64,000 bases of DNA from Diabrotica undecimpunctata (lineage: Eukaryota > Arthropoda > Insecta > Coleoptera > Chrysomelidae): assembly GCF_040954645.1 (NCBI RefSeq), contig NC_092807.1, positions 84,572,608 through 84,636,607 of the forward strand, in the 5' to 3' direction. The notes beneath the pieces are model-generated. The model made no database searches. It saw only the letters and a program-made list of their open reading frames with translations, and was not told the origin of the DNA. Made by a program: the position numbers and the translations under genes. Of the stretch, positions 1-64,000 are shown in pieces. Numbering within the stretch: position 1 is the stretch's first letter; every line of letters starts with the position of its first letter.

Positions 1-54
1 ATTTAAGACTGTAACATCTTTGACTATATGTTTTTTGTCAGTGATGATGAATAT

Positions 55-746
55 AGATTGTTTTCTAATAGGAAATTTAAGAGTATTTTGCCCCTTTCGT
101 TTCTATCTGGTGTGCCAAAATTTCCGAGGGCATTTTCAGCTGGATCAGTGCTTATTCCTATTTTGGCATTAAAGTCGCCACATATTACCGTAAAATGTTC
201 TTGGTCTTCTGAAACAGCTGTGTACAAGTCATCATAAAACTGTTCTATTTCTTCGTCAGCGTGACTCGATGTTGGTGCATAGACTTGAATGATCTTTATG
301 GAGTAACGGTTGTTTAGTTGTAATTTTGCAAGTATAACTCTTGTGGAAACTGCTTTTACTGATATGATATTCTCAGCTAGTTTTTTATTAATAAAGAGCC
401 CAATACCTCAATTCCCATCGTTTTCTCCGACATGATAGAAAATGTGACCGGATTTTAAAGTGGTTAGGCTTTCTCCTTTCCTTCTGACCTCAGCGACTCC
501 AACAATGTCCCAATTGATTTTATTAAGTTCAGATTCTATTTCTATGAATTTTTCTTCTGATAGCAGGGTTCTTGCATTGAAAGTTGCAATTTTTAGAAAT
601 ATATATCTGTTAGATGGTTTTCTAAGATATGTCGAATTTTGTCCCCCCCCCCCCCCCAGAATCCGTGATATTCTATCAGTGTGAGATTCTGAATTTTTCT
701 TTCTACTCACCTGGGGTAAATCCGTTTTTGTATTTGTATCTGACAT
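55..746 (-). pseudogene. LINE 5' part: APE endonuclease N-terminal half (inverted segment)
   Basis: Reading frames on the - strand (408-746 and 24-227) give the start of an APE-type endonuclease of a non-LTR retrotransposon: KIATFNARTL, then IVGVAEVRRKGE, then the catalytic-loop block CGDFNAKIG followed by a NERGKILLNFLLENN stretch. The frames are interrupted between them (about 228-407), and the recognisable protein stops near position 55. The missing continuation of the endonuclease is found on the opposite strand at about 1110, so this is the inverted 5' segment of one element. A run of about 15 C at 643-657 encodes a Gly run in the N-terminal region. Not functional. Clade not certain; the sequence style is RTE/CR1-like. 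Confidence 0.8.
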
Positions 747-1109
747 AATAAAAGGGTAATAGCAATTAAAACGTCACGCTTGCTTTGCGTGTTGACGAGT
801 TTTTAGTTCAGCCGCCCATTATCGGTACAGACGCTATTGACAACCGCCCAATATGGGTCAGACGCTATCGGTTTGATTTTATACCATCCCTAAAATCCAG
901 GGATGCCACTTCCGCCATCCACGTCGCACCGAAGATCTTCTTCTCCGCCGTGCCTACCGTTGTGGTCTTCACCTGTATCCCTAGGTAGGGGTCAGTGTTA
1001 TACCCCACAGAGCTGGGTCCCGATCTGGACTTGGCCATGTATTCACTCCGGCCACCTCCGGCGCCAGATTGGAGTTACTCACGTGAGCGACAGAGAAGGT
1101 GGCTCTGTG
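747..1109 (-). other. LINE 5' untranslated region, inverted with the 5' part
   Basis: This stretch is much richer in GC than its surroundings and lies directly upstream of the endonuclease start codon on the - strand. It holds no convincing coding frame with RT or endonuclease motifs. Its position between the inverted 5' half and the + strand 3' half fits the 5' end of the LINE RNA (inference). The + strand frame that begins at 903 is open only by chance until about 1110, where real LINE protein begins. Confidence 0.5.
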
Positions 1110-2162
1110 CTCCGCAAAGAACATAACCTATGTATAAAGAACACCTTTTTCAAACTACCTAAACGGAGATTATTTACATGGAAATCTCCAGCAAACACTC
1201 CCCGTAATATCGTCAGAAATCAAATTGACTACATAACTATCAGTGAGCGTTACAGAAATGCAGTAAAGTCTGTAAAAACTCTTCCTGGTGCCGATGTTCC
1301 ATCTGATCACAATCTGTTGTTAGCAGAAATAAAATTAAAACTTAAACGGATAAAGCAACAACGATCCTATAACAAACTGTATATGGATTTTATTATAAAC
1401 AATAGCCAGATGATTGCAAACAATTTAGAGAGCAATTTTGATAACTATGAACAACAAGAATCCATCGAGGATCATTGGAACCAAATCAAAACGATTATAA
1501 GCAACTCAACTCCAAACTTAAAAGAGAGCAGTCAAAAAAAGCAACAGTGGATGAACGATGAGATTTTGAATTTAATCGACAAAAAACCCAATTTTAAGAA
1601 CCAAAACGTAGAAGTGTATAAAGTAATTAATAAAGAGATAAGGACTAAAATAAAATCTGCAAAACAAACATACTTCGAAAACAAATGTTCAGAAATTGAA
1701 GAATTACAGGGAAAACATGATTAATTTAATATGTATACAAAAATAAAACAACTGACAGGTCAGAACAAAAAACAGGCAAATAACAACGTTGATAAAGACG
1801 GAAAACTGACTATCACTAATTCGCATAAAATAGACAGATGGAAAGAGTATATTGAGGAACTGTTTAGTGATGAAAGGTCCGAGCTTAAAATTAACGAAGT
1901 AGTTACAGGACCTGACATAACTATGGACGAAATTGAACAAGCAATACGATTAGCAAAGACCCGAAAAGGTCCAGATGAAATACCAAGTGAAATAATAAAG
2001 TGCTTCCAAAGTTCAGGTAAAATATCTCTCCTTCATCTGTTTAATAAAATTTATGAAACTGACTATATACCAACGGATTGGCGGCTGTCGACTTTTGTGA
2101 CGATACCTAAAAAAGCAAATGCAAAAAGATGTAGTGACTACCGAACCATCAGTTTGATGAGT
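1110..2162 (+). pseudogene. LINE 3' part: endonuclease C-terminus and start of RT
   Basis: From about 1110 the frame reads NLCIKNTFFKLPKRRLFTW, then QIDYITI and DVPSDHNLLLAEI, the C-terminal half of an APE endonuclease with the SDH catalytic motif. A linker with a KQQWMNDEI block follows. An in-frame TAA at 1722-1724 interrupts the protein; the same frame reopens at once and continues to the RT palm (KTRKGPDEIPSEI, TDYIPTDWR, TIPKKANA.RCSDYRTISLMS). Coding similarity stops at about 2162, where another element joins. It continues, within a few residues, the protein that breaks off at about 55 on the other strand. Confidence 0.85.
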
Positions 2163-2315
2163 CTCAAATCTCAAAAATCCCTCTTTTATACCACTTAAAA
2201 GAACATAGTGAAGAATGACGGTACGCTGATCTATATCAGGTGTTGAATCAATAATTAGAGAGTAAAATTTCGCTTTCTGTAATTTGTTCACTCTTATGAG
2301 TTGCAGATATTTCAA
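2163..2315 (-). pseudogene. hAT-like transposase fragment (ZMYM1/DUF4371 type)
   Basis: The - strand frame contains KAKFYSLIIDSTPDID, then QRTVILHYV and GFLRFE, the start of the catalytic domain of the hAT-related family often annotated as zinc finger MYM-type protein 1-like. Only about 50 residues survive; the fragment joins the LINE at about 2162 and fades into noncoding DNA beyond 2315. The rest of that frame below 2162 is antisense LINE and is not part of it. Confidence 0.6.
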
Positions 2316-2689
2316 TACAATAGAAATAAATTCATCACATATTGTAGGGATAAATAATTTATTATACCAATCTTGAAGTTAGATTGAACTCAATAAATAT
2401 TCCAAAGCACCTATTTAATTACCATTATTTTCACACAAAATCATTTTTACCACAAAACGTTAAAGTGTAAGAAATAAATTTGATTGCCGCTACCATAGGT
2501 AAAAGTACTTCCCTTCAATATATTTTTTTCAAATATTATTTTTAAACGCGTGCATAGTAAGTAGGAATGGGAACAATATATCCTCCATACATTAAATATA
2601 TCAATATCGCTCAACAGTATTAGTACAGCATATTGGCACGTATGTAATATGATCCAGAATATATTACATACTAAAAAATACTATGTCTA
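2316..2689. other. No recognisable feature
   Basis: AT-rich sequence between the hAT-like fragment and the dispersed repeat. No frame with family motifs, no RNA gene and no clear repeat seen on either strand. Confidence 0.5.
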
Positions 2690-3350
2690 AGTAGCCATTG
2701 TCAAGATCAATAGCGCCGATATAGGTAGTTAAAATTTTGAACACTTATTTTAACTGTTTATTATCCATATAAACGACTTGTGACTGAAATTACAAACTTA
2801 TTTACTGTGCATAAAGAGATTCTTTATTACCTACAGTTATTAGTACACAAATTTGATTCGAAATATCGTCGAATAGTAATAGTCTGTATATAAAAATTAA
2901 ATTTTTCATAAAAAGTAAATGATAAGCCATTAGTTAAGGGGTCAAAAGAAGGAGGCTTCACGAAGATTAAAGTACTAATGAGACCATTGCAATCGGATGT
3001 ACCCTGGTGAATGATTAACTAATTAATTGGCTAATTATTCAATCACCCGTGCAATATGATTTTGTCAAATCGAACCATTTAGGACAACCTATTCTAATTA
3101 TGTTTATAAAAATTGAGGGCATATCTAGAGATAAAGAAACTTTACTTTACTAAAACTCATAGGTAAGACATGTGTCTAACATAAATGTGACGTATTTCTA
3201 GTACAGATAAAACCATGTGATAAATAGAAAAGTGTTATCTTTGCCGGCAAAGAAGCAAAGAAAAACTCAAAGTGAGAGAGGAAAAAACCAGTCAGCTGAG
3301 AGAACTTTTCAACGATGTTGAGCTTGGATCCACCATCTACATCTCTCTCT
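2690..3350 (+). repeat. Dispersed repeat, copy 1 (Jockey-like internal segment)
   Basis: This block matches 12390-13105 over its whole length with many substitutions and small indels. Shared landmarks include a motif reading gattcgaaatatcgtc, the segment cgaagattaaagtactaa / cgaagattgaagtactaa, gaaactttactttact and a closing block from cagtcagctgagagaac to tccaccatctaca. The closing block reads QLRELFNDVELGSTIYI in one frame, which in the second copy runs into a Jockey-like RT, so the repeat is probably an internal LINE segment. The copy ends abruptly at about 3345 against the next LINE. Confidence 0.75.
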
Positions 3351-5640
3351 CTCCAATAGCACTACAGCCCAAATCGGGCCTTGGTCTCCTCCAAACTATG
3401 CCTCCAATCTTGTCGGTCTCGCGCCGATCTTCTCCAGGTTCTAACTTCTAGCAAATTTTGCGCGTCCGCTGCCACTTCATCCTCCCATCTTCTGCGTGGC
3501 CTTCCTTTTGGTCTTGCGCCCTGCATTTTACTATCAAGGGCTCTTTTCGGCAATCTTTCTGTCTCCATTCTTACTACATGACCAGCCCAGGGAAGTCTCT
3601 GAAGTTTAACGAATTCTGAGATCGGTGTCTCTTTAAACAGTTGGTAGAGTTCATGGTTATACCTGTATCTTCATATTCCGTTTTCGTTAATAGGTCCAAA
3701 TATCTTTCTTAGGACTTTTCTTTCGAAGACTTCCAGTTTTCTTTTTGTCTCTTCTGTCATCACCCATGTCTCGCATCCATAACATACTATTGGTCTGATA
3801 ATAGTTTTGTAGACCCTGATTTTCGATCTCCAGTGTGTGTTGTTGGAGCGAAACACATGATCGAGTGAAAAATAAGCTTTGTTTCCCTTTACTATTCTTC
3901 TTTGGATTTCTAGCTCTTCTGTTCCATCCGTGTTTAATGTAACTCCTAAATATATGAAACTTTCTACCGTTTCAATATCGTCCTCTAATTCAACTGTGTG
4001 TCTGTTTCCCCTAGCTCTTGCCTGTGTTAACTTTTTTGTCATTTGAATATTTATTTCTAGTCCGGTCTCTTTTGCCTTTGATTTTAATTGTGAATATATT
4101 TCTGCCGCCTCTTCTGTTCTGCAACACATGATGCTGATATCATCGGCATAGGGCAATCTGTATTGATTTATTTGTTAGGAGATTACCTCTTCCAATAATC
4201 AGCTGTCTTATCACATATTCCAAGGTCAGGTTGAATAGTGTCGGTGCAAGCCCGTCTCCTTGCTTTAATCCTTGGGCTATCGTAAAATTTTCAGTGAGCT
4301 AATTTTGGACTCTGACAGTTGCTATTGGCGAATCCATTGTTGTTTTTACCAGTCGGATGTATTTTTGGGGGATATTAAAGCTCTGCAATATTTGATATAA
4401 CTTGTTCCTATTAATTAAGTAGTAGGCTTGTTTAAAATCTATGAATATGTTGTGGACGTCAATGTCGTATTCCCACGATTTGTTTAAGATTTGTTTTACT
4501 GTGAATAGTTGGTCAGTTGTAGATCTTCCTTCTCGGAAACCGGTCGTTTGTTTAGTATGTAAGTAAAAATTTTGTACGCCGTGCACAAGAGGATTATGCC
4601 GCGATAATTTTCGCATTTTAGTTTATCCCCTTTTTTATAAATTGGGCATATATTCCCGGTTTTCCAATCATTAGGGATCTTTTCATCATTCCAAATCTTG
4701 TTCATGAGCACATGCATTTGTCCTACTAGGTGATCGCCACCTAATTTATATAGCTCAGGTGGGACGTTGTCAATACCTGGAGGCTTATTGATCTTTCGTG
4801 CTCGTATTGCCTGTTTTACCTCTTCCATCGTTGGGGGTTCTATATTTTCGGTGTCTCCCTCATTGTGATGCATGTCAATATGATCTTCATTTTCTTGTGT
4901 CCCTAAAAGAGTTTGGAAATAGGTTTTCCAGACTGATTTTATTTCTTTTGGACCACTGCTTATTTGCCCTTCTTGATTTCTGCATAGATTTGTTCGGGGT
5001 TTATATCCTTCTCTTAAATTGTGTATATATCTGTACGCCTGTCTTATATTGTTGCTCTGAACATTTTCTTCCATTTTCTGTATATTCCGTTTTCGTATTT
5101 TCTTTTCTTTGTTCGGCATATTTTATCTGCTCTCCATCTTGAATCTTGGTAACTTGCCCTTCTTTCTCTGGTTCTTCTTTCCATATATTTCTTGTGTTCT
5201 TCATTTCTTTTCTGTATGGCCTTATTACACTAGTCATTAAACCATTCCCTTTTTTTATTTTTCTTATTCTTGCCTATGATTTTTCTTGCAGAGTCAATAA
5301 CTTTTGTTTTGATTTCTTCCCAATGTTCTTCGGTATCTAGTGCTGTCAGTGTTTGTGTTATTTCTCTTTCATAGTTCTGTATGACATCTTGTTGTTTAAA
5401 TTTTTGTATATCTAGCTGTTCTGTTCTTTGTTCCTGTCTTTATTTCCTGTTTTTCTGAATTCTGCATTTGTATTTTATCTGTACTAGGAGATGGTCAGAT
5501 CCGCAGCATGCTCCACTTCGGCTTTTCACATCTTGTATGCTTGTTGCGGCCCATTTGTCTATCAAGACATGATCAATTTGGTTAGCGGTTGTTCCTCCAG
5601 GCATAATCCATGTCGCTATGTGTAAATAGGTGACGATAAA
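3351..5640 (-). pseudogene. 5'-truncated non-LTR retrotransposon (endonuclease C-terminus to RT 3' end)
   Basis: On the - strand the order is: endonuclease C-terminal part at 5450-5640 (QIDHVLIDKW, CGSDHLLVQIKY); linker at 5000-5240; RT at 4299-5119 with KPPGIDNVPPELYKLGGDH, WKTGNICPIYKKGDKLKCENYRGI, TTGFREGRSTTDQLF and an FIDFKQAYY block; RT palm at 3671-4156 with the catalytic-site block YADDISIMC and the YLGVTL..YGCETW thumb region; and a 3' tail with GRPRRRWEDEV at 3362-3568. Frames change several times and stops interrupt the protein. The 5' half of the endonuclease is missing, the usual 5' truncation. The clade is close to insect RTE/CR1-like LINEs; I did not settle it. Confidence 0.88.
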
Positions 5641-6900
5641 AAAAAAGCTTTCTATGATCAGTTAGGTGGTAGACTTAGAAATATTCCAACTAAGAAATGA
5701 CTCATAATAGAAGATAACTTCAACGCTAATATAGGCTAATTAGACAGAGGAAATGAACATATAGATGGAGGATACGGCATTGGAACTAGAAATAACGCAG
5801 CAGATAATATACTGGAATTAGCAGTAGCACTAGGTATGGCCACTGTTAGTAAATGCTTTTAGAAGAGAGAAAGCCAACTTACCAACCAATAGAAATATTA
5901 GAAAATCAGTTTAAATTCACGCAAGGCAAATCAACAACGGATGCAATTTTTATCATAAGGCAAGTAATGGAAAACTAATGTTAGAACAGGTGAGGGTAAG
6001 ACTGATAAATTTCATTTAAGAATAGTATTGCATCAGGGGTCAGTGCTAATCCCTTATCTCTTCTAATTAGTGTTGGAAAAATTAACGAAAACATTTCAAG
6101 GAGATATCCCATGGTGCCTGATGTATGCTAACGATGTGGTGTTAGTAAGAGATAAGGAGAGAGAATTCAATTAATGATTGAGACAGTGAAGATGGGCGCT
6201 TGAGCAAAAAGGTACCAAGGAAGACAAAAACAGAGTATCTAAAGTGTGCATTTAAAAATTAACTTCAACTTCACTTTAAATCAGGTTGTAAGTTGACTGG
6301 TGAAATTATTGAAAAAAAATCGTTTTAGGTAGGAATCTAGATTTAATGTTACAAAGCAATGGGGAAATAGATGGAGATATAGTAGAATCAAATAAGGATG
6401 GATAAAATGGAAAGAAGCAAGTGATGTCTTGTGTGATAGAAAGGTTCTTACGAAACTGAAAGGTAAATTCCATAAAACGGATATAAAACCGTAAAACGAC
6501 AGTTAAAAAAATAAGATCAATGAATGCATTTGAACAAAATGACAATGCTTAGATGGATGGGTCGCTTAAAAAGAAAATATTAAATTAAAAATTAAAATAT
6601 TAGCAGAAGTCTAGGCGCAGCACCTCATCTATGCAAAAATGGGGAAGCATAGGTTACGATAATTAGGGCATGTTGATCGTCGACACGAGAGTCATGCAAT
6701 ACATAGAATTCTGGTTTTCCATGTCCCAGAAAGTAGTAGGAGAGAAAGACCGAAAAAGAGATGACGGGAAACGAATAGGAGAAATATGTGTATGAAAGAA
6801 ATTCATCTTGATATGGCGAAAGATAGAAAGATATCTCTGTATATAAGGATAAGGCGTAAAGGGATAAAGGCAAAGAGAATGATGATGAAGAATCAGTAAA
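5641..6900 (+). pseudogene. Old LINE relic, a second family
   Basis: Translation across frames on the + strand gives consecutive LINE blocks: AFYDQLGGRLRNIP and DNFNANIG (endonuclease, 5645-5740), GGYGIGTRNNAADNILELA, then a jump to the RT at about 5905 (KFTQGKSTTDAIFIIRQ), LHQGSVL at about 6030, WCLMYANDVVLV at about 6110 (the catalytic box, with Asn at the first Asp position), [14 protein letters not shown] at about 6405, MRMLRWMGR near 6530-6560, and GHVDRRHES with RRERPKKR at 6665-6760. Many stops and frameshifts. The endonuclease-to-RT middle is deleted. No function remains. Confidence 0.75.
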
Positions 6901-8280
6901 TATGGTGATACTTGCATATATACATAATTTTTCAAAATAAATGAATCGCTTATTTTTATTAATTATTCGCTACTCGATTTATTCAAAATATTATATAACA
7001 AATTGTTCATATTTGTTAAATCAGTAATGTTAAAACTGTTTGAGAAACAGCTAGTTAAGAACCACCTTAAGTTAATGAAACCAATAATAAAAGAAAAGAG
7101 CTGATTCCAAACCGATAATTTTTATTCAGAGATAAAAAATATCCTATGATTAATTGAATATATAGAATTATCGATATAGGTAACTAAGTGAGAAACTTGT
7201 TGAGAAACACGTTTTAGAAAAAAAAAATTGTGCTAGTCTTTTTTGACATAGCTTAGGCCTTTGCTAAAGTATAGCATGGGAGTTTAACCTGCAAATAGTA
7301 TACCTACATGGTCATAGTTGGAAATGACACTATCATACTCACAGTATTTGACAACAGCAAAGTAGCAGCAAAAAAATTATAACTGTTATTAAATAAAATT
7401 CATATGTACTTAAAATTGGAAACCTAAACTAAATGAGTCCAAATTAATGAACGTCAAGTTTATACATCTGAAAATCTAAAACATTAATTTTACAAAAAAC
7501 GATGTCTAAATACCTTATGCATCTTTCACAAAATACATGGGAACTGTACTTGAGACTTATATAGTATATGTTAAAAAAGGGAGGAACTCAGAAAAGTTAT
7601 CAGAAAATGTATCCGCAACTCCTATAGACATTAACTTGGTACTGATATCTCTGCTCCCCGATTTTAGCAAGCAGTCACCAAACCATTAAAACTGCTACAT
7701 TCATACTTCCTATTATCCAACGATTAGCCATTGCAAGTAGAATATGCAAGGAAGTTTTTGGCAATTTAATAGGGTTTTTGTGTGTTACAATATAATTTCT
7801 CCGAGAAAGTAAAGAATATCTATCCGCTATCCTGATTTATTCCGTAGATTAAATATTAGAATACTATAGAATAATGCTATTACCAGCAAAAAAACGGTAT
7901 AATAGTAACGAGAAAACCAAATAAATGTTCATTAACAGACAAAAGAGACGATGTAAAATAGGGCATATAACGTAACAATAGACTCATATAATTTTAAAAA
8001 ATTTGAGCGTTTTAGATATCGCAGATAACGTTGTCACATAAGAGACAAAAGGGAAAATTCAGGTAGCAAACTGATATATGTATGTATAACCTCAAAATAC
8101 TTTTAAATCCAGAAGTGTAATACATACTACTAAAATCAGGATATATACATATATAAGACAATGTAAGTAAAACTCAGGTATTAATTACATCAGGATTGCT
8201 AGAAAGATTGCCCTCAGTCAGAAGTGTTTAACGACCGGGAACTAATGCTAAGGTCAAACAGGTATATAAAAATTGCACCG
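6901..8280. other. AT-rich stretch without recognisable feature
   Basis: I read both strands and saw no protein motif, RNA gene, LTR or long inverted repeat. Open frames here are short and of biased composition. Confidence 0.5.
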
Positions 8281-8289
8281 TCGTACAGG

Positions 8290-8960
8290 AAACTAAATCT
8301 CAACGATAAAGTTATTGTTTTGCACTTTGTATTGATTTGTGGTCTGATTCATAATAGAATTATATATTTCTTCTAGAATTCTTCTTTCTGCGATGCTCAA
8401 TCGGCTCTTATTTTATTTTTTCATTGTTCGTGTTTTACTTACATACGTAGAATATTATTTTTCTTACTGCGGGATGTATTTCTGGATTTAATTTTTTGCT
8501 TAAAACGTAGCAATTTCCAGCTTGTATTCTGTTGTTATTCTCTTTTGTAGTGTTTTTGTTAAAAGTGCTCTTAAATCTCAAATATTTAGACCGATGAAAC
8601 ATTTCAAAGTTATACTGGTCTATTGAAATATTATGTCCTATTCTGTTTCTTATGATAGTCTTTTTATGATAGCCATATATTTTTTTATTATCATTGATTT
8701 GGAGGACCCTTTTTTGCGATTTTTTCTATTGAATGTATTAATGTTTTTTTCTCACTAATAATTATACTCACTACTATGTTAAACTCATCGTCAAAAGTCC
8801 CTATAATATGAGGACCTTAATTATTAAACTGTGAGATTTTCTGTGTTTGCTTTCCGGGTAATGCTCTCAAGCATTGCAAACTAAAGCTTAATGTTTTTCT
8901 TATTCCCAACATTTTTAATTAAGTATATAATAGTGAATATTTGATCAACGGTTCATTGAA
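8290..8960 (-). pseudogene. LINE relic (RT C-terminal half)
   Basis: On the - strand, in order: DQIFTI..LIKNVGN near 8890-8950 (the RT finger that normally follows a RST.DQ block), SIDQYNFEMFHRSKYL near 8590-8640, NNNRIQAGNCYVLSKKLNPE near 8500-8550, and RLSIAERRILEEIYNSIMNQ near 8340-8395. These are the usual C-terminal landmarks of insect LINE reverse transcriptases. Stops and shifts are frequent and part of the palm is missing. Confidence 0.6.
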
Positions 8961-9464
8961 TTTTTCTAATTTCACATTAATCTTTCCTAATTTCACATTT
9001 GTGGTTGCTGGATGTCAAAGAAGACACCATTTTCCATAGCGGGTGCTATGATTCCAATGGTGTAAAGTACAACCTACATATTTGTTGCCAAAATTACTTT
9101 GCTGCTGTCTCGAGTACCGTTTACTGTTATATGAATTTTGTTACGAATTTATGTGGTGTGCTGAACTCTATTAAATCTTCTACCGCGAATTGAAAAGCAT
9201 GTTTTAACCTTTATTTGTAACATTTATCGTTATTTGTCTTATATGTATACAATCGTCCTAACATTTGCGTTATTCATTGATATTTATGTGGCAATTAACT
9301 GTAAAGTGATTAGTCTTTTCTGTCGTATCATATTTTCTTGATTTTATTTTTGTAGACAAGCGGTTTAGTTTGTGTAATATAATATCCCCAATTCGTTTCA
9401 TAATATTTAGTTTTCAAAACAGCTGTTCGCTAATTCGTTCACTTTTTTTAAAGCACTTTGGGTT

Positions 9465-9800
9465 ATGACTATTGGATTTTACTTTTTAAATAGAGTTTGG
9501 AATGGAATCTTCCTGTTTGAAATCAATGTACATTTGAAAATAAGTCGACAGTTTTCCTTGAAGTCTGACTTTACTTGTAGATTATTCCTTGTTAAATTAA
9601 TTAGTTTATTAGGTAAGCCTAGTTCTTCCATGGTATTTCATAGTTTTATTCTTATGATTATATCAGTGTTTGTTTAAAATTTATAAATAACTAGTTTAAT
9701 GTTTTTTTTTTTTGTATTCCCAACATTTCTCATTAACTGCCTAATCGTGAATAATTGATCAACGATTTATTAGGTTTTTCTAATTCCACACTAATATCCA
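9465..9800 (-). pseudogene. LINE relic (RT fragment), same family as 8290-8960
   Basis: The - strand reads DQLFTIRQLMRNVGN at about 9720-9770 and MEELGLPNKLINLTRNNLQ at about 9570-9640, two neighbouring blocks of a LINE RT. The first block is clearly related to the matching block at 8890-8950, so the two neighbouring relics come from one family. Between them (8961-9464) nothing specific is recognisable. Confidence 0.5.
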
Positions 9801-10739
9801 CCTATTTTATAGTTCACCTATTTACTCAATCGTTCTAGGTGTATTAGAAAAAATACTGTATATCCTAATAATTAATAGATATATAGCGTATATCGCTATA
9901 GTTTATGCAGTACATTTTATTACATATTCCTTTAGTGTATGGGTATGCTTTTCAGCAAGTTGGTACTTGCTCTTACTTCTAAATTGACGGATCAGCCGTT
10001 TAACTACCTGTACTGAACTTTCTTCTTCATTTTGCAAATATATATAAAAATTAATAAAAACCACTCTGACATACCGCTGATTGAAATGTTGGATACCCTG
10101 GCCTATACTATTCAATCAACAAAAATACTAAGATCACACGGGGAGAATATTATGGGTTATTTCTGGTTTCGTCATAATTTACACTGAAATTACTAACAAG
10201 AGAGTGCTCTCACTTCCACATGTTGAAATTGATATATAGTACCAACAGATGCTAGTCATATTATACCATCAGTACTAATAAAATAGAAACTATCAAATTA
10301 ATGTCAATTTCATTTAATCACACGTACTAACCTTAGACATGGTCATTTAAGGAAACACACCTCAAAAATGTTGACAATAAATTAAAAATATCTTAAGCGT
10401 TATAAAAGTACCAGAGCAGCAAAGCTCACAGCATGAGAATATTGCCTCGTTCTTTTATATAGCAATTTGTTCTCACAATTTTATAGTTTTTCGAAAAATG
10501 AACTCCGATTCGAAGATTAAACCGTCAAACAAAATGTAAAAACTTATTCATATTTTGAGATATAAAATCTTAAATTTAGATATTGAACATTCTTAATAAA
10601 TGTATAATCTAATATTTAAGCCTGTTTAAGTTTTGCAGACTTGGAAAACCCTGAACAGACAAATATTTATTCTTTAATGTCCTAATTTCTAAAAAAAGTG
10701 TACTCAAAACGAATAAACATTATCTACCAAGTGTTTTAT
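9801..10739. other. No recognisable feature
   Basis: A 70-codon frame on the - strand at 9903-10115 is charged and has no family motif that I recognise; it is probably chance or an unplaced relic. The rest is AT-rich and empty to my reading. Confidence 0.45.
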
Positions 10740-12040
10740 TCCAGTTTCATATGAAAGCACCAGATATTAGATATTATAAATTTCATAGGTACAATAGAGC
10801 ATATAGTGAAATATAAATATCTTAGAATAACTGTATCGAGCGAGGATAAGGTTATTGATGAGAAAAAAAGACCTATCGCTGAGGAAGTGAGAAAGTAATT
10901 GGCAAACGCAAAGAGCACTTTAATTATAATAAATGAAATATGCATTACAATCTATTATGATACACATATATTCGTACCGCAGAAACAAGACAATAAACAC
11001 GTTAAGAGAATCTTAATAATAACCAAAATTTAACTTTTAATACACAGAAGAAATAATGATATACAGAAGATATATAAATTAAAAAACTTTATCCACTTAT
11101 TGTACACAAGAGAGATATCTCTAGAAAAACTCAAAACGATCGAAAATATATACCAAAACAACACAATAAAAGTAAAAGTAGACAAAGAACTAACCGACCC
11201 TATTGAAACTGGCAATGTGATAAGACAGGGATATTCCCTGAGTCCTTTATTGTTCAACCTAATTGTGGATGAAATAATAAAAAAGTAAGAACTTAAAAAG
11301 GATACCAAATAGAAGAAAAACAAATTAAAATAATCTGCAATACTACTCTTTCAAAGTGAAGATGATTTACAACGTATCCTGCACCAATTTCATATAAAAT
11401 TTAACATGTTAACTTCCCCAAAAGAGACAAAATGCATGGCTACAACAGCAAATTTACTAAGATGTTAATTGGAGCTGGAAGGACAGATAATAGAACAAGT
11501 GATGGAATTTAAATATCTAGGCATCACATTATCTAGCTACGGAAAGCTCGGAACTGAAGTGGAAGATCCAGTGAATAGAGCAAACAGAGCCCCAGGCTGC
11601 CTAAATGAAACAATACGAAGAAATAAAAATATCGGGAAAGAAACGAAAGGCAGAATTTACAAAACAGTCATCAGACCAATAATGACATACGCGGCAGAAA
11701 CAAGACCTGACACAAAGAGGACAAAAAGGGTGTTAGAAACAGCAGAGATGAAAACACTTAGAACAATTGATGGTAAGACACTATGGGAGAGTGCTAGAGA
11801 GCTAGAAGTACAGATATACGACGTAGATGCAAGGTAAAGAACATCAAGAACTGGTTAAGAAATAGAAGAGTAAATGGAATAATCATATAAGCCGAATGAC
11901 AACAAATAGAGTAGTAAAGACGGCAAGAGACGGTTAACCCATAGGAAAATGATCAGTAGGAAGACCACGAAAACGATGGAACGGCAACTTACTGGAGGCA
12001 CATTGAAAAACAGACAGAGTCATGTCTATATAAAAAGAAG
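10740..12040 (+). pseudogene. LINE relic (RT palm to 3' tail)
   Basis: At 10790-10900 a block reads KYKYLRITVSSEDKV. From 11100 a clear RT segment follows: TIENIYQNNTIKVKV, then IRQGYSLSPLLFNLIVDEI (11220-11280), and from 11469 EFKYLGITLSSYGKL, KETKGRIYKTVIRPIMTYAAET. After 11837 the 3' tail blocks (IKNWLRNRRVNG and a GRPRKRWN-like block near 11960-11985) continue in shifted frames. The YADD box that should sit at about 11320-11350 is not readable. The piece at 10790 may be a second, older copy. Not functional. Confidence 0.75.
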
Positions 12041-12084
12041 AAGAAGAAGATACACAGGATAATCATTAAAATAGCTGCAAGAAA

Positions 12085-12190
12085 GATAAAATAAATCAAT
12101 AATATTAATGTAGAATAGCAGAGGACAGAGTGTTTAGAGAAAATAATGAATCAGTCATATTAATATAGAATAGCAGAGGAGAGAGGACTT
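12085..12190 (+). repeat. Short direct duplication
   Basis: Two copies of a roughly 37-bp unit containing ag(a/c)atattaatatagaatagcagagga-like sequence lie at about 12092-12130 and 12148-12186, with a few differences. This is a local tandem-type duplication in AT-rich DNA with no coding role visible. Confidence 0.5.
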
Positions 12191-12389
12191 GTCATAGCTT
12201 TGGACAAGTGCCCAATTGAAAAAATAACACAGGTCGTTAAAAAAAGACGGAACTCTAGAAAGAAAATAGAATAGATTTAAAAAAAATAAAAGCATAAACA
12301 TGTCTTTTCCTACTTTTTTAATATTGAAAATACGTAAATAGAACATTGAATTAAAATGTTACCTTTGATATCTATGATAAACCTATGAC

Positions 12390-13105
12390 CTAAACAGTGG
12401 CGCCAATTTATGTAGTTGAAATTGTTTACACTTATTTTAACTGTTTATTTTTTATTATCTATAGATGAGTTGCGACCGATATCACAAACTTATTTATTTT
12501 CCACAAAGAAGCCCTTTAATACCTAAAATTATTACTATACAAATCTGATTCGAAATATCGTCAAAAAGTAATACACGGCATGTAAAATTTAAATTTTTAA
12601 TAAAAAGTAAAAGATTAGGCATTACTTCTGTGGTTCAAAGAACGAGCCTTTACGAAGATTGAAGTACTAATAAGGCCACCGCAATCGGGCATACCCCGGG
12701 TAATGATTAATTAATTAATCGGCTAATTCTTCAGTCACTTCTTTAATGTGATTTAATCAAATTGGTCCCTTTTAGGACCAACTATTCTAATAACATGTGT
12801 CTATAACTGTTAAGGGTATTTCTAAAGATCAAGAAACTTTACTTTACTTAAACTTATCAGACATATGAGCTAAACACGAATCTGACTTATTTCTAGTGCA
12901 GGAAACACATATAGGGCCTAACCTAGGGCATTTGGTATACAGCTGATCGTTAAAACCACATTATAGATATAGACATGCTATTTCTGTCGAAAAACAAGCA
13001 AAGAATAACTCTAAGAAGAGAGTTATTCTTATATTGTAGAGTAAGAAAGGACAAAACCAGTCAGCTGAGAGAACCTTTTAACAATGTTGAGCTTGAATCC
13101 ACCAT
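12390..13105 (+). repeat. Dispersed repeat, copy 2 (Jockey-like internal segment)
   Basis: Homologous to 2690-3350 (see the landmarks given there). This copy carries about 55 extra bases near 12905-12990. Unlike copy 1 it runs on into LINE coding sequence, which shows what the repeat belongs to. Confidence 0.75.
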
Positions 13106-13690
13106 CTACATATTTAATGAAAAATAATACAACTACCGACATTGAGGATCTGAGCACAAAGCTTATTACGAAATCTGGACCAAAAACACTACAATGGCTG
13201 ATCCGGATGATGAACAACTGTATTCAAATTATGGAGATACCCAAAGTCTAGAGACGAGCCAAAGTTGTTAACTTGCTTAAACCTGGCAAAAACTCCAACG
13301 ACTACAAAAACTATCGGCCAATATCTTTATTTTGTCAGCTATTCAAAATACTTTTGCACAAGATCGTTAATATGATATTATCGATATTAGAAGAAAAACA
13401 TAAATTAAAAGGCAAAAGTGGCTGTAGATAGGGAAGATTATGTACATCACAAATACTAAATCAAAGACCAGTACGAAAAATATCGGGTATCAGGGGTGGT
13501 ATTTTTCACTCTAAATGCCGCTTACGACACCTTAAATTACAGAATATTTCTAAAAAAACTATATGATATCCCCTTACATAACAAACTCACTTATATTGTC
13601 TCCGTATACCTACACAAGAGAAAATTTTTTGTATCACATAATGGTTACAATAGCAGTAGAAGAACAGTCTCGCTTGGGGTAGCATAAATG
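13106..13690 (+). pseudogene. Jockey-like LINE reverse transcriptase relic
   Basis: Successive RT blocks on the + strand: NTTTDIEDLSTKLI and SGPKTLQWLIRMMNN (13125-13215), AKVVNLLKPGKNSNDYKNYRPISLFCQLFKI (13258-13350), a GRLCTSQILNQ block (about 13430-13465), then the frame at 13496-13687 with FTLNAAYDTLNYRIFLKKLY and HKRKFFVSHNGYNSSRR. The order and wording are those of Jockey-clade RTs (pre-palm to palm). A stop precedes the place where the conserved QGSVLAP block should be and the YADD half is lost. Confidence 0.8.
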
Positions 13691-14530
13691 CACCTACACT
13701 GTATAACATATTTATTTTGAGATAACCTTCTATCGAGATATCATATTTAGTACACAAATAAGAGCAGAACTAAAATAATAAAAAAGCTTTATACAAGATA
13801 TTGCAGAAGATTGGATAAAATAAAAGTAGTTTTTATTAATCGGATGCTTAGATAAAACGTACAAAGACATACTCACGTAAACAAAATATATTATGAAATT
13901 TCTATAATTAAAAAAAACATCGAGTTCAGCATTGAACTAATAAAATTATATTAAATTAAAAAACAACATTATTTTTAAAAATGCAGAAAAAATAAAATTT
14001 TCTATGCAAGCGAACATTCCATTAAATAATAAGCCCAAGTCCTTTTGTATCTATATACCTGTTTTTTAAAGAACCAGTTACCTTTTAGTACGTAGTTATA
14101 CCAGGTAATACGATATCCTCTGTTACACAGTGTAATGCGTATGACATTTCACTGTCTACAAACAGTAGATAAAAATAAGGAGCCCATATAAACCGTTCAG
14201 GGTATATGTTGAAAATATACGGTATAATCGCACAGTTGCCAAACTCTCAGAGCTTACTTAAACCGATAAACGTATGGTTCAAATATACAATGAAGAAGAT
14301 CTGAACGACCCCTATAATATATACACGTGAACTAAGCGATATACATTTATGATACAGGGGTATTTACGGGCTCCAAAAAATTTTTATAAATTATTAAACT
14401 CTACATGTTGATGAATCGACTGAACCAATATTACGGAATTGTCAAGTGAGCTCCGTATATCGGTATCCACTTGACCACGGAGCTCAATTGAACCTGAATT
14501 TTAACATGGGCGGAGTTCACTTAATGCCGT
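13691..14530. other. No gene; one imperfect inverted repeat
   Basis: AT-rich and without coding motifs. At about 14438-14490 the sequence tcaagtgagctccgt faces tcaattgagctccgt in opposite orientation, an imperfect palindrome of about 50 bp directly ahead of the (TA)n tract. Its meaning is unknown. Confidence 0.45.
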
Positions 14531-14532
14531 AG

Positions 14533-14565
<33 letters not shown>

Positions 14566-14578
14566 CATATATATATAC

Positions 14579-14645
<67 letters not shown>
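14531..14645. repeat. (TA)n microsatellite
   Basis: About 115 bp of alternating TA, interrupted by a few acat/ttta variants in the first half. Confidence 0.95.
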
Positions 14646-14647
<2 letters not shown>

Positions 14648-14819
14648 GTCAAAAAATATCATGAAATTATCCGGAAAATACTTTTTAAAATTTAAACACA
14701 ATGTTATATCAGTAGGATGTTATTTATAAAATAAATTGTAAAGACTACAAATTAACATATATTGGGCAAAACCACCAATATTTACATAGAAGAGTTGTCG
14801 CACACAGATATAGTGTACA

Positions 14820-15570
14820 AACCAACAAATGAAACACTACAGCCTTAGCTAAGCATTCTCTAGAAAATAGCCATTCTTTTTCAAAAACGGCAAAACAACA
14901 AAATACATTTTTGTTCTATGCAAATATGTCAGGTGAAAAGGAGGAACCCATTATCATAGGTAAAAGCAAAAATCCTCGAGTTTTTAAGGATCATGCATTA
15001 ATAAGTAGCCTCTTGAATGGGTGTCCAATAAAAAGGCGTGGATAACAGTAGACACTCCAAGATTGTCTTGGAGAATGCTAAACTAATTTTTCTTCCACCC
15101 AGTATCAGCTCACTTTATCAACCTTTGCACCAAGGCATTATCAAGAATTTTAAAATGATTAATAGAAGCTATTATAATAAGAGGATTTTACCTTATATAG
15201 ACAGTGATTGTTCTCTTTAAGAAATAGAGAAAAACATTACCATAACCAACGCCTTAATATGGATTACAGTTACTTGGCGTACTTTTTAACGCTTTGAATG
15301 ATTTTGAAGCAGAGTAATATTTCACTTGAATAACTATTACTCACTATTAAAGACACATTAGTGAATTAAGAACAATTTGCCTTGATTAATACCGATGTGC
15401 CAACAGAAAGTGGAGAATTAACCATCAACGACTGTATTAAAGAATTAGAAGAACTAAATGAAACTATCCCTAACTCTGAATCCGAGGAGGAAGAACCTCA
15501 AGTTCTTCCTCCTCGGGTTGTAGCAAAAAAATATGAAGCAATCATTAATTTGCGATTATTTTACAAATAA
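14820..15570 (+). pseudogene. Tigger/jerky-like (pogo superfamily) transposase relic
   Basis: A DDE-type transposase of the pfam DDE_1 kind. At 14918-15010: LFYANMSGEKEEPIIIGKSK and NPRVFKDHALIS, the block between the first and second catalytic Asp. At 15038-15220: NSRHSKIVLENAKLIFLPPS then SSLYQPLHQGIIKNFKMI, the block ahead of and around the third Asp position; the residue there reads His instead of Asp (QPLHQG for the usual QPMDQG). At 15382-15570 an acidic C-terminal tail. Upstream frames near 14840-14915 are broken. The N-terminal HTH domains are not visible. Dead copy. Confidence 0.8.
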
Positions 15571-16839
15571 AAATTTAACCATAGAGTGTGTCCAAAAAAT
15601 TAATTGATATCGTTATGTTCATTTTATGTTTCTGCTTAACTGAAATTATTAAATTGAAGTTATTTGAAATTATTTATTTGAATTTTTGATTTATATTTAT
15701 TATTTATAAAATATGGAAAAGTTAAAAGGAAAGGGAAAGGGAAGGATAAACCAAATTAAAAAAAAATGTTATTTCTATGTATATGTAGCTAAAAATAGAG
15801 AGATTAGTTATAATTACCTTTTTGTGTGTATGTAAAAAGTAATATAAACTTTATATTATGGTGAATGGTTAAATTTAGAACATTAGTTTAAAATATTAGT
15901 TTAATATTAGTTTAAAATATGTAAAATAAACAAATTTGTTTCGTTATCAAAATTCTTTGGAAAAACCTCTTACCTGTGTTCTTCATAGTTTAAATCAACG
16001 ATGCCAACACATCGGTTTTTAAAAACCTCTGGGAAATTTGGTAGAGAGCTAATAGAGGTCCATTGTTATGTTGTTTATCAGACACAACAATGAGAAAGTT
16101 TGAAAGTCGATTATTATGAGAAATTGTGAAGTTTGGTTTTGTTCTTTAAATACGAAAGATAATTGGTTAAAAAAAAAGTGTGGAAGGAGGTTTTGGATGT
16201 GGGATGAATTTTGGAAGCAAGAAGGTGGATATTTGTTTTTAACGTTAGAAAAAACAACATCCAATCCTGACAAGTAAAGGAATGCCGGAAAATTTATTTT
16301 AACAATGTAAAAGTAATTTATGAATAAGAGAAAAAATTGGTCTACGAATACTGATAAGAAAAAGTTGCTGTTTAAGTTATGAAGTATTTATTCTAATATG
16401 TATGAATACAACTGATTACTTTGATTTTAATATAGATTGGATTCAAACTGTCTAAAATAAATTTCCTTCATTAGTCCATTTTGTTTAATTAATTTATATG
16501 CAGTAGGTTTTTAGGTCACAGTTTTATTTTTCTACTGTTTGTATTTGTAACCTTATAAATTTTACAAAAAGGTGAAAAGTTTACACTCTATATTTCTTTG
16601 TCACTCGGCCTATAACCAGGACCACAAATTTATAATGCGACTTTTTCCAGGAACCAAACCTACACAATCGTGTAAAGATGCGGGTAGCTTTATATTGATT
16701 TATTTTTTAATCAATATGTACTTCTTTCAACCAATGTTTCTGCATTCAAAAATGAAATAAGCAGAGTTTGGACTTGGAGTGAGGAAATATATGTTTGCAA
16801 TTCATGGCCGATTTCAAGTAAATTTACGGTAAAGTAAAG
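15571..16839. other. No recognisable feature
   Basis: AT-rich on both strands. Frames at 16049-16273 (-), 16572-16760 (+) and 16711-16926 (-) have no family motif and unremarkable composition. Confidence 0.45.
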
Positions 16840-17130
16840 CATTTTAAATAATAGAGTGATACTAATACCATAATGTAGAATACCAAGAATTAGACCGCCA
16901 GTAGAATATGCATTGAATCCAGACAACTAATAATAATAATAGACACCCATACTTTAAGGTTTAACCGTACACGGCTTTGATTCCCTCTCGATATTGGTAT
17001 TCGTGAGAAATGTCGTTCAAATTAACATAACGTTTAAATTATTAAACAGTATAGATTTTGCTTAACAATAAAATAGTATTTTTAGAGTTTTAAAATAAAA
17101 TCTGAATTTTGAATTGATTTGTGACACCCT
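16840..17130 (+). repeat. Dispersed repeat related to 38380-38640
   Basis: Shares ordered blocks with 38380-38640: taaagca.tttaaat, a tagaatac block, cacgg.tttg, gatatyg.tattcgtgag/attagtgag, tagattttgctt and aaaatct.a..t..attgatt. Divergence and indels are considerable; this copy has an extra 60-70 bp in the middle. Probably an old DNA-transposon flank, since the other copy abuts a mariner relic. Confidence 0.5.
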
Positions 17131-17779
17131 TTCGCACATTATCTAATTCTGAGGTGAATTAATCCTCTTTTTCTCTGTTTTTGTTACAATTTATTATGAG
17201 TCTAGAGAGATTTTGTTACATGTCTTCATTTCCTTTTATTTTTGCATGTAAACATGCACGTAAAAACGAACAGAAAACCCAATCGAATGATTCATGTATG
17301 TCTTAAAACAAACAGATGGTAAAAATTCTCTCCTTGGTCTCCCCTCCCTATTTCTCATTGACACCCATTGCCCATTAGTAAGACGAGTAGTTCCGATCAG
17401 AGATATTTTACATTTCTGGTTCCGATCCTAATATAGCTAAGAAACTAGAGGTGGGTCGTTGACATTTTTATCGGAACCGTTTTTCGTAAATTGTAACTAG
17501 TTGATTGTTTACCAGTAGTTTCAAATAAGCCAGTACACAAACATGTTGGCTATTATCGTTTATATGCATAAGTATTAAAGTCAAAGAAACTAACGAAGGA
17601 TATATTTATTATAACTTGAAAAATAAATTAAACAATACAAATAGTACTTACATTTACATTACACATTATTACACTTTTCTTGTTAACCGTGTTCTTCTTT
17701 TATTTAAAATTAAACCAGATTTTGAACATGTGTTCACAAGGAACAGATTTTGTTACAATACTACAATATTTTATGAATA

Positions 17780-18060
17780 TAGTGGTTAAGTTAGGATATA
17801 CCTGGCGATGGTTTTTCCACCACGGTAATGGACAGTTCCAATCTCCGTTCGAAATTTTTTGTGGGTAATATATCATCAGACAAATACATGTCGACTTCTT
17901 TTATATCTCTCGATACAGGTGTATGTTTAGATGAGTTATGTCCAATTAATTCATCAAAATACTCCATGGACTTAAGTCATCTTAACATTTTCTTTTTCTT
18001 GTACTGAAGTTTTTTTATAGAAGTAACCAGCTTCTTAATTCTCTCTTTTGTTTTTTATAA
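17780..18060 (-). pseudogene. hAT transposase C-terminal piece, inverted within the left arm
   Basis: On the - strand: KKLVTSIKK, EYFDELIGHNSS, HTPVSRDIKEVDMYLSDD, the C-terminal region of a ZBED-like hAT transposase. The sequence running on to about 17440 is the inverted counterpart of 19600-19790, the 3' flank of the main hAT copy. So the hAT 3' end is present at both sides of the element in opposite orientation. This piece keeps the RDIKEV..YLSDD block that the main copy has lost. Confidence 0.75.
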
Positions 18061-18195
18061 CTAGGTATTCTGATTAATGAATGAGTTTCGCTTTACGATT
18101 GATCTGCATTTTCGATTTCAAATCTTTATTGATAGTTCGTCAAAGGATTTATTTATTGTAAATATTCAATTAAGAATTATTTTTCTTAGTCAAAA

Positions 18196-19600
18196 TTATT
18201 GACCTAGTATAAGAATAATAATTTTATTTTCAAAAAATGCGCAATTGTAGAAGATGCAGCTTTTATGGTCCACTTTCTGAATATTGCAATGATTGAAACT
18301 TCTCCTGACGCATTCCTGTCCGTTTCGACTACTTCTACTACAAGTACTGACATACTGCCACCGCCACACAAGCGTCAAAAGGTAATGGATACTTCCATTA
18401 ATAAAAATATTAGTTTAGAACAAAAGAAACAAATAGACATGGATTTACTAAATCTATGCAAAGACTCGTTTCATCCGTTTTCCATAGTTGAAGAACGAGC
18501 TTTTAAAAAGTTTGCAGGGTGGATTCCTGGATATAAACCACCAACAAGAAAAACTTGTTCATTACGTCAGGTTCATTACTTCACTAACGTCAGGAATGTT
18601 ATATCAAAACTAAGCAAATTATTAGATCACAAGTTGTTAAAGAAGTAGAAAATATCTGTATTACTACTGACCTCTGGACATATAGAGTAACTGAGAGTTA
18701 CATCGCATTAACAGGACAATATTTAACCGAAAATTTAGAATTTAAAATGGTTTTATTAGGCTGCTGCCATTTTTCTGGAAACCATAATTCAGAAAAGATC
18801 GCTTTTGAAATTAGTGAAATTATTTCACTAATTTCAAATTTCAGTGTCTAAAAAAACACATTTCAAAAAAAGTACCTTATCTTTAGAAAGGCTTTTAAAG
18901 TATCAATTACAACATAACAAAGTTCCCAAACGGCCAATCCAAGACGTGGAAACTAGGTAGAACTTCACCTATTACATGTTAAAAAGAATGACCGAGTTAG
19001 AAGAGGCAATCCGTTCCACATTTGTATTAGCTAATACAGACTTAGACTTGGACCAAATCTAAATAATGAAGACTAGATTATTTGTTCTCAACTTTCCCAA
19101 ATTTTACGGCCTTTTAAATAAATAACAAGTACAATGAGTGGCCAAAAATACTTGAAGGGTAGTTCAGTGATTGTTATGGTACGCTGCCTGCAAGAATCTT
19201 GCAATAAAATTTTAGCAAACGGTAACCTTACATCCATAGTATCCGACGTAGTACAATTACTAATATCGTGTTTAGCAAAAAGATTTAGAGAGATAGAACA
19301 GAGTGGCACATTGTCATTATGTACATTTGTGGATTCACGATTTAAAGTGCAGGGATTTTCTGATAAAAATGCAGGTAAAAAAAACAAAAGAAAGAGTTAA
19401 GAAGCTGGTTACTTCTATAAAAAAAGAAAAAGAAGATTGTACTATTAAAAATCAACCAGTACAAGAAAAGGAAACCGATAAAGATGACTTAAGTCCATGG
19501 TGTATTTTTGAACAATTAATTGGACTCATCCTAACGTACACCTGTATCCCGATGTCGATTAAAATGGTGGAAAAACCATTGCCATGTATATCCTAACTTA
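18196..19600 (+). pseudogene. hAT transposase (ZBED-like), left arm
   Basis: Reads in several frames: FHPFSIVEERAFKKFAGWI and PGYKPPTRKT (18466-18560), CITTDLWTYRVTESYIALTG (about 18655-18715, containing the first catalytic Asp), CCHFSGNHNSEKIAFEI, then SLERLLKYQLQHNKVPK and DVETR.NFTYYMLKRMTELEEAIRS (18885-19015), and MSGQKYLKGSSVIVMVRCL, CLAKRFREIEQSGTLSL, FVDSRFKVQGFSDK (19134-19370), ending with KERVKKLVTSIKKE and a shortened C-terminal block. This is the RNase H-like hAT fold including the Trp-rich C-terminal region. The BED finger is not visible and at least four frame changes or stops are present. A 33-bp near-perfect palindrome lies inside it at 18804-18836. Confidence 0.88.
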
Positions 19601-19805
19601 ACCACTATATTCATAAAGTATTGTAAATGTGAATGTTTAGTTTATTTTTCAAGTTATAATAAATATATCCTTCATTAGTTTCTTTCACTTCAATAAATAT
19701 ACACATAAACGATAATAGTCATTATGTTTGTTTATATAGGTACTCTCTTACTTGAAACTACTATTAAACAATCATAGTTATTGATTACGAAAATCGGTTT
19801 AGTTG

Positions 19806-20213
19806 CGTTAAGAGCGTAGGCGCAAAATTTCGGGTCAATGCTTTTTAAATGTATTCATTTTTTTCGAATCCTGAGAAAACTAACAAATATTTTTGAAAAA
19901 TTTAAACGCAGAATGAAAGGTGACATTATTGCCGAAGGCCGAAAGTCCCTTAGAATAAACAAAAAGTTTCTTTGAATGAGATACTTAAAATTCAAAATCA
20001 CACTAAATTTTCTCTTTTTTCACCCCTGTAACTTATTAAAATAAACATTATAGAAGTTTTCAGAGACTTTCTTTCGGCCCTCGGTAATAATGTATTCTTT
20101 CATTCTGCGTTTAAATGTTTCAAAAATATTTATTAGTTTTCTCAGGATTCGAAAAAAAAAAAGAATGCATTTAAAAAGCATTTGCCCGAAATTTTGGGCC
20201 TACGCTCTTAACG
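19806..20213. mobile_element. MITE with about 150-bp terminal inverted repeats (left-arm copy)
   Basis: Begins cgttaagagcgtaggc and ends with its inverse, gcctacgctcttaacg. The arms include gaatcctgagaaaacta, aacgcagaatgaaag and a ggccgaaag block, mirrored in the second half, with about 100 bp of unique centre. No coding capacity. It sits directly at the 3' end of the hAT copy. Confidence 0.85.
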
Positions 20214-20736
20214 ATAAAAGACGTTGCCAAATAATTTCGTATGAAGGTTTATTTATTGTGGAGTTATATGCATTTTATTATTTTTATTGGAAATAAGGCA
20301 CAATGTGACTTTAAAATAAGCTTATTTTGATGTTTAGATTTTTAATTCGGAAATCGTACTTAAAATACGAATCATTATTAATTTTATTTATATAAAACGA
20401 TATCCAAAGTGGAAATCAAAATGTTATATTACACTTATTGTAAAGTAAAATTGTGGCATATTCCCAATAAAAAACAGTAAGCTGCCATTTAAATCCATTT
20501 CGCCCAAATTTGATTATCTTAGAACATTGTTCAAATGCTAAAAAGACAACAGGTCAAATAAAACCAATAAGTTTGGCAACGTTGAATTTCCCCTTTTTTA
20601 TTATTTCCACATGCTAGTTCGGGCGATTTAAAGGTTGGACCTAATATACCTCTCTCTTTTTAAACAGGTGTTTCTCACTCTATCTCACGTAAGCTCCATA
20701 CCGACCATAAACTTTTACCTATACTGTATATATGTA
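20214..20736. other. Spacer without gene
   Basis: AT-rich. An 11-bp inverted pair acgttgccaaa (20219) / tttggcaacgt (about 20573) may mark a short element. It contains tccaaagtggaaatc, which resembles the hairpin at 36846-36866. The segment ataccgaccataaactttta (about 20699) recurs upstream of the Penelope-like element at about 34046. The whole spacer is mirrored at about 29880-30383. Confidence 0.5.
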
Positions 20737-20741
20737 TATAT

Positions 20742-20808
<67 letters not shown>
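20737..20808. repeat. (TA)n microsatellite
   Basis: Alternating TA with a few TACA units at its start. Apparent tyrosine/isoleucine frames across it are meaningless. Confidence 0.95.
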
Positions 20809-20810
<2 letters not shown>

Positions 20811-20858
20811 AATAAGAAAAAAGAAGTACTTGTGACTCGTTTGGAACAAATATATAAC

Positions 20859-21303
20859 TGTTTTGGATGGGTTGGAGTCAATAAAAGGGCTATTGGTTAA
20901 CTATTTTTTTAATCTCGAGCTTTCAACTGTGTTTACAATTATTATCAAGAGCTAAAAAAGACAAAATATCTTACAGGGTTGAACTAAAAAGAAAAAACAA
21001 TTTTTTGTTAACTTACCAAATAAAAATTAGTTTAGTAAGTAAAAATTACTGCTAATACATTTTCAAAATAATTAATATAAAAATGTTTTAATCCAATAAA
21101 TGTTTCTCTGAAAATTTTTATAATTTTGAAAACATTTTTTTTAATACAAAAATAATTGAATTTATAAATAACTTATTTACAACCTTGTAAGATATTTTGT
21201 CTTTTTTAGCTCTTGATAATAATTGTAAACACAGTTGAAAGCTCGAGATTAAAAAAATAGTTAACCAATAGCCCTTTTATTGACTCCAACCCATCCAAAA
21301 CAG
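20859..21303 (-). mobile_element. Foldback MITE, copy M1
   Basis: Terminal inverted repeats of about 120 bp starting ctgttttggatgggttggag and ending with the inverse. The unique centre is in the opposite orientation to M2 and M3. Compared with them it carries about 13 extra bases near 21075. Both ends lie against TA-rich DNA. Non-coding. Confidence 0.9.

Positions 21304-21363
<60 letters not shown>
21304..21363. repeat. (TA)n microsatellite
   Basis: About 60 bp of pure TA between MITE M1 and inverted dimer 1. Confidence 0.95.
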
Positions 21364-21367
<4 letters not shown>

Positions 21368-21773
21368 TTCGTTGGGCTATTTAAGTTTTGCAGGATATTT
21401 AATGTGATATGGCTTTTGGAAATTTAGGTTTGTGTTGTTGGTGTCACTGGTTCTTATGTTTTCGGCGTTCAAATAAAGTCATTAATTTTGAGGTTATTTC
21501 TCATCATAAAAGCTTTCTCGGTAATTACAAAATCTCTATCAAAATAGATTTAGGAGTACTCTTTTTTTATGTATTTTAACCTTTACAACAATCCAACAGG
21601 AGTGTATTCTGATGTGAGGTGAATAGAAACATAATATTTACCATGTTCCCATTCACCCCAAACATTAGAAATTACTTTTATTTTTTTTGTTTATATAACA
21701 CCTACATAGAGTAAGATTTTTTTGTCAGTGGTTGCTCAATTTACTTTTTATTGTAATGAGTGTTTTATTACAG

Positions 21774-22992
21774 GTTATCGCAAATATGCTGCGAAAATAT
21801 CAAGCTGTGACAACTGTGAAGAAAGATCCTACACATGACAAAAAGTACAAGAAGCCCTAAATGAAATAAAAGAAGGTATTAGTTACAGACAGTGCTCCCT
21901 TAAGTATAATATACCTACTACGGTCTTACACAGATATCTAAAAAATGTTAATACAAAGCAAAAAGGAGGTCAGACCTCTCTTGATGAAGATGAAGAGTTA
22001 GTTCTCATTGACAGACTAGCAGTTTGTGTTGACTGGGGATACCCAATAGATTCTCTCACCTTACTGTTAATCGTACGAGAATATCTGGAGCGCCAGGGCA
22101 AAGTTATTTTCAAGTTCAAGAACAACACCCCTGCTCGGGATTGGCTGTATTCGTTTCTTATTCGGCACAAACAATCACTCTCAAACAGAATGTGTCAAAA
22201 CAGCAAAAGGTCGAGGGAAGCTGTGTTCACTGAGATAATTAATAAATATTTCTACGAGTTAGATGGAGAATTTAAAGACATTCCGTCAAGACACATCATC
22301 AACTATGATGAGACAAATCTTACTGATGACCCAGAAAAACGTAAAATAATTTTTAAACGAGGCTGCAAGTACCCAGAACGAGTTGTCAACTCATCAAAAG
22401 CGTCTACTTCCGTAATGTTTGCAGCTAGTAGAGAAGGTAAAATATTACCACTTTTACACATTAGGTTGTATATAAAGCTCAACATTTATACGACAGTTGA
22501 AAAGAGGGAGGTCCAAAAAACTCTCGTTTTAATCGTACGAAGTCAGGTTGGTTTGATAGTTTTTGTTTCAGTGACTGGGTTCAGCCCATTGCAATTACCT
22601 TTTTCAAGGACATAGAAGGAAAAAAAAAATACTTTATTGGGGACAACTTATCGTCTCACTTGTCAATCGATTTAATCCAATTGTGCCAAGAAAAAAACAT
22701 CAAATTTATATTTTTACGAAGTAATTCCACTCACCTTATTCAGCTCTTCGATGTGACATTCCTAAGATCCATGAAGATTACGTGGCGCAAAATAGTTGAG
22801 AAATGGAAAACAGGACCAGGTAGGAATGAATCCACAGTAGCTAAAAACAAGTTTCCTATACTATTAAAGAAATTGGTTAAAAGTCTTTCAGAGGAAAATG
22901 GCAAATCGGGGTTTAAAAAATGTGGCATCGTGCCTTTGGATCGCGCCAAAGTCCTAAGGATGCTGCTACACTTAGACAATGATAATACATAA
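21774..22992 (+). pseudogene. pogo-like DDE transposase pseudogene, copy P1
   Basis: Likely coding start just after a tttattacag acceptor-like site at 21773: MLRKYQAV, then after a frameshift near 21835 KVQEALNEIKEGISYRQ (HTH), DRLAVCVDWGYPIDSL (CENP-B-like region), NYDETNLTDDPEKRK (first catalytic Asp, about 22300). A second shift near 22462 leads to a frame with WFDSFCFSDWVQPIAITFF and a TGA stop where the reading implies Trp (about 22497). Then FIGDNLSSHLS (second Asp, about 22640), THLIQLFDVTFLRSMK (third Asp, about 22750) and a GFKKCGIVPLDRAKV C-terminus. The family is the pogo/Tigger type with a CENP-B-like N-terminus. P1 has private changes, for example Thr for Pro after AVF and Arg in place of Met near 22465. 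Confidence 0.9.
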
Positions 22993-23336
22993 TACCAGAC
23001 AATCTGTAACACAACCGCCTTTGTCAGGTTCTGTTTACTTGGAAAGGATTGAAGACACTTTTAAAGAACTTTTGAAGACATTCTGATACTCAGATATAAA
23101 AGAAAAAGAAAGCAAAAATTAATGTCGAACCGGGAAAAAGTGTTGTGGCGACAGATTTCTTCCTTCTTCTAAATCTGTCGCCACAACACTTTTTCCCGGT
23201 TCGACATTAATTTTTGCTTTCTTTTTCTTTTATATCTGAGTATCAGAATGTCTTCAAAAGTTCTTTAAAAGTGTCTTCAATCCTTTCCACGTAAACAGAA
23301 CCTGACAAAGGCGGTTGTGTTACAGATTGGCTGGTA

Positions 23337-24554
23337 TTATGTATTATCATTGTCTAAGTGTAGCAGCATCCTTAGGACTTTGGCGCGATCCAAAGGCACG
23401 ATGCCACATTTTTTAAACCCCGATTTGCCATTTTCCTCTGAAAGACTTTTAACCAATTTCTTTAATAGTATAGGAAACTTGTTTTTAGCTACTGTGGATT
23501 CATTCCTACCTGGTCCTGTTTTCCATTTCTCAACTATTTTGCGCCACGTAATCTTCATGGATCTTAAGAATGTCACATCGAAGAGCTGAATAAGGTGAGT
23601 GGAATTACTTCGTAAAAATATAAATTTGATGTTTTTTTCTTGGCACAATTGGATTAAATCGATTGACAAGTGAGACGATAAGTTGTCCCCAATAAAGTAT
23701 TTTTTTTTCCTTCTATGTCCTTGAAAAAGGTAATTGCAATGGGCTGAACCCAGTCACTGAAACAAAAACTATCAAACCAACCTGACTTCGTACGATTAAA
23801 ACGAGAGTTTTTTGGACCTCCCTCTTTTCAACTGTCATATAAATGTTGAGCTTTATATACAACATAATGTGTAAAAGTGGTAATATTTTACCTTCTCTAC
23901 TAGCTGCAAACATTACGGAAGTAGACGCTTTTGATGAGTTGACAACTCGTTCTGGGTACTTGCAGCCACGTTTAAAAATTATTTTACGTTTTTCTGGGTC
24001 ATCAGTAAGATTTGTCTCATCATAGTTGATGATGTGTCTTGACGGAATGTCTTTAAATTCTCCATCTAACTCGTAGAAATATTTATTAATTATCTCAGGG
24101 AACACAGCTTCCCTTGACCTTTTGCTCTTTTGACACATTCTGTTTGAGAGTGATTGTTTGTGCCGAATAAGAAACGAATACAGCCAATCCCGAGCAGGGG
24201 TGTTGTTCTTGAACTTGAAAATAACTTTGCCCTGGCGCTCCAGATATTCTCGTACGATTAACCGTAAGGTGAGAGAATCTATTGGGTATCCCCAGTCAAC
24301 ACAAACTGCTAGTCTGTCAATGAGAACTAACTCTTCATCTTCATCAAGAAAGGTCTGACCTCCTTTTTGCTTTGTATTAACATTTTTTAGATATCTGTGT
24401 AAGACCGTAGTAGGTATATTATACTTAAGGGAGCACTGTCTGTAACTAATACCTTCTTTTATTTCATTTAGGGCTTCTTGTACTTTTTGTCATGTGTAGG
24501 ATCTTTCTTCACAGTTATCACAGCTTGATATTTTCGCAGCATATTTGCGATAAC
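23337..24554 (-). pseudogene. pogo-like DDE transposase pseudogene, copy P2
   Basis: Mirror of P1 around 23164.5, with the same two frameshifts and the same TGA. Private changes include Met in the NIYMTV segment, Lys in place of Arg near the third Asp (SLKN on the antisense reading), and an A-to-G type change giving SRKV on the antisense strand near 24352. Shares Lys in MCQKSK and the tcaaggg variant with P3, but shares loop-proximal variants (taaacgt..., agccaatctg on its coding strand) with P4. Confidence 0.9.
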
Positions 24555-24960
24555 CTGTAATAAAACACTCATTACAATAAATAGTAAATTGAGCAACCAC
24601 TGACAAAAAAATCTTACTCTATGTAGGTGTTATATAAACAAAAAAAATAAAAGTAATTTCTAATGTTTGGGGTGAATGGGAACATGGTAAATATTATGTT
24701 TCTATTCACCTCACATCAGAATACACTCCTGTTGGATTGTTGTAAAGGTTAAAATACATAAAAAAAGAGTACTCCTAAATCTATTTTGATAGAGATTTTG
24801 TAATTACCGAGAAAGCTTTTATGATGAGAAATAACCTCAAAATTAATGACTTTATTTGAACGCCGAAAACATAAGAACCAGTGACACCAACAACACAAAC
24901 CTAAATTTCCCAAAGCCATATCACATTAAATATCCTGCAAAACTTAAATAGCCCAACGAA

Positions 24961-24965
<5 letters not shown>

Positions 24966-25048
<83 letters not shown>
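24966..25048. repeat. (TA)n microsatellite
   Basis: About 80 bp of pure TA between dimer 1 and the central MITE M2. Confidence 0.95.
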
Positions 25049-25479
25049 CTGTTTTGGATGGGTTGGAGTCAATAAAAGGGCTATTGGTTAACTATTTTTT
25101 TAATCTCGAGCTTTCAACTGTGTTTACAATTATTATCAAGAGCTAAAAAAGACAAAATATCTTACAAGGTTGTAAATAAGTTATTTATAAATTCAATTAT
25201 TTTTGTATTAAAAAAAATGTTTTCAAAATTATAAAAATTTTCAGAGAAACATTTATTGGATTAAAATTATTTTGAAAATGTATTAGCAGTAATTTTTACT
25301 TACTAAACTAATTTTTATTTGGTAAGTTAACAAAAAATTGTTTTTTCTTTTTAGTTCAACCTTGTAAGATATTTTGTCTTTTTTAGCTCTTGATAATATT
25401 TGTAAACACAGTTGAAAGCTCGAGATTAAAAAAATAGTTAACCAATAGCCCTTTTATTGACTCCAACCCATCCAAAACA

Positions 25480-25480
<1 letters not shown>
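25049..25480 (+). mobile_element. Foldback MITE, copy M2 (symmetry axis of the palindrome)
   Basis: 432 bp with about 120-bp terminal inverted repeats of the same family as M1 and M3. Its middle (about 25264) coincides with the axis of the surrounding palindrome, calculated from the mirrored pseudogene ends (22190/28334 and 23337/27187 both give about 25262). Only its unique centre, about 190 bp, breaks the symmetry. Orientation is the same as M3. Confidence 0.92.

Positions 25481-25561
<81 letters not shown>
25481..25561. repeat. (TA)n microsatellite
   Basis: About 80 bp of pure TA between M2 and inverted dimer 2; near the length of the tract on the other side of M2. Confidence 0.95.
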
Positions 25562-25565
<4 letters not shown>

Positions 25566-25970
25566 TTCGTTGGGCTATTTAAGTTTTGCAGGATATTTAA
25601 TGTGATATGGCTTTGGGAAATTTAGGTTTGTGTTGTTGGCGTCACTGGTTCTTATGTTTTCGGCGTTCAAATAAAGTCATTAATTTTGAGGTTATTTCTC
25701 ATCATAAAAGCTTTCTCGGTAATTACAAAATCTCTATCAAAATAGATTTAGGAGTACTCTTTTTTTATGTATTTTAACCTTTACAACAATCCAACAGGAG
25801 TGTATTCTGATGTGAGGTGAATAGAAACATAATATTTACCATGTTCCCATTCACCCCAAACATTAGAAATTACTTTTATTTTTTTGTTTATATAACACCT
25901 ACATAGAGTAAGATTTTTTTGTCAGTGGTTGCTCAATTTACTTTTTATTGTAATGAGTGTTTTATTACAG

Positions 25971-27187
25971 GTTATCGCAAATATGCTGCGAAAATATCAA
26001 GCTGTGACAACTGTGAAGAAAGATCCTACACATGACAAAAAGTACAAGAAGCCCTAAATGAAATAAAAGAAGGTATTAGTTACAGACAGTGCTCCCTTAA
26101 GTATAATATACCTACTACGGTCTTTCACAGATATCTAAAAAATGTTAATACAAAGCAAAAAGGAGGTCAGACCTCTCTTGATGAAGATGAAGAGTTAGTT
26201 CTCATTGACAGACTAGCAGTTTGTGTTGACTGGGGATACCCAATAGATTCTCTCACCTTACGGTTAATCGTACGAGAATATCTGGAGCGCCAGGGCAAAG
26301 TTATTTTCAAGTTCAAGAACAACACCCCTGCTCGGGATTGGCTGTATTCGTTTCTTATTCGGCACAAACAATCACTCTCAAACAGAATGTGTCAAAAGAG
26401 CAAAAGGTCAAGGGAAGCTGTGTTCCCTGAGATAATTAATAAATATTTCTACGAGTTAGATGGAGAATTTAAAGACATTCCGTCAAGACACATCATCAAC
26501 TATGATGAGACAAATCTTACTGATGACCCAGAAAAACGTAAAATAATTTTTAAACGTGGCTGCAAGTACCCAGAACGAGTTGTCAACTCATCAAAAGCGT
26601 CTACTTCCGTAATGTTTGCAGCTAGTAGAGAAGGTAAAATATTACCACTTTTACACATTATGTTGTATATAAAGCTCAACATTTATACGACAGTTGAAAA
26701 GAGGGAGGTCCAAAAAACTCTTGTTTTAATCGTACGAAGTCAGGTTGGTTTGATAGTTTTTGTTTCAGTGACTGGGTTCAGCCCATTGCAATTACCTTTT
26801 TCAAGGACATAGAAGGAAAAAAAATACTTTATTGGAGACAACTTATCGTCTCACTTGTCAATCGATTTAATCCAATTGTGCCAAGAAAAAAACATCAAAT
26901 TTATATTTTTACGAAGTAATTCCACTCACCTTATTCAGCTCTTCGATGTGTCATTCCTAAGATCCATGAAGATTACGTGGCGCAAAATAGTTGAGAAATG
27001 GAAAACAGGACCAGGTAGGAATGAATCCACAGTAGCTAAAAACAAGTTTCCTATACTATTAAAGAAATTGGTTAAAAGTCTTTCAGAGGAAAATGGCAAA
27101 TCGGGGTTTAAAAAATGTGGCATCGTGCCTTTGGATCGCGCCAAAGTCCTGAGGATGCTGCTACACTTAGACAATGATAATACATAA
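25971..27187 (+). pseudogene. pogo-like DDE transposase pseudogene, copy P3
   Basis: Same architecture and the same frameshifts and TGA as P1. The homopolymer before YFIGD is 8 A here, against 10 in P1 and P4 and 9 in P2. Private changes: tctttcacag for tcttacacag near 26122, Ser for Thr in FDVSFLRSMK (about 26950), an A in ggagac near 26837. Shares MCQKSK with P2 and loop-proximal variants with P1. Confidence 0.9.
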
Positions 27188-27531
27188 TACCAGACAATCT
27201 GTAACACAACCGCCTTTGTCAGGTTCTGTTTACTTGGAAAGGATTGAAGACACTTTTAAAGAACTTTTGAAGACATTCTGATACTCAGATATAAAAGAAA
27301 AAGAAAGCAAAAATTAATGTCGAACCGGGAAAAAGTGTTGTGGCGACAGATTTCTTCCTTCTTCTAAATCTGTCGCCACAACACTTTTTCCCGGTTCGAC
27401 ATTAATTTTTGCTTTCTTTTTCTTTTATATCTGAGTATCAGAATGTCTTCAAAAGTTCTTTAAAAGTGTCTTCAATCCTTTCCACGTAAACAGAACCTGA
27501 CAAAGGCGGTTGTGTTACAGATTGGCTGGTA

Positions 27532-28750
27532 TTATGTATTATCATTGTCTAAGTGTAGCAGCATCCTTAGGACTTTGGCGCGATCCAAAGGCACGATGCC
27601 ACATTTTTTAAACCCCGATTTGCCATTTTCCTCTGAAAGACTTTTAACCAATTTCTTTAATAGTATAGGAAACTTGTTTTTAGCTACTGTGGATTCATTC
27701 CTACCTGGTCCTGTTTTCCATTTCTCAACTATTTTGCACCACGTAATCTTCAAGGATCTTAGGAATGTCACATCGAAGAGCTGAATAAGGTGAGTGGAAT
27801 TACTTCGTAAAAATATAAATTTGATGTTTTTTTCTTGGCACAATTGGATTAAATCGATTGACAAGTGAGACGATAAGTTGTCCCCAATAAAGTATTTTTT
27901 TTTTCCTTCTATGTCCTTGAAAAAGGTAATTGCAATGGGCTGAACCCAGTCACTGAAACAAAAACTATCAAACCAACCTGACTTCGTACGATTAAAACGA
28001 GAGTTTTTTGGACCTCCCTCTTTTCAACTGTCGTATAAATGTTGAGCTTTATATACAACATAATGTGTAAAAGTGGTAATATTTTACCTTCTCTACTAGC
28101 TGCAAACATTACGGAAGTAGACGCTTTTGATGAGTTGACAACTCGTTCTGGGTACTTGCAGCCACGTTTAAAAATTATTTTACGTTTTTCTGGCTCATCA
28201 GTAAGATTTTTCTCATCATAGTTGATGATGTGTCTTGACAGAATGTCTTTAAATTCTCCATCTAACTCGTAGAAATATTTATTAATTATCTCAGGGAACA
28301 CAGCTTCCCTCGACCTTTTGCTGTTTTGACACATTCTGTTTGAGAGTGATTGTTTGTGCCGAATAAGAAACGAATACAGCCAATCCCGAGCAGGGGTGTT
28401 GTTCTTGAACTTGAAAATAACTTTGCCCTGGCGCTCCAGATATTCTCGTACGATTAACCGTAAGGTGAGAGAATCTATTGGGTATCCCCAGTCAACACAA
28501 ACTGCTAGTCTGTCAATGAGAACTAACTCTTCATCTTCATCAAGAGAGGTCTGACCTCCTTTTTGCTTTGTATTAACATTTTTTAGATATCTGTGTAAGA
28601 CCGTAGTAGGTATATTATACTTAAGGGAGCACTGTCTGTAACTAATACCTTCTTTTATTTCATTTAGGGCTTCTTGTACTTTTTGTCATGTGTAGGATCT
28701 TTCTTCACAGTTGTCACAGCTTGATATTTTCGCAGCATATTTGCGATAAC
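27532..28750 (-). pseudogene. pogo-like DDE transposase pseudogene, copy P4
   Basis: Mirror of P3 around 27359.5 and of P1 around the palindrome axis, with the shared frameshifts and TGA. Private changes: Leu for Pro (DILSRH), Lys for Thr (DEKNL), Glu for Asp (TDEPEK), Leu for Met and Cys for Arg near the third catalytic Asp (RSLKITWCK). Shares MCQNSK and the tcgaggg variant with P1. Confidence 0.9.
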
Positions 28751-29155
28751 CTGTAATAAAACACTCATTACAATAAAAAGTAAATTGAGCAACCACTGAC
28801 AAAAAAATCTTACTCTATGTAGGTGTTATATAAACAAATAAAATAAAAGTAATTTCTAATGTTTGGGGTGAATGGGAACATGGTAAATATTATGTTTCTA
28901 TTCACCTCACATCAGAATACACTCCTGTTGGATTGTTGTAAAGGTTAAAATACATAAAAAAGAGTACTCCTAAATCTATTTTGATAGAGATTTTGTAATT
29001 ACCGAGAAAGCTTTTATGATGAGAAATAACCTCAAAATTAATGACTTTATTTGAACGCCGAAAACCTAAGAACCAGTGACACCAAGAACACAAACCTAAA
29101 TTTCCCAAAGCCATATCACATTAAATATCCTGCAAAACTTAAATACCCCAACGAA

Positions 29156-29160
<5 letters not shown>

Positions 29161-29227
<67 letters not shown>
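29161..29227. repeat. (TA)n microsatellite
   Basis: About 65 bp of TA between dimer 2 and MITE M3. Confidence 0.95.
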
Positions 29228-29659
29228 CTGTTTTGGATGGGTTGGAGTCAATAAAAGGGCTATTGGTTAACTATTTTTTTAATCTCGAGCTTTCAACTGT
29301 GTTTACAATTATTATCAAGAGCTAAAAAAGACAAAATATCTTACAAGGTTGTAAATAAGTTATTTATAAATTCAATTATTTTTGTATTAAAAAAAATGTT
29401 TTCAAAATTATAAAAATTTTCAGAGAAACATTTATTGGATTAAAATTATTTTGAAAATGTATTAGCAGTAATTTTTACTTACTAAACTAATTTTTATTTG
29501 GTAAGTTAACAAAAAATTATTTTTTCTTTTTAGTTCAACCTTGTAAGATATTTTGTCTTTTTTAGCTCTTGATAATAATTGTAAACACAGTTGAAAGCTC
29601 GAGATTAAAAAAATAGTTAACCAATAGCCCTTTTATTGACTCCAACCCATCCAAAACAG
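29228..29659 (+). mobile_element. Foldback MITE, copy M3
   Basis: 432 bp, nearly identical to M2 and in the same orientation; the mirror partner of M1. Confidence 0.9.
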
Positions 29660-29708
29660 TTATATATTTGTTCCAAACGCGAGTCACAAGTACTTCTTTT
29701 TTCTTATT

Positions 29709-29711
<3 letters not shown>

Positions 29712-29774
<63 letters not shown>

Positions 29775-29878
29775 TATATGCATATATATATGTATGTATA
29801 TATATACATATATACAGTATAGGTAATATATATGCATATATATATGTATGTATATATATACATATATACAGTATAGGT
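29712..29878. repeat. (TA)n tract followed by a 53-bp tandem duplication
   Basis: Pure TA to about 29768, then two copies of a unit with tatatgcatatatatatgta ... cagtataggt (about 29770-29824 and 29825-29878). The left arm has a single counterpart at about 20718-20760, so the duplication is specific to the right arm. Confidence 0.8.
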
Positions 29879-30383
29879 AAAAGTTTAGGGTCGGTATGGA
29901 GCTTACGTGAGATAGAGTGAGAAACACCTGTTTAAAAAGAGAGAGGTATATTAGGTCCGCCCTTTAAATCGCCCGAACTAGCATGAGTGGAAATAATAAA
30001 AAAGGGGAAATTCAACGTTGCCAAACTTATTGGTTTTATTTGACCTGTTGTCTTTTTAGCATTTGAACAATGTTCTAAGATAATCAAATTTGGGCGAAAT
30101 GGATTTAAATGGCAGTTTACTGTTTTTTATTGGGAATATGCCACAATTTTACTTTACAATAAGTGTAATATAACATTTTGATTTCCACTTTGGATATCGT
30201 TTTATATAAATAAAATTAATAATGATTCGTATTTTAAGTACGATTTCCGAATTAAAAATCTAAACATCAAAATAAGCTTATTTTAAAGTCACATTGTGCC
30301 TTATTTCCAATAAAAATAATAAAATGCATATAACTCCACAATAAATAAACCTTCATACGAAATTATTTGGCAACGTCTTTTAT
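29879..30383. other. Spacer without gene (mirror of 20214-20736)
   Basis: Reverse complement of the left-arm spacer with a few substitutions. No gene seen. Confidence 0.5.
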
Positions 30384-30789
30384 CGTTAAGAGCGTAGGCC
30401 CAAAATTTCGGGCAAATGCTTTTTAAATGCATTCTTTTTTTTTCGAATCCTGAGAAAACTAATAAATATTTTTGAAACATTTAAACGCAGAATGAAAGAA
30501 TACATTATTACCGAGGGCCGAAAGAAAGTCTCTGAAAACTTCTATAATGTTTATTTTAATAAGTTACAGGGGTGAAAAAAGAGAAAATTTAGTGTGATTT
30601 TGAATTTTAAGTATCTCATTTAAAGAAACTTTTTGTTTATTCTAAGGGACTTTCGGCCTTCGGCAATAATGTCACCTTTCATTCTGCGTTTAAATTTTTC
30701 AAAAATATTTGTTAGTTTTCTCAGGATTCGAAAAAAATGAATACATTTAAAAAGCATTGACCCGAAATTTTGCGCCTACGCTCTTAACG
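30384..30789. mobile_element. MITE with about 150-bp terminal inverted repeats (right-arm copy)
   Basis: Mirror of 19806-20213, same boundaries (cgttaagagcgtag ... ctacgctcttaacg). Confidence 0.85.
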
Positions 30790-31137
30790 CAACTAAACCG
30801 ATTTTCGTAATCAATAACTATGATTGTTTAATAGTAGTTTCAAGTAAGAGAGTACCTACATAAACAAACATAATGACTATTATCGTTTATGTGTATATTT
30901 ATTGAAGTGAAAGAAACTAATGAAGGATATATTTATTATAACTTGAAAAATAAACTAAACAATACAAATAGTAAATCGTACTTACATTTACATTACACGT
31001 TATTATTAAATCGCGAATCGTCTAAATTGACATTTAAAAACGTAAGTTTTTCTACTTTACTTCTTATTAACCGTGTTCTTCTTTTATTTAAAATTAAACC
31101 TTCACATTTACAATACTTTATGAATATAGTGGTTAAG

Positions 31138-32580
31138 TTAGGATATACATGGCAATGGTTTTTCCACCATTTTAATCGACATCGGGATACAGGTGTACGT
31201 TAGGATGAGTCCAATTAATTGTTCAAAAATACACCATGGACTTAAGTCATCTTTATCGGTTTCCTTTTCTTGTACTGGTTGATTTTTAATAGTACAATCT
31301 TCTTTTTCTTTTTTTATAGAAGTAACCAGCTTCTTAACTCTTTCTTTTGTTTTTTTTACCTGCATTTTTATCAGAAAATCCCTGCACTTTAAATCGTGAA
31401 TCCACAAATGTACATAATGACAATGTGCCACTCTGTTCTATCTCTCTAAATCTTTTTGCTAAACACGATATTAGTAATTGTACTACGTCGGATACTATGG
31501 ATGTAAGGTTACCGTTTGCTAAAATTTTATTGCAAGATTCTTGCAGGCAGCGTACCATAACAATCACTGAACTACCCTTCAAGTATTTTTGGCCACTCAT
31601 TGTACTTGTTATTTATTTAAAAGGCCGTAAAATTTGGGAAAGTTGAGAACAAATAATCTAGTCTTCATTATTTAGATTTGGTCCAAGTCTAAGTCTGTAT
31701 TAGCTAATACAAATGTGGAACGGATTGCCTCTTCTAACTCGGTCATTCTTTTTAACATGTAATAGGTGAAGTTCTACCTAGTTTCCACGTCTTGGATTGG
31801 CCGTTTGGGAACTTTGTTATGTTGTAATTGATACTTTAAAAGCCTTTCTAAAGATAAGGTACTTTTTTTGAAATGTGTTTTTTTAGACACTGAAATTTGA
31901 AATTAGTGAAATAATTTCACTAATTTCAAAAGCGATCTTTTCTGAATTATGGTTTCCAGAAAAATGGCAGCAGCCTAATAAAACCATTTTAAATTCTAAA
32001 TTTTCGGTTAAATATTGTCCTGTTAATGCGATGTAACTCTCAGTTACTCTATATGTCCAGAGGTCAGTAGTAATACAGATATTTTCTACTTCTTTAACAA
32101 CTTGTGATCTAATAATTTGCTTAGTTTTGATATAACATTCCTGACGTTAGTGAAGTAATGAACCTGACGTAATGAACAAGTTTTTCTTGTTGGTGGTTTA
32201 TATCCAGGAATCCACCCTGCAAACTTTTTAAAAGCTCGTTCTTCAACTATGGAAAACGGATGAAACGAGTCTTTGCATAGATTTAGTAAATCCATATCTA
32301 TTTGTTTCTTTTGTTCTAAACTAATATTTTTATTAATGTATCTAATGTACTAATATTTTTATTTATGTAATGTATGTAACTAAGTATCCATTACCTTTTG
32401 ACGCTTGTGTGGCGGTGGCAGTATGTCAGTACTTGTAGTAGAAGTAGTCGAAACGGACAGGAATACGTCAGGAGAAGTTTCAATCATTGCAATATTCAGA
32501 AAGTGGACCATAAAAGCTGCATCTTCTACAATTGCGCATTTTTTGAAAATAAAATTATTATTCTTATACTAGGTCAATAA
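31138..32580 (-). pseudogene. hAT transposase (ZBED-like), right arm
   Basis: Mirror of 18196-19600: the blocks MSGQKYLKGSS, CLAKRFREIEQSGTLSL and FVDSRFKVQGFSDK at 31334-31600, and FHPFSIVEERAFKKFAGWI at about 32190-32250. The same frame breaks are present. About 50 bp are inserted or amplified near 32335-32385, splitting the frame that is intact at the N-terminus of the left copy. The 3' flank at 30980-31100 keeps about 120 bp lost from the left arm. Confidence 0.88.
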
Positions 32581-32719
32581 TTTTGACTAAGAAAAATAAT
32601 TCTTAATTGAATATTTACAATAAATAAATCCTTTGACGAACTATCAATAAAGATTTGAAATCGAAAATGCAGATCAATCGTAAAGCGAAACTCATTCATT
32701 AATCAGAATACCTAGTTAT

Positions 32720-33010
32720 AAAAAACAAAAGAGAGAATTAAGAAGCTGGTTACTTCTATAAAAAAACTTCAGTACAAGAAAAAGAAAATGTTAAGATGAC
32801 TTAAGTCCATGGAGTATTTTGATGAATTAATTGGACATAACTCATCTAAACATACACCTGTATCGAGAGATATAAAAGAAGTCGAGATGTATTTGTCTGA
32901 TGATAAATTACCCACAAAAAATTTCGAACGGAGATTGGAACTGTCCATTACCGTGGTGGAAAAACCATCAGGTATATCCTAACTTAACCACTATATTCAT
33001 AAAATATTGT
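32720..33010 (+). pseudogene. hAT transposase C-terminal piece, inverted within the right arm
   Basis: Mirror of 17780-18060. EYFDELIGHNSS, HTPVSRDIKEVEMYLSDD and LELSITVVEKPS are readable on the + strand. It shows a Glu where the left piece has Asp in KEV(D/E)MYL. Confidence 0.75.
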
Positions 33011-33485
33011 AGTATTGTAACAAAATCTGTTCCTTGTGAACACATGTTCAAAATCTGGTTTAATTTTAAATAAAAGAAGAACACGGTTAACAAGAAAAGT
33101 GTAATAATGTGTAATGTAAATGTAAGTACTATTTGTATTGTTTAATTTATTTTTCAAGTTATAATAAATATATCCTTCGTTAGTTTCTTTGACTTTAATA
33201 CTTATGCATATAAACGATAATAGCCAACATGTTTGTGTACTGGCTTATTTGAAACTACTGGTAAACAATCAACTAGTTACAATTTACGAAAAACGGTTCC
33301 GATAAAAATGTCAACGACCCACCTCTAGTTTCTTAGCTATATTAGGATCGGAACCAGAAATGTAAAATATCTCTGATCGAAACTACTCGTCTTACTAATG
33401 GGCAATGGGTGTCAATGAGAAATAGGGAGGGGAGACCAAGGAGAAATATGATTGTTATCTTTGTCTATTCGCTGAAAATATGCTT

Positions 33486-34010
33486 TTATTCGCTCCGTGC
33501 GTGACCATGGTAGGGGTACCTTGAAACGATGCCAGCGTGCGTAGCGGCGAAATATGACAAAATTGGAATCATGGAATCTTTTTACGCATAAATTTTATTA
33601 AAAATGTGTGCAAATACATGTTGCGTATTTAATTGTGCTAATAATAGCAAAAATAGTAAGTGTAGTTTTTATAGGTTCCCAAAGATTGCATATAAATTGG
33701 AGAAAAGAAAAAGATGGATCCGTGCTTGAAAAAACTTGATTTGCCAGTACTAGATTTTTCCCTTTCTTTTCCGTTTGGGGTTAAAAAGATATATTATGAT
33801 GAATTTTGAGAAACCCAGTTTTTAATACTACATTTATTTTGTACATAAACTGAAAAAATATAATTAAAAAGTTAATTATTAATAAATGTCAATTTCGCCT
33901 GTATTTAACAATGTCAAATATATGTCATATGTTTAACCTGAAAATTGGTAGGTCCAAAACAGTCAGATGAAGGCGGTAGGTGTCACGTCAGTCACGCACG
34001 GAGCGAATAT
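33486..34010 (+). mobile_element. Short TIR element flanked by TA, carrying a THAP-like ORF
   Basis: Ends are attcgctccgtgcgtgac (33488-33505) and its exact inverse (33991-34008). Taking ttcgctccg as the terminus, TA lies directly outside on both sides, as for TA-targeting DNA transposons. About 520 bp long. It lies about 40 bp outside the giant palindrome and has no mirror copy there. The superfamily is unknown. Confidence 0.65.
33604..33729 (+). CDS. THAP-like zinc-finger mini-ORF (41 aa, truncated)
   Basis: The frame MCANTCCVFNCANNSKNSKC continues into SFYRFPKIAYKLEKRKRWIRA and stops. The early Cys pairs (CCVFNC), the RFP motif and a Trp in KRW.RA match the first half of the THAP (C2CH) DNA-binding domain; the second C..H pair and the AVPTIF-like end are missing after the stop at 33727-33729. 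THAP domains occur in P-element-type transposases and in host regulators. Here it lies within a small TIR element, so a captured or leftover transposase N-terminus is likely. Whether it is expressed cannot be seen. Confidence 0.55.
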   Translation: MCANTCCVFNCANNSKNSKCSFYRFPKIAYKLEKRKRWIRA

Positions 34011-34096
34011 CTGTGTTAGATATCCTGTTAAATTTTACCATACCGACCATAAACTTTTACCTACACTGTATATATAAAGATGGACCAACCTGACTG

Positions 34097-36060
34097 AAAA
34101 CTAGCCACAGCAGAAGCAAGAAGAACCTTTCTTCTAGAGTGCAGGAGAACTAAGAAGATCCCAAGATTTATCATAGCCACCACTTTCAACATACTTTTAT
34201 CAACTTCATGTTTCACTAATGAAACACTCTACTGCAGAAGCCAGGCTTTGAACAGACAGTTGAGGGCACGATTACTTAATTTCCATATATCTAAGGTTCA
34301 CACTGATATTAAGTTTATTATTTCACAAATCAATAATGTCACTGCTTTCCTTGATAATCACTTTCCTTACAATTTGTTGGATACCTTTGAGTCATCTTTA
34401 CATAAAAAGTTTAATTTTGTGTATCAAAAGTCCATGGAACACCTTCGTAAGAAACTTGATAACTTAGACACCCCTCACTTTAAGAAAATTCCATTCAATC
34501 CTAAGTGGATTAAAAATTTATCCAATACTGAGGTTTCTCAGGACACTCTCAAGTTGTTATCGTTGGGTCCCAAATTTGGCTTACAGTCAACCCTTAAATA
34601 TTATTCTATTAGTAGAATCTTAGCAGATGTTGAAAATATTTTGTCTCATGCGGACAATTCTGACATTTTATCTCTGAGGTCTTCTTCCCACAATATTCTA
34701 TTGAATTTTTCTAATCGCCCTAGACAATCCATATCGGAGCTAGATAAGATTTACAGGGAGACGGTATCGTTTTTAAAAACCCACCCTAATCTTCTCGTTC
34801 TTACCAGTGACAAAGGGAATGCCACTGTACTTATGGATAGAGATCGATATCTCAGTCTTAGTTAATTATTGTTAGATGATGATAGGTACTAAGAACCTCT
34901 CTCTACCAACTCTTCTTCTAAATTCACTATTAAAATAAATAAATTCATCACTCATTTAAAAAACTTAAAGATCATAGATCAACCTCTTGCTAAATTTTTA
35001 CATAATTATGATGGGTATACTCCCATATTTTATTGTCTACCGAAAATACGTAAGCCCACATTGAGCATAAGGCCTATTGTTTCTTCAATCAATTCATCAA
35101 ATATAAATATTTTAAAATTTCTAACTGACATCTTGTCTAAATCATATAATTATAACAACTTTAATATTATTGATTCTTTTCACTTTAGTGAATTTATTAA
35201 TAACTAACACTACAAGGTAACATTTTAGTTAGTTTTGATGTGGTATCTCTTTACACTAATTTACCTTTATCTAGTGTCATTACCTCCCTAAGAAATCACT
35301 GGAACTCCATCCAGTCTAAGTGTCCTGTATCCTGGGATGTATTTGCAGAACTGTTGCAATTAGTATTGGACACCAACTTTTTGGTTTTTGATGATAAATA
35401 TTATCTACAAATATTTGAACACCTATGGGTTCCTCAATTTCTCCCGTCCTAGTTAATTTTGTACTGGATGATTTAGTATCTGACCGTTTGGGTCTTTTAG
35501 ATTTCCAAATCCCTTTCGTTAAGCGGTATGTTGACGACTTATTACTAGTCTTACCTCCAGACAAGATACAGGCCACCTTGTCTTTGTTGAATGAGTTTGA
35601 TCCTCACTTACAGTTCACTGTTGACTTTGAGTACGCCATCACCAATAGTATTCCCTTCTTAGACATGCGTGTCATTAGAATGAAAGACGACACCTTAACC
35701 GCAAGTTGGTATAGGAAACCAATGGCCTCTAATAGGTTTTGTCAACTACCACTCTTGTCATCCTTTTAAGTACAAATTAAATCTTATTAAAGCTTTAAGC
35801 TGCAGGCTGTATAGGCTAACACCACCGGTTAATCGAAGGGAATCCCTCCAATTACTCAGAAACATATTAATTCATACCCATCTTTCCTCATTAATAAATA
35901 CTTTTATTTACAAAGCTATGGTTCCTCATTAATGACATACCCAATAGTGACCAACTAGGAATAATATCAAATATTACCATGAATAACACTGTTTTGCCTA
36001 CTACTGTACTTGGGACTACAACTACCCATTACTCCTCTTTGGCTTATTTCCCTGAAGTTG
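34097..36060 (+). pseudogene. Penelope-like element (PLE) reverse transcriptase
   Basis: An open frame from about 34097 to 34862 covers the N-terminal region (NRQLRARLLNFHISKVH, HFKKIPFNPKWIKNLS) to LVLTSDKGNATVLMDRDRY, the PLE pre-RT block. In-frame stops at 34863 and about 34889 are followed by continuing homology (FYCLPKIRKPTLSIRPIVSS, about 35030-35090). After a shift come SFDVVSLYTNLPLSSV (35233), a shift near 35423, then GSSISPVLVNFVLDDL and the catalytic FVKRYVDDLLLVLPPD (35515-35560), PFLDMRVIR, and ASWYRKPMASNRF, the PLE thumb. After another shift NYHSCHPFKYKLNLIKAL and SSLAYFPEVVGSV close it. The C-terminal GIY-YIG endonuclease of canonical PLEs is not present. Confidence 0.9.
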
Positions 36061-36430
36061 TTGGAAGTGTGATCTTATGATCTTGTTAGTTCTCGGCAAA
36101 TACTTATTTTTTACATAAGTTTTTTACATACTTTTTTAAATTACATGTACACTAACCACATGGTCTTTTGCTGTGCTATGTTTGAAACAAATTGTAAACT
36201 GTATCTAATTTCAATTTATTGTTTATACAACTAATTATTTATGTTCATTATCTTAAGCTTCTTTACATTTTACACCATTGACAGCTACATGTCTTTTTGA
36301 CGTAACACATTTATATTGACTTGTCTATGGATGTTTGGTTTTTCATATTGTGCTTTTTAGATGAACTGATGATGCTTTCTGATTAGAGAGCGAAACGTCT
36401 TCAATAAATAGATGAGGTAGCCAACTTCTT
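36061..36430 (+). other. PLE 3' untranslated region
   Basis: T-rich DNA between the end of PLE coding similarity and the conserved 3' motif at 36362. No trace of a GIY-YIG domain in any frame, so that domain was lost or never present in this lineage. Confidence 0.5.
36362..36403 (+). ncRNA. Hammerhead-ribozyme-like motif of the PLE
   Basis: CTGATGA at 36366-36372, then a possible stem II (GCTTTC 36374-36379 with GAGAGC 36386-36391, one G-T pair), GAAA at 36392-36395, C, and the cleavage-type triplet GTC at 36397-36399. TGAA at 36362 can pair with TTCA at 36400 as stem I. Stem III is absent or minimal. PLEs are known to carry hammerhead motifs with reduced stems. Activity cannot be judged from sequence. 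Confidence 0.5.
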
Positions 36431-36524
36431 TGTGTTTTTTCGCCACCTTTTGACCGAAAAATGATGACCCACCACTCTTCGAGTGATCCTTATTTATATT
36501 GGATTAACGGTCTTACTCCTTTTT

Positions 36525-36663
<139 letters not shown>

Positions 36664-36840
36664 TCTGGGAAGATTATTTTTATTATTTAGTAAAGTTTTG
36701 TTCGTATTTAGCCCATTTTACGGTACACATTAAATGTATATGTCTGAAATGTCGTTATAAATGAGGCAAATACAATTAAATAAGAATTTTTGGTATTACC
36801 AAGAAACGAAATAAAATCATATCTGTTTAATTTATACTTT

Positions 36841-36873
36841 GAGAGCGATTTCCAAAGTGGAAATCGAAACGAC
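36841..36873 (+). ncRNA. PLE-type 3' hairpin followed by GAAAC
   Basis: CGATTTCC (36846-36853) pairs perfectly with GGAAATCG (36859-36866) and runs into GAAAC, the same hairpin-plus-GAAAC layout as at 36374-36396 and 41570-41595. The upstream CTGATGA core is not intact. Probably the 3' end of another PLE fragment; a shortened version occurs in the spacer at about 20405. Confidence 0.35.
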
Positions 36874-36879
36874 AAAATA

Positions 36880-37179
36880 AACATTTTGAACTCAAATTGT
36901 TATTAATTCACATTAAATATTTAAATGATATTTTTCGTTTTCCATGACATCCCACAATCTTGTCTTTGATTTCTATTGCATTCTTGTTTTATATTGAAGT
37001 CTCTCCTCCAACTTTTTTGATCATATTATTTCCGTTCTTCTTGTGTTTTATCCATTCCAAGCGTTGTGATTTACTAACTTCACTATATTTTTGTTTCCAA
37101 CTCTTTGTACATGTTTTTGTTTTTAAAGTTATTTATCCGTAGGGAATGATGTTAGGTCCTAGAATTGTTAGTATTATTT
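36880..37179. other. No recognisable feature
   Basis: T-rich DNA without motifs. It may belong to the decayed LINE that follows. Confidence 0.4.
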
Positions 37180-38345
37180 TCTTTTTAAATATTATGCTTC
37201 TCGTTTAAGGTTCATTGTTATTTCCATCGCATATGTGATAACTTGCCGTATCAGTGTTTTGTATAAATATATGGTTATCTTCGTCGTTTTGCTAAATTTT
37301 ATATCTTAATCTTTGTTTTCTCTTACAATTTTTTTTTAAATCTTTATTTTCTCCAATATTTTGTTGAAATTTAATGTTGTACATAAACATAGCTCAAACT
37401 TAGCTTAACTTAGACTCGAATGGTAATGGTGCGCGTGGTAATCAAAACCAGGCGCATGTTATTTATTATATTACCAATTTTTTTATTACCAGTTATTATA
37501 ATACCAAATGGATTTCACCATTATATTTACCAATTCTGTCTAGAATTTGTTTCAAAGTATGTATAGCATTTATTGTCGATCTTCCTGGTCTTAATTTTTT
37601 TTTGTACTCTCGTAGTGTTTTTTCTACATAGTTTTTTTCTTATTTACTTACTCTTAAGTATTTTGTATATAGTTTTTATATAAATCTTGTTTTTCTTACT
37701 TGTAGGTTCTAATGATTTTAATGTTCCATTCTTTAGGTATTGAATTTGTATCCTTATTTTCTTATTAGTTGGTATACTTGTTCATTTATTTTTTTTTCTC
37801 TTGTTCCTTATTAATTTTTTATCCATTGTATTTCTTTTTTCTCGTTCTCCTTAATTGAACAATTAATTTTCTCTTACTCTTACTTCTCTTCCTCTTCTTA
37901 CTTATATTTATTTAGCTGTTTTTTCTCAGTTTCTTGTTTTTTCTTCTTCTTATTTAGGATTTAGAAAAAGTATTCCTTTGATATATTTTTTATGTGTTTC
38001 GGTTCATATTGTGTTATTCCCTTTATCTTCTTCACTCCTCTCGCTCTACCTATTGACATATTAGTTCCGGTATTTTTTAACAGATAATAAGAAAACAAGA
38101 TAACATTTTTTTAGTTAATCATAATTCTGGACCTTTTTAGTTTTTTGCATTCATCGCTATCTATATATTTCTCATTATTTTGTAAATCGCTTCCGCTCTG
38201 TTTCTAGCTATTTTGTGATTAGTTTTATCTTGTTATTATTGGATTATATCCTTTTTTATTCTTTGATTTTAAACTTCCTCACATTCTTGATCTACCATCA
38301 TTTATAGCCCGCTCTGCTTTCGCTCGCGCCTGTAATTTTATCCGC
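37180..38345 (-). pseudogene. Highly decayed LINE relic
   Basis: On the - strand, reading from high to low coordinates: LAKRKLRAADKITGARAKAE (about 38280-38370), a block KNGTLKSLEPTSKKNKIYIK (about 37690-37760, reminiscent of the pre-palm segment), GRSTINAIHTLKQILDRIGKYNGEI (37510-37590, the RT finger block) and SKTTKITIYLYKTLIRQVIT (about 37230-37300, the thumb block). Order and spacing fit one LINE. The strong T bias of the + strand comes from its A-rich coding strand. Confidence 0.6.
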
Positions 38346-38379
38346 TGCTCGTAATTTTCTTTTTGCTAATTTTAAGTAA

Positions 38380-38640
38380 AATTATGCTAAATTAAAGCAC
38401 TTTAAATATATGGTAACACCAATATAATGATATAGAATACACGGATTTGCTCTTCTTTTGATATCGTTATTAGTGAGCGAGAAACATTGTTGTTAACTTG
38501 TAATTTAAAATTTTAAAAATGTAGATTTTGCTTGAAGTAAAAGGTGGTATTCAGAAGATTTAAAAGAAAATCTTAGTTATAGATTGATTATTATATTTTG
38601 TGTTCCTCTTTTTCATACTCTTTTTTAAAATTTTTTTTTT
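38380..38640 (+). repeat. Dispersed repeat related to 16840-17130
   Basis: Partner of the block at 16840-17130 (shared landmarks listed there). It lies directly 5' of a mariner-like relic and may be its flank. Confidence 0.5.
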
Positions 38641-38659
38641 CATATTACATTACACATTA

Positions 38660-39400
38660 GGTTTTTGGTAACCTACCAATTGTTTGTTGTTAACAATCCG
38701 ACCAAATATAATCAGCGTGCATTCATTCAATTTTTGTGTGATGAAGGTTTGCAACCATTGCAAATTCATATGCGATTTCAACTAGTATGTAGTAGTGGAT
38801 ATGCATGTTTTACGTATACAACTATCAAGGAATTGAGTCGAAAAAATAAAAGTTAAAGAGAGAAAGCGAATTATGAGCAGCGACAAGGTTGCATTGAGTA
38901 CCAGCAGACAGGAATTTGGCATGTGTGGAAGGCTGGATTAGGGAAAATCGTCGAATTATACTTAAAATAATTTCATAAAACGTTGGTGTGAGTATAGGTT
39001 ATGGCTATAATATCGTATACCAACTGGTTCAGCAAAGTATGTCTACAATGGGTTCCTCGCCATTTGTCAGACGATCACAAAAACTTGCTGACAATTACTG
39101 CTGACGACGAATTTTAGTGTTATTATTTTACAAAACAAAAGAAACCGAGTATATTGGACCCTCCACTCTATAGTCCCGATTTATTACCTTTTTGCGATAA
39201 TTTTCACATCTTTAAGCCACTGAAAATGACGTCAAAAGGTCAGATATTTTGCCACCTTTGACTTGAAATGCCTTAGAGGCATTCAGGCATAATCACACGG
39301 ATGGTTGCTTGGAAATAGAGCTCTTATTTAAATTTCCGCAACTTGAGTACTGGATCAATTTGATCGTTTTTATGACTTTAATTTTTAAATAAAAGATCTA
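38660..39400 (+). pseudogene. mariner-like transposase relic
   Basis: Starts with YNQRAFIQFLCDEGLQPLQI and YTTIKELSRK, the mariner HTH region (compare the usual R..I.FL..EG..P..IH..L plus ..TV..W). Further on, across frames: WIRENRRIIL, GVSIGYGYNI, MSTMGSS / RWVPRHLSDDHKNLLTI (39020-39090), and YSPDLLPF...FHIFKPLKMTSKGQ (39170-39245), the block containing the last catalytic Asp of the DD34D triad. Many shifts and stops. Confidence 0.75.
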
Positions 39401-40166
39401 ATTGGTGAGGAGCTAAAGTTGTTGGTAAAGTTTCTACGATCAAACTAATTATCTGATACATTTGATGATCCATATATTTATGTATTTAACAATAAAGAGT
39501 TAAATTATGTATCTATGTTTGTATAGGATTATTTTTTGCTCAGATTTTATATTTATGTTAAAAACCCTTTTGTAATTATCTGATTTTCTTACCATCTATT
39601 TCTCAAACTTATTATTGTAAAATCCTATTTTTTAAAAACATTGTATTTTTAAACCCTTTCCTTATGCATTAAAGACATGAAGGAGTAGATGAAGGATCAA
39701 AGATTTAAACAAACAAAAAATCACATACGTTCGATGCCATTGCAAAATTGTACCCACATGTTGCATGTAATCACTCTAACAATAAATGACTAGTTTGGCC
39801 CTTACATTGATTTATACATTGCTTTTTGCCTGTCTTAATATATATGCAAAACTTTCAATAAAATAAATTATGTTTTACGACTATTACGCTTACATACTCC
39901 TTCTTACGTTTCATTTTAATCATTACTTCTTGTCTGATGCAAAAGTTGGGTTCAAGACCTTATAAATCATGGTATTTTATCTAATGTTCGTTGCTGTTAC
40001 TTTTTATTTTAATCGATTTTTTTTTTCAGAAAGCTTAAGTGCATACATACCTATACGGGTCTACATCAAGACGTATTTACATTATATGAATAGATTATTT
40101 CCTTTAAAATTTATTGCACGTTATCAATGATATTTCTATGTAGTCACAGTAAAACAAACTGTTATG

Positions 40167-40167
<1 letters not shown>
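39401..40167. other. No recognisable feature
   Basis: AT-rich DNA between the mariner relic and a (TA)n tract. No motif, RNA gene or obvious repeat seen. Confidence 0.45.

Positions 40168-40241
<74 letters not shown>
40168..40241. repeat. (TA)n microsatellite
   Basis: About 74 bp of TA. Confidence 0.95.
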
Positions 40242-40244
<3 letters not shown>

Positions 40245-40507
40245 ATATATTATATAATACTGTTTGTACGGGGATCACTTCAGAACGATTGCTCCAAATT
40301 AGATAATTATTTTTTGTTGTATTTGTTGTCATCAGGAGAAGGTTTGTGTAAAATATAATTTTTGAAAAATTGTGCAAAAAGACTTTGAAAACAGTTTTTC
40401 TGTAATTTTAAATCGCAATATAACTAATAGATGGAGCCATACTATGACTAAAAACAAAGCTAGGATTACCAAAATAGATGTCAATGTCAATATTGATAGA
40501 TTGGGCT

Positions 40508-40592
40508 TTAGTTCGTTCACCGAAGTCAAGCAGTGTCGAGTGCGGTTACTACTTGGATGAGTGAACGCTTGGGAAAACGGCAGGTTGTTGCC
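40508..40592 (+). ncRNA. 5S rRNA-derived fragment (pseudogene or SINE3-like head)
   Basis: About 85 bp closely follow the 3' two thirds of metazoan 5S rRNA: ttcaccgaagtcaagcagtg, tcgagtgcggttactacttg, gatgagtgaacgcttgggaa, aacggcaggttgttgcc. This covers the internal promoter (A box region AGTCAAGCAGTGTCG and C box region GGATGAGTGAACGCTTGGGAA) with substitutions. The first 40 nt of 5S rRNA are not recognisable upstream. It is therefore either a truncated 5S pseudogene or the head of a 5S-derived SINE; a SINE tail was not established. Confidence 0.75.
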
Positions 40593-40857
40593 ATGTGAAA
40601 CCGACAGCTTACGGTTCCGCCCGACACATTAGAATATCTAGTAGTGCATTTGGAATTACAAGTGAATTGAAAATAATTATAGGTTTATGCAGTTTAGTTT
40701 TCTTGTTTATTTTTGCATTCTGGTATTTTTAAATCCTGACAAAACGATATTTAAAAAAAATATTTTCCACACTTGAAACCGTTTATGATATTGAAATTTT
40801 ATTATTGAGCGGTAATACAAATTTACATAAGTACATACACTGAGTATGAAATAAGGA

Positions 40858-41440
40858 TGGAAGCTAGAAGCAAACAAGAATCGGCCATGTTTGAACAATT
40901 GTTTTAAATGATGAAAACACAACAAAAAGAGAATAGATTATTGCCAGAAAAACAAGAAAAGGCTTTACAGAAACAAGCAAGTCAAATTCAAGCAATGCAA
41001 GAAGGAAATAAACAACAAATTAAAGCATTACTAGAAGGAAAAAAACAACAAATAAAAGCAATACAAGAAGGAAACAAACAACAAAATAAAAATTTATTAC
41101 ATAAGTTCAAAGAACCAACAAGAAGAAAATTTCTTAAAACTTAAAACTCAAAACCGAATGAAAAATTATTAAGATGATATGAAGGTTTATTTGGAGAAAA
41201 TGCAGGTAGAGGTAAACCAGATCGTTGAAAAAACCGAAAAAAATTAAAAACACATAAGAAGGAGATAGAGATAGATGATCGAAAAGATTTATAGAAAAAG
41301 AATAAAAGAAAAATTCGAAAATGCGTTAAAATTAGATATGGAAAGAATATAAGAAAAATTTAAGGATACAGGAATATGTCAAAAAGGAGGAGACTATCGG
41401 GAAGTAATTGTAAATAGCCCTAATATGGGAAGAATTGAAT
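40858..41440 (+). pseudogene. gag-like coiled-coil relic
   Basis: A frame at 40908-41144 preceded by MEARSKQESAMFEQLF (one stop between) reads KQEKALQKQASQIQAMQEGN followed by near-copies of an 11-residue unit QIKALLEGKKQ / QIKAIQEGNKQ. Beyond 41144 charged blocks (RGKPDR, KKEIEID, EEKFKDTGICQKGG) continue in shifted frames. Glu/Gln/Lys-rich coiled coils of this kind open gag proteins of some insect Gypsy elements, but no capsid or zinc knuckle is visible. Assignment is tentative. Confidence 0.45.
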
Positions 41441-41560
41441 GGCAGAATTCAGTTTAGCAGGGACATTAGGAAACAACACCCAGTACCTTTCATCAAAATC
41501 CTTCTTCTCGAACTTCCACTTCCACTCGAACATCGACAAGAAGCAGACCATCCAGAGAGA

Positions 41561-41598
41561 CTTGAAAATGGCAAGTGAGATCTTGCCGAAACGTCGTC
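41561..41598 (+). ncRNA. PLE-type hairpin plus GAAACGTC
   Basis: GGCAAG (41570-41575) pairs with CTTGCC (41582-41587) and runs into GAAACGTCGTC, as in the hammerhead-like motif at 36362. The CTGATGA core reads CTTGAAAAT here, so catalysis is unlikely. Suggests a PLE remnant in the left flank of Gypsy-1. Confidence 0.35.
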
Positions 41599-41670
41599 AA
41601 AATGGTTTTTACCAAAACCAACAACATTTAACGCGGAGTCAAACCCGGAATACCATTGATATAATATATA

Positions 41671-41867
41671 AGTTAAGAAACCAGAACTGCTAATTCAACT
41701 ATAATAAAAGGACAGCGTCAGCAAGCCACACCTCGGCGTCACCGAGCTTATAAATTTACTTTTGCATTGTATAGCGTCACTCTTATTTTGCATTTTACTG
41801 TAGTAAGTAGTCCCTTGTAAATAAAGTTCTTTTTTAAAAATATCGTTCTTGGACTTAGAAACATCAT
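41671..41867 (+). repeat. Gypsy-1 5' LTR
   Basis: Begins agttaagaaaccagaactgc and ends acatcat just before the primer site. Contains a polyadenylation signal in AATAAAGTTCTTTTTTAAAA (about 41820-41839), a block also present in the Gypsy-2 LTR. Confidence 0.93.
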
Positions 41868-41884
41868 TGGCGCAGTCAGTACAG
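41868..41884 (+). promoter_or_regulatory. Gypsy-1 primer binding site
   Basis: TGGCGCAGTCAGTACAG follows the LTR directly. It resembles the tRNA-Ser-type site of the 17.6/297 group (known from that group; not searched). Confidence 0.75.
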
Positions 41885-42011
41885 ATTTTCGGGAATTACG
41901 TCGCTAACCGTTACAAAAATCGAACCGTTTCGCGTAGTTTTTCGTTTTAACGATTTACCGGAAAACCGAACCTTTTGTGAAAGTGTCCAAGATCAGCTTT
42001 AGACAAGGTAT

Positions 42012-42122
42012 CACCAAGACCTGGGGAAAGAACAAAATCGTCGAACCCTAGAGGCAGCAGATTTAAGCAGTAGTTTCAACAAGACCTGGGAGAAGAACAA
42101 AATCGTCGAATCCTATAGGCAG
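42012..42122 (+). repeat. Gypsy-1 leader: duplicated 46-bp motif
   Basis: Units 42012-42057 and 42077-42122, each with c(a/c)aagacctggg, aagaacaaaatcgtcgaa and ggcag, differing at a few positions. Gypsy-2 has an unrelated but equally placed leader duplication. Confidence 0.85.
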
Positions 42123-42124
42123 AA

Positions 42125-42153
42125 ATGCTGAAAATCTACATTTTAATGTAAGT
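42125..42153 (+). promoter_or_regulatory. Gypsy-1 leader mini-ORF and splice donor
   Basis: ATG at 42125 opens a frame of seven codons plus two bases that runs into GTAAGT (GT at 42148). The Gypsy-2 leader has the same layout and the same phase. In Gypsy-1 the matching env acceptor region appears deleted. Confidence 0.55.
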
Positions 42154-42412
42154 GTTTCCTATTTTTTCCATTTTATTTTCCATTTTATTATTTCCGTATT
42201 TGAAAATACTTATAGTCAGAGAGCTAACGAAAGTAAACAATTTTTAAAGGTTTTAATTTATGAGATATTTTTAATAAGAGAAAGATTATTATTACTATAT
42301 TATATTATCATATTTTTGAAAATATTTTATTATATTGAAGTTTTATATTGAAACATATTTTATATTTTATTAGAATTTGATATATTATCTCAATAAAAAG
42401 AATAAATATTTA

Positions 42413-43772
42413 ATGAGTGAAACTGATAGTAAATTAGATTTAAGTAGCCTTGTAGCAGAATTAAATTCAATTTTAGAACCAAATAGCGATAAAAATAACA
42501 TAATGGCTCAAACAAACTATCAATTGTTAAAACTTTACTTAGATTCTATCCCAGCATATGATGGTAATCCACATACCTTAACCATATTTATAGACAATTG
42601 TGAAAATTTAATAACTAATTTTGCTAGCCAAACAGACGGCACCTTAAACACATTTTTACTTCGAGCTATATTAGGTAAATTAAATGGAAGAGCTCAAATG
42701 TTAATAGGTTCTAGGACAGAATTAAATACATGGCAACTCGTAAAAGATGCCCTTAATCTTAGTTTTGGAGACCAGAGAGATCTCGATTGCCTTATCCAAG
42801 ACCTGATAACGTTGAGGCCTTTCAAGAATGAAACCCCTTATAATTTTGGCATGCGATGCCAAGAAACACGTAGTTTAGTAACACAAAAATTAAATACGCT
42901 TAATATTAATGCACAAGAGAAATTAATTAGAATAAATAGTTACGATGACTTTGTTTAAATGTTTAAAAACTTACATTAGAGGCTTACCCTTATCGTTACA
43001 AACAAATATACGATTGAGAAACCCAGACAGTTTAGAGAAAGCTATGAGCTTCGTTATCGAAGAAGAGAATTTTCTATATTCATTACAACGTGGAAATAAT
43101 TTAAACTCACAAAATTCTTTTAGACCGTCATCGAGACATAATCCTACGAGAAACAGTAATCTTAATCGAACTTTTATTCCTAGAAATAATTTTCAACAAA
43201 ATCGCCCTAATATGAGATTTCCACCTTACCAATATCAAACCATCAGACCGCAATACCAAAATAATAATTTTTATCCCAACAATACTTTTCAACCACACCA
43301 AAATCACTTCCGAAATTTCAATAATTATAATTCTAATTTCAACCCAAGAAATTTCGATAATAATAATTCTAATTTCCGACCATGGAACTTCCATACTAAT
43401 AACCCTAATTTTCAACAAAGAAATGTTAATAATAAACCCCAAAATCAAAATCAATACCAGCCAGAACCGATGGATACAAATTCACGAAATACTTCTTTAA
43501 GATCTAGACCACATTTTACCTCCACCCAATTATTTAATGAACATATTAATAACGATCAAATACAATTCAAAAACCCCTTTGAAAATAATATTCCCACTGA
43601 TTACGTACACCCAACTCAAAGTTCATTACCGCCTTACGATAACAATTATGAAACTCAATCCAGTCCTTATCGCAATCCAAATGAGACAAACGAAAGATCA
43701 TATCACAATTCCACTCAAAATGTTGAAAACACAAATTTTTACATGCGCCAAGAAAATTACAATCCGACATAA
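42413..43772 (+). pseudogene. Gypsy-1 gag (frameshifted)
   Basis: First part from the ATG at 42413 (MSETDSK...) to the stop at 42958, with capsid-like LPTYDGNP-type wording (IPAYDGNPHTLTIFIDNCEN), LSFGDQRDLDCLIQDL and FKNETPYNFGMRCQ. A +1 change of frame near 42945 leads into the second part (YIRGLPLSLQTNIRLRNP), followed by a long Asn/Pro/Gln/Arg-rich tail to 43772. Compared with Gypsy-2 gag there is no CCHC zinc knuckle. Gypsy-2 is continuous at the point of the break, so the break is a lesion. Confidence 0.85.
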
Positions 43773-45688
43773 TATATTTAAATACAACGATAGCAGATTT
43801 ACCACATATTATTATTCCTGAACTCAATGCCAGATTTTTATTAGATACAGGGTCTTCCAAAAGTTTGATATCTCCACAGTTAGCGCATAAATTTTATAAA
43901 AATTTTATTTCTTACGAAAGTTTTAATATACAAACGGCTCACGGAATTTCTATGCACAATGAAATAATTAATATTCCAGCTTTTAACATTTTTAAAGTAA
44001 ATCAATATAATAAGTTTTATGTTTTTAAATTTAGCGAAAATTTCGATGGATTAATTGGTATAGATTTATTACAAAAATTAAAAGCTTCAATTAATGTCAA
44101 CGCGCGACAAATGAAAACGCCTTATGTAACGATACCCATAATTTTTGAACCCAGTAAAAAGAATATGTTATATCCCAAATCAACTTTTAATCATACAATA
44201 ATTATTCCCCCTAGAACTAAGCAAATAGTCAAAATACCGGTAAAATTAAATGTAGGATTAGGTATATTAGAATATAAGAATTTCGGTAAAGGAATCGAAA
44301 TGCCTAAAGCAGTAGTTAACGTGAAAAATAATTTTGCTATAACCACTATTACGAATATAAGCGAATATAAGACAACGTTAAGTATTACTGAACCCTTTAA
44401 TATAGAACCATTAGATATAGTAAATATTAATTTTATAAGAAAGATGGAAACTGATGAAGAAACGTCTATTAATGATGATAACATGTTAAAGAGGAATTTA
44501 AAAAATATAACGATAAATCATTGTAACAAAGAAGAAAGAGAATTACTAAAAAAGCTTTGTTTCCAATATAGAGACATATTTTATTGCGAAGGAATACCCT
44601 TAAGTTTTACTAATAGTATTAAACATAAAATTAAACTCACTGATAATTCTGCAATATATACAAAAACATATCGTTTCCCGGAAGTTCACCGAGAAGAAGT
44701 TAAATCCCAAATAAATAAGATGTTAGCAGAAGGTATAATAGAAGACAGCAATTCCCCATTTTCGAGTCCCATTTGGGTGGTCCCGAAAAAACAAGATGCT
44801 AGCAATTTTGCAATTGGAGCTGTATTATCACAAGGAAATGTTCCAAATGATCGACCCATTGCATACGCCTCGAGAACTCTAAATAAATCAGAGACAAATT
44901 ATTCAACTATAGAAAAGGAGCTATTAGCAATTGTATGGGCCTGTAAACATTTTAGACCATACCTTTACGGAAGAAAATTTTATATTTACACGGATCACAA
45001 ACCATTATCTTGGCTTTTCAGTCTAAAGGAGCCAAACTCAAAATTAATACGATGGCGTCTAAAACTAGAAGAATACGATTACAAAATTATGTATAAAAAA
45101 GGAAAACACAACACAAACGCAGACTGTTTATCTCGCATTACAATTAACGCATTAGAAGATGAATCAATAGTAAATAATCCTGGAGACGTAGACGAAGATA
45201 TTTTAAAATACCTCCAAAATTTTGCAGAGAATCCATTAGACCCACAACCTTCAACAAGTAACAATAACGACTCAAGAAAAATTAACATTATTTCTGATAT
45301 AAGAATACCTCCAGACAAAATAGATACACCAGACGAAACCTCAGATGAATCTACACAACATTCAACCGCAAATGAAACAACGAATCAAGGAATACCCATT
45401 TTAGATGAAATAATAAATAACAAAGTTCACCAAATTTTAGTGTACCCAAACGTTTACCCAAAAACCGATATAACTCATGAAACTTATCAAAACCATAAAA
45501 TAATTAAAGTCAAAATTCCTGAAACTGATAATGAAAAATATATTTTTGAATTTCTTATGACATACATAGATCTTAACAATACATTTTATTTATATTTCAG
45601 TAAAGACAACCTGTATAATGATTTTAATAAGTATTATCTAAAACATTTTTCTGAGCATGGTCCGAAACTATTAAATGCACTAGATTAA
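43766..45688 (+). pseudogene. Gypsy-1 pol: protease and RNase H, RT core deleted in frame
   Basis: Overlaps gag in the -1 frame. Protease active site [11 protein letters not shown] at about 43836-43868 and [10 protein letters not shown] at about 44045. The RT begins ([34 protein letters not shown], to about 44803) and then jumps in frame to [12 protein letters not shown], the RNase H start. All palm motifs, including the YxDD box, are missing, about 260 residues compared with Gypsy-2. RNase H continues with [18 protein letters not shown] and [10 protein letters not shown], then [10 protein letters not shown], then a poorly conserved tether to 45688. The open frame itself is uninterrupted across the junction. 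Confidence 0.92.
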
Positions 45689-45689
45689 T

Positions 45690-46800
45690 TAATACAGTAG
45701 CAAACGAAGAAGAACAAATCATTTTATTAAAAAATTACCACGAAGGAAAAACTAACCATAGAGGAATTAATGAACCTTTCGAAAAATTACGTCAAAATTA
45801 TTATTGGAAAAATATGAAGACATCTATTACTAATTACATTAACGAATGTTCTATTTGCCAGAAAAATAAATACGGTAGACACACCCCCTATGTCCCGCTA
45901 ATGCTTACGGAAACCGCCAGCAAACCTTTTCAAGTTGTTCATATAGATATTTTTACATATGACGGTAACAAATATTTGACTATGACGGACGTATTTACTA
46001 AATTTGCCCAAGCTTATTCTATTCCAGGTAAAAACGCGATTCATATTGCGAAATCCTTAATAAAATACTTCACTTCTTTCGGCATTCCCCAATTAATAAT
46101 AGCAGACAAAGGTAGAGAATTTAATAACGAAGTAATAAAAGATTTATTAGCAATACACAAAATCAAAGTTCACTTTACAACTCCTGGCCACCATGAATCA
46201 AATTCAATAGCTGAACGAATACACTCTACTTTAATCGAACATTTAAGACTTCTAAAACAGACATATCCTAACGAAGATGACTTAATGGACTATGCTCTTA
46301 TAGCTTACAATAATTCTATTCATAGTTCCACAAAATTTACCCCATTTGAATTGACTTTCGGACATACAGACTCTAGAAACCCCAACGAACTATTTCTTTC
46401 TCAAAATTTCTATTCCGAATATATAAATAATCATAAAGACAAATTAAAACACGTTTACCAAAACGTACATGAAAATCTAACAGAAAATAAAACTAAAGTA
46501 ATTAATAAGAGAAACGATCAAGGAGAAACAAATTCAGAATTCAAAATTGGACAAGTAGTTTATAAAGTTAATACCCAAAAACGTAACAAAAAACATCAAC
46601 CATACTTAGGCCCCTACAAAATAACTAAAACTCTTGACAGAAACCGAGTAAAACTTGTACGACAAAGACTTAAATATAAAAAAGACATTAACAAGACAGA
46701 AATTATACATATCAAAGAACTAAAGAAACCTCCCGTTGCAGGTTCATCCTCTGGACAACAAACGATGCAAAACGTTACGACGACGCTATATCAACTCTAA
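45690..46800 (+). pseudogene. Gypsy-1 integrase
   Basis: In the -1 frame relative to pol, so a frameshift near 45685 separates it; homology starts before its first ATG (45814). HHCC zinc region: YHEGKTNHRGINE then CSICQKNK. Core with the three acidic residues: VHIDIFTYDGN, IIADKGREFNN, ESNSIAERIHSTLIEH. C-terminal domain: FKIGQVVYKV ... PYLGPYKITK. The last residues run on into sequence overlapping env because of the deletion there. Confidence 0.9.
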
Positions 46801-48146
46801 CAAATAATCAAAATAATATTAAAACTATAGTTAAAAATCAAATCACCTTATTAAGATCTTCAATAAAGAATTTTGAAAATAATACAAAAATCTTAGCCCA
46901 TAACCAGTTAATTTTAAGCTCACGAATAACAGAAGTTCAAAACTTAATTAAAGATATAAAGATAGAAAAAGTTGAGACATTTTATTATTTTGCACTAGAA
47001 AGACTTGTATCGCAATTTTACACTAGTTTCCAAATTATTTATGACCTATTAGAAAAAATCGAAGTTGCTATCAGCTTTTCAAAACTAAAAACCTATCATA
47101 ATTCAATAGCCGACCCAAATGAACTATTTCTCGAAATTTTAAACGTTAGTAAACTTCTTAAAAATAACAAACTCCCTTTTGAATTACCTTTGCAAAATAT
47201 TTTGTTATTCGAAAAAATAATTAAGATAAAAAGTTATAGTAAAGCAAATAAAATAATTTTTGTACTTGAATTGCCTATTGTTGAGATCAATGACTATGAT
47301 TATTATCATCTTTATTCCTTTCCGACCAGATACCAAACTCATTTTAGAACAATTATTCCAAAATCCAAGTTCCTACTTTCCAATCGATACCAATATGCAC
47401 TTGCCAACGTTCAATGTCAAAAATTGGTAGAAGAAGAATATTTATGCCACGATGTCCAGTCAATTGAAGTAACACCAGCAGCCCCTTGCGAAGTTCAACT
47501 CATACAGTACTCAAAGTTTGTAAATCAATGTCAATCAGTGCCAACAGAAATTAATAATATAAAAATTCAAAAACTAGAAAACAATAAGTGGATCGTAATA
47601 ACGCTAAACAAAGTGATCAGTATTCAAAAATGCGATAAGAATTCGGACAATATTCCATTAAACGGTAGTTACTTAATCGAACTCAATAGTTCGTGCGAAA
47701 TATATATAGACAATTACGTTTTAAAAACATCTGAACTAAAAACTCCAAATTTTGTTAAAATGGAACTGCCAAATTCAGAAGTATTACTAAAAATGCCGGT
47801 CAGTGATCTAAACTTTAATCCAATAAAAATAGACTCGATAAAATTAGATGAATTAAATATTGTACAAAGTGCTTTAGCAGATCAAGAAAACAAAATAGAC
47901 AATCTAGACACAGTTCCTGTTCATTTTCAACATGTCAGTTTTTATACCATAATTTTATATGTCTTAGCAATCATTTTCCTTGTCTACACCATTTGGCGAA
48001 TATACACAAAAAGGACAAATCCAGAATCACCAAAAGAATCCACAGTACGAGAAAAAAAGGTACCAGATAATTTTCCATTTCTTCGAACTATGCCACCCCA
48101 TAGTTCTCGTCTAGCCCCGGAGGAGTTAAGAAACCAGAACTGCTAA
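46757..48146 (+). pseudogene. Gypsy-1 env-like gene, N-terminal part missing
   Basis: The open env frame overlaps the integrase end and starts inside the ectodomain (DAKRYDDAIST), at a place that in Gypsy-2 lies after the basic cleavage site and the conserved Gly-rich segment. About 100 N-terminal codons, the cleavage site and the splice acceptor are absent. The rest is long and uninterrupted, with Cys-containing ectodomain and a hydrophobic transmembrane segment at about 47938-47995 (FYTIILYVLAIIFLVYTIW), then a basic tail. It ends at 48146 within the 3' LTR. Membrane fusion proteins of this family are the errantivirus envelope; this copy would lack its processing region. Confidence 0.85.
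48113..48123 (+). other. Gypsy-1 polypurine tract
   Basis: A short purine-rich stretch (cccggaggag) directly precedes the 3' LTR, in the env coding sequence. Confidence 0.5.
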
Positions 48147-48318
48147 TTCAACTATAATAAAAGGACAGCGTCAGCAAGCCACACCTCGGCGTCACCGAGC
48201 TTATAAATTTACTTTTGCATTGTATAGCGTCACTCTTATTTTGCATTTTACTGTAGTAAGTAGTCCCTTGTAAATAAAGTTCTTTTTTAAAAATATCGTT
48301 CTTGGACTTAAAAACATC

Positions 48319-48320
<2 letters not shown>
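48124..48320 (+). repeat. Gypsy-1 3' LTR
   Basis: 197 bp, one visible difference from the 5' LTR, followed directly by a TA tract. Confidence 0.93.
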
Positions 48321-48367
<47 letters not shown>

Positions 48368-48376
48368 TATATGTAT

Positions 48377-48429
<53 letters not shown>
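48321..48429. repeat. (TA)n microsatellite between Gypsy-1 and Gypsy-2
   Basis: About 109 bp of TA with some acat/gtat interruptions. Both elements end in it, and it continues for about 20 bp after Gypsy-2 (56841-56862), so Gypsy-2 inserted into the tract. Confidence 0.92.
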
Positions 48430-48433
<4 letters not shown>

Positions 48434-48757
48434 ATATGAGAAAATATTAACCTTGAACTAGCTTAAGTTCGCCGACTTCAGATTTCATCATCCCATTCCC
48501 ATAGAAACCGCTGAGCACGCATTAGAACTTTGTACGAACCGTTGGCCAATATTCATGGGAACAGCAATTCAGCACTTCATACCAAACATATAAATTACCA
48601 TTCTCAGATGCCGGAACCACTCTTAGCTGCAACTTCGACCAGTCCAGTTATTGTAGTCATTTTAAATTAATTTAATTTTGTACTATTATTTAATATTTAA
48701 TTTGTAACAAATAAAGTTCTTTTTTAAAAAGTCAAATACGTGATTAGTGATCTAACA
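48430..48757 (+). repeat. Gypsy-2 5' LTR
   Basis: Starts tgttatatgagaaaatatta, ends gtgatctaaca-type sequence at 48757. AATAAA signal near 48711 within the block shared with the Gypsy-1 LTR. Confidence 0.95.
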
Positions 48758-48759
48758 AT

Positions 48760-48777
48760 TGGCGCAAAGTCAGTAGG
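48760..48777 (+). promoter_or_regulatory. Gypsy-2 primer binding site
   Basis: TGGCGCAAAGTCAGTAGG, two bases after the LTR; similar to the Gypsy-1 site with an AA insertion, tRNA-Ser-like. Confidence 0.7.
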
Positions 48778-48863
48778 ATCCGGTTAACGTTGCTAGAACA
48801 CGTGTATACTCACTGGCAGCGGCGGATTCTCATCCCTTAACGGAACAAAGAATCTACGGAAGT

Positions 48864-49030
48864 CCTCACTCCTGCGACCTACGGAAGGAACACCTAGAGA
48901 AGCCCCTGGTAGCCGAGCAGAGAGAACAAGACAACCCTTAAAGAAGAAAGCATCTCCGAACAACCTCACTCCTGTGATCTACGGAAGGAACACCTAGTGA
49001 AGCCCCTGGTAGCTGAGCAGAGAGAACAAG
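48864..49030 (+). repeat. Gypsy-2 leader: duplicated 67-bp motif
   Basis: Units 48864-48930 and 48964-49030, exactly 100 bp apart, with cctcactcctg, cctacggaaggaacaccta, gaagcccctggtag and gagcagagagaacaag, and four or five differences. It may serve packaging, translation or insulation; gypsy of flies has a repeated insulator in a similar place, but the sequence here is different. Confidence 0.88.
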
Positions 49031-49038
49031 GCGTCCCG

Positions 49039-49058
49039 ATGTTCTTCTTTATGTAAGT
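49039..49058 (+). promoter_or_regulatory. Gypsy-2 leader mini-ORF and splice donor
   Basis: ATG at 49039 starts four codons plus two bases and is followed by GTAAGT (GT at 49053), a good 5' splice site. The phase fits the env frame after the acceptor at 54606. The codons encode hydrophobic residues, as expected for the start of a signal peptide. Inference; no transcript evidence. Confidence 0.6.
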
Positions 49059-49446
49059 GGATTTTGAATCATCTCGTTAATAATTTGTTATAATAATTTA
49101 CGAAATTGACTATACTGCAAGTCAATTAATCAAGATACATAAAAAAATACAAGTTGATTATCTAATATTTGAAATTATTGATATTGACATATTTCTTTCA
49201 TACTATTTTATACTGATATTTTATTGACATATTTTTTACTTGCTATATTTTTGGTATATTTTCTCTTGCAATATTTTTATTTGGTATATTTGATACATTT
49301 TTATTGATATATTATTTGATATTTTTATATTGATACATTTTGCCCTTTATATACCACCACATTTTTTTTTTCTCGCTAATATACTGATATATTTTATATT
49401 TCTCCATACTTCTATTTTTCATTTTCGTTTAAAAATATCTCGAAAA

Positions 49447-50700
49447 ATGCCTGAGACACGTTCCCAGACTCAACAAGAAATCGAACCATACAAGCTTTCG
49501 GAAATATTTTCTATTATCCCAGAATTTGAAGGCGATCCGATTTCTCTTTCTACATTTTTAGATGCGTGCGACTGTGCTTTTAAAATGGCCACAGGCGATC
49601 AGCGCGTTCTATTAACGATTCACGTAAAAAATAAACTCAAAGGTAAAGCTGCACAGCTTATTAATTCTAGAAAACCAATTTCTTATACAGAAATAAAACA
49701 ATTACTAAATCTACATTTCGGAGACAGTAGAGACCTGACCTCCTCAATACAAGACTTACAAAGACTAAGACAACTATCTAACGAATCTCCTCTAACTTTC
49801 TTTAACCGTTTACAAGTTCTGAATGCAAAAATGCACGCCTCGATCCAAGTAGCAAATTTATCCCCAGATCAAAAAACTGCCCAATGTGACTTAATCGATA
49901 CCATGGCCCTAAACACACTTTTAACCGGTTTAGAACCTCGTCTAGGACAAATTATTAGGGCTAGTAATCCAAAAGATCTCATTGAAGCAAGCAATCGTAT
50001 TAGACGCGAACTTCAATTGTCATATTTTGAAGAACAAAAATCTAATTCTAGATCGACTATTCCTAAATCCTCTCAACCAATGAGAAGACCCTCATCTCAG
50101 TTTACAAAATGTACAAATTGTGGCCGCATTGGTCATCTAAATAGTGAATGCCGCTCTTCACGTTTCGTACAGCCAAACAAAACTTTTTCTAGACCACACG
50201 GTTACCAAAACCAATATAATAATGGACCTAACAACTATCAAAACAATCAGAACCCCAATAGGAATCAATATTCCTCCAACAATCCAAATTTCAACCAACA
50301 GAGACCTTCCTTTTCATCTCAAAATCAAAATCAAAATCGTCCATCTGTTATTCAAAGAAACCCAAACTTCCAAAGAGCACATGTTTTAAACGAATACCCT
50401 GATGAAATGACGACTAACTATTATACAGACGAATACTATACAGATAATTATTATAATACCGATAATTATGAAAACTATGAAACAGATTATTATACAGAAA
50501 ATAATCCACAAACTGATAACATTTACGAAACCAATAACACACAAAATTATCAGGATTTTCTTTCACTTCAGAATCAAAATCATCCTCCCAATCATACGAA
50601 CTCCTCAACGGATATTACGAATATCCAAGAACAAATCCAAGCACTTAACTTAGACAACTTTCATCCGGATCTCAATTTTCCCGAACAGACATTCATGTAA
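49447..50700 (+). CDS. gag: Gypsy-2 gag (417 aa)
   Basis: Structural capsid/nucleocapsid precursor. Start chosen at 49447 (MPETRSQT) because the 39 upstream codons are AT-rich leader without conservation to Gypsy-1, and aaaaATGc is a fair context. Capsid-like part with FEGDPISLSTFLDACD, HFGDSRDLTSSIQDLQ, LTGLEPRLGQIIRAS; zinc knuckle CTNCGRIGHLNSEC at 50110-50151 (CX2CX4HX4C); then an Asn/Gln/Tyr-rich low-complexity tail. Matches Gypsy-1 gag in layout but keeps the knuckle. The stop overlaps the start of pol by -1. Confidence 0.93.
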   Translation: MPETRSQTQQEIEPYKLSEIFSIIPEFEGDPISLSTFLDACDCAFKMATGDQRVLLTIHVKNKLKGKAAQLINSRKPISYTEIKQLLNLHFGDSRDLTSSIQDLQRLRQLSNESPLTFFNRLQVLNAKMHASIQVANLSPDQKTAQCDLIDTMALNTLLTGLEPRLGQIIRASNPKDLIEASNRIRRELQLSYFEEQKSNSRSTIPKSSQPMRRPSSQFTKCTNCGRIGHLNSECRSSRFVQPNKTFSRPHGYQNQYNNGPNNYQNNQNPNRNQYSSNNPNFNQQRPSFSSQNQNQNRPSVIQRNPNFQRAHVLNEYPDEMTTNYYTDEYYTDNYYNTDNYENYETDYYTENNPQTDNIYETNNTQNYQDFLSLQNQNHPPNHTNSSTDITNIQEQIQALNLDNFHPDLNFPEQTFM

Positions 50701-50714
50701 CCCCATTTCATACA

Positions 50715-52925
50715 ATGAGTTCCAAAAATTTATATTACATTAATGATGCTACCAACACTTTTAAACTTTTAATCGACACAGGTGCTGGAATCACTGTTTT
50801 CAAAGAAAACACAGCACGCAATTATCATAATAGATTTCCTGAAAACGTTACTATTCAAGGTATAACCGATCAAAAATTGTTAATAACAGAATCTGTCCTA
50901 ATTCCCTTCACTGACAATAATCCTCACAAAGTCTTTATTTTCAATTTAGACATTGATTTCGATGGCATAATAGGCCTAGACTTTCTAGATCATTATGAAT
51001 GCGTAATAGATCTCAAATCCCGACAGTTGCATACAAATTTTAAAACTGTCACCCTTCACAAAGTAGGACACGAGACAAACACACCTCCTAAAGACAAAAC
51101 ACCGACACACCCTACAGAAACAACACAAAACGAACCTAAAATAAAAATTAAATCAGATTCTAAACAGGAATCAAATTTAAAATATCAAAACCCTATAAAT
51201 GAAAAATATACTATCGTAAAAAACCGAGATCAAGACAAAAATCTTGAAAGACCAGAGAGAAAACGAATAAAAGGAAAAAACAGAATTACCATTGACAGCC
51301 GGACCGAACAAATATGCAGACTAAAATGCAACTTATCAAATACAGATGCCATATTATCAGCTCAAGAAATAGAAAAAGTTAGATTACCTCATGCATTAGT
51401 CCATGTAGATGAAAATGGAGAATTCTTAACTTCCGTACTAAATGCTAATGCTATGCCGAAGACAATCGAATTTTCAGACATTTCAATCGAACCTTTCAAA
51501 AATTCGGAGACAATCCTATCCTACAACGGAAATGATTTTGAAGAACCCGTAGTAGATAGAACACGAATAATTAAAGAACAACTAAGAATTGATCATCTAA
51601 ATTGCGAAGAACAAGAACTAATTCTAGATATATGTACTGAATACGCAGATATATTTTATGTCGAAGGCGACAAACTGACCTTCACAAACGAAATCAAGCA
51701 CAAAATCGAAACAAACAACGCTAAACCTGTCTTCACTAAATCGTATAGATATCCTCAAATACATAAGGAAGAGGTAAAGACGCAAATTAATAAAATGTTA
51801 GAAGAAGGAATAATCCAGAAAAGTGTCTCGCCCTGGTCGAGTCCAGTCTGGGTCGTACCGAAGAAATTAGATGCGTCAGGAAAACAAAAATGGCGAGTTG
51901 TTATTGATTATCGAAAACTCAACGAACTCACAGTACAAGACCGTTATCCTCTACCACAAATATCAGAACTATTGGACCAACTAGGAAGATGCCAATACTT
52001 CACAACACTAGATTTAGCGTCTGGATTTCACCAGATTGAAATCGAGCCACAAGACATCCAGAAAACGGCCTTTTCCGTCGAAAATGGACATTACGAATTT
52101 GTCCGCATGCCATTCGGACTAATGAATGCTCCATCTACTTTCCAGAGAGTAATGGGCAACATCCTCTTAGGAATACAAAACGAAAGATGCTTAGTGTATA
52201 TGGATGACATAATTATCTACTCACCCACTATTCATGATCACATGTCACGACTAACAGAAGTTTTTAAAAGGTTACGAAAAGTAAATTTAAAAATACAGCC
52301 AGACAAGTGCGAATTTTTAAGAAAAGAAGTAGCATATTTAGGCCACCTTGTAACAGAAAATGGTGTAAAAACAAATCCAGCTAAAATATCTTGTATCAAA
52401 AACTTCCCGGAACCAAAGAACACCAAAGAAATAAAGTCATTCTTAGGCTTAGCCGGTTACTATAGAAGATTTATTCCAAATTTTGCCAAAATTTCTAAAC
52501 CACTTACGAAACTACTTCAGAAAGACGTACCTTTTATTTTTAATTCTGATTGTAAAGAAGCCTTTAACGAACTCAAAAATATTTTAACTTCAGATCCAAT
52601 ACTTATATATCCCAATTTTGAGGAACCATTTTTACTAACAACTGACGCTAGTGCATTCGCGATTGGAGCTGTTCTATCGCAAGGCCCTATTGGAAAAGAT
52701 TTACCCATAGCTTATGCCTCCAGAACATTATGCGGTGCCGAAACAAAATATTCGACTATAGAGAGAGAACTATTAGCTATCGTATGGGCAGTCAAACATT
52801 TTAGACCATATCTTTTTGGCCGAAAATTCACCCTGATTACCGATCATCGACCCCTTACATGGCTTTTCTCGATAAAAGATCCAGGAAGCCGATTAGCGCG
52901 TTGGCGCCTAAAACTCGAAGAATAA
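50715..52925 (+). CDS. pol: Gypsy-2 pol, part 1: protease, RT, RNase H (stop-interrupted)
   Basis: Polyprotein read by -1 frameshifting from gag (first ATG at 50715, but the frame is open further upstream into gag). Protease LLIDTGAGITVF (about 50766-50800) and FDGIIGLDFL. RT from about 51690: PWSSPVWVVPKK, WRVVIDYRKLNELT, TLDLASGFHQIE, FVRMPFGLMNAPSTFQ and the catalytic LVYMDDIIIYS (YMDD at 52197-52208). Connection domain with FLGLAGYYRRFIPNF. RNase H starts [15 protein letters not shown] (about 52636), with [12 protein letters not shown] and TDHRPLTWLF. A TAA at 52923-52925 stops the frame near the end of RNase H; homology goes on in the same frame. Confidence 0.93.
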   Translation: MSSKNLYYINDATNTFKLLIDTGAGITVFKENTARNYHNRFPENVTIQGITDQKLLITESVLIPFTDNNPHKVFIFNLDIDFDGIIGLDFLDHYECVIDLKSRQLHTNFKTVTLHKVGHETNTPPKDKTPTHPTETTQNEPKIKIKSDSKQESNLKYQNPINEKYTIVKNRDQDKNLERPERKRIKGKNRITIDSRTEQICRLKCNLSNTDAILSAQEIEKVRLPHALVHVDENGEFLTSVLNANAMPKTIEFSDISIEPFKNSETILSYNGNDFEEPVVDRTRIIKEQLRIDHLNCEEQELILDICTEYADIFYVEGDKLTFTNEIKHKIETNNAKPVFTKSYRYPQIHKEEVKTQINKMLEEGIIQKSVSPWSSPVWVVPKKLDASGKQKWRVVIDYRKLNELTVQDRYPLPQISELLDQLGRCQYFTTLDLASGFHQIEIEPQDIQKTAFSVENGHYEFVRMPFGLMNAPSTFQRVMGNILLGIQNERCLVYMDDIIIYSPTIHDHMSRLTEVFKRLRKVNLKIQPDKCEFLRKEVAYLGHLVTENGVKTNPAKISCIKNFPEPKNTKEIKSFLGLAGYYRRFIPNFAKISKPLTKLLQKDVPFIFNSDCKEAFNELKNILTSDPILIYPNFEEPFLLTTDASAFAIGAVLSQGPIGKDLPIAYASRTLCGAETKYSTIERELLAIVWAVKHFRPYLFGRKFTLITDHRPLTWLFSIKDPGSRLARWRLKLEE

Positions 52926-54593
52926 AATTATAAAATAGAACATCGCGCAGGAAAAATAAACAGAAATGCAGATGCCCTCTCAAGGATAAAGATTAACCAT
53001 TTCAAGGATTGTGCAAACTTTCAATCAAAAATCTCATTACATGCATCGAATGAAAATGACACGGAAACTCAAGAAAACGAAGACGACGATGAAGAAAATA
53101 TAGAAAAAATGTCCGAAGAACTTGACAAGTTTATCGAACTGTATAGAACAAAGTCAATAATCGATTATTCTAAAATTGAAACATCGAATACGGACTTATT
53201 AGACAAATCCAACAAAAATATTGTTACATTTTTTTGGCAAAATAAACTTGAAGAACTCCACGAGAACATAATGAATGACATATTCGAAGAAAACATGGAA
53301 TATAGTAACCGAAGAATTAATATTGTACACAGCAAAACTGTAAAAGATCGAAAATATTTTATTATACCATTACCGTTTGATCCCGAACGAGTAATATCAC
53401 ACTTGTTTCTTGTACTTTTTTCAAATAAAGATCAATTCGATGAATCAAAAATATATTGCGTCGAAAATAATCTCGAACTACCTATCCTAGAGATATTTTC
53501 TTATATTTTTGCTGACAAAGAATTAAAATTAAGAATCTGTCAAAATATAATTAAAACAGCCAGCGAAGACGAAATCCCTCAAATTTTAGATCATTACCAT
53601 TGCGGTAAAAACAACTTACATCGAGGAATAAACGAAACTGTCAGAAGAATAAAGCAGAAATACAATTGGAAGAATTTAACAAAAGATGTAGAGAAATTTG
53701 TAAAAGCATGTGAAATTTGCCAAAAAGTTAAGATTTGCAGGAAAAACTTAAGTGGACCACTAGTCATAACAGAAACTCCAAAAACACCATTCGAAAGAAT
53801 AAATATGGACATATTCGAATACCCTACTAGGAACTACGCTTTAACTATTCGTGACGAATTGACAAAATTCACGCAAGCCTATCCTTTGGGAGACAAAAAG
53901 GCAGTAACAGTAGTCAAGACACTCCTACTCTTTTTTCAACACTATGGAACACCACTAAGAATTCATTGTGACTGCGGTCGAGAATTCGAGAATGCTATAA
54001 TCAAAGATCTATGCGAATTATACGACATTAAACTAACATTTTCTAGCGTTAACCATCCACAATCTAATGGATCTATAGAAAGGTTTCATGCCACACTCTC
54101 AGAAATGATTAGAGCAAATCAAGCCGAGAACCCAAACGATCATCCCTTTACTATACTTCCTTATGCAATAATATGCTATAACAACACAAAGAATAAGACC
54201 CACGGTTTCACACCATATGAACTTATATTTGGGCACACTGCAGGCCGACCACCAGAAACTCTATACAATCAAAAAACACTAATGAGTAAAAATATTCGAG
54301 ACCTGAATAACCGCATGGAATATTTTTACAAAGTAGCCAGAGCAAAAACAGAAAGACAGAAAGAAAAGGCGAAAGTAAGATTTGACGAGAATATTTCAGA
54401 ACGAAGACCTGATTTTAAAATTGGTGACAAAGTTTACGTAAAAGAATCACAAATTAAATCAAAATCGGATAATCTTTTTAATGGACCTTTCGAAATTCAA
54501 GAAGTTTTTACAAATTCCGCAATTATCCTTAACCCCAAAACTAACCAAACCTCTAAAGCAAATTTTGACAGACTCAAACCTTATTTTGAATAA
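52926..54593 (+). CDS. pol: Gypsy-2 pol, part 2: RNase H end and integrase
   Basis: Same frame as part 1, beyond the single stop; first ATG at 53109 but conserved sequence starts at 52926 (IEHRAGKINRNADALSR). Integrase: HHCC region HYHCGKNNLHRGINE and CEICQKVKIC; catalytic core NMDIFEYP (about 53803), IHCDCGREFEN (about 53963) and NGSIERFHATLSE (about 54065), giving the DDE triad; C-terminal FKIGDKVYVKESQ and NGPFEIQEVF. No other break seen. The stop could be readable only by read-through or be a recent mutation; the second is simpler. Confidence 0.92.
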   Translation, partial: NYKIEHRAGKINRNADALSRIKINHFKDCANFQSKISLHASNENDTETQENEDDDEENIEKMSEELDKFIELYRTKSIIDYSKIETSNTDLLDKSNKNIVTFFWQNKLEELHENIMNDIFEENMEYSNRRINIVHSKTVKDRKYFIIPLPFDPERVISHLFLVLFSNKDQFDESKIYCVENNLELPILEIFSYIFADKELKLRICQNIIKTASEDEIPQILDHYHCGKNNLHRGINETVRRIKQKYNWKNLTKDVEKFVKACEICQKVKICRKNLSGPLVITETPKTPFERINMDIFEYPTRNYALTIRDELTKFTQAYPLGDKKAVTVVKTLLLFFQHYGTPLRIHCDCGREFENAIIKDLCELYDIKLTFSSVNHPQSNGSIERFHATLSEMIRANQAENPNDHPFTILPYAIICYNNTKNKTHGFTPYELIFGHTAGRPPETLYNQKTLMSKNIRDLNNRMEYFYKVARAKTERQKEKAKVRFDENISERRPDFKIGDKVYVKESQIKSKSDNLFNGPFEIQEVFTNSAIILNPKTNQTSKANFDRLKPYFE

Positions 54594-54595
54594 TT

Positions 54596-54606
54596 TTCCT
54601 TTACAG
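54596..54606 (+). promoter_or_regulatory. Gypsy-2 env splice acceptor
   Basis: A pyrimidine-rich ttttcctttacag ends at 54606, just after the pol stop (54593). The env frame is open from here with no ATG for many codons, which supports use of this site. Confidence 0.65.
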
Positions 54607-54607
54607 A

Positions 54608-56470
54608 TTCTATGGACTCCTTCCTATCGTCCAATCCCAAATTCTCCTCACTCCAATTAATAACACAATTGGAATATTTTTTCATGAAAAAGGAACTATA
54701 CGAATATCTAATGACAAATGGACTTTACTTGTTTACAAAGAATTATTACCTATCAAAACTACAATATCCAATAATGACAGAATTTTGGAAAACCTGTTAG
54801 AAAAATTTATTAACGTGGATACACCGAGAAAACTTGCCTTTCAAGCCGAAGTACAGACACATGTTAGTCTGCTAAAACAAATCTCAAACTCCGTTAATTT
54901 AAAATATAAAGAAATAACCTCTGACACAGTACCTTATAATAAACGCCTAAAACGCGGTTTAGTAAATGGTATTGGAACAATCTGGAAATCTATTACTGGA
55001 AATTTAGACGCCTCTGATGGCGAATACTTTAATAAATGTATAAATAAGATAAATTCCGATGAAACTCAAATTGAAAATCTCCTAAAAAATCAAATATCTG
55101 TTACCACTTCAGTTATAAGAACTTTCAACACTACAATTCAAAAATTGCAAATAGACGAAGAAACTTTTAACAAAGACTTAAAAACTATCGAGACTACACT
55201 TCTGGACATTAATAATGACATATCCTTTTACCAAGCACAATTACAAATACTAGATTTATGTGAGTCCTTAATGGAAAGCTACGTATTTTTAGAAAATTAT
55301 TTAAATGATATACTAAATTCTATAACATTCTCTCGCCTGCAAATTCTACATAGTTCTATTATTTCGCCCATAGACTTAATGGACGCATTAAAAGAAATCT
55401 CACAGTCATTACAAAATAACGTATTGCCTCTACCCACTTATATGTCAAATATAGCTCAGTATATTGACATAATAAAACTGCAAGCTTATCAGCTTGATTC
55501 AAAAATTGTTTTCGTTCTCGAAATTCCGTTAGTTGATCCCGAAATATTCACCTTGTATCAATTATATTCAATACCAATATTAGATAATCAAACTGGTTTT
55601 CATCATATACTTTCAACTGTTCATAAATACATAGCGCGAGATGATGATTCAATTTCATATGTCTTACCCATGGACACCGAAAAATGCAAACAAATCAGTC
55701 AAAACCAAAGAATGTGTACAGACATTCTTCCGTATCCCATAGACACAGATGCTATATGTGAAGCCCAGCTTTTGAAACCTCTCAGCAACTTACCAAAAAC
55801 TTGCCAGATGTCCATGCTCTTGGCACAAGGTTACAATGTACAAGAAATTGACCGAAATTTATGGTTACTAACCATTTCCGATCCATTACCAGTAACAATC
55901 AAATGTGCAAGAAAAGACGTCACTACACAAATAATCAAAACAAATTCAATCTTAAGATTAATTCCCGAATGTATTGCATTCATCGGCAGTACCAGAATTC
56001 ATGCTAGAGACCAAATTGAGAAATATACAAATATCACGTATAGAAGTCACCCAGTTAACGTACCCTACAGATGCTGTGACCATTTTGAGACAAAGAGTCA
56101 CCTATCAAAATTGAAACCACTTAAACTCAGTAAGATCAACGTAGATGACTTAAATATTGCACAACACAAATTGGACCAATATTCAGAAGAACTGGACCAT
56201 ATTATGAGCCAATCATTCATTGAGGAACATCTACCCTTATTCACTATATCAACCTTATCCCTGATTATTATCCTAGTTATCTTATACCTTTTCTGCAAAT
56301 ACCGAACCAAAATATTCCCAAAAATTGCAATCTCCTTGTCCCAGGATCAGCGTCCAACTTCATTACCACGCAGAAATTCCATTAGACAGAAACTTCAGGG
56401 CTTAGCCTCCTTCAGAAGAAGACCCAATGTCCAACAAGAAAGCGAAGCAGAAACACCAATTACTCTGTAA
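54608..56470 (+). CDS. env: Gypsy-2 env (envelope fusion protein, about 620 codons)
   Basis: Open frame from the acceptor at 54606 to the stop at 56470; it has no start codon of its own near the beginning, so the start is probably in the leader exon at 49039 (inference). Features in order: hydrophobic start, ectodomain, basic furin-type site KRLKR at 54941-54955 followed by a Gly-rich segment GLVNGIGTIWKSITG, long helical region, several Cys, transmembrane segment near 56230-56300 (LSLIIILVILYLFCKY), basic cytoplasmic tail. This is the gypsy-type envelope, related to baculovirus F proteins. A 62-codon frame at 54612-54800 in another frame is a shadow. Confidence 0.88.
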   Translation, partial: FYGLLPIVQSQILLTPINNTIGIFFHEKGTIRISNDKWTLLVYKELLPIKTTISNNDRILENLLEKFINVDTPRKLAFQAEVQTHVSLLKQISNSVNLKYKEITSDTVPYNKRLKRGLVNGIGTIWKSITGNLDASDGEYFNKCINKINSDETQIENLLKNQISVTTSVIRTFNTTIQKLQIDEETFNKDLKTIETTLLDINNDISFYQAQLQILDLCESLMESYVFLENYLNDILNSITFSRLQILHSSIISPIDLMDALKEISQSLQNNVLPLPTYMSNIAQYIDIIKLQAYQLDSKIVFVLEIPLVDPEIFTLYQLYSIPILDNQTGFHHILSTVHKYIARDDDSISYVLPMDTEKCKQISQNQRMCTDILPYPIDTDAICEAQLLKPLSNLPKTCQMSMLLAQGYNVQEIDRNLWLLTISDPLPVTIKCARKDVTTQIIKTNSILRLIPECIAFIGSTRIHARDQIEKYTNITYRSHPVNVPYRCCDHFETKSHLSKLKPLKLSKINVDDLNIAQHKLDQYSEELDHIMSQSFIEEHLPLFTISTLSLIIILVILYLFCKYRTKIFPKIAISLSQDQRPTSLPRRNSIRQKLQGLASFRRRPNVQQESEAETPITL

Positions 56471-56499
56471 AAGTCAAAGCAATGGCATTGACTTTTCAC

Positions 56500-56512
56500 T
56501 AATAAGGGGAGC
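56500..56512 (+). other. Gypsy-2 polypurine tract
   Basis: aataaggggagc directly precedes the 3' LTR; primes plus-strand synthesis in this class. Confidence 0.8.
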
Positions 56513-56839
56513 TGTTATATGAGAAAATATTAACCTTGAACTAGCTTAAGTTCGCCGACTTCAGATTTCATCATCCCATTCCCATAGAAACCGCTGAGCA
56601 CGCATTAGAACTTTGTACGAACCGTTGGCCAATATTCATGGGAACAGCAATTCAGCACTTCATACCAAACATATAAATTACCATTCTCAGATGCCGGAAC
56701 CACTCTTAGCTGCAACTTCGACCAGTCCAGTTATTGTAGTCATTTTAAATTAATTTAATTTTGTACTATTATTTAATATTTAATTTGTAACAAATAAAGT
56801 TCTTTTTTAAAAAGTCAAATACGTGATTAGTGATCTAAC

Positions 56840-56840
<1 letters not shown>
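56513..56840 (+). repeat. Gypsy-2 3' LTR
   Basis: 328 bp, identical to the 5' LTR by eye; followed by TATA. Confidence 0.95.
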
Positions 56841-56873
<33 letters not shown>

Positions 56874-57839
56874 AAACAGCCGTTATTCTGGAGTCCCCTC
56901 GACTGGACGGCGACCTGTGCTGATCCTGTGCTCGAATAGTATGGAACGCCAGACCGGTTTTTTAGCGGACTGGAGAACCTACTAGAAAATACTTGTTAGA
57001 ATAATGAAATGTTTACAGGTTAAATATGAGTCATATTTATCGTAACAATATGGAAGCTTATACCGAGTGTTTTCTGTTTGCTTTTTTATAAAAGAATAAG
57101 TAATGATCTTTTTCATCTTACTTCAGTCTTCCCGTCGCATTTCTTGTACTGCTTTAAAAAATATATTATAACTTATCTTCTTTTGCTAGTTTCTTCAGTG
57201 GCCACTTTTATCTACCTGTTTCTTTTTGTTTGTACCATTTCTCCTACTACATGTTTTTGGCACTTTTCCGTTGTGATCTATATTTCCCGCTCTTCTATTT
57301 TAGCAGCCAAGTCATTTGGTTTGATTGGTTTTTACTTATGTCCTCGTTTCTTTTCTATATGAGTTTTTTGTACCCATATTTACCATTTTATCTTTTATGG
57401 GTTCACATATCCATTCATCTTTGTCTACAGTGATCTTACTGTAAACTATTTTTGTTCCTTTTCTTTTATACCTTTTAACCTTAGTAAAGATGTTACGTTC
57501 TTTTAAGAATATTCCTTTTTCTTGCTTTTTATCGATATTTAGAAATATTGTCGCGTACTGAATATGCCCTAATTTGTGTTTCCTTTTGATGATTTCCTTC
57601 TCTTTCTCTCCATTCGTTAATTCTATTACACAGTGTATGCCGTCTGTTTAGAAAAACTGCGTATTTTGTTAGATTTATTTTTAGAATTAGGTACAGATTT
57701 TCATTATGTTTTTAACATTCTGGAGTCGGTTGTATAAAATTTTAGTCCGCTTCTTTTATATATTGCATTAGTTTCAATAAAATTTTAAGTATTTCCGATA
57801 GAGGTTTTGTTTTTTTACGGCATGTTTGTTGTTTTCTTC
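56841..57839. other. TA remnant, a short GC-rich patch and T-rich DNA
   Basis: 56841-56862 is the other side of the TA tract. 56870-56990 is unusually GC-rich for this window and has no recognised identity. 57060-57839 is T-rich; the - strand is A-rich in the manner of LINE coding strands but no convincing motif could be read. The frame at 57078-57362 has no family resemblance. Confidence 0.45.
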
Positions 57840-59680
57840 TTCTTCTTCTTCTTCTTAGAATGCCGTCTTCCTACGGAGATGGTCCTACGGAGAATCTGCA
57901 TTGATACTAATATTGTAGATTCACTAACCAAGAATTCTACCTTTGGCCGAAAGATGTTTTTCCTTGAATCTTGTCCTGTATTATGAGTCTCAAAATGTCA
58001 TATTTTGGTCCTCTCGTGACGTGGCCTAGGTATTCTAGTTTTTTTGTTTGTATAGTGGTGATTTTTTGTTTCTTTACCAACCCTCTCCAACACTTCTTTA
58101 TTTATAATTTTATCAGTCCGTAATATTTTTAATTCTTTGCGGTGTAACTAGAGTACGAAAGTCTCGATTCTTTTTAAATTGCATTTTTTTAATGTTTCAG
58201 TCCCAGCTCCATATAATAATATTAAAAATATATAACATCGAATGGTACGTATTCTGATTTCTAAATTAAGATTTCTGCACTTTGGAAGTGGCTTCATTTG
58301 TATAAATGCTGATCTGGCAATCTCTATTTGCCTGTTTATTTCTGCAGTATGATCATTGGTTTCATTAATCAAAGTTTCCAAGTACTGATATGTTTCTGAT
58401 TGTTCAACCACGTTACCATTTATTGTCAATATGTGGTGTATATTTTGTGTTTATTTTATAAGTAGCATTAATTTCGTTTTTAGCGTTTATCGTAATTTCG
58501 ATCTCAGCACTAGTCATACTTAGCTTTCGGCTAGATGTTGTAGGTCTTCTATTCTCGTTGCAGTGACTTCACAATATTAAACAAAAGTTAAACAAAAGTG
58601 GGGATAAAACGCATCCCTATCTAACTTCTCTACACATCTTCATTTCTTCTGACGGTTGCCTATCAGTTTAAACTTCGGCACTTTATTTCCAATAATATTT
58701 GAATTATCTTAATTATTTTACTGTCAATATGCTTATTTACAAGTATTGATATTAGTTTTTCATGTCATACTCTGTCGAAAGTTTTTTCGTAGTCAACAAA
58801 GTACAAATGTAGGTCAACGTTTACATCATGACATCCCTGACTCAGTATGTTAATGGCAAATAGTTCTTCTGGAGTATCCATTCCATTTCGGAATCCGAAC
58901 TGCGTCTTACTAATCTCCTCCTCTAACTTTTTATATATTATTTTATGTATTACTGTAAGCAGTCCGTTTAAAGTATGACTCACGAAGCTGTGAAGACTCT
59001 GAAGTGTTCGATAGTTAGAGCACTCTTTTGCTGCTTATTTCTAGCTTTGGTTATAAATGCCAACTTCATTCACTCTTGCGGTATTATTCCCGTATCCTAC
59101 ATCGTGTTGAACAAACCTGCCAGCTTATCCTCTTCTAATAGTTTTAACAGTTCTACAGGTATTTCGTCTAATTCATCTGCTTTATTATCTTGATAGCATG
59201 TTTGATTTCATCTATCGTAAACTCCTGTTTCTCTAAACGATTTAATTCTCCTGCATTTCACCTCTTTCATCTTGAAAAAGTTCTCTAACGTGCTCCTTCC
59301 ATCTTCTTCATTTCTTGGGTAAATATATTAGCAGTACTACTTTCTTAGCTTTTATTTATCTTTGTTGACTATGTTGATTCCGGTTGATTTTTTTTTATTT
59401 TGTTGTGCATATTTCTCATATCATATTTTGTTTCTAGTTCTTCTATCGCTTTAAATTTTTTCATTAAATACATTTCCTTAGACGTTTTGCTTTTTTCCTT
59501 ATATATCTCTATAAGTGTGTAGATCTTTTCTTTTATATTTTCTTCTTTCTTCAATATATAGTAGTATTTCTTCTGTCATCCATTGTTTTTTAGCCTCTGA
59601 CCCCATCCCTGTTTTCGGGTTGTCATAATCTTCTATTTTAGTGAGTTTCTGAAACTGTTTTCTTAAAGCATGTTTAAGTT
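57840..59680 (-). pseudogene. LINE relic (linker to 3' tail)
   Basis: On the - strand, upstream to downstream: linker KKQWMTEEILLYIEER (about 59590) and the frame at 59369-59554; pre-palm block with EIPVELLKLLEED (about 59100-59170); RT finger KKLEEEISKTQFGFRNGMDT and NVDLHLYFVDYEKTFDRV (58765-58930); a GCVLSPLLFNF block (about 58575-58615); then TINGNVVEQSETYQYLETLI and LYGAGTETLKK (58148-58429) and the tail with KTRIPRPRHERT (about 58000). The YxDD box is missing. Ends in a (CTT)n-like stretch at 57836-57858. Confidence 0.8.
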
Positions 59681-60419
59681 AAATATTAATTTATATAAGA
59701 TATGGTATCAAAATGATTGTAATGAGAATTACATTTTACATTTAGTGGCATTTAATTTACTGGTAAATTCTCATTACCAATAATTGTATTGTGGTTTAAT
59801 CTCACATAAAATAATATTGAACCTCAATTTTCATTTTATACTAAACACCCACCTGTAGCTCACATTTTTCAGTGTATAAAATTACTAATATATATTATAT
59901 ATGTTACAATCTACCTAATCATGTTATAATTTCCATATTTTTGTAAGCTAGTTTATCAAGGTCAAAGTTTAAGTGAATTTCGCTGTTAAATAATGAACAC
60001 CAGCAGGCAGGCCCCTTAAGTGCGTCTGTCTATCTTTTAAAATGATCGATCATTGAGACTGAAAGTTACTTAATTCAGGTATAAAGACAATAAAAAATTG
60101 TTGATAGCCTTTGTGGGAGAATAAAAAATAGTTAATGCCTTTGAAAAAATGTTTTTTATGCCATTTACGCTTAAATCTAAATCTTATACATTTGCAATAT
60201 TTAGGAAGTATTTTTTACAGTCTTCATTTTCTGGTGGAACTTATTCTGGAACTATTATAAAAAGAAAATAAGTATAACATTTAATTTATAACTTGCACAC
60301 TACTGCTCTCTGAAAAGATTTGTGGTTGTTGTATCGAACAACGTACGTAGATTTTTCAGCTAGGAAATCCTTCGCCTTTTTGTGTCTTAATTCAGGTACG
60401 TTATTGTGTTATTATTGTG
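59681..60419. other. No recognisable feature
   Basis: AT-rich DNA between two LINE relics; no motif or repeat seen. Confidence 0.45.
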
Positions 60420-61330
60420 TTATGTGTGACTACTATTTTCCTTTGCTTTAAACAGTTCCGTCTGGTATCTTTTCACTTCGTTTGCTGATATGTTATTGTA
60501 TTCCTTTAATTCGGTTGTTTCTTTCCGTTGGTTTCTTATAAATCTATATTTGTTTTTGTGTACCGTAGAAGTAGCTTTCCATCGTTTTTGTAATCTGTTC
60601 CCAGTGTTCATTTTTTGTTCTTCTTACTGACTTTTGTTTCATTTCGTATTTTCTGTAGGGGTTTAGGGATTCTGGAGTATTTTATGTTTTTTACTTAGTA
60701 TAGGCCTCTAGTTTCTCTTTACATTTTATTTTTATTTCTTTTTCGAACCATGGTGTACTGTTGTTGTTTCTTTTGTTCGGTATGACTTTGCGGTTCCCTA
60801 GAGCTTGTGTTGCTGCTTCTTCAATGTTGTTTTTAATTTTCTCCCAGCTCACGTTTATATCTTCGATGTCGTCTATTTGTTTCAGTTGTATCTTATGTGC
60901 TAGCCTTCTTCGGTACATTTCTCTTTTAGAGTTGTTTCACAGTGATTCTACAGTGATTCGCTGTTTTACTGCTGGAACTATTTCATTTCTAATTCGTCCG
61001 TTAAAGTCACCCATAAGAATTAAGAGTTCTTCATAAGGTATTTCATCCAGAATGATTTGCAATTATTCGTAGAATGCCTCTGGTTCCTCCTTAGGTTTGC
61101 AGTCCTCGGGGCTATATTTAGATATGACATTTAATTTTTGATAGTCCATTGTGGTGTTTATATGTATTATTCTTTCGGAGATATAATGGCAGTTATTTAG
61201 GTTATCTCTAAATTTTTTATGGACAAGTATACCTACGCCTGCTCGTGCTCGTTCTTCTTTCTTCACTCTATGCTAGAAAATATTGGTTATAGTCTCTTTG
61301 GTCTTTACCTTTCTTCTTGGATTCCACAAA
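60420..61330 (-). pseudogene. LINE relic (endonuclease, internally deleted, and linker)
   Basis: From 61270 downward on the - strand: KKEERARAGVGILVHKKF, SERIIHINTTMDYQKLNVIS, EAFYE, then LLILMGDFNGRIRNEIVPAVKQR (60950-61030), after which the second half of the endonuclease is missing; the frame goes straight to the linker (RRRLAHKIQLKQID, NNIEEAATQALGNRKVI, STPWFEKEI at 60691-60918) and NRLQKRWKATSTVHKNKYRF (60420-60600). Dead. Confidence 0.75.
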
Positions 61331-61389
61331 TGTCTATGTTTTTATTTATCAGTTCTCAGTGTTTTTATTTATGTGCTTATTCCAATATT

Positions 61390-61960
61390 TATTAATATCT
61401 CCATCAGCTTGTCGTGCTTTACTGTATCAAATTCTTCATGTTAATCAATGAAACATGCATAAATATCGCAATTCACATCTCTACATCGTTAAAATAGCCC
61501 TTGTATGCTAAAGAGAGCCTCTCTGGTACCCACTGGGTTCCGAAAACCAAACTATGTACGGCTGATTTTTTCTTCGCATAGTCTATATATCCTTTGACGT
61601 ATGATTTTTATTAATAACTTTAAAATGTGGCATATTAAGTACGAAAACATTGCAAGATACCGATTTTGTTTTTTTGGTAGAGCAATAAAGGTTCACTTTA
61701 GCCATGATCTTGATATTATTTCGATATGTCATTGAATAATTTTGTTAGTCGTTGCGCACCGTCGGTGTTAAATAGTTTTATGAGTTCAGCATATGTATTT
61801 TTTAGGTCCAGGAGTTTTACCATCTTTTAGTTGTAGTATTGCTTTTTCCACTTCATCTGATGTGATTGGTAAGTGGTCATTACATATGCAGGATGGAGGT
61901 GGTTCGGACCTACTATCATCAAAAACTTATTGTATGTATTTGGTCCATATGCATATTTCT
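61390..61960 (-). pseudogene. LINE relic (pre-palm and RT finger)
   Basis: On the - strand: a block reading SGKSNTTTKRW in one frame and DGKTPGP in the next (about 61800-61860), GAQRLTKLFNDISK.YQDHG (about 61690-61770), then TQFGFRNPVGTREALFSIQGL and CRDVNCDIYACFID (61440-61560), then DTVKHDKLMEILI (about 61400-61430). It directly abuts the endonuclease piece of another copy at about 61330-61390, in an order that no single LINE has. Confidence 0.65.
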
Positions 61961-62029
61961 TTATTTTTATTTGTGATGATGTTCCCGGTTGATCTTTTAG
62001 TTTGCTAGCTGTGTTGGATTATTTTGCTA

Positions 62030-62650
62030 AGAGTTGAGTGAAACCTTTCAACAGGGCTGTTGCTATTGGGATTATAGAGAGTTGTGTAGTGAATTTCTAT
62101 ATGGTGAGTTTTGAATATGCCTTGAATGACTTATTTTTTCTATTCTGTTTCGTTAGCAGTTGAAGTGCGTCTAGGAAGTCCAAAATAACTAAAGCATTGT
62201 ATAAGTTTATTTGCAGTTTCTACCGAATTAGGGTTTTTTAAAGCATAGACCTAGCCAAATTTAGAAAAACTATCTATAACTGTGACAAAATATTGTCCAT
62301 GTGTTTTATATGTGTCCGTGTATACATGGCCAAACGATTCACAACCTATATGTGTAGGTTTAAATAATAATTTCTAACATCTTGTTCTAATCGGGGTTAG
62401 CAGAATATTGGCTTAATGGCGTTTACGTTCTCTTGTATGCCTCTATGACTAGTTTTAGCTGTATGATAAAATTTTAGTTTTTCTTTTCTTTCGTCTTAAT
62501 CTGTAACATCCGTAAGAATGTATATCTGAATCGGGTAAATTCTTTTTAAAATAATTTTGGAAAATTTTAGTTAATATTGGTTCTAAAGACTTATTTTTGA
62601 AAAGGAAAGAATAAGTTTGTTTTGGAATAAAATATTCTTTAATAAAGTTT
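62030..62650 (-). pseudogene. Gypsy-3 integrase
   Basis: - strand, across frames: HTAKTSHRGIQENVNAIK (zinc region, about 62425-62470), then TDTYKTHGQYFVTVIDSFSK (core with the first Asp equivalent VIDSF, about 62270-62325), ALKNPNSVETANKLIQCF, YFGLPRRTSTANETE, YNPNSNSPVERFHSTL (third catalytic Glu, about 62045-62090). Frames change repeatedly. Downstream part and env are cut off at about 62030 by LINE sequence. Confidence 0.8.
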
Positions 62651-64000
62651 GTAATGACAAGTTCATTATTAGATTCGGATACGGATAATTGTATTCGATT
62701 TTTCTCGAAAACATTTTCTCTTTTTACTTTACCATTTTTGTTTTCTATATTTGTGTGACTAGTATTAATAATTTGATTTTTGAAAATATTAATAGATTCG
62801 TTTTTATAGGAAATACTTATAATCGGATTTTCGTGACTAGAGTGTATAGTTTCATTATCTGTGTCCTTAATTTGGATGTCATTGGTTTCTTGAAATTTAG
62901 CGTTAATAATTTTAGTTTATTCTTCTTCAGGTGGTGTAGGCTTTTTTCCTGGTTTTATAAGTATATCACTGTGGATTACCATCTTTGGTTTTTGGTTTTC
63001 AATAGTTTCATTACTTTGTGCGCATTTGTCGGGATTAATTTGTATTGAATCCAAAAGTGATTCCACTTCGTTATAGCCAAAGTCAGCTAATTCGACTCGT
63101 TTTTCAGGATTTGTGAATACTGATAAGTAGTTTATATATATATGTGTTCAGTCTCGATTGGGTTAACTTCTACTCAAAAAACTGCATCTTCATTCGTGTT
63201 TGCTTTTCCTTTTTTGTGTATAATTTCGTAGTCATATTATTCAAAATTTCACTCTTCAACGGACTAATTTAGATTTGGTTCTTTAAGCAAAAATAACCAT
63301 TGTAGCGGTTTATGATCACGTATAATTTTGAATTTTACTCCAAAGAGGTAAGGACTGAAATATTTGGTTGCCCAAATGATTTCTAAAAGCTCGTTTTTGA
63401 TGGTACTATATTTCATTTCAGCAGGATTCAATGTCCGGGAGGTGTATGCGATTGGAAGTTCAGATATGCTAGGTCCTTGAGACAAAAGGGATACGATTAC
63501 GTAATTTAAAGCATCAGTTGTTGGAAGAAAATTTTTAGAAAAATCCGGATACTGTAAAATATGTTTGTTCATTGATATTTTCTTATAGATATTAAAGGCA
63601 TTGACAAACTCTGGTGTATGTTCTACTTTTTAATTTTTCTTCAGGTAGTTTGTAAGCGGTTTAGTTACTTTTGAAAAGTTTTTATATACTCTCGGTAATA
63701 GTTAACTAAGCCAAAAAAGAATTCTATTTCTTTTGGATTTTTTGGGATGGGAAAGTTTTCAATTGCTACTATTTTGTTTGGATTCTGTTAGATGCCGTCT
63801 GGGATAATTACCTGCATGTCCTCGAAACTCGACTGAGTCCTTTAGAAATTTAGATTTATCTAATTGAATTTTTAGATGTGATTCTTTTAATCTGTCAAAT
63901 CCTTGTTTTAAGTTGTTTCTGGAGGGAGGTTGAAAATATTATTATGTCGTTCATGTAGACTAGATATACTTTACCAATTAGACCCTATTAAATATTGTCC
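62651..64000 (-). pseudogene. Gypsy-3 pol: RT and RNase H (runs off the window)
   Basis: From the window end on the - strand: GKVYLVYMNDIIIFS (63940-63990; the catalytic box reads YMND), QGFDRLKESHLKIQLDKSKF (about 63850-63905), IENFPIPKNPKEIEFFFGLV and NYYREYIKNFSKVTKPLTNY (63650-63770), then RNase H at 63264-63572 with TTDALNYVIVSLLSQG, ELLEIIWATKYFSPYLFG and RDHKPLQWLF, then YEIIHKKGKANTNEDA (about 63190-63240), and a charged tether to 62650. Related to Gypsy-1/2 but much older. The protease and gag lie outside the window. Confidence 0.85.

Follow-up and report, generated by a model that had tools for sequence, protein, structure and literature searches.

A 16-kb stretch of mirror-image sequence in the genome of Diabrotica undecimpunctata (NC_092807.1) raises the question of whether inverted repeats stacked upon inverted repeats belong to a new kind of mobile element or record a rearrangement of known transposons. 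All coordinates below refer to the window, the whole 64,000-nucleotide stretch that was analysed. The assembly does contain the long inverted repeats: self-comparison of the window (E = 0) places them at 17,325-33,447, and the blocks 17,325-18,394, 18,396-19,643, 19,634-20,814 and 20,728-25,179 align at 98-99.8% identity with opposite-strand sequence reaching to 33,447. An earlier sequence-only reading had described them as one palindrome, mirrored at every level; the inverted repeats stand, the single hierarchical mirror does not, and the stretch is best explained as a rearrangement scar, not as a new kind of mobile element.

Results

Loops and turn points of the pogo-like units

The turn points lie within pogo-like units that form inverted dimers about 12-nt loops, as the sequence-only reading had proposed. 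In the first dimer, U1 (21,363-23,158, + strand), the 3' part of which is missing, carries HTH_psq (5.6e-5) and DDE_1 (8.3e-10) domains in two overlapping frames (Pfam), the domain pair of pogo-like (Tc1/mariner) elements, and is followed by loop A (23,159-23,170) and by its inverted partner U2 (23,171-24,965, - strand). In the second, U3 (25,561-27,353, + strand) and U4 (27,366-29,160, - strand) flank loop B (27,354-27,365), and self-comparison reads them as tandem copies of U1 and U2, respectively. A continuous transposase frame is absent from all four units, and no relatives of the transposase were found in viral and species-representative genome contigs. The + strand of both loops reads CTTCCTTCTTCT, so the two loops are in direct rather than mirrored orientation.

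Monomers elsewhere in the genome identify the arm to which the loop belongs. At all 18 places read the sequence runs on past the turn point, 17 with AGAA... and one (L057) with AAAAG..., and many rows of the match table for the pogo family extend into the loop sequence. Read on the - strand, the loop carries the pogo gene on from GGCGACAGATTT (beyond U2/U4); it is a short single-copy spacer that in unrearranged monomers is contiguous with one arm, which indicates that the right arm is the original. The 3' remainder of pogo, searched for in the window as two query pieces of ~700 bp, gave no convincing match (the best hits were short AT-rich stretches with E no lower than 0.018), suggesting that further sequence was lost at the junction. 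The sequence-only reading had proposed a search for the same architecture at other loci, and this came back empty: the dimer was seen at none of the 34 other pogo-family places in the genome match table, at two of which (C7:64984191 and C7:18088162) the match ends before the turn point. This absence argues for a one-off rearrangement rather than a mobile element.

Outer arms

The outer arms point independently in the same direction. On the right, the outer arm (29,777-33,447, - strand) overlaps a complete outer transposon (29,869-34,068, - strand) recognised by its 31-bp terminal inverted repeats (CAGTGTAGG.. and CAGTATAGG..), its ends and TA-type flanks, and its homology to 8 genomic copies; its gene remnant is degenerate and it carries a 517-bp insertion at 33,490-34,006. 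On the left, the outer arm (17,325-20,814, + strand), assigned from its inverted-repeat match and its genomic relatives as the fold-back copy of the right arm, is cut inside the transposon at 17,328/17,329 and gives way to unrelated flank without a target-site duplication. In each of the 18 outer-transposon relatives read, the sequence past 33,445 continues like the right flank and in none like the left, and both terminal repeats are found on the right copy only, which, in agreement with the loops, marks the right arm as the original. One arm thus runs out normally into a transposon terminus and the other stops at a new junction, the configuration of a fold-back, and the suggestion that a hAT element presents its 3' end on both sides is not borne out. 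The outer flanks of the two sides are dissimilar, and the left flank beside the break (~16.4-17.3 kb) matched only itself among the 40 candidates scored per search, common words being skipped. Microhomology at the left junction was considered and is not claimed.

Pfam gave no family above cut-off on the outer-transposon remnants scanned. Distant homologues of the gene remnant carry PF02892 or PF04937, which we take to be zf-BED and DUF659, accessions usual for hAT proteins, whereas the termini (31-bp repeats, TA-type flanks) differ from hAT expectation, to which an 8-bp duplication belongs; a hAT nested inside a TA-inserting element is possible.

The same ends bear on whether a composite mobile element could have moved as a 16-kb palindrome by means of identical ends. 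Both outer ends do carry the same sequence, but no target-site duplication was found when looked for there, and the ends lie inside a transposon, which runs on at the right. The palindrome ends were therefore rejected as transposon termini, and as the 34 other places showed no second dimer and the transposase frame is interrupted in every U unit, we consider such an element extremely improbable.

Probable tandem duplication of the dimer

The centre of the stretch consists of two tandem copies of a unit made of dimer and MITE (21,173-29,761, + strand, period ~4.18-4.20 kb), seen as a direct repeat of 97.7% identity between 21,173-25,564 and 25,351-29,761. The MITEs have inverted arms of 126-139 bp, in keeping with the 120-150 bp first claimed for them. 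M1 (20,857-21,304) lies on the + strand, and M2 (25,048-25,481) and M3 (29,227-29,660) both lie on the - strand. Comparison of genomic copies shows that M1 has kept an ancestral 14-nt segment that is present in 17 of the 18 other MITE copies compared (L022 has a different, overlapping gap), and that M2 and M3 share its deletion. With both loops direct and M2 and M3 alike in orientation, the set is not mirrored around 25,263 as had been supposed; a palindromic unit repeated in tandem makes a larger palindrome appear automatically.

Shared derived changes among the U units were polarised by adding the 18 monomers to their alignment, where seven aligned poorly (57-76% identity) and 20 columns were re-polarised on the other 11, to which the four units show ~83-90% identity. 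The 26 family rows of the identity comparison stand for 18 places, eight of which occur twice because L079-L086 overlap eight of L061-L078. The four units have common states at 65 of 1,756 sites that are missing from these 11 monomers, indicating one local ancestor. Column 1657 has a derived C common to U2 and U4 and column 1697 a derived T common to U1 and U3, the ancestral state being present in 11 of 11 well-aligned monomers in both cases. Two columns count against this pairing: column 1420 unites U1, U3 and U4 and leaves U2 with the ancestral base, and column 100 has the commoner base in U3 alone. Because loop and MITE orientation and several shared derived changes agree, we read the locus as a tandemly duplicated fold-back product rather than an element mirrored at successive levels.

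Three columns disagree, pairing U1 with U4 and U2 with U3: column 859 (derived G in U2 and U3), column 871 (weaker polarity) and column 1278 (poly-A length). They stand against the tandem model unless a conversion tract is allowed, and they would suit a history of two successive fold-backs, at the pogo loop and then at MITE M2, which is a hairpin itself (arms ~126 bp). This would make a true 16-kb mirror at 25,263, one dimer core being flipped later by crossing-over between its own arms. The flip, however, is required to account for loop B and for columns 1657 and 1697, a conversion is required for a 14-nt deletion confined to M2 and M3, and the events outnumber those of the tandem model, making two fold-backs unlikely.

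Divergence of the copies

The sequence-only reading had noted real indels and substitutions between the arms, and had held that read-through of one molecule could not explain them; our comparison agrees on both counts. After the arm's first base, the outer arms differ by 12 substitutions over ~3.4 kb and by seven indels (42 bp, 139 bp and 76 bp, plus four of 2-3 bp), and many of the polarisable variable sites are changes private to one copy over the common ancestor. Singleton substitutions per lineage are about twice as frequent in the U units as in the outer arms (25 in ~7,000 vs 12 in ~6,720, lengths entered by hand; two-sided p 0.049).

This excess in the U units counts against the tandem history and would suit an assembler or chimeric molecules having expanded or misjoined a simpler locus with a single dimer or arm. 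Long palindromes are a recognised source of trouble in library making and assembly, and the locus was read from the assembled sequence. Against an assembly product stand the polarised private changes and indels of the arms, the differing outer flanks, a window with an N count of 0, and nested shared derived changes that are consistent with a history. Nor did the places scored (40 of 1,856 candidates; 37 of 37 in the match table) include a near-identical second pogo unit, and we regard this explanation as quite improbable, though the copy number may still be affected by assembly error.

Discussion

Our data suggest, with a probability of roughly 0.77, that a fold-back copy was followed by tandem duplication and then by mutation with a short conversion tract. 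On the - strand, going left, the ancestral right-hand locus would have begun with the complete outer transposon, followed by MITE M between two TA repeats and then by the pogo-like element. We infer a break in the pogo gene, after which the 3' end would have folded on itself to leave the 12-nt loop, its sequence being that of the gene's continuation, and primed synthesis. On the evidence of the two arms copying ran from right to left, and would have taken in ~6.1 kb, made up of U, M and the greater part of the outer transposon, before it halted at what is now base 17,328; the copied end would then have been attached to the unrelated left flank, yielding L-M-U-loop-U'-M'-R. Tandem doubling of the 4.2-kb unit of dimer and M would then have produced L-M1-D-M2-D-M3-R, in which the loops are direct and M2 and M3 lie alike; the crossover was probably, and most simply, an unequal one in which M1 and M3 paired through MITE arms of like orientation. 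The remaining differences would stem from point mutation, from small indels and from one short tract of conversion.

The locus offers what is probably an old fold-back in an animal genome, and its sequence shows which way the copying ran, where it turned, how much was copied and how the product was later duplicated. It can be read in this way because the transposons along its path have many reference copies. Loop continuity, together with which arm completes its transposon, could serve as a test for other long palindromes; such tests could separate biology from assembly error and could measure germline fold-back frequency. The double pogo palindrome, if transcribed, might yield a long hairpin RNA against the ~34 genomic relatives and act as a source of small RNAs, which we regard as very doubtful. 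With respect to such an RNA, identity to the 11 better-aligned relatives is only ~83-90%.

Several known systems resemble the locus in part. Foldback (FB) transposons likewise have long inverted repeats, but here there is no target-site duplication, no dispersed copies were seen and the arms are built of other transposons. Interstitial inverted triplications, as outlined for origin-dependent inverted-repeat amplification (PMC4689423) and DUP-TRP/INV-DUP rearrangements (PMC4352052), also place extra inverted copies within a chromosome and involve inverted repeats, whereas here there is one inversion junction, a palindromic unit present twice in tandem and one truncated arm end. Fold-back duplications are already described in yeast and humans (PMC7467729; PMC3907307). 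As in the human inverted duplications, the single-copy spacer between inverted copies is the fold-back loop, but the human spacers given as sequenced span 766-70,466 bp against 12 nt here, and the human duplications are Mb-scale in part of the published table, often with terminal deletions, against an arm of ~6 kb (PMC3907307). Comparable in loop size is one class of Saccharomyces cerevisiae fold-back inversions with loops <15 nt and stems down to 4 bp, in which inverted duplication about a short single-stranded loop is likewise followed by secondary rearrangement (PMC7467729). In the yeast account, short-loop hairpins are suppressed by intact Mre11/Sae2, occur mainly in mre11/sae2-defective strains and give way to a median loop of 35.5 nt in proficient ones (PMC7467729), so a 12-nt loop would be unexpected from healthy repair, which counts against the fold-back reading. 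The yeast cases described are selected rearrangements of chromosome ends (PMC7467729), whereas the copy here is interstitial, 6 kb long, set among transposons of an animal genome and later duplicated in tandem; on this reading the locus is a new example of fold-back duplication, not a new system.

Layout of the palindrome

Self-comparison of the window (G000:C5:84,572,608-84,636,607, in a searched genome of 1.74 Gb) recovered the inverted repeats and inverted dimers claimed by the sequence-only reading, with inverted repeats running from 17,325 to 33,447 at 98-99.8% identity and two inverted dimers present. The order along the locus is the left outer arm (17,325-20,814), MITE copy M1 (20,857-21,304, + strand), pogo-like units U1 and U2 about loop A (23,159-23,170), M2 (25,048-25,481, - strand), units U3 and U4 about loop B (27,354-27,365), M3 (29,227-29,660, - strand) and the right outer arm (29,777-33,447). 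No target-site duplication was found at the palindrome ends. A 4.4-kb direct repeat (21,173-25,564 and 25,351-29,761; 97.7%) was also detected. The same reading had the whole set mirrored about 25,263, but a single mirror there would make loops A and B reverse complements of each other, whereas they are identical on the + strand (CTTCCTTCTTCT), with M2 and M3 both on the - strand. A palindromic unit standing twice in tandem gives an appearance of mirror symmetry. Elsewhere in the window, Ty3/gypsy-like elements with envelope-type (Baculo_F) frames stand side by side at 41,671-48,321 and 48,430-56,840; their flanking direct repeats, 198 bp (99.5%) and 328 bp (100%) long, resemble the LTR pairs of recent insertions.

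Probable fold-back of the pogo-like unit and direction of copying

In U1 two overlapping frames carry the HTH_psq and DDE_1 domains, and a single continuous frame is absent from all four U copies; named homologues of the pogo protein come from insects, plus one from Hydra. Along the - strand the dimer has the sequence GGCGACAGATTT AGAAGAAGGAAG AAATCTGTCGCC. The U sequence ends where its relatives do not: genomic monomers L005-L007 are alike for ~700 bp past the U stop point, and all 18 distinct monomers examined run on beyond the turn, 17 with AGAA... and one (L057) with AAAAG.... The sequence-only reading had proposed looking for other loci of the same architecture, but the dimer, as two separate inverted arms in the match table, was seen at 0/34 other pogo places in the genome (16 judged from that table alone; the match at C7:64984191 and C7:18088162 stops before the turn). 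Since every monomer examined continues past the turn and no dimer was seen among those other places, the 12 nt are leftover gene sequence, and because they run on from U2 and U4, on the right-hand side, that arm is the original. At 65 of 1,756 sites the four U copies have a common state absent from 11 well-aligned monomers, which supports their descent from one local ancestor.

At the end of the arm lies a 132-bp stretch whose family gave 1,069 first-look candidates, 40 of which were scored; the copies examined outside the window continue outward as the right-arm flank does (18/18) and never as the sequence preceding the left arm (0/18). Two genome searches, each with 40 candidates scored, gave no match to the left flank (~16.4-17.3 kb) other than the flank itself. 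In seven of the eight longer copies the family resumes at 34,007 after 33,489, so that 33,490-34,006 reads as an insertion on the right side; the eighth, L082, has no match at the 33,490-34,006 region. The right outer transposon has both terminal repeats (34,038-34,068 and 29,869-29,899), the left one only the inner (20,696-20,726). Loop continuity and completeness of the outer transposon, two independent characters, therefore give the same answer, pointing to copying from right to left.

The outer transposon (17,329-20,726 and 29,869-34,068) combines TA-type flanks with terminal repeats of 31 bp, and distant homologues of its gene remnant carry PF02892 (zf-BED) or PF04937 (DUF659), as hAT proteins do; it may be a TA-inserting element with a hAT nested inside. 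The 517-bp insertion (33,490-34,006) has inverted ends (TCGCTCCGTGCGTGAC) and lies within the terminal part of the right copy. Both arms also contain a ~400-bp self-inverted repeat (~79%; 19,806-20,213 and 30,384-30,789), TTAA-bounded in the left arm, portions of which match some outer-transposon relatives.

Probable tandem duplication of the dimer

A segment of 14 nt is absent from M2 and M3 and present in M1 and 17/18 other genomic copies compared; in L022, the remaining copy, the gap at this segment is placed differently. When the four U copies are aligned, U2 and U4 share a derived state at column 1657 and U1 and U3 at column 1697, the ancestral state being uniform in 11/11 well-aligned monomers and in 18/18 with poorly aligned ones included, a pattern that fits tandem duplication. 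Columns 859, 871 and 1278 agree with mirror pairing instead; column 1278 is a poly-A length difference, and conversion over a short tract would account for 859-871. Neither pairing simply fits column 1420 (U2 alone ancestral) or column 100 (U3 alone has the commoner base). If the palindrome held one dimer, the arms of MITEs M1 and M3 would be direct repeats ~4.2 kb apart, so that unequal crossing-over there, a step we infer, would give the observed order and the flanks of M2.

The MITE family (20,808-21,304) reaches ~40-50 bp further left in six of the eight copies printed. Thirteen of 18 other copies match M1 over only the first ~319 bp and then diverge into different sequence. In L023-L026, the copies that have both inverted arms, it is the inner part that differs.

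Divergence between the copies

Past the first arm base, the outer arms differ by 12 substitutions over roughly 3.4 kb, of which, on our reading of the family majority (26 rows from 18 places, 8 of them twice), seven are derived on the right, one on the left and four ambiguous. A segment of 42 bp was inserted in the right arm, since 23/26 family rows have a gap at its first column. Another, of 139 bp, was probably lost from the left arm: at its first column 8/26 rows carry a base, the right-arm one in six of those eight, and four of the eight longer copies (L081, L082, L084, L086) align continuously across it. In the assembled sequence the arms differ by real changes, as had been claimed from the sequence alone; being private to one copy and polarised, these count against a palindrome of purely technical origin. 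The U copies (21,350-29,180) have 25 singleton substitutions over the four copies, per ~7,000 bp, about twice the outer-arm rate per lineage (12 per ~6,720 bp; p 0.049, with lengths entered by us).

Comparison with known systems

No title describing such a layout appeared in the literature searched (titles and abstract openings), which does not prove its absence. In yeast, according to PMC7467729, fold-back inversions originate from hairpins. Those with loops <15 nt are classed as short-loop hairpins, stems may be as short as 4 bp, and Mre11/Sae2 normally suppress short loops. In human inverted duplications, PMC3907307 describes a single-copy spacer that marks the fold-back loop, of 766-70,466 bp in 21 sequenced junctions. 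The locus works like both systems, the two defining features tested being found here, and we class it as a new case of fold-back duplication, a process already known.
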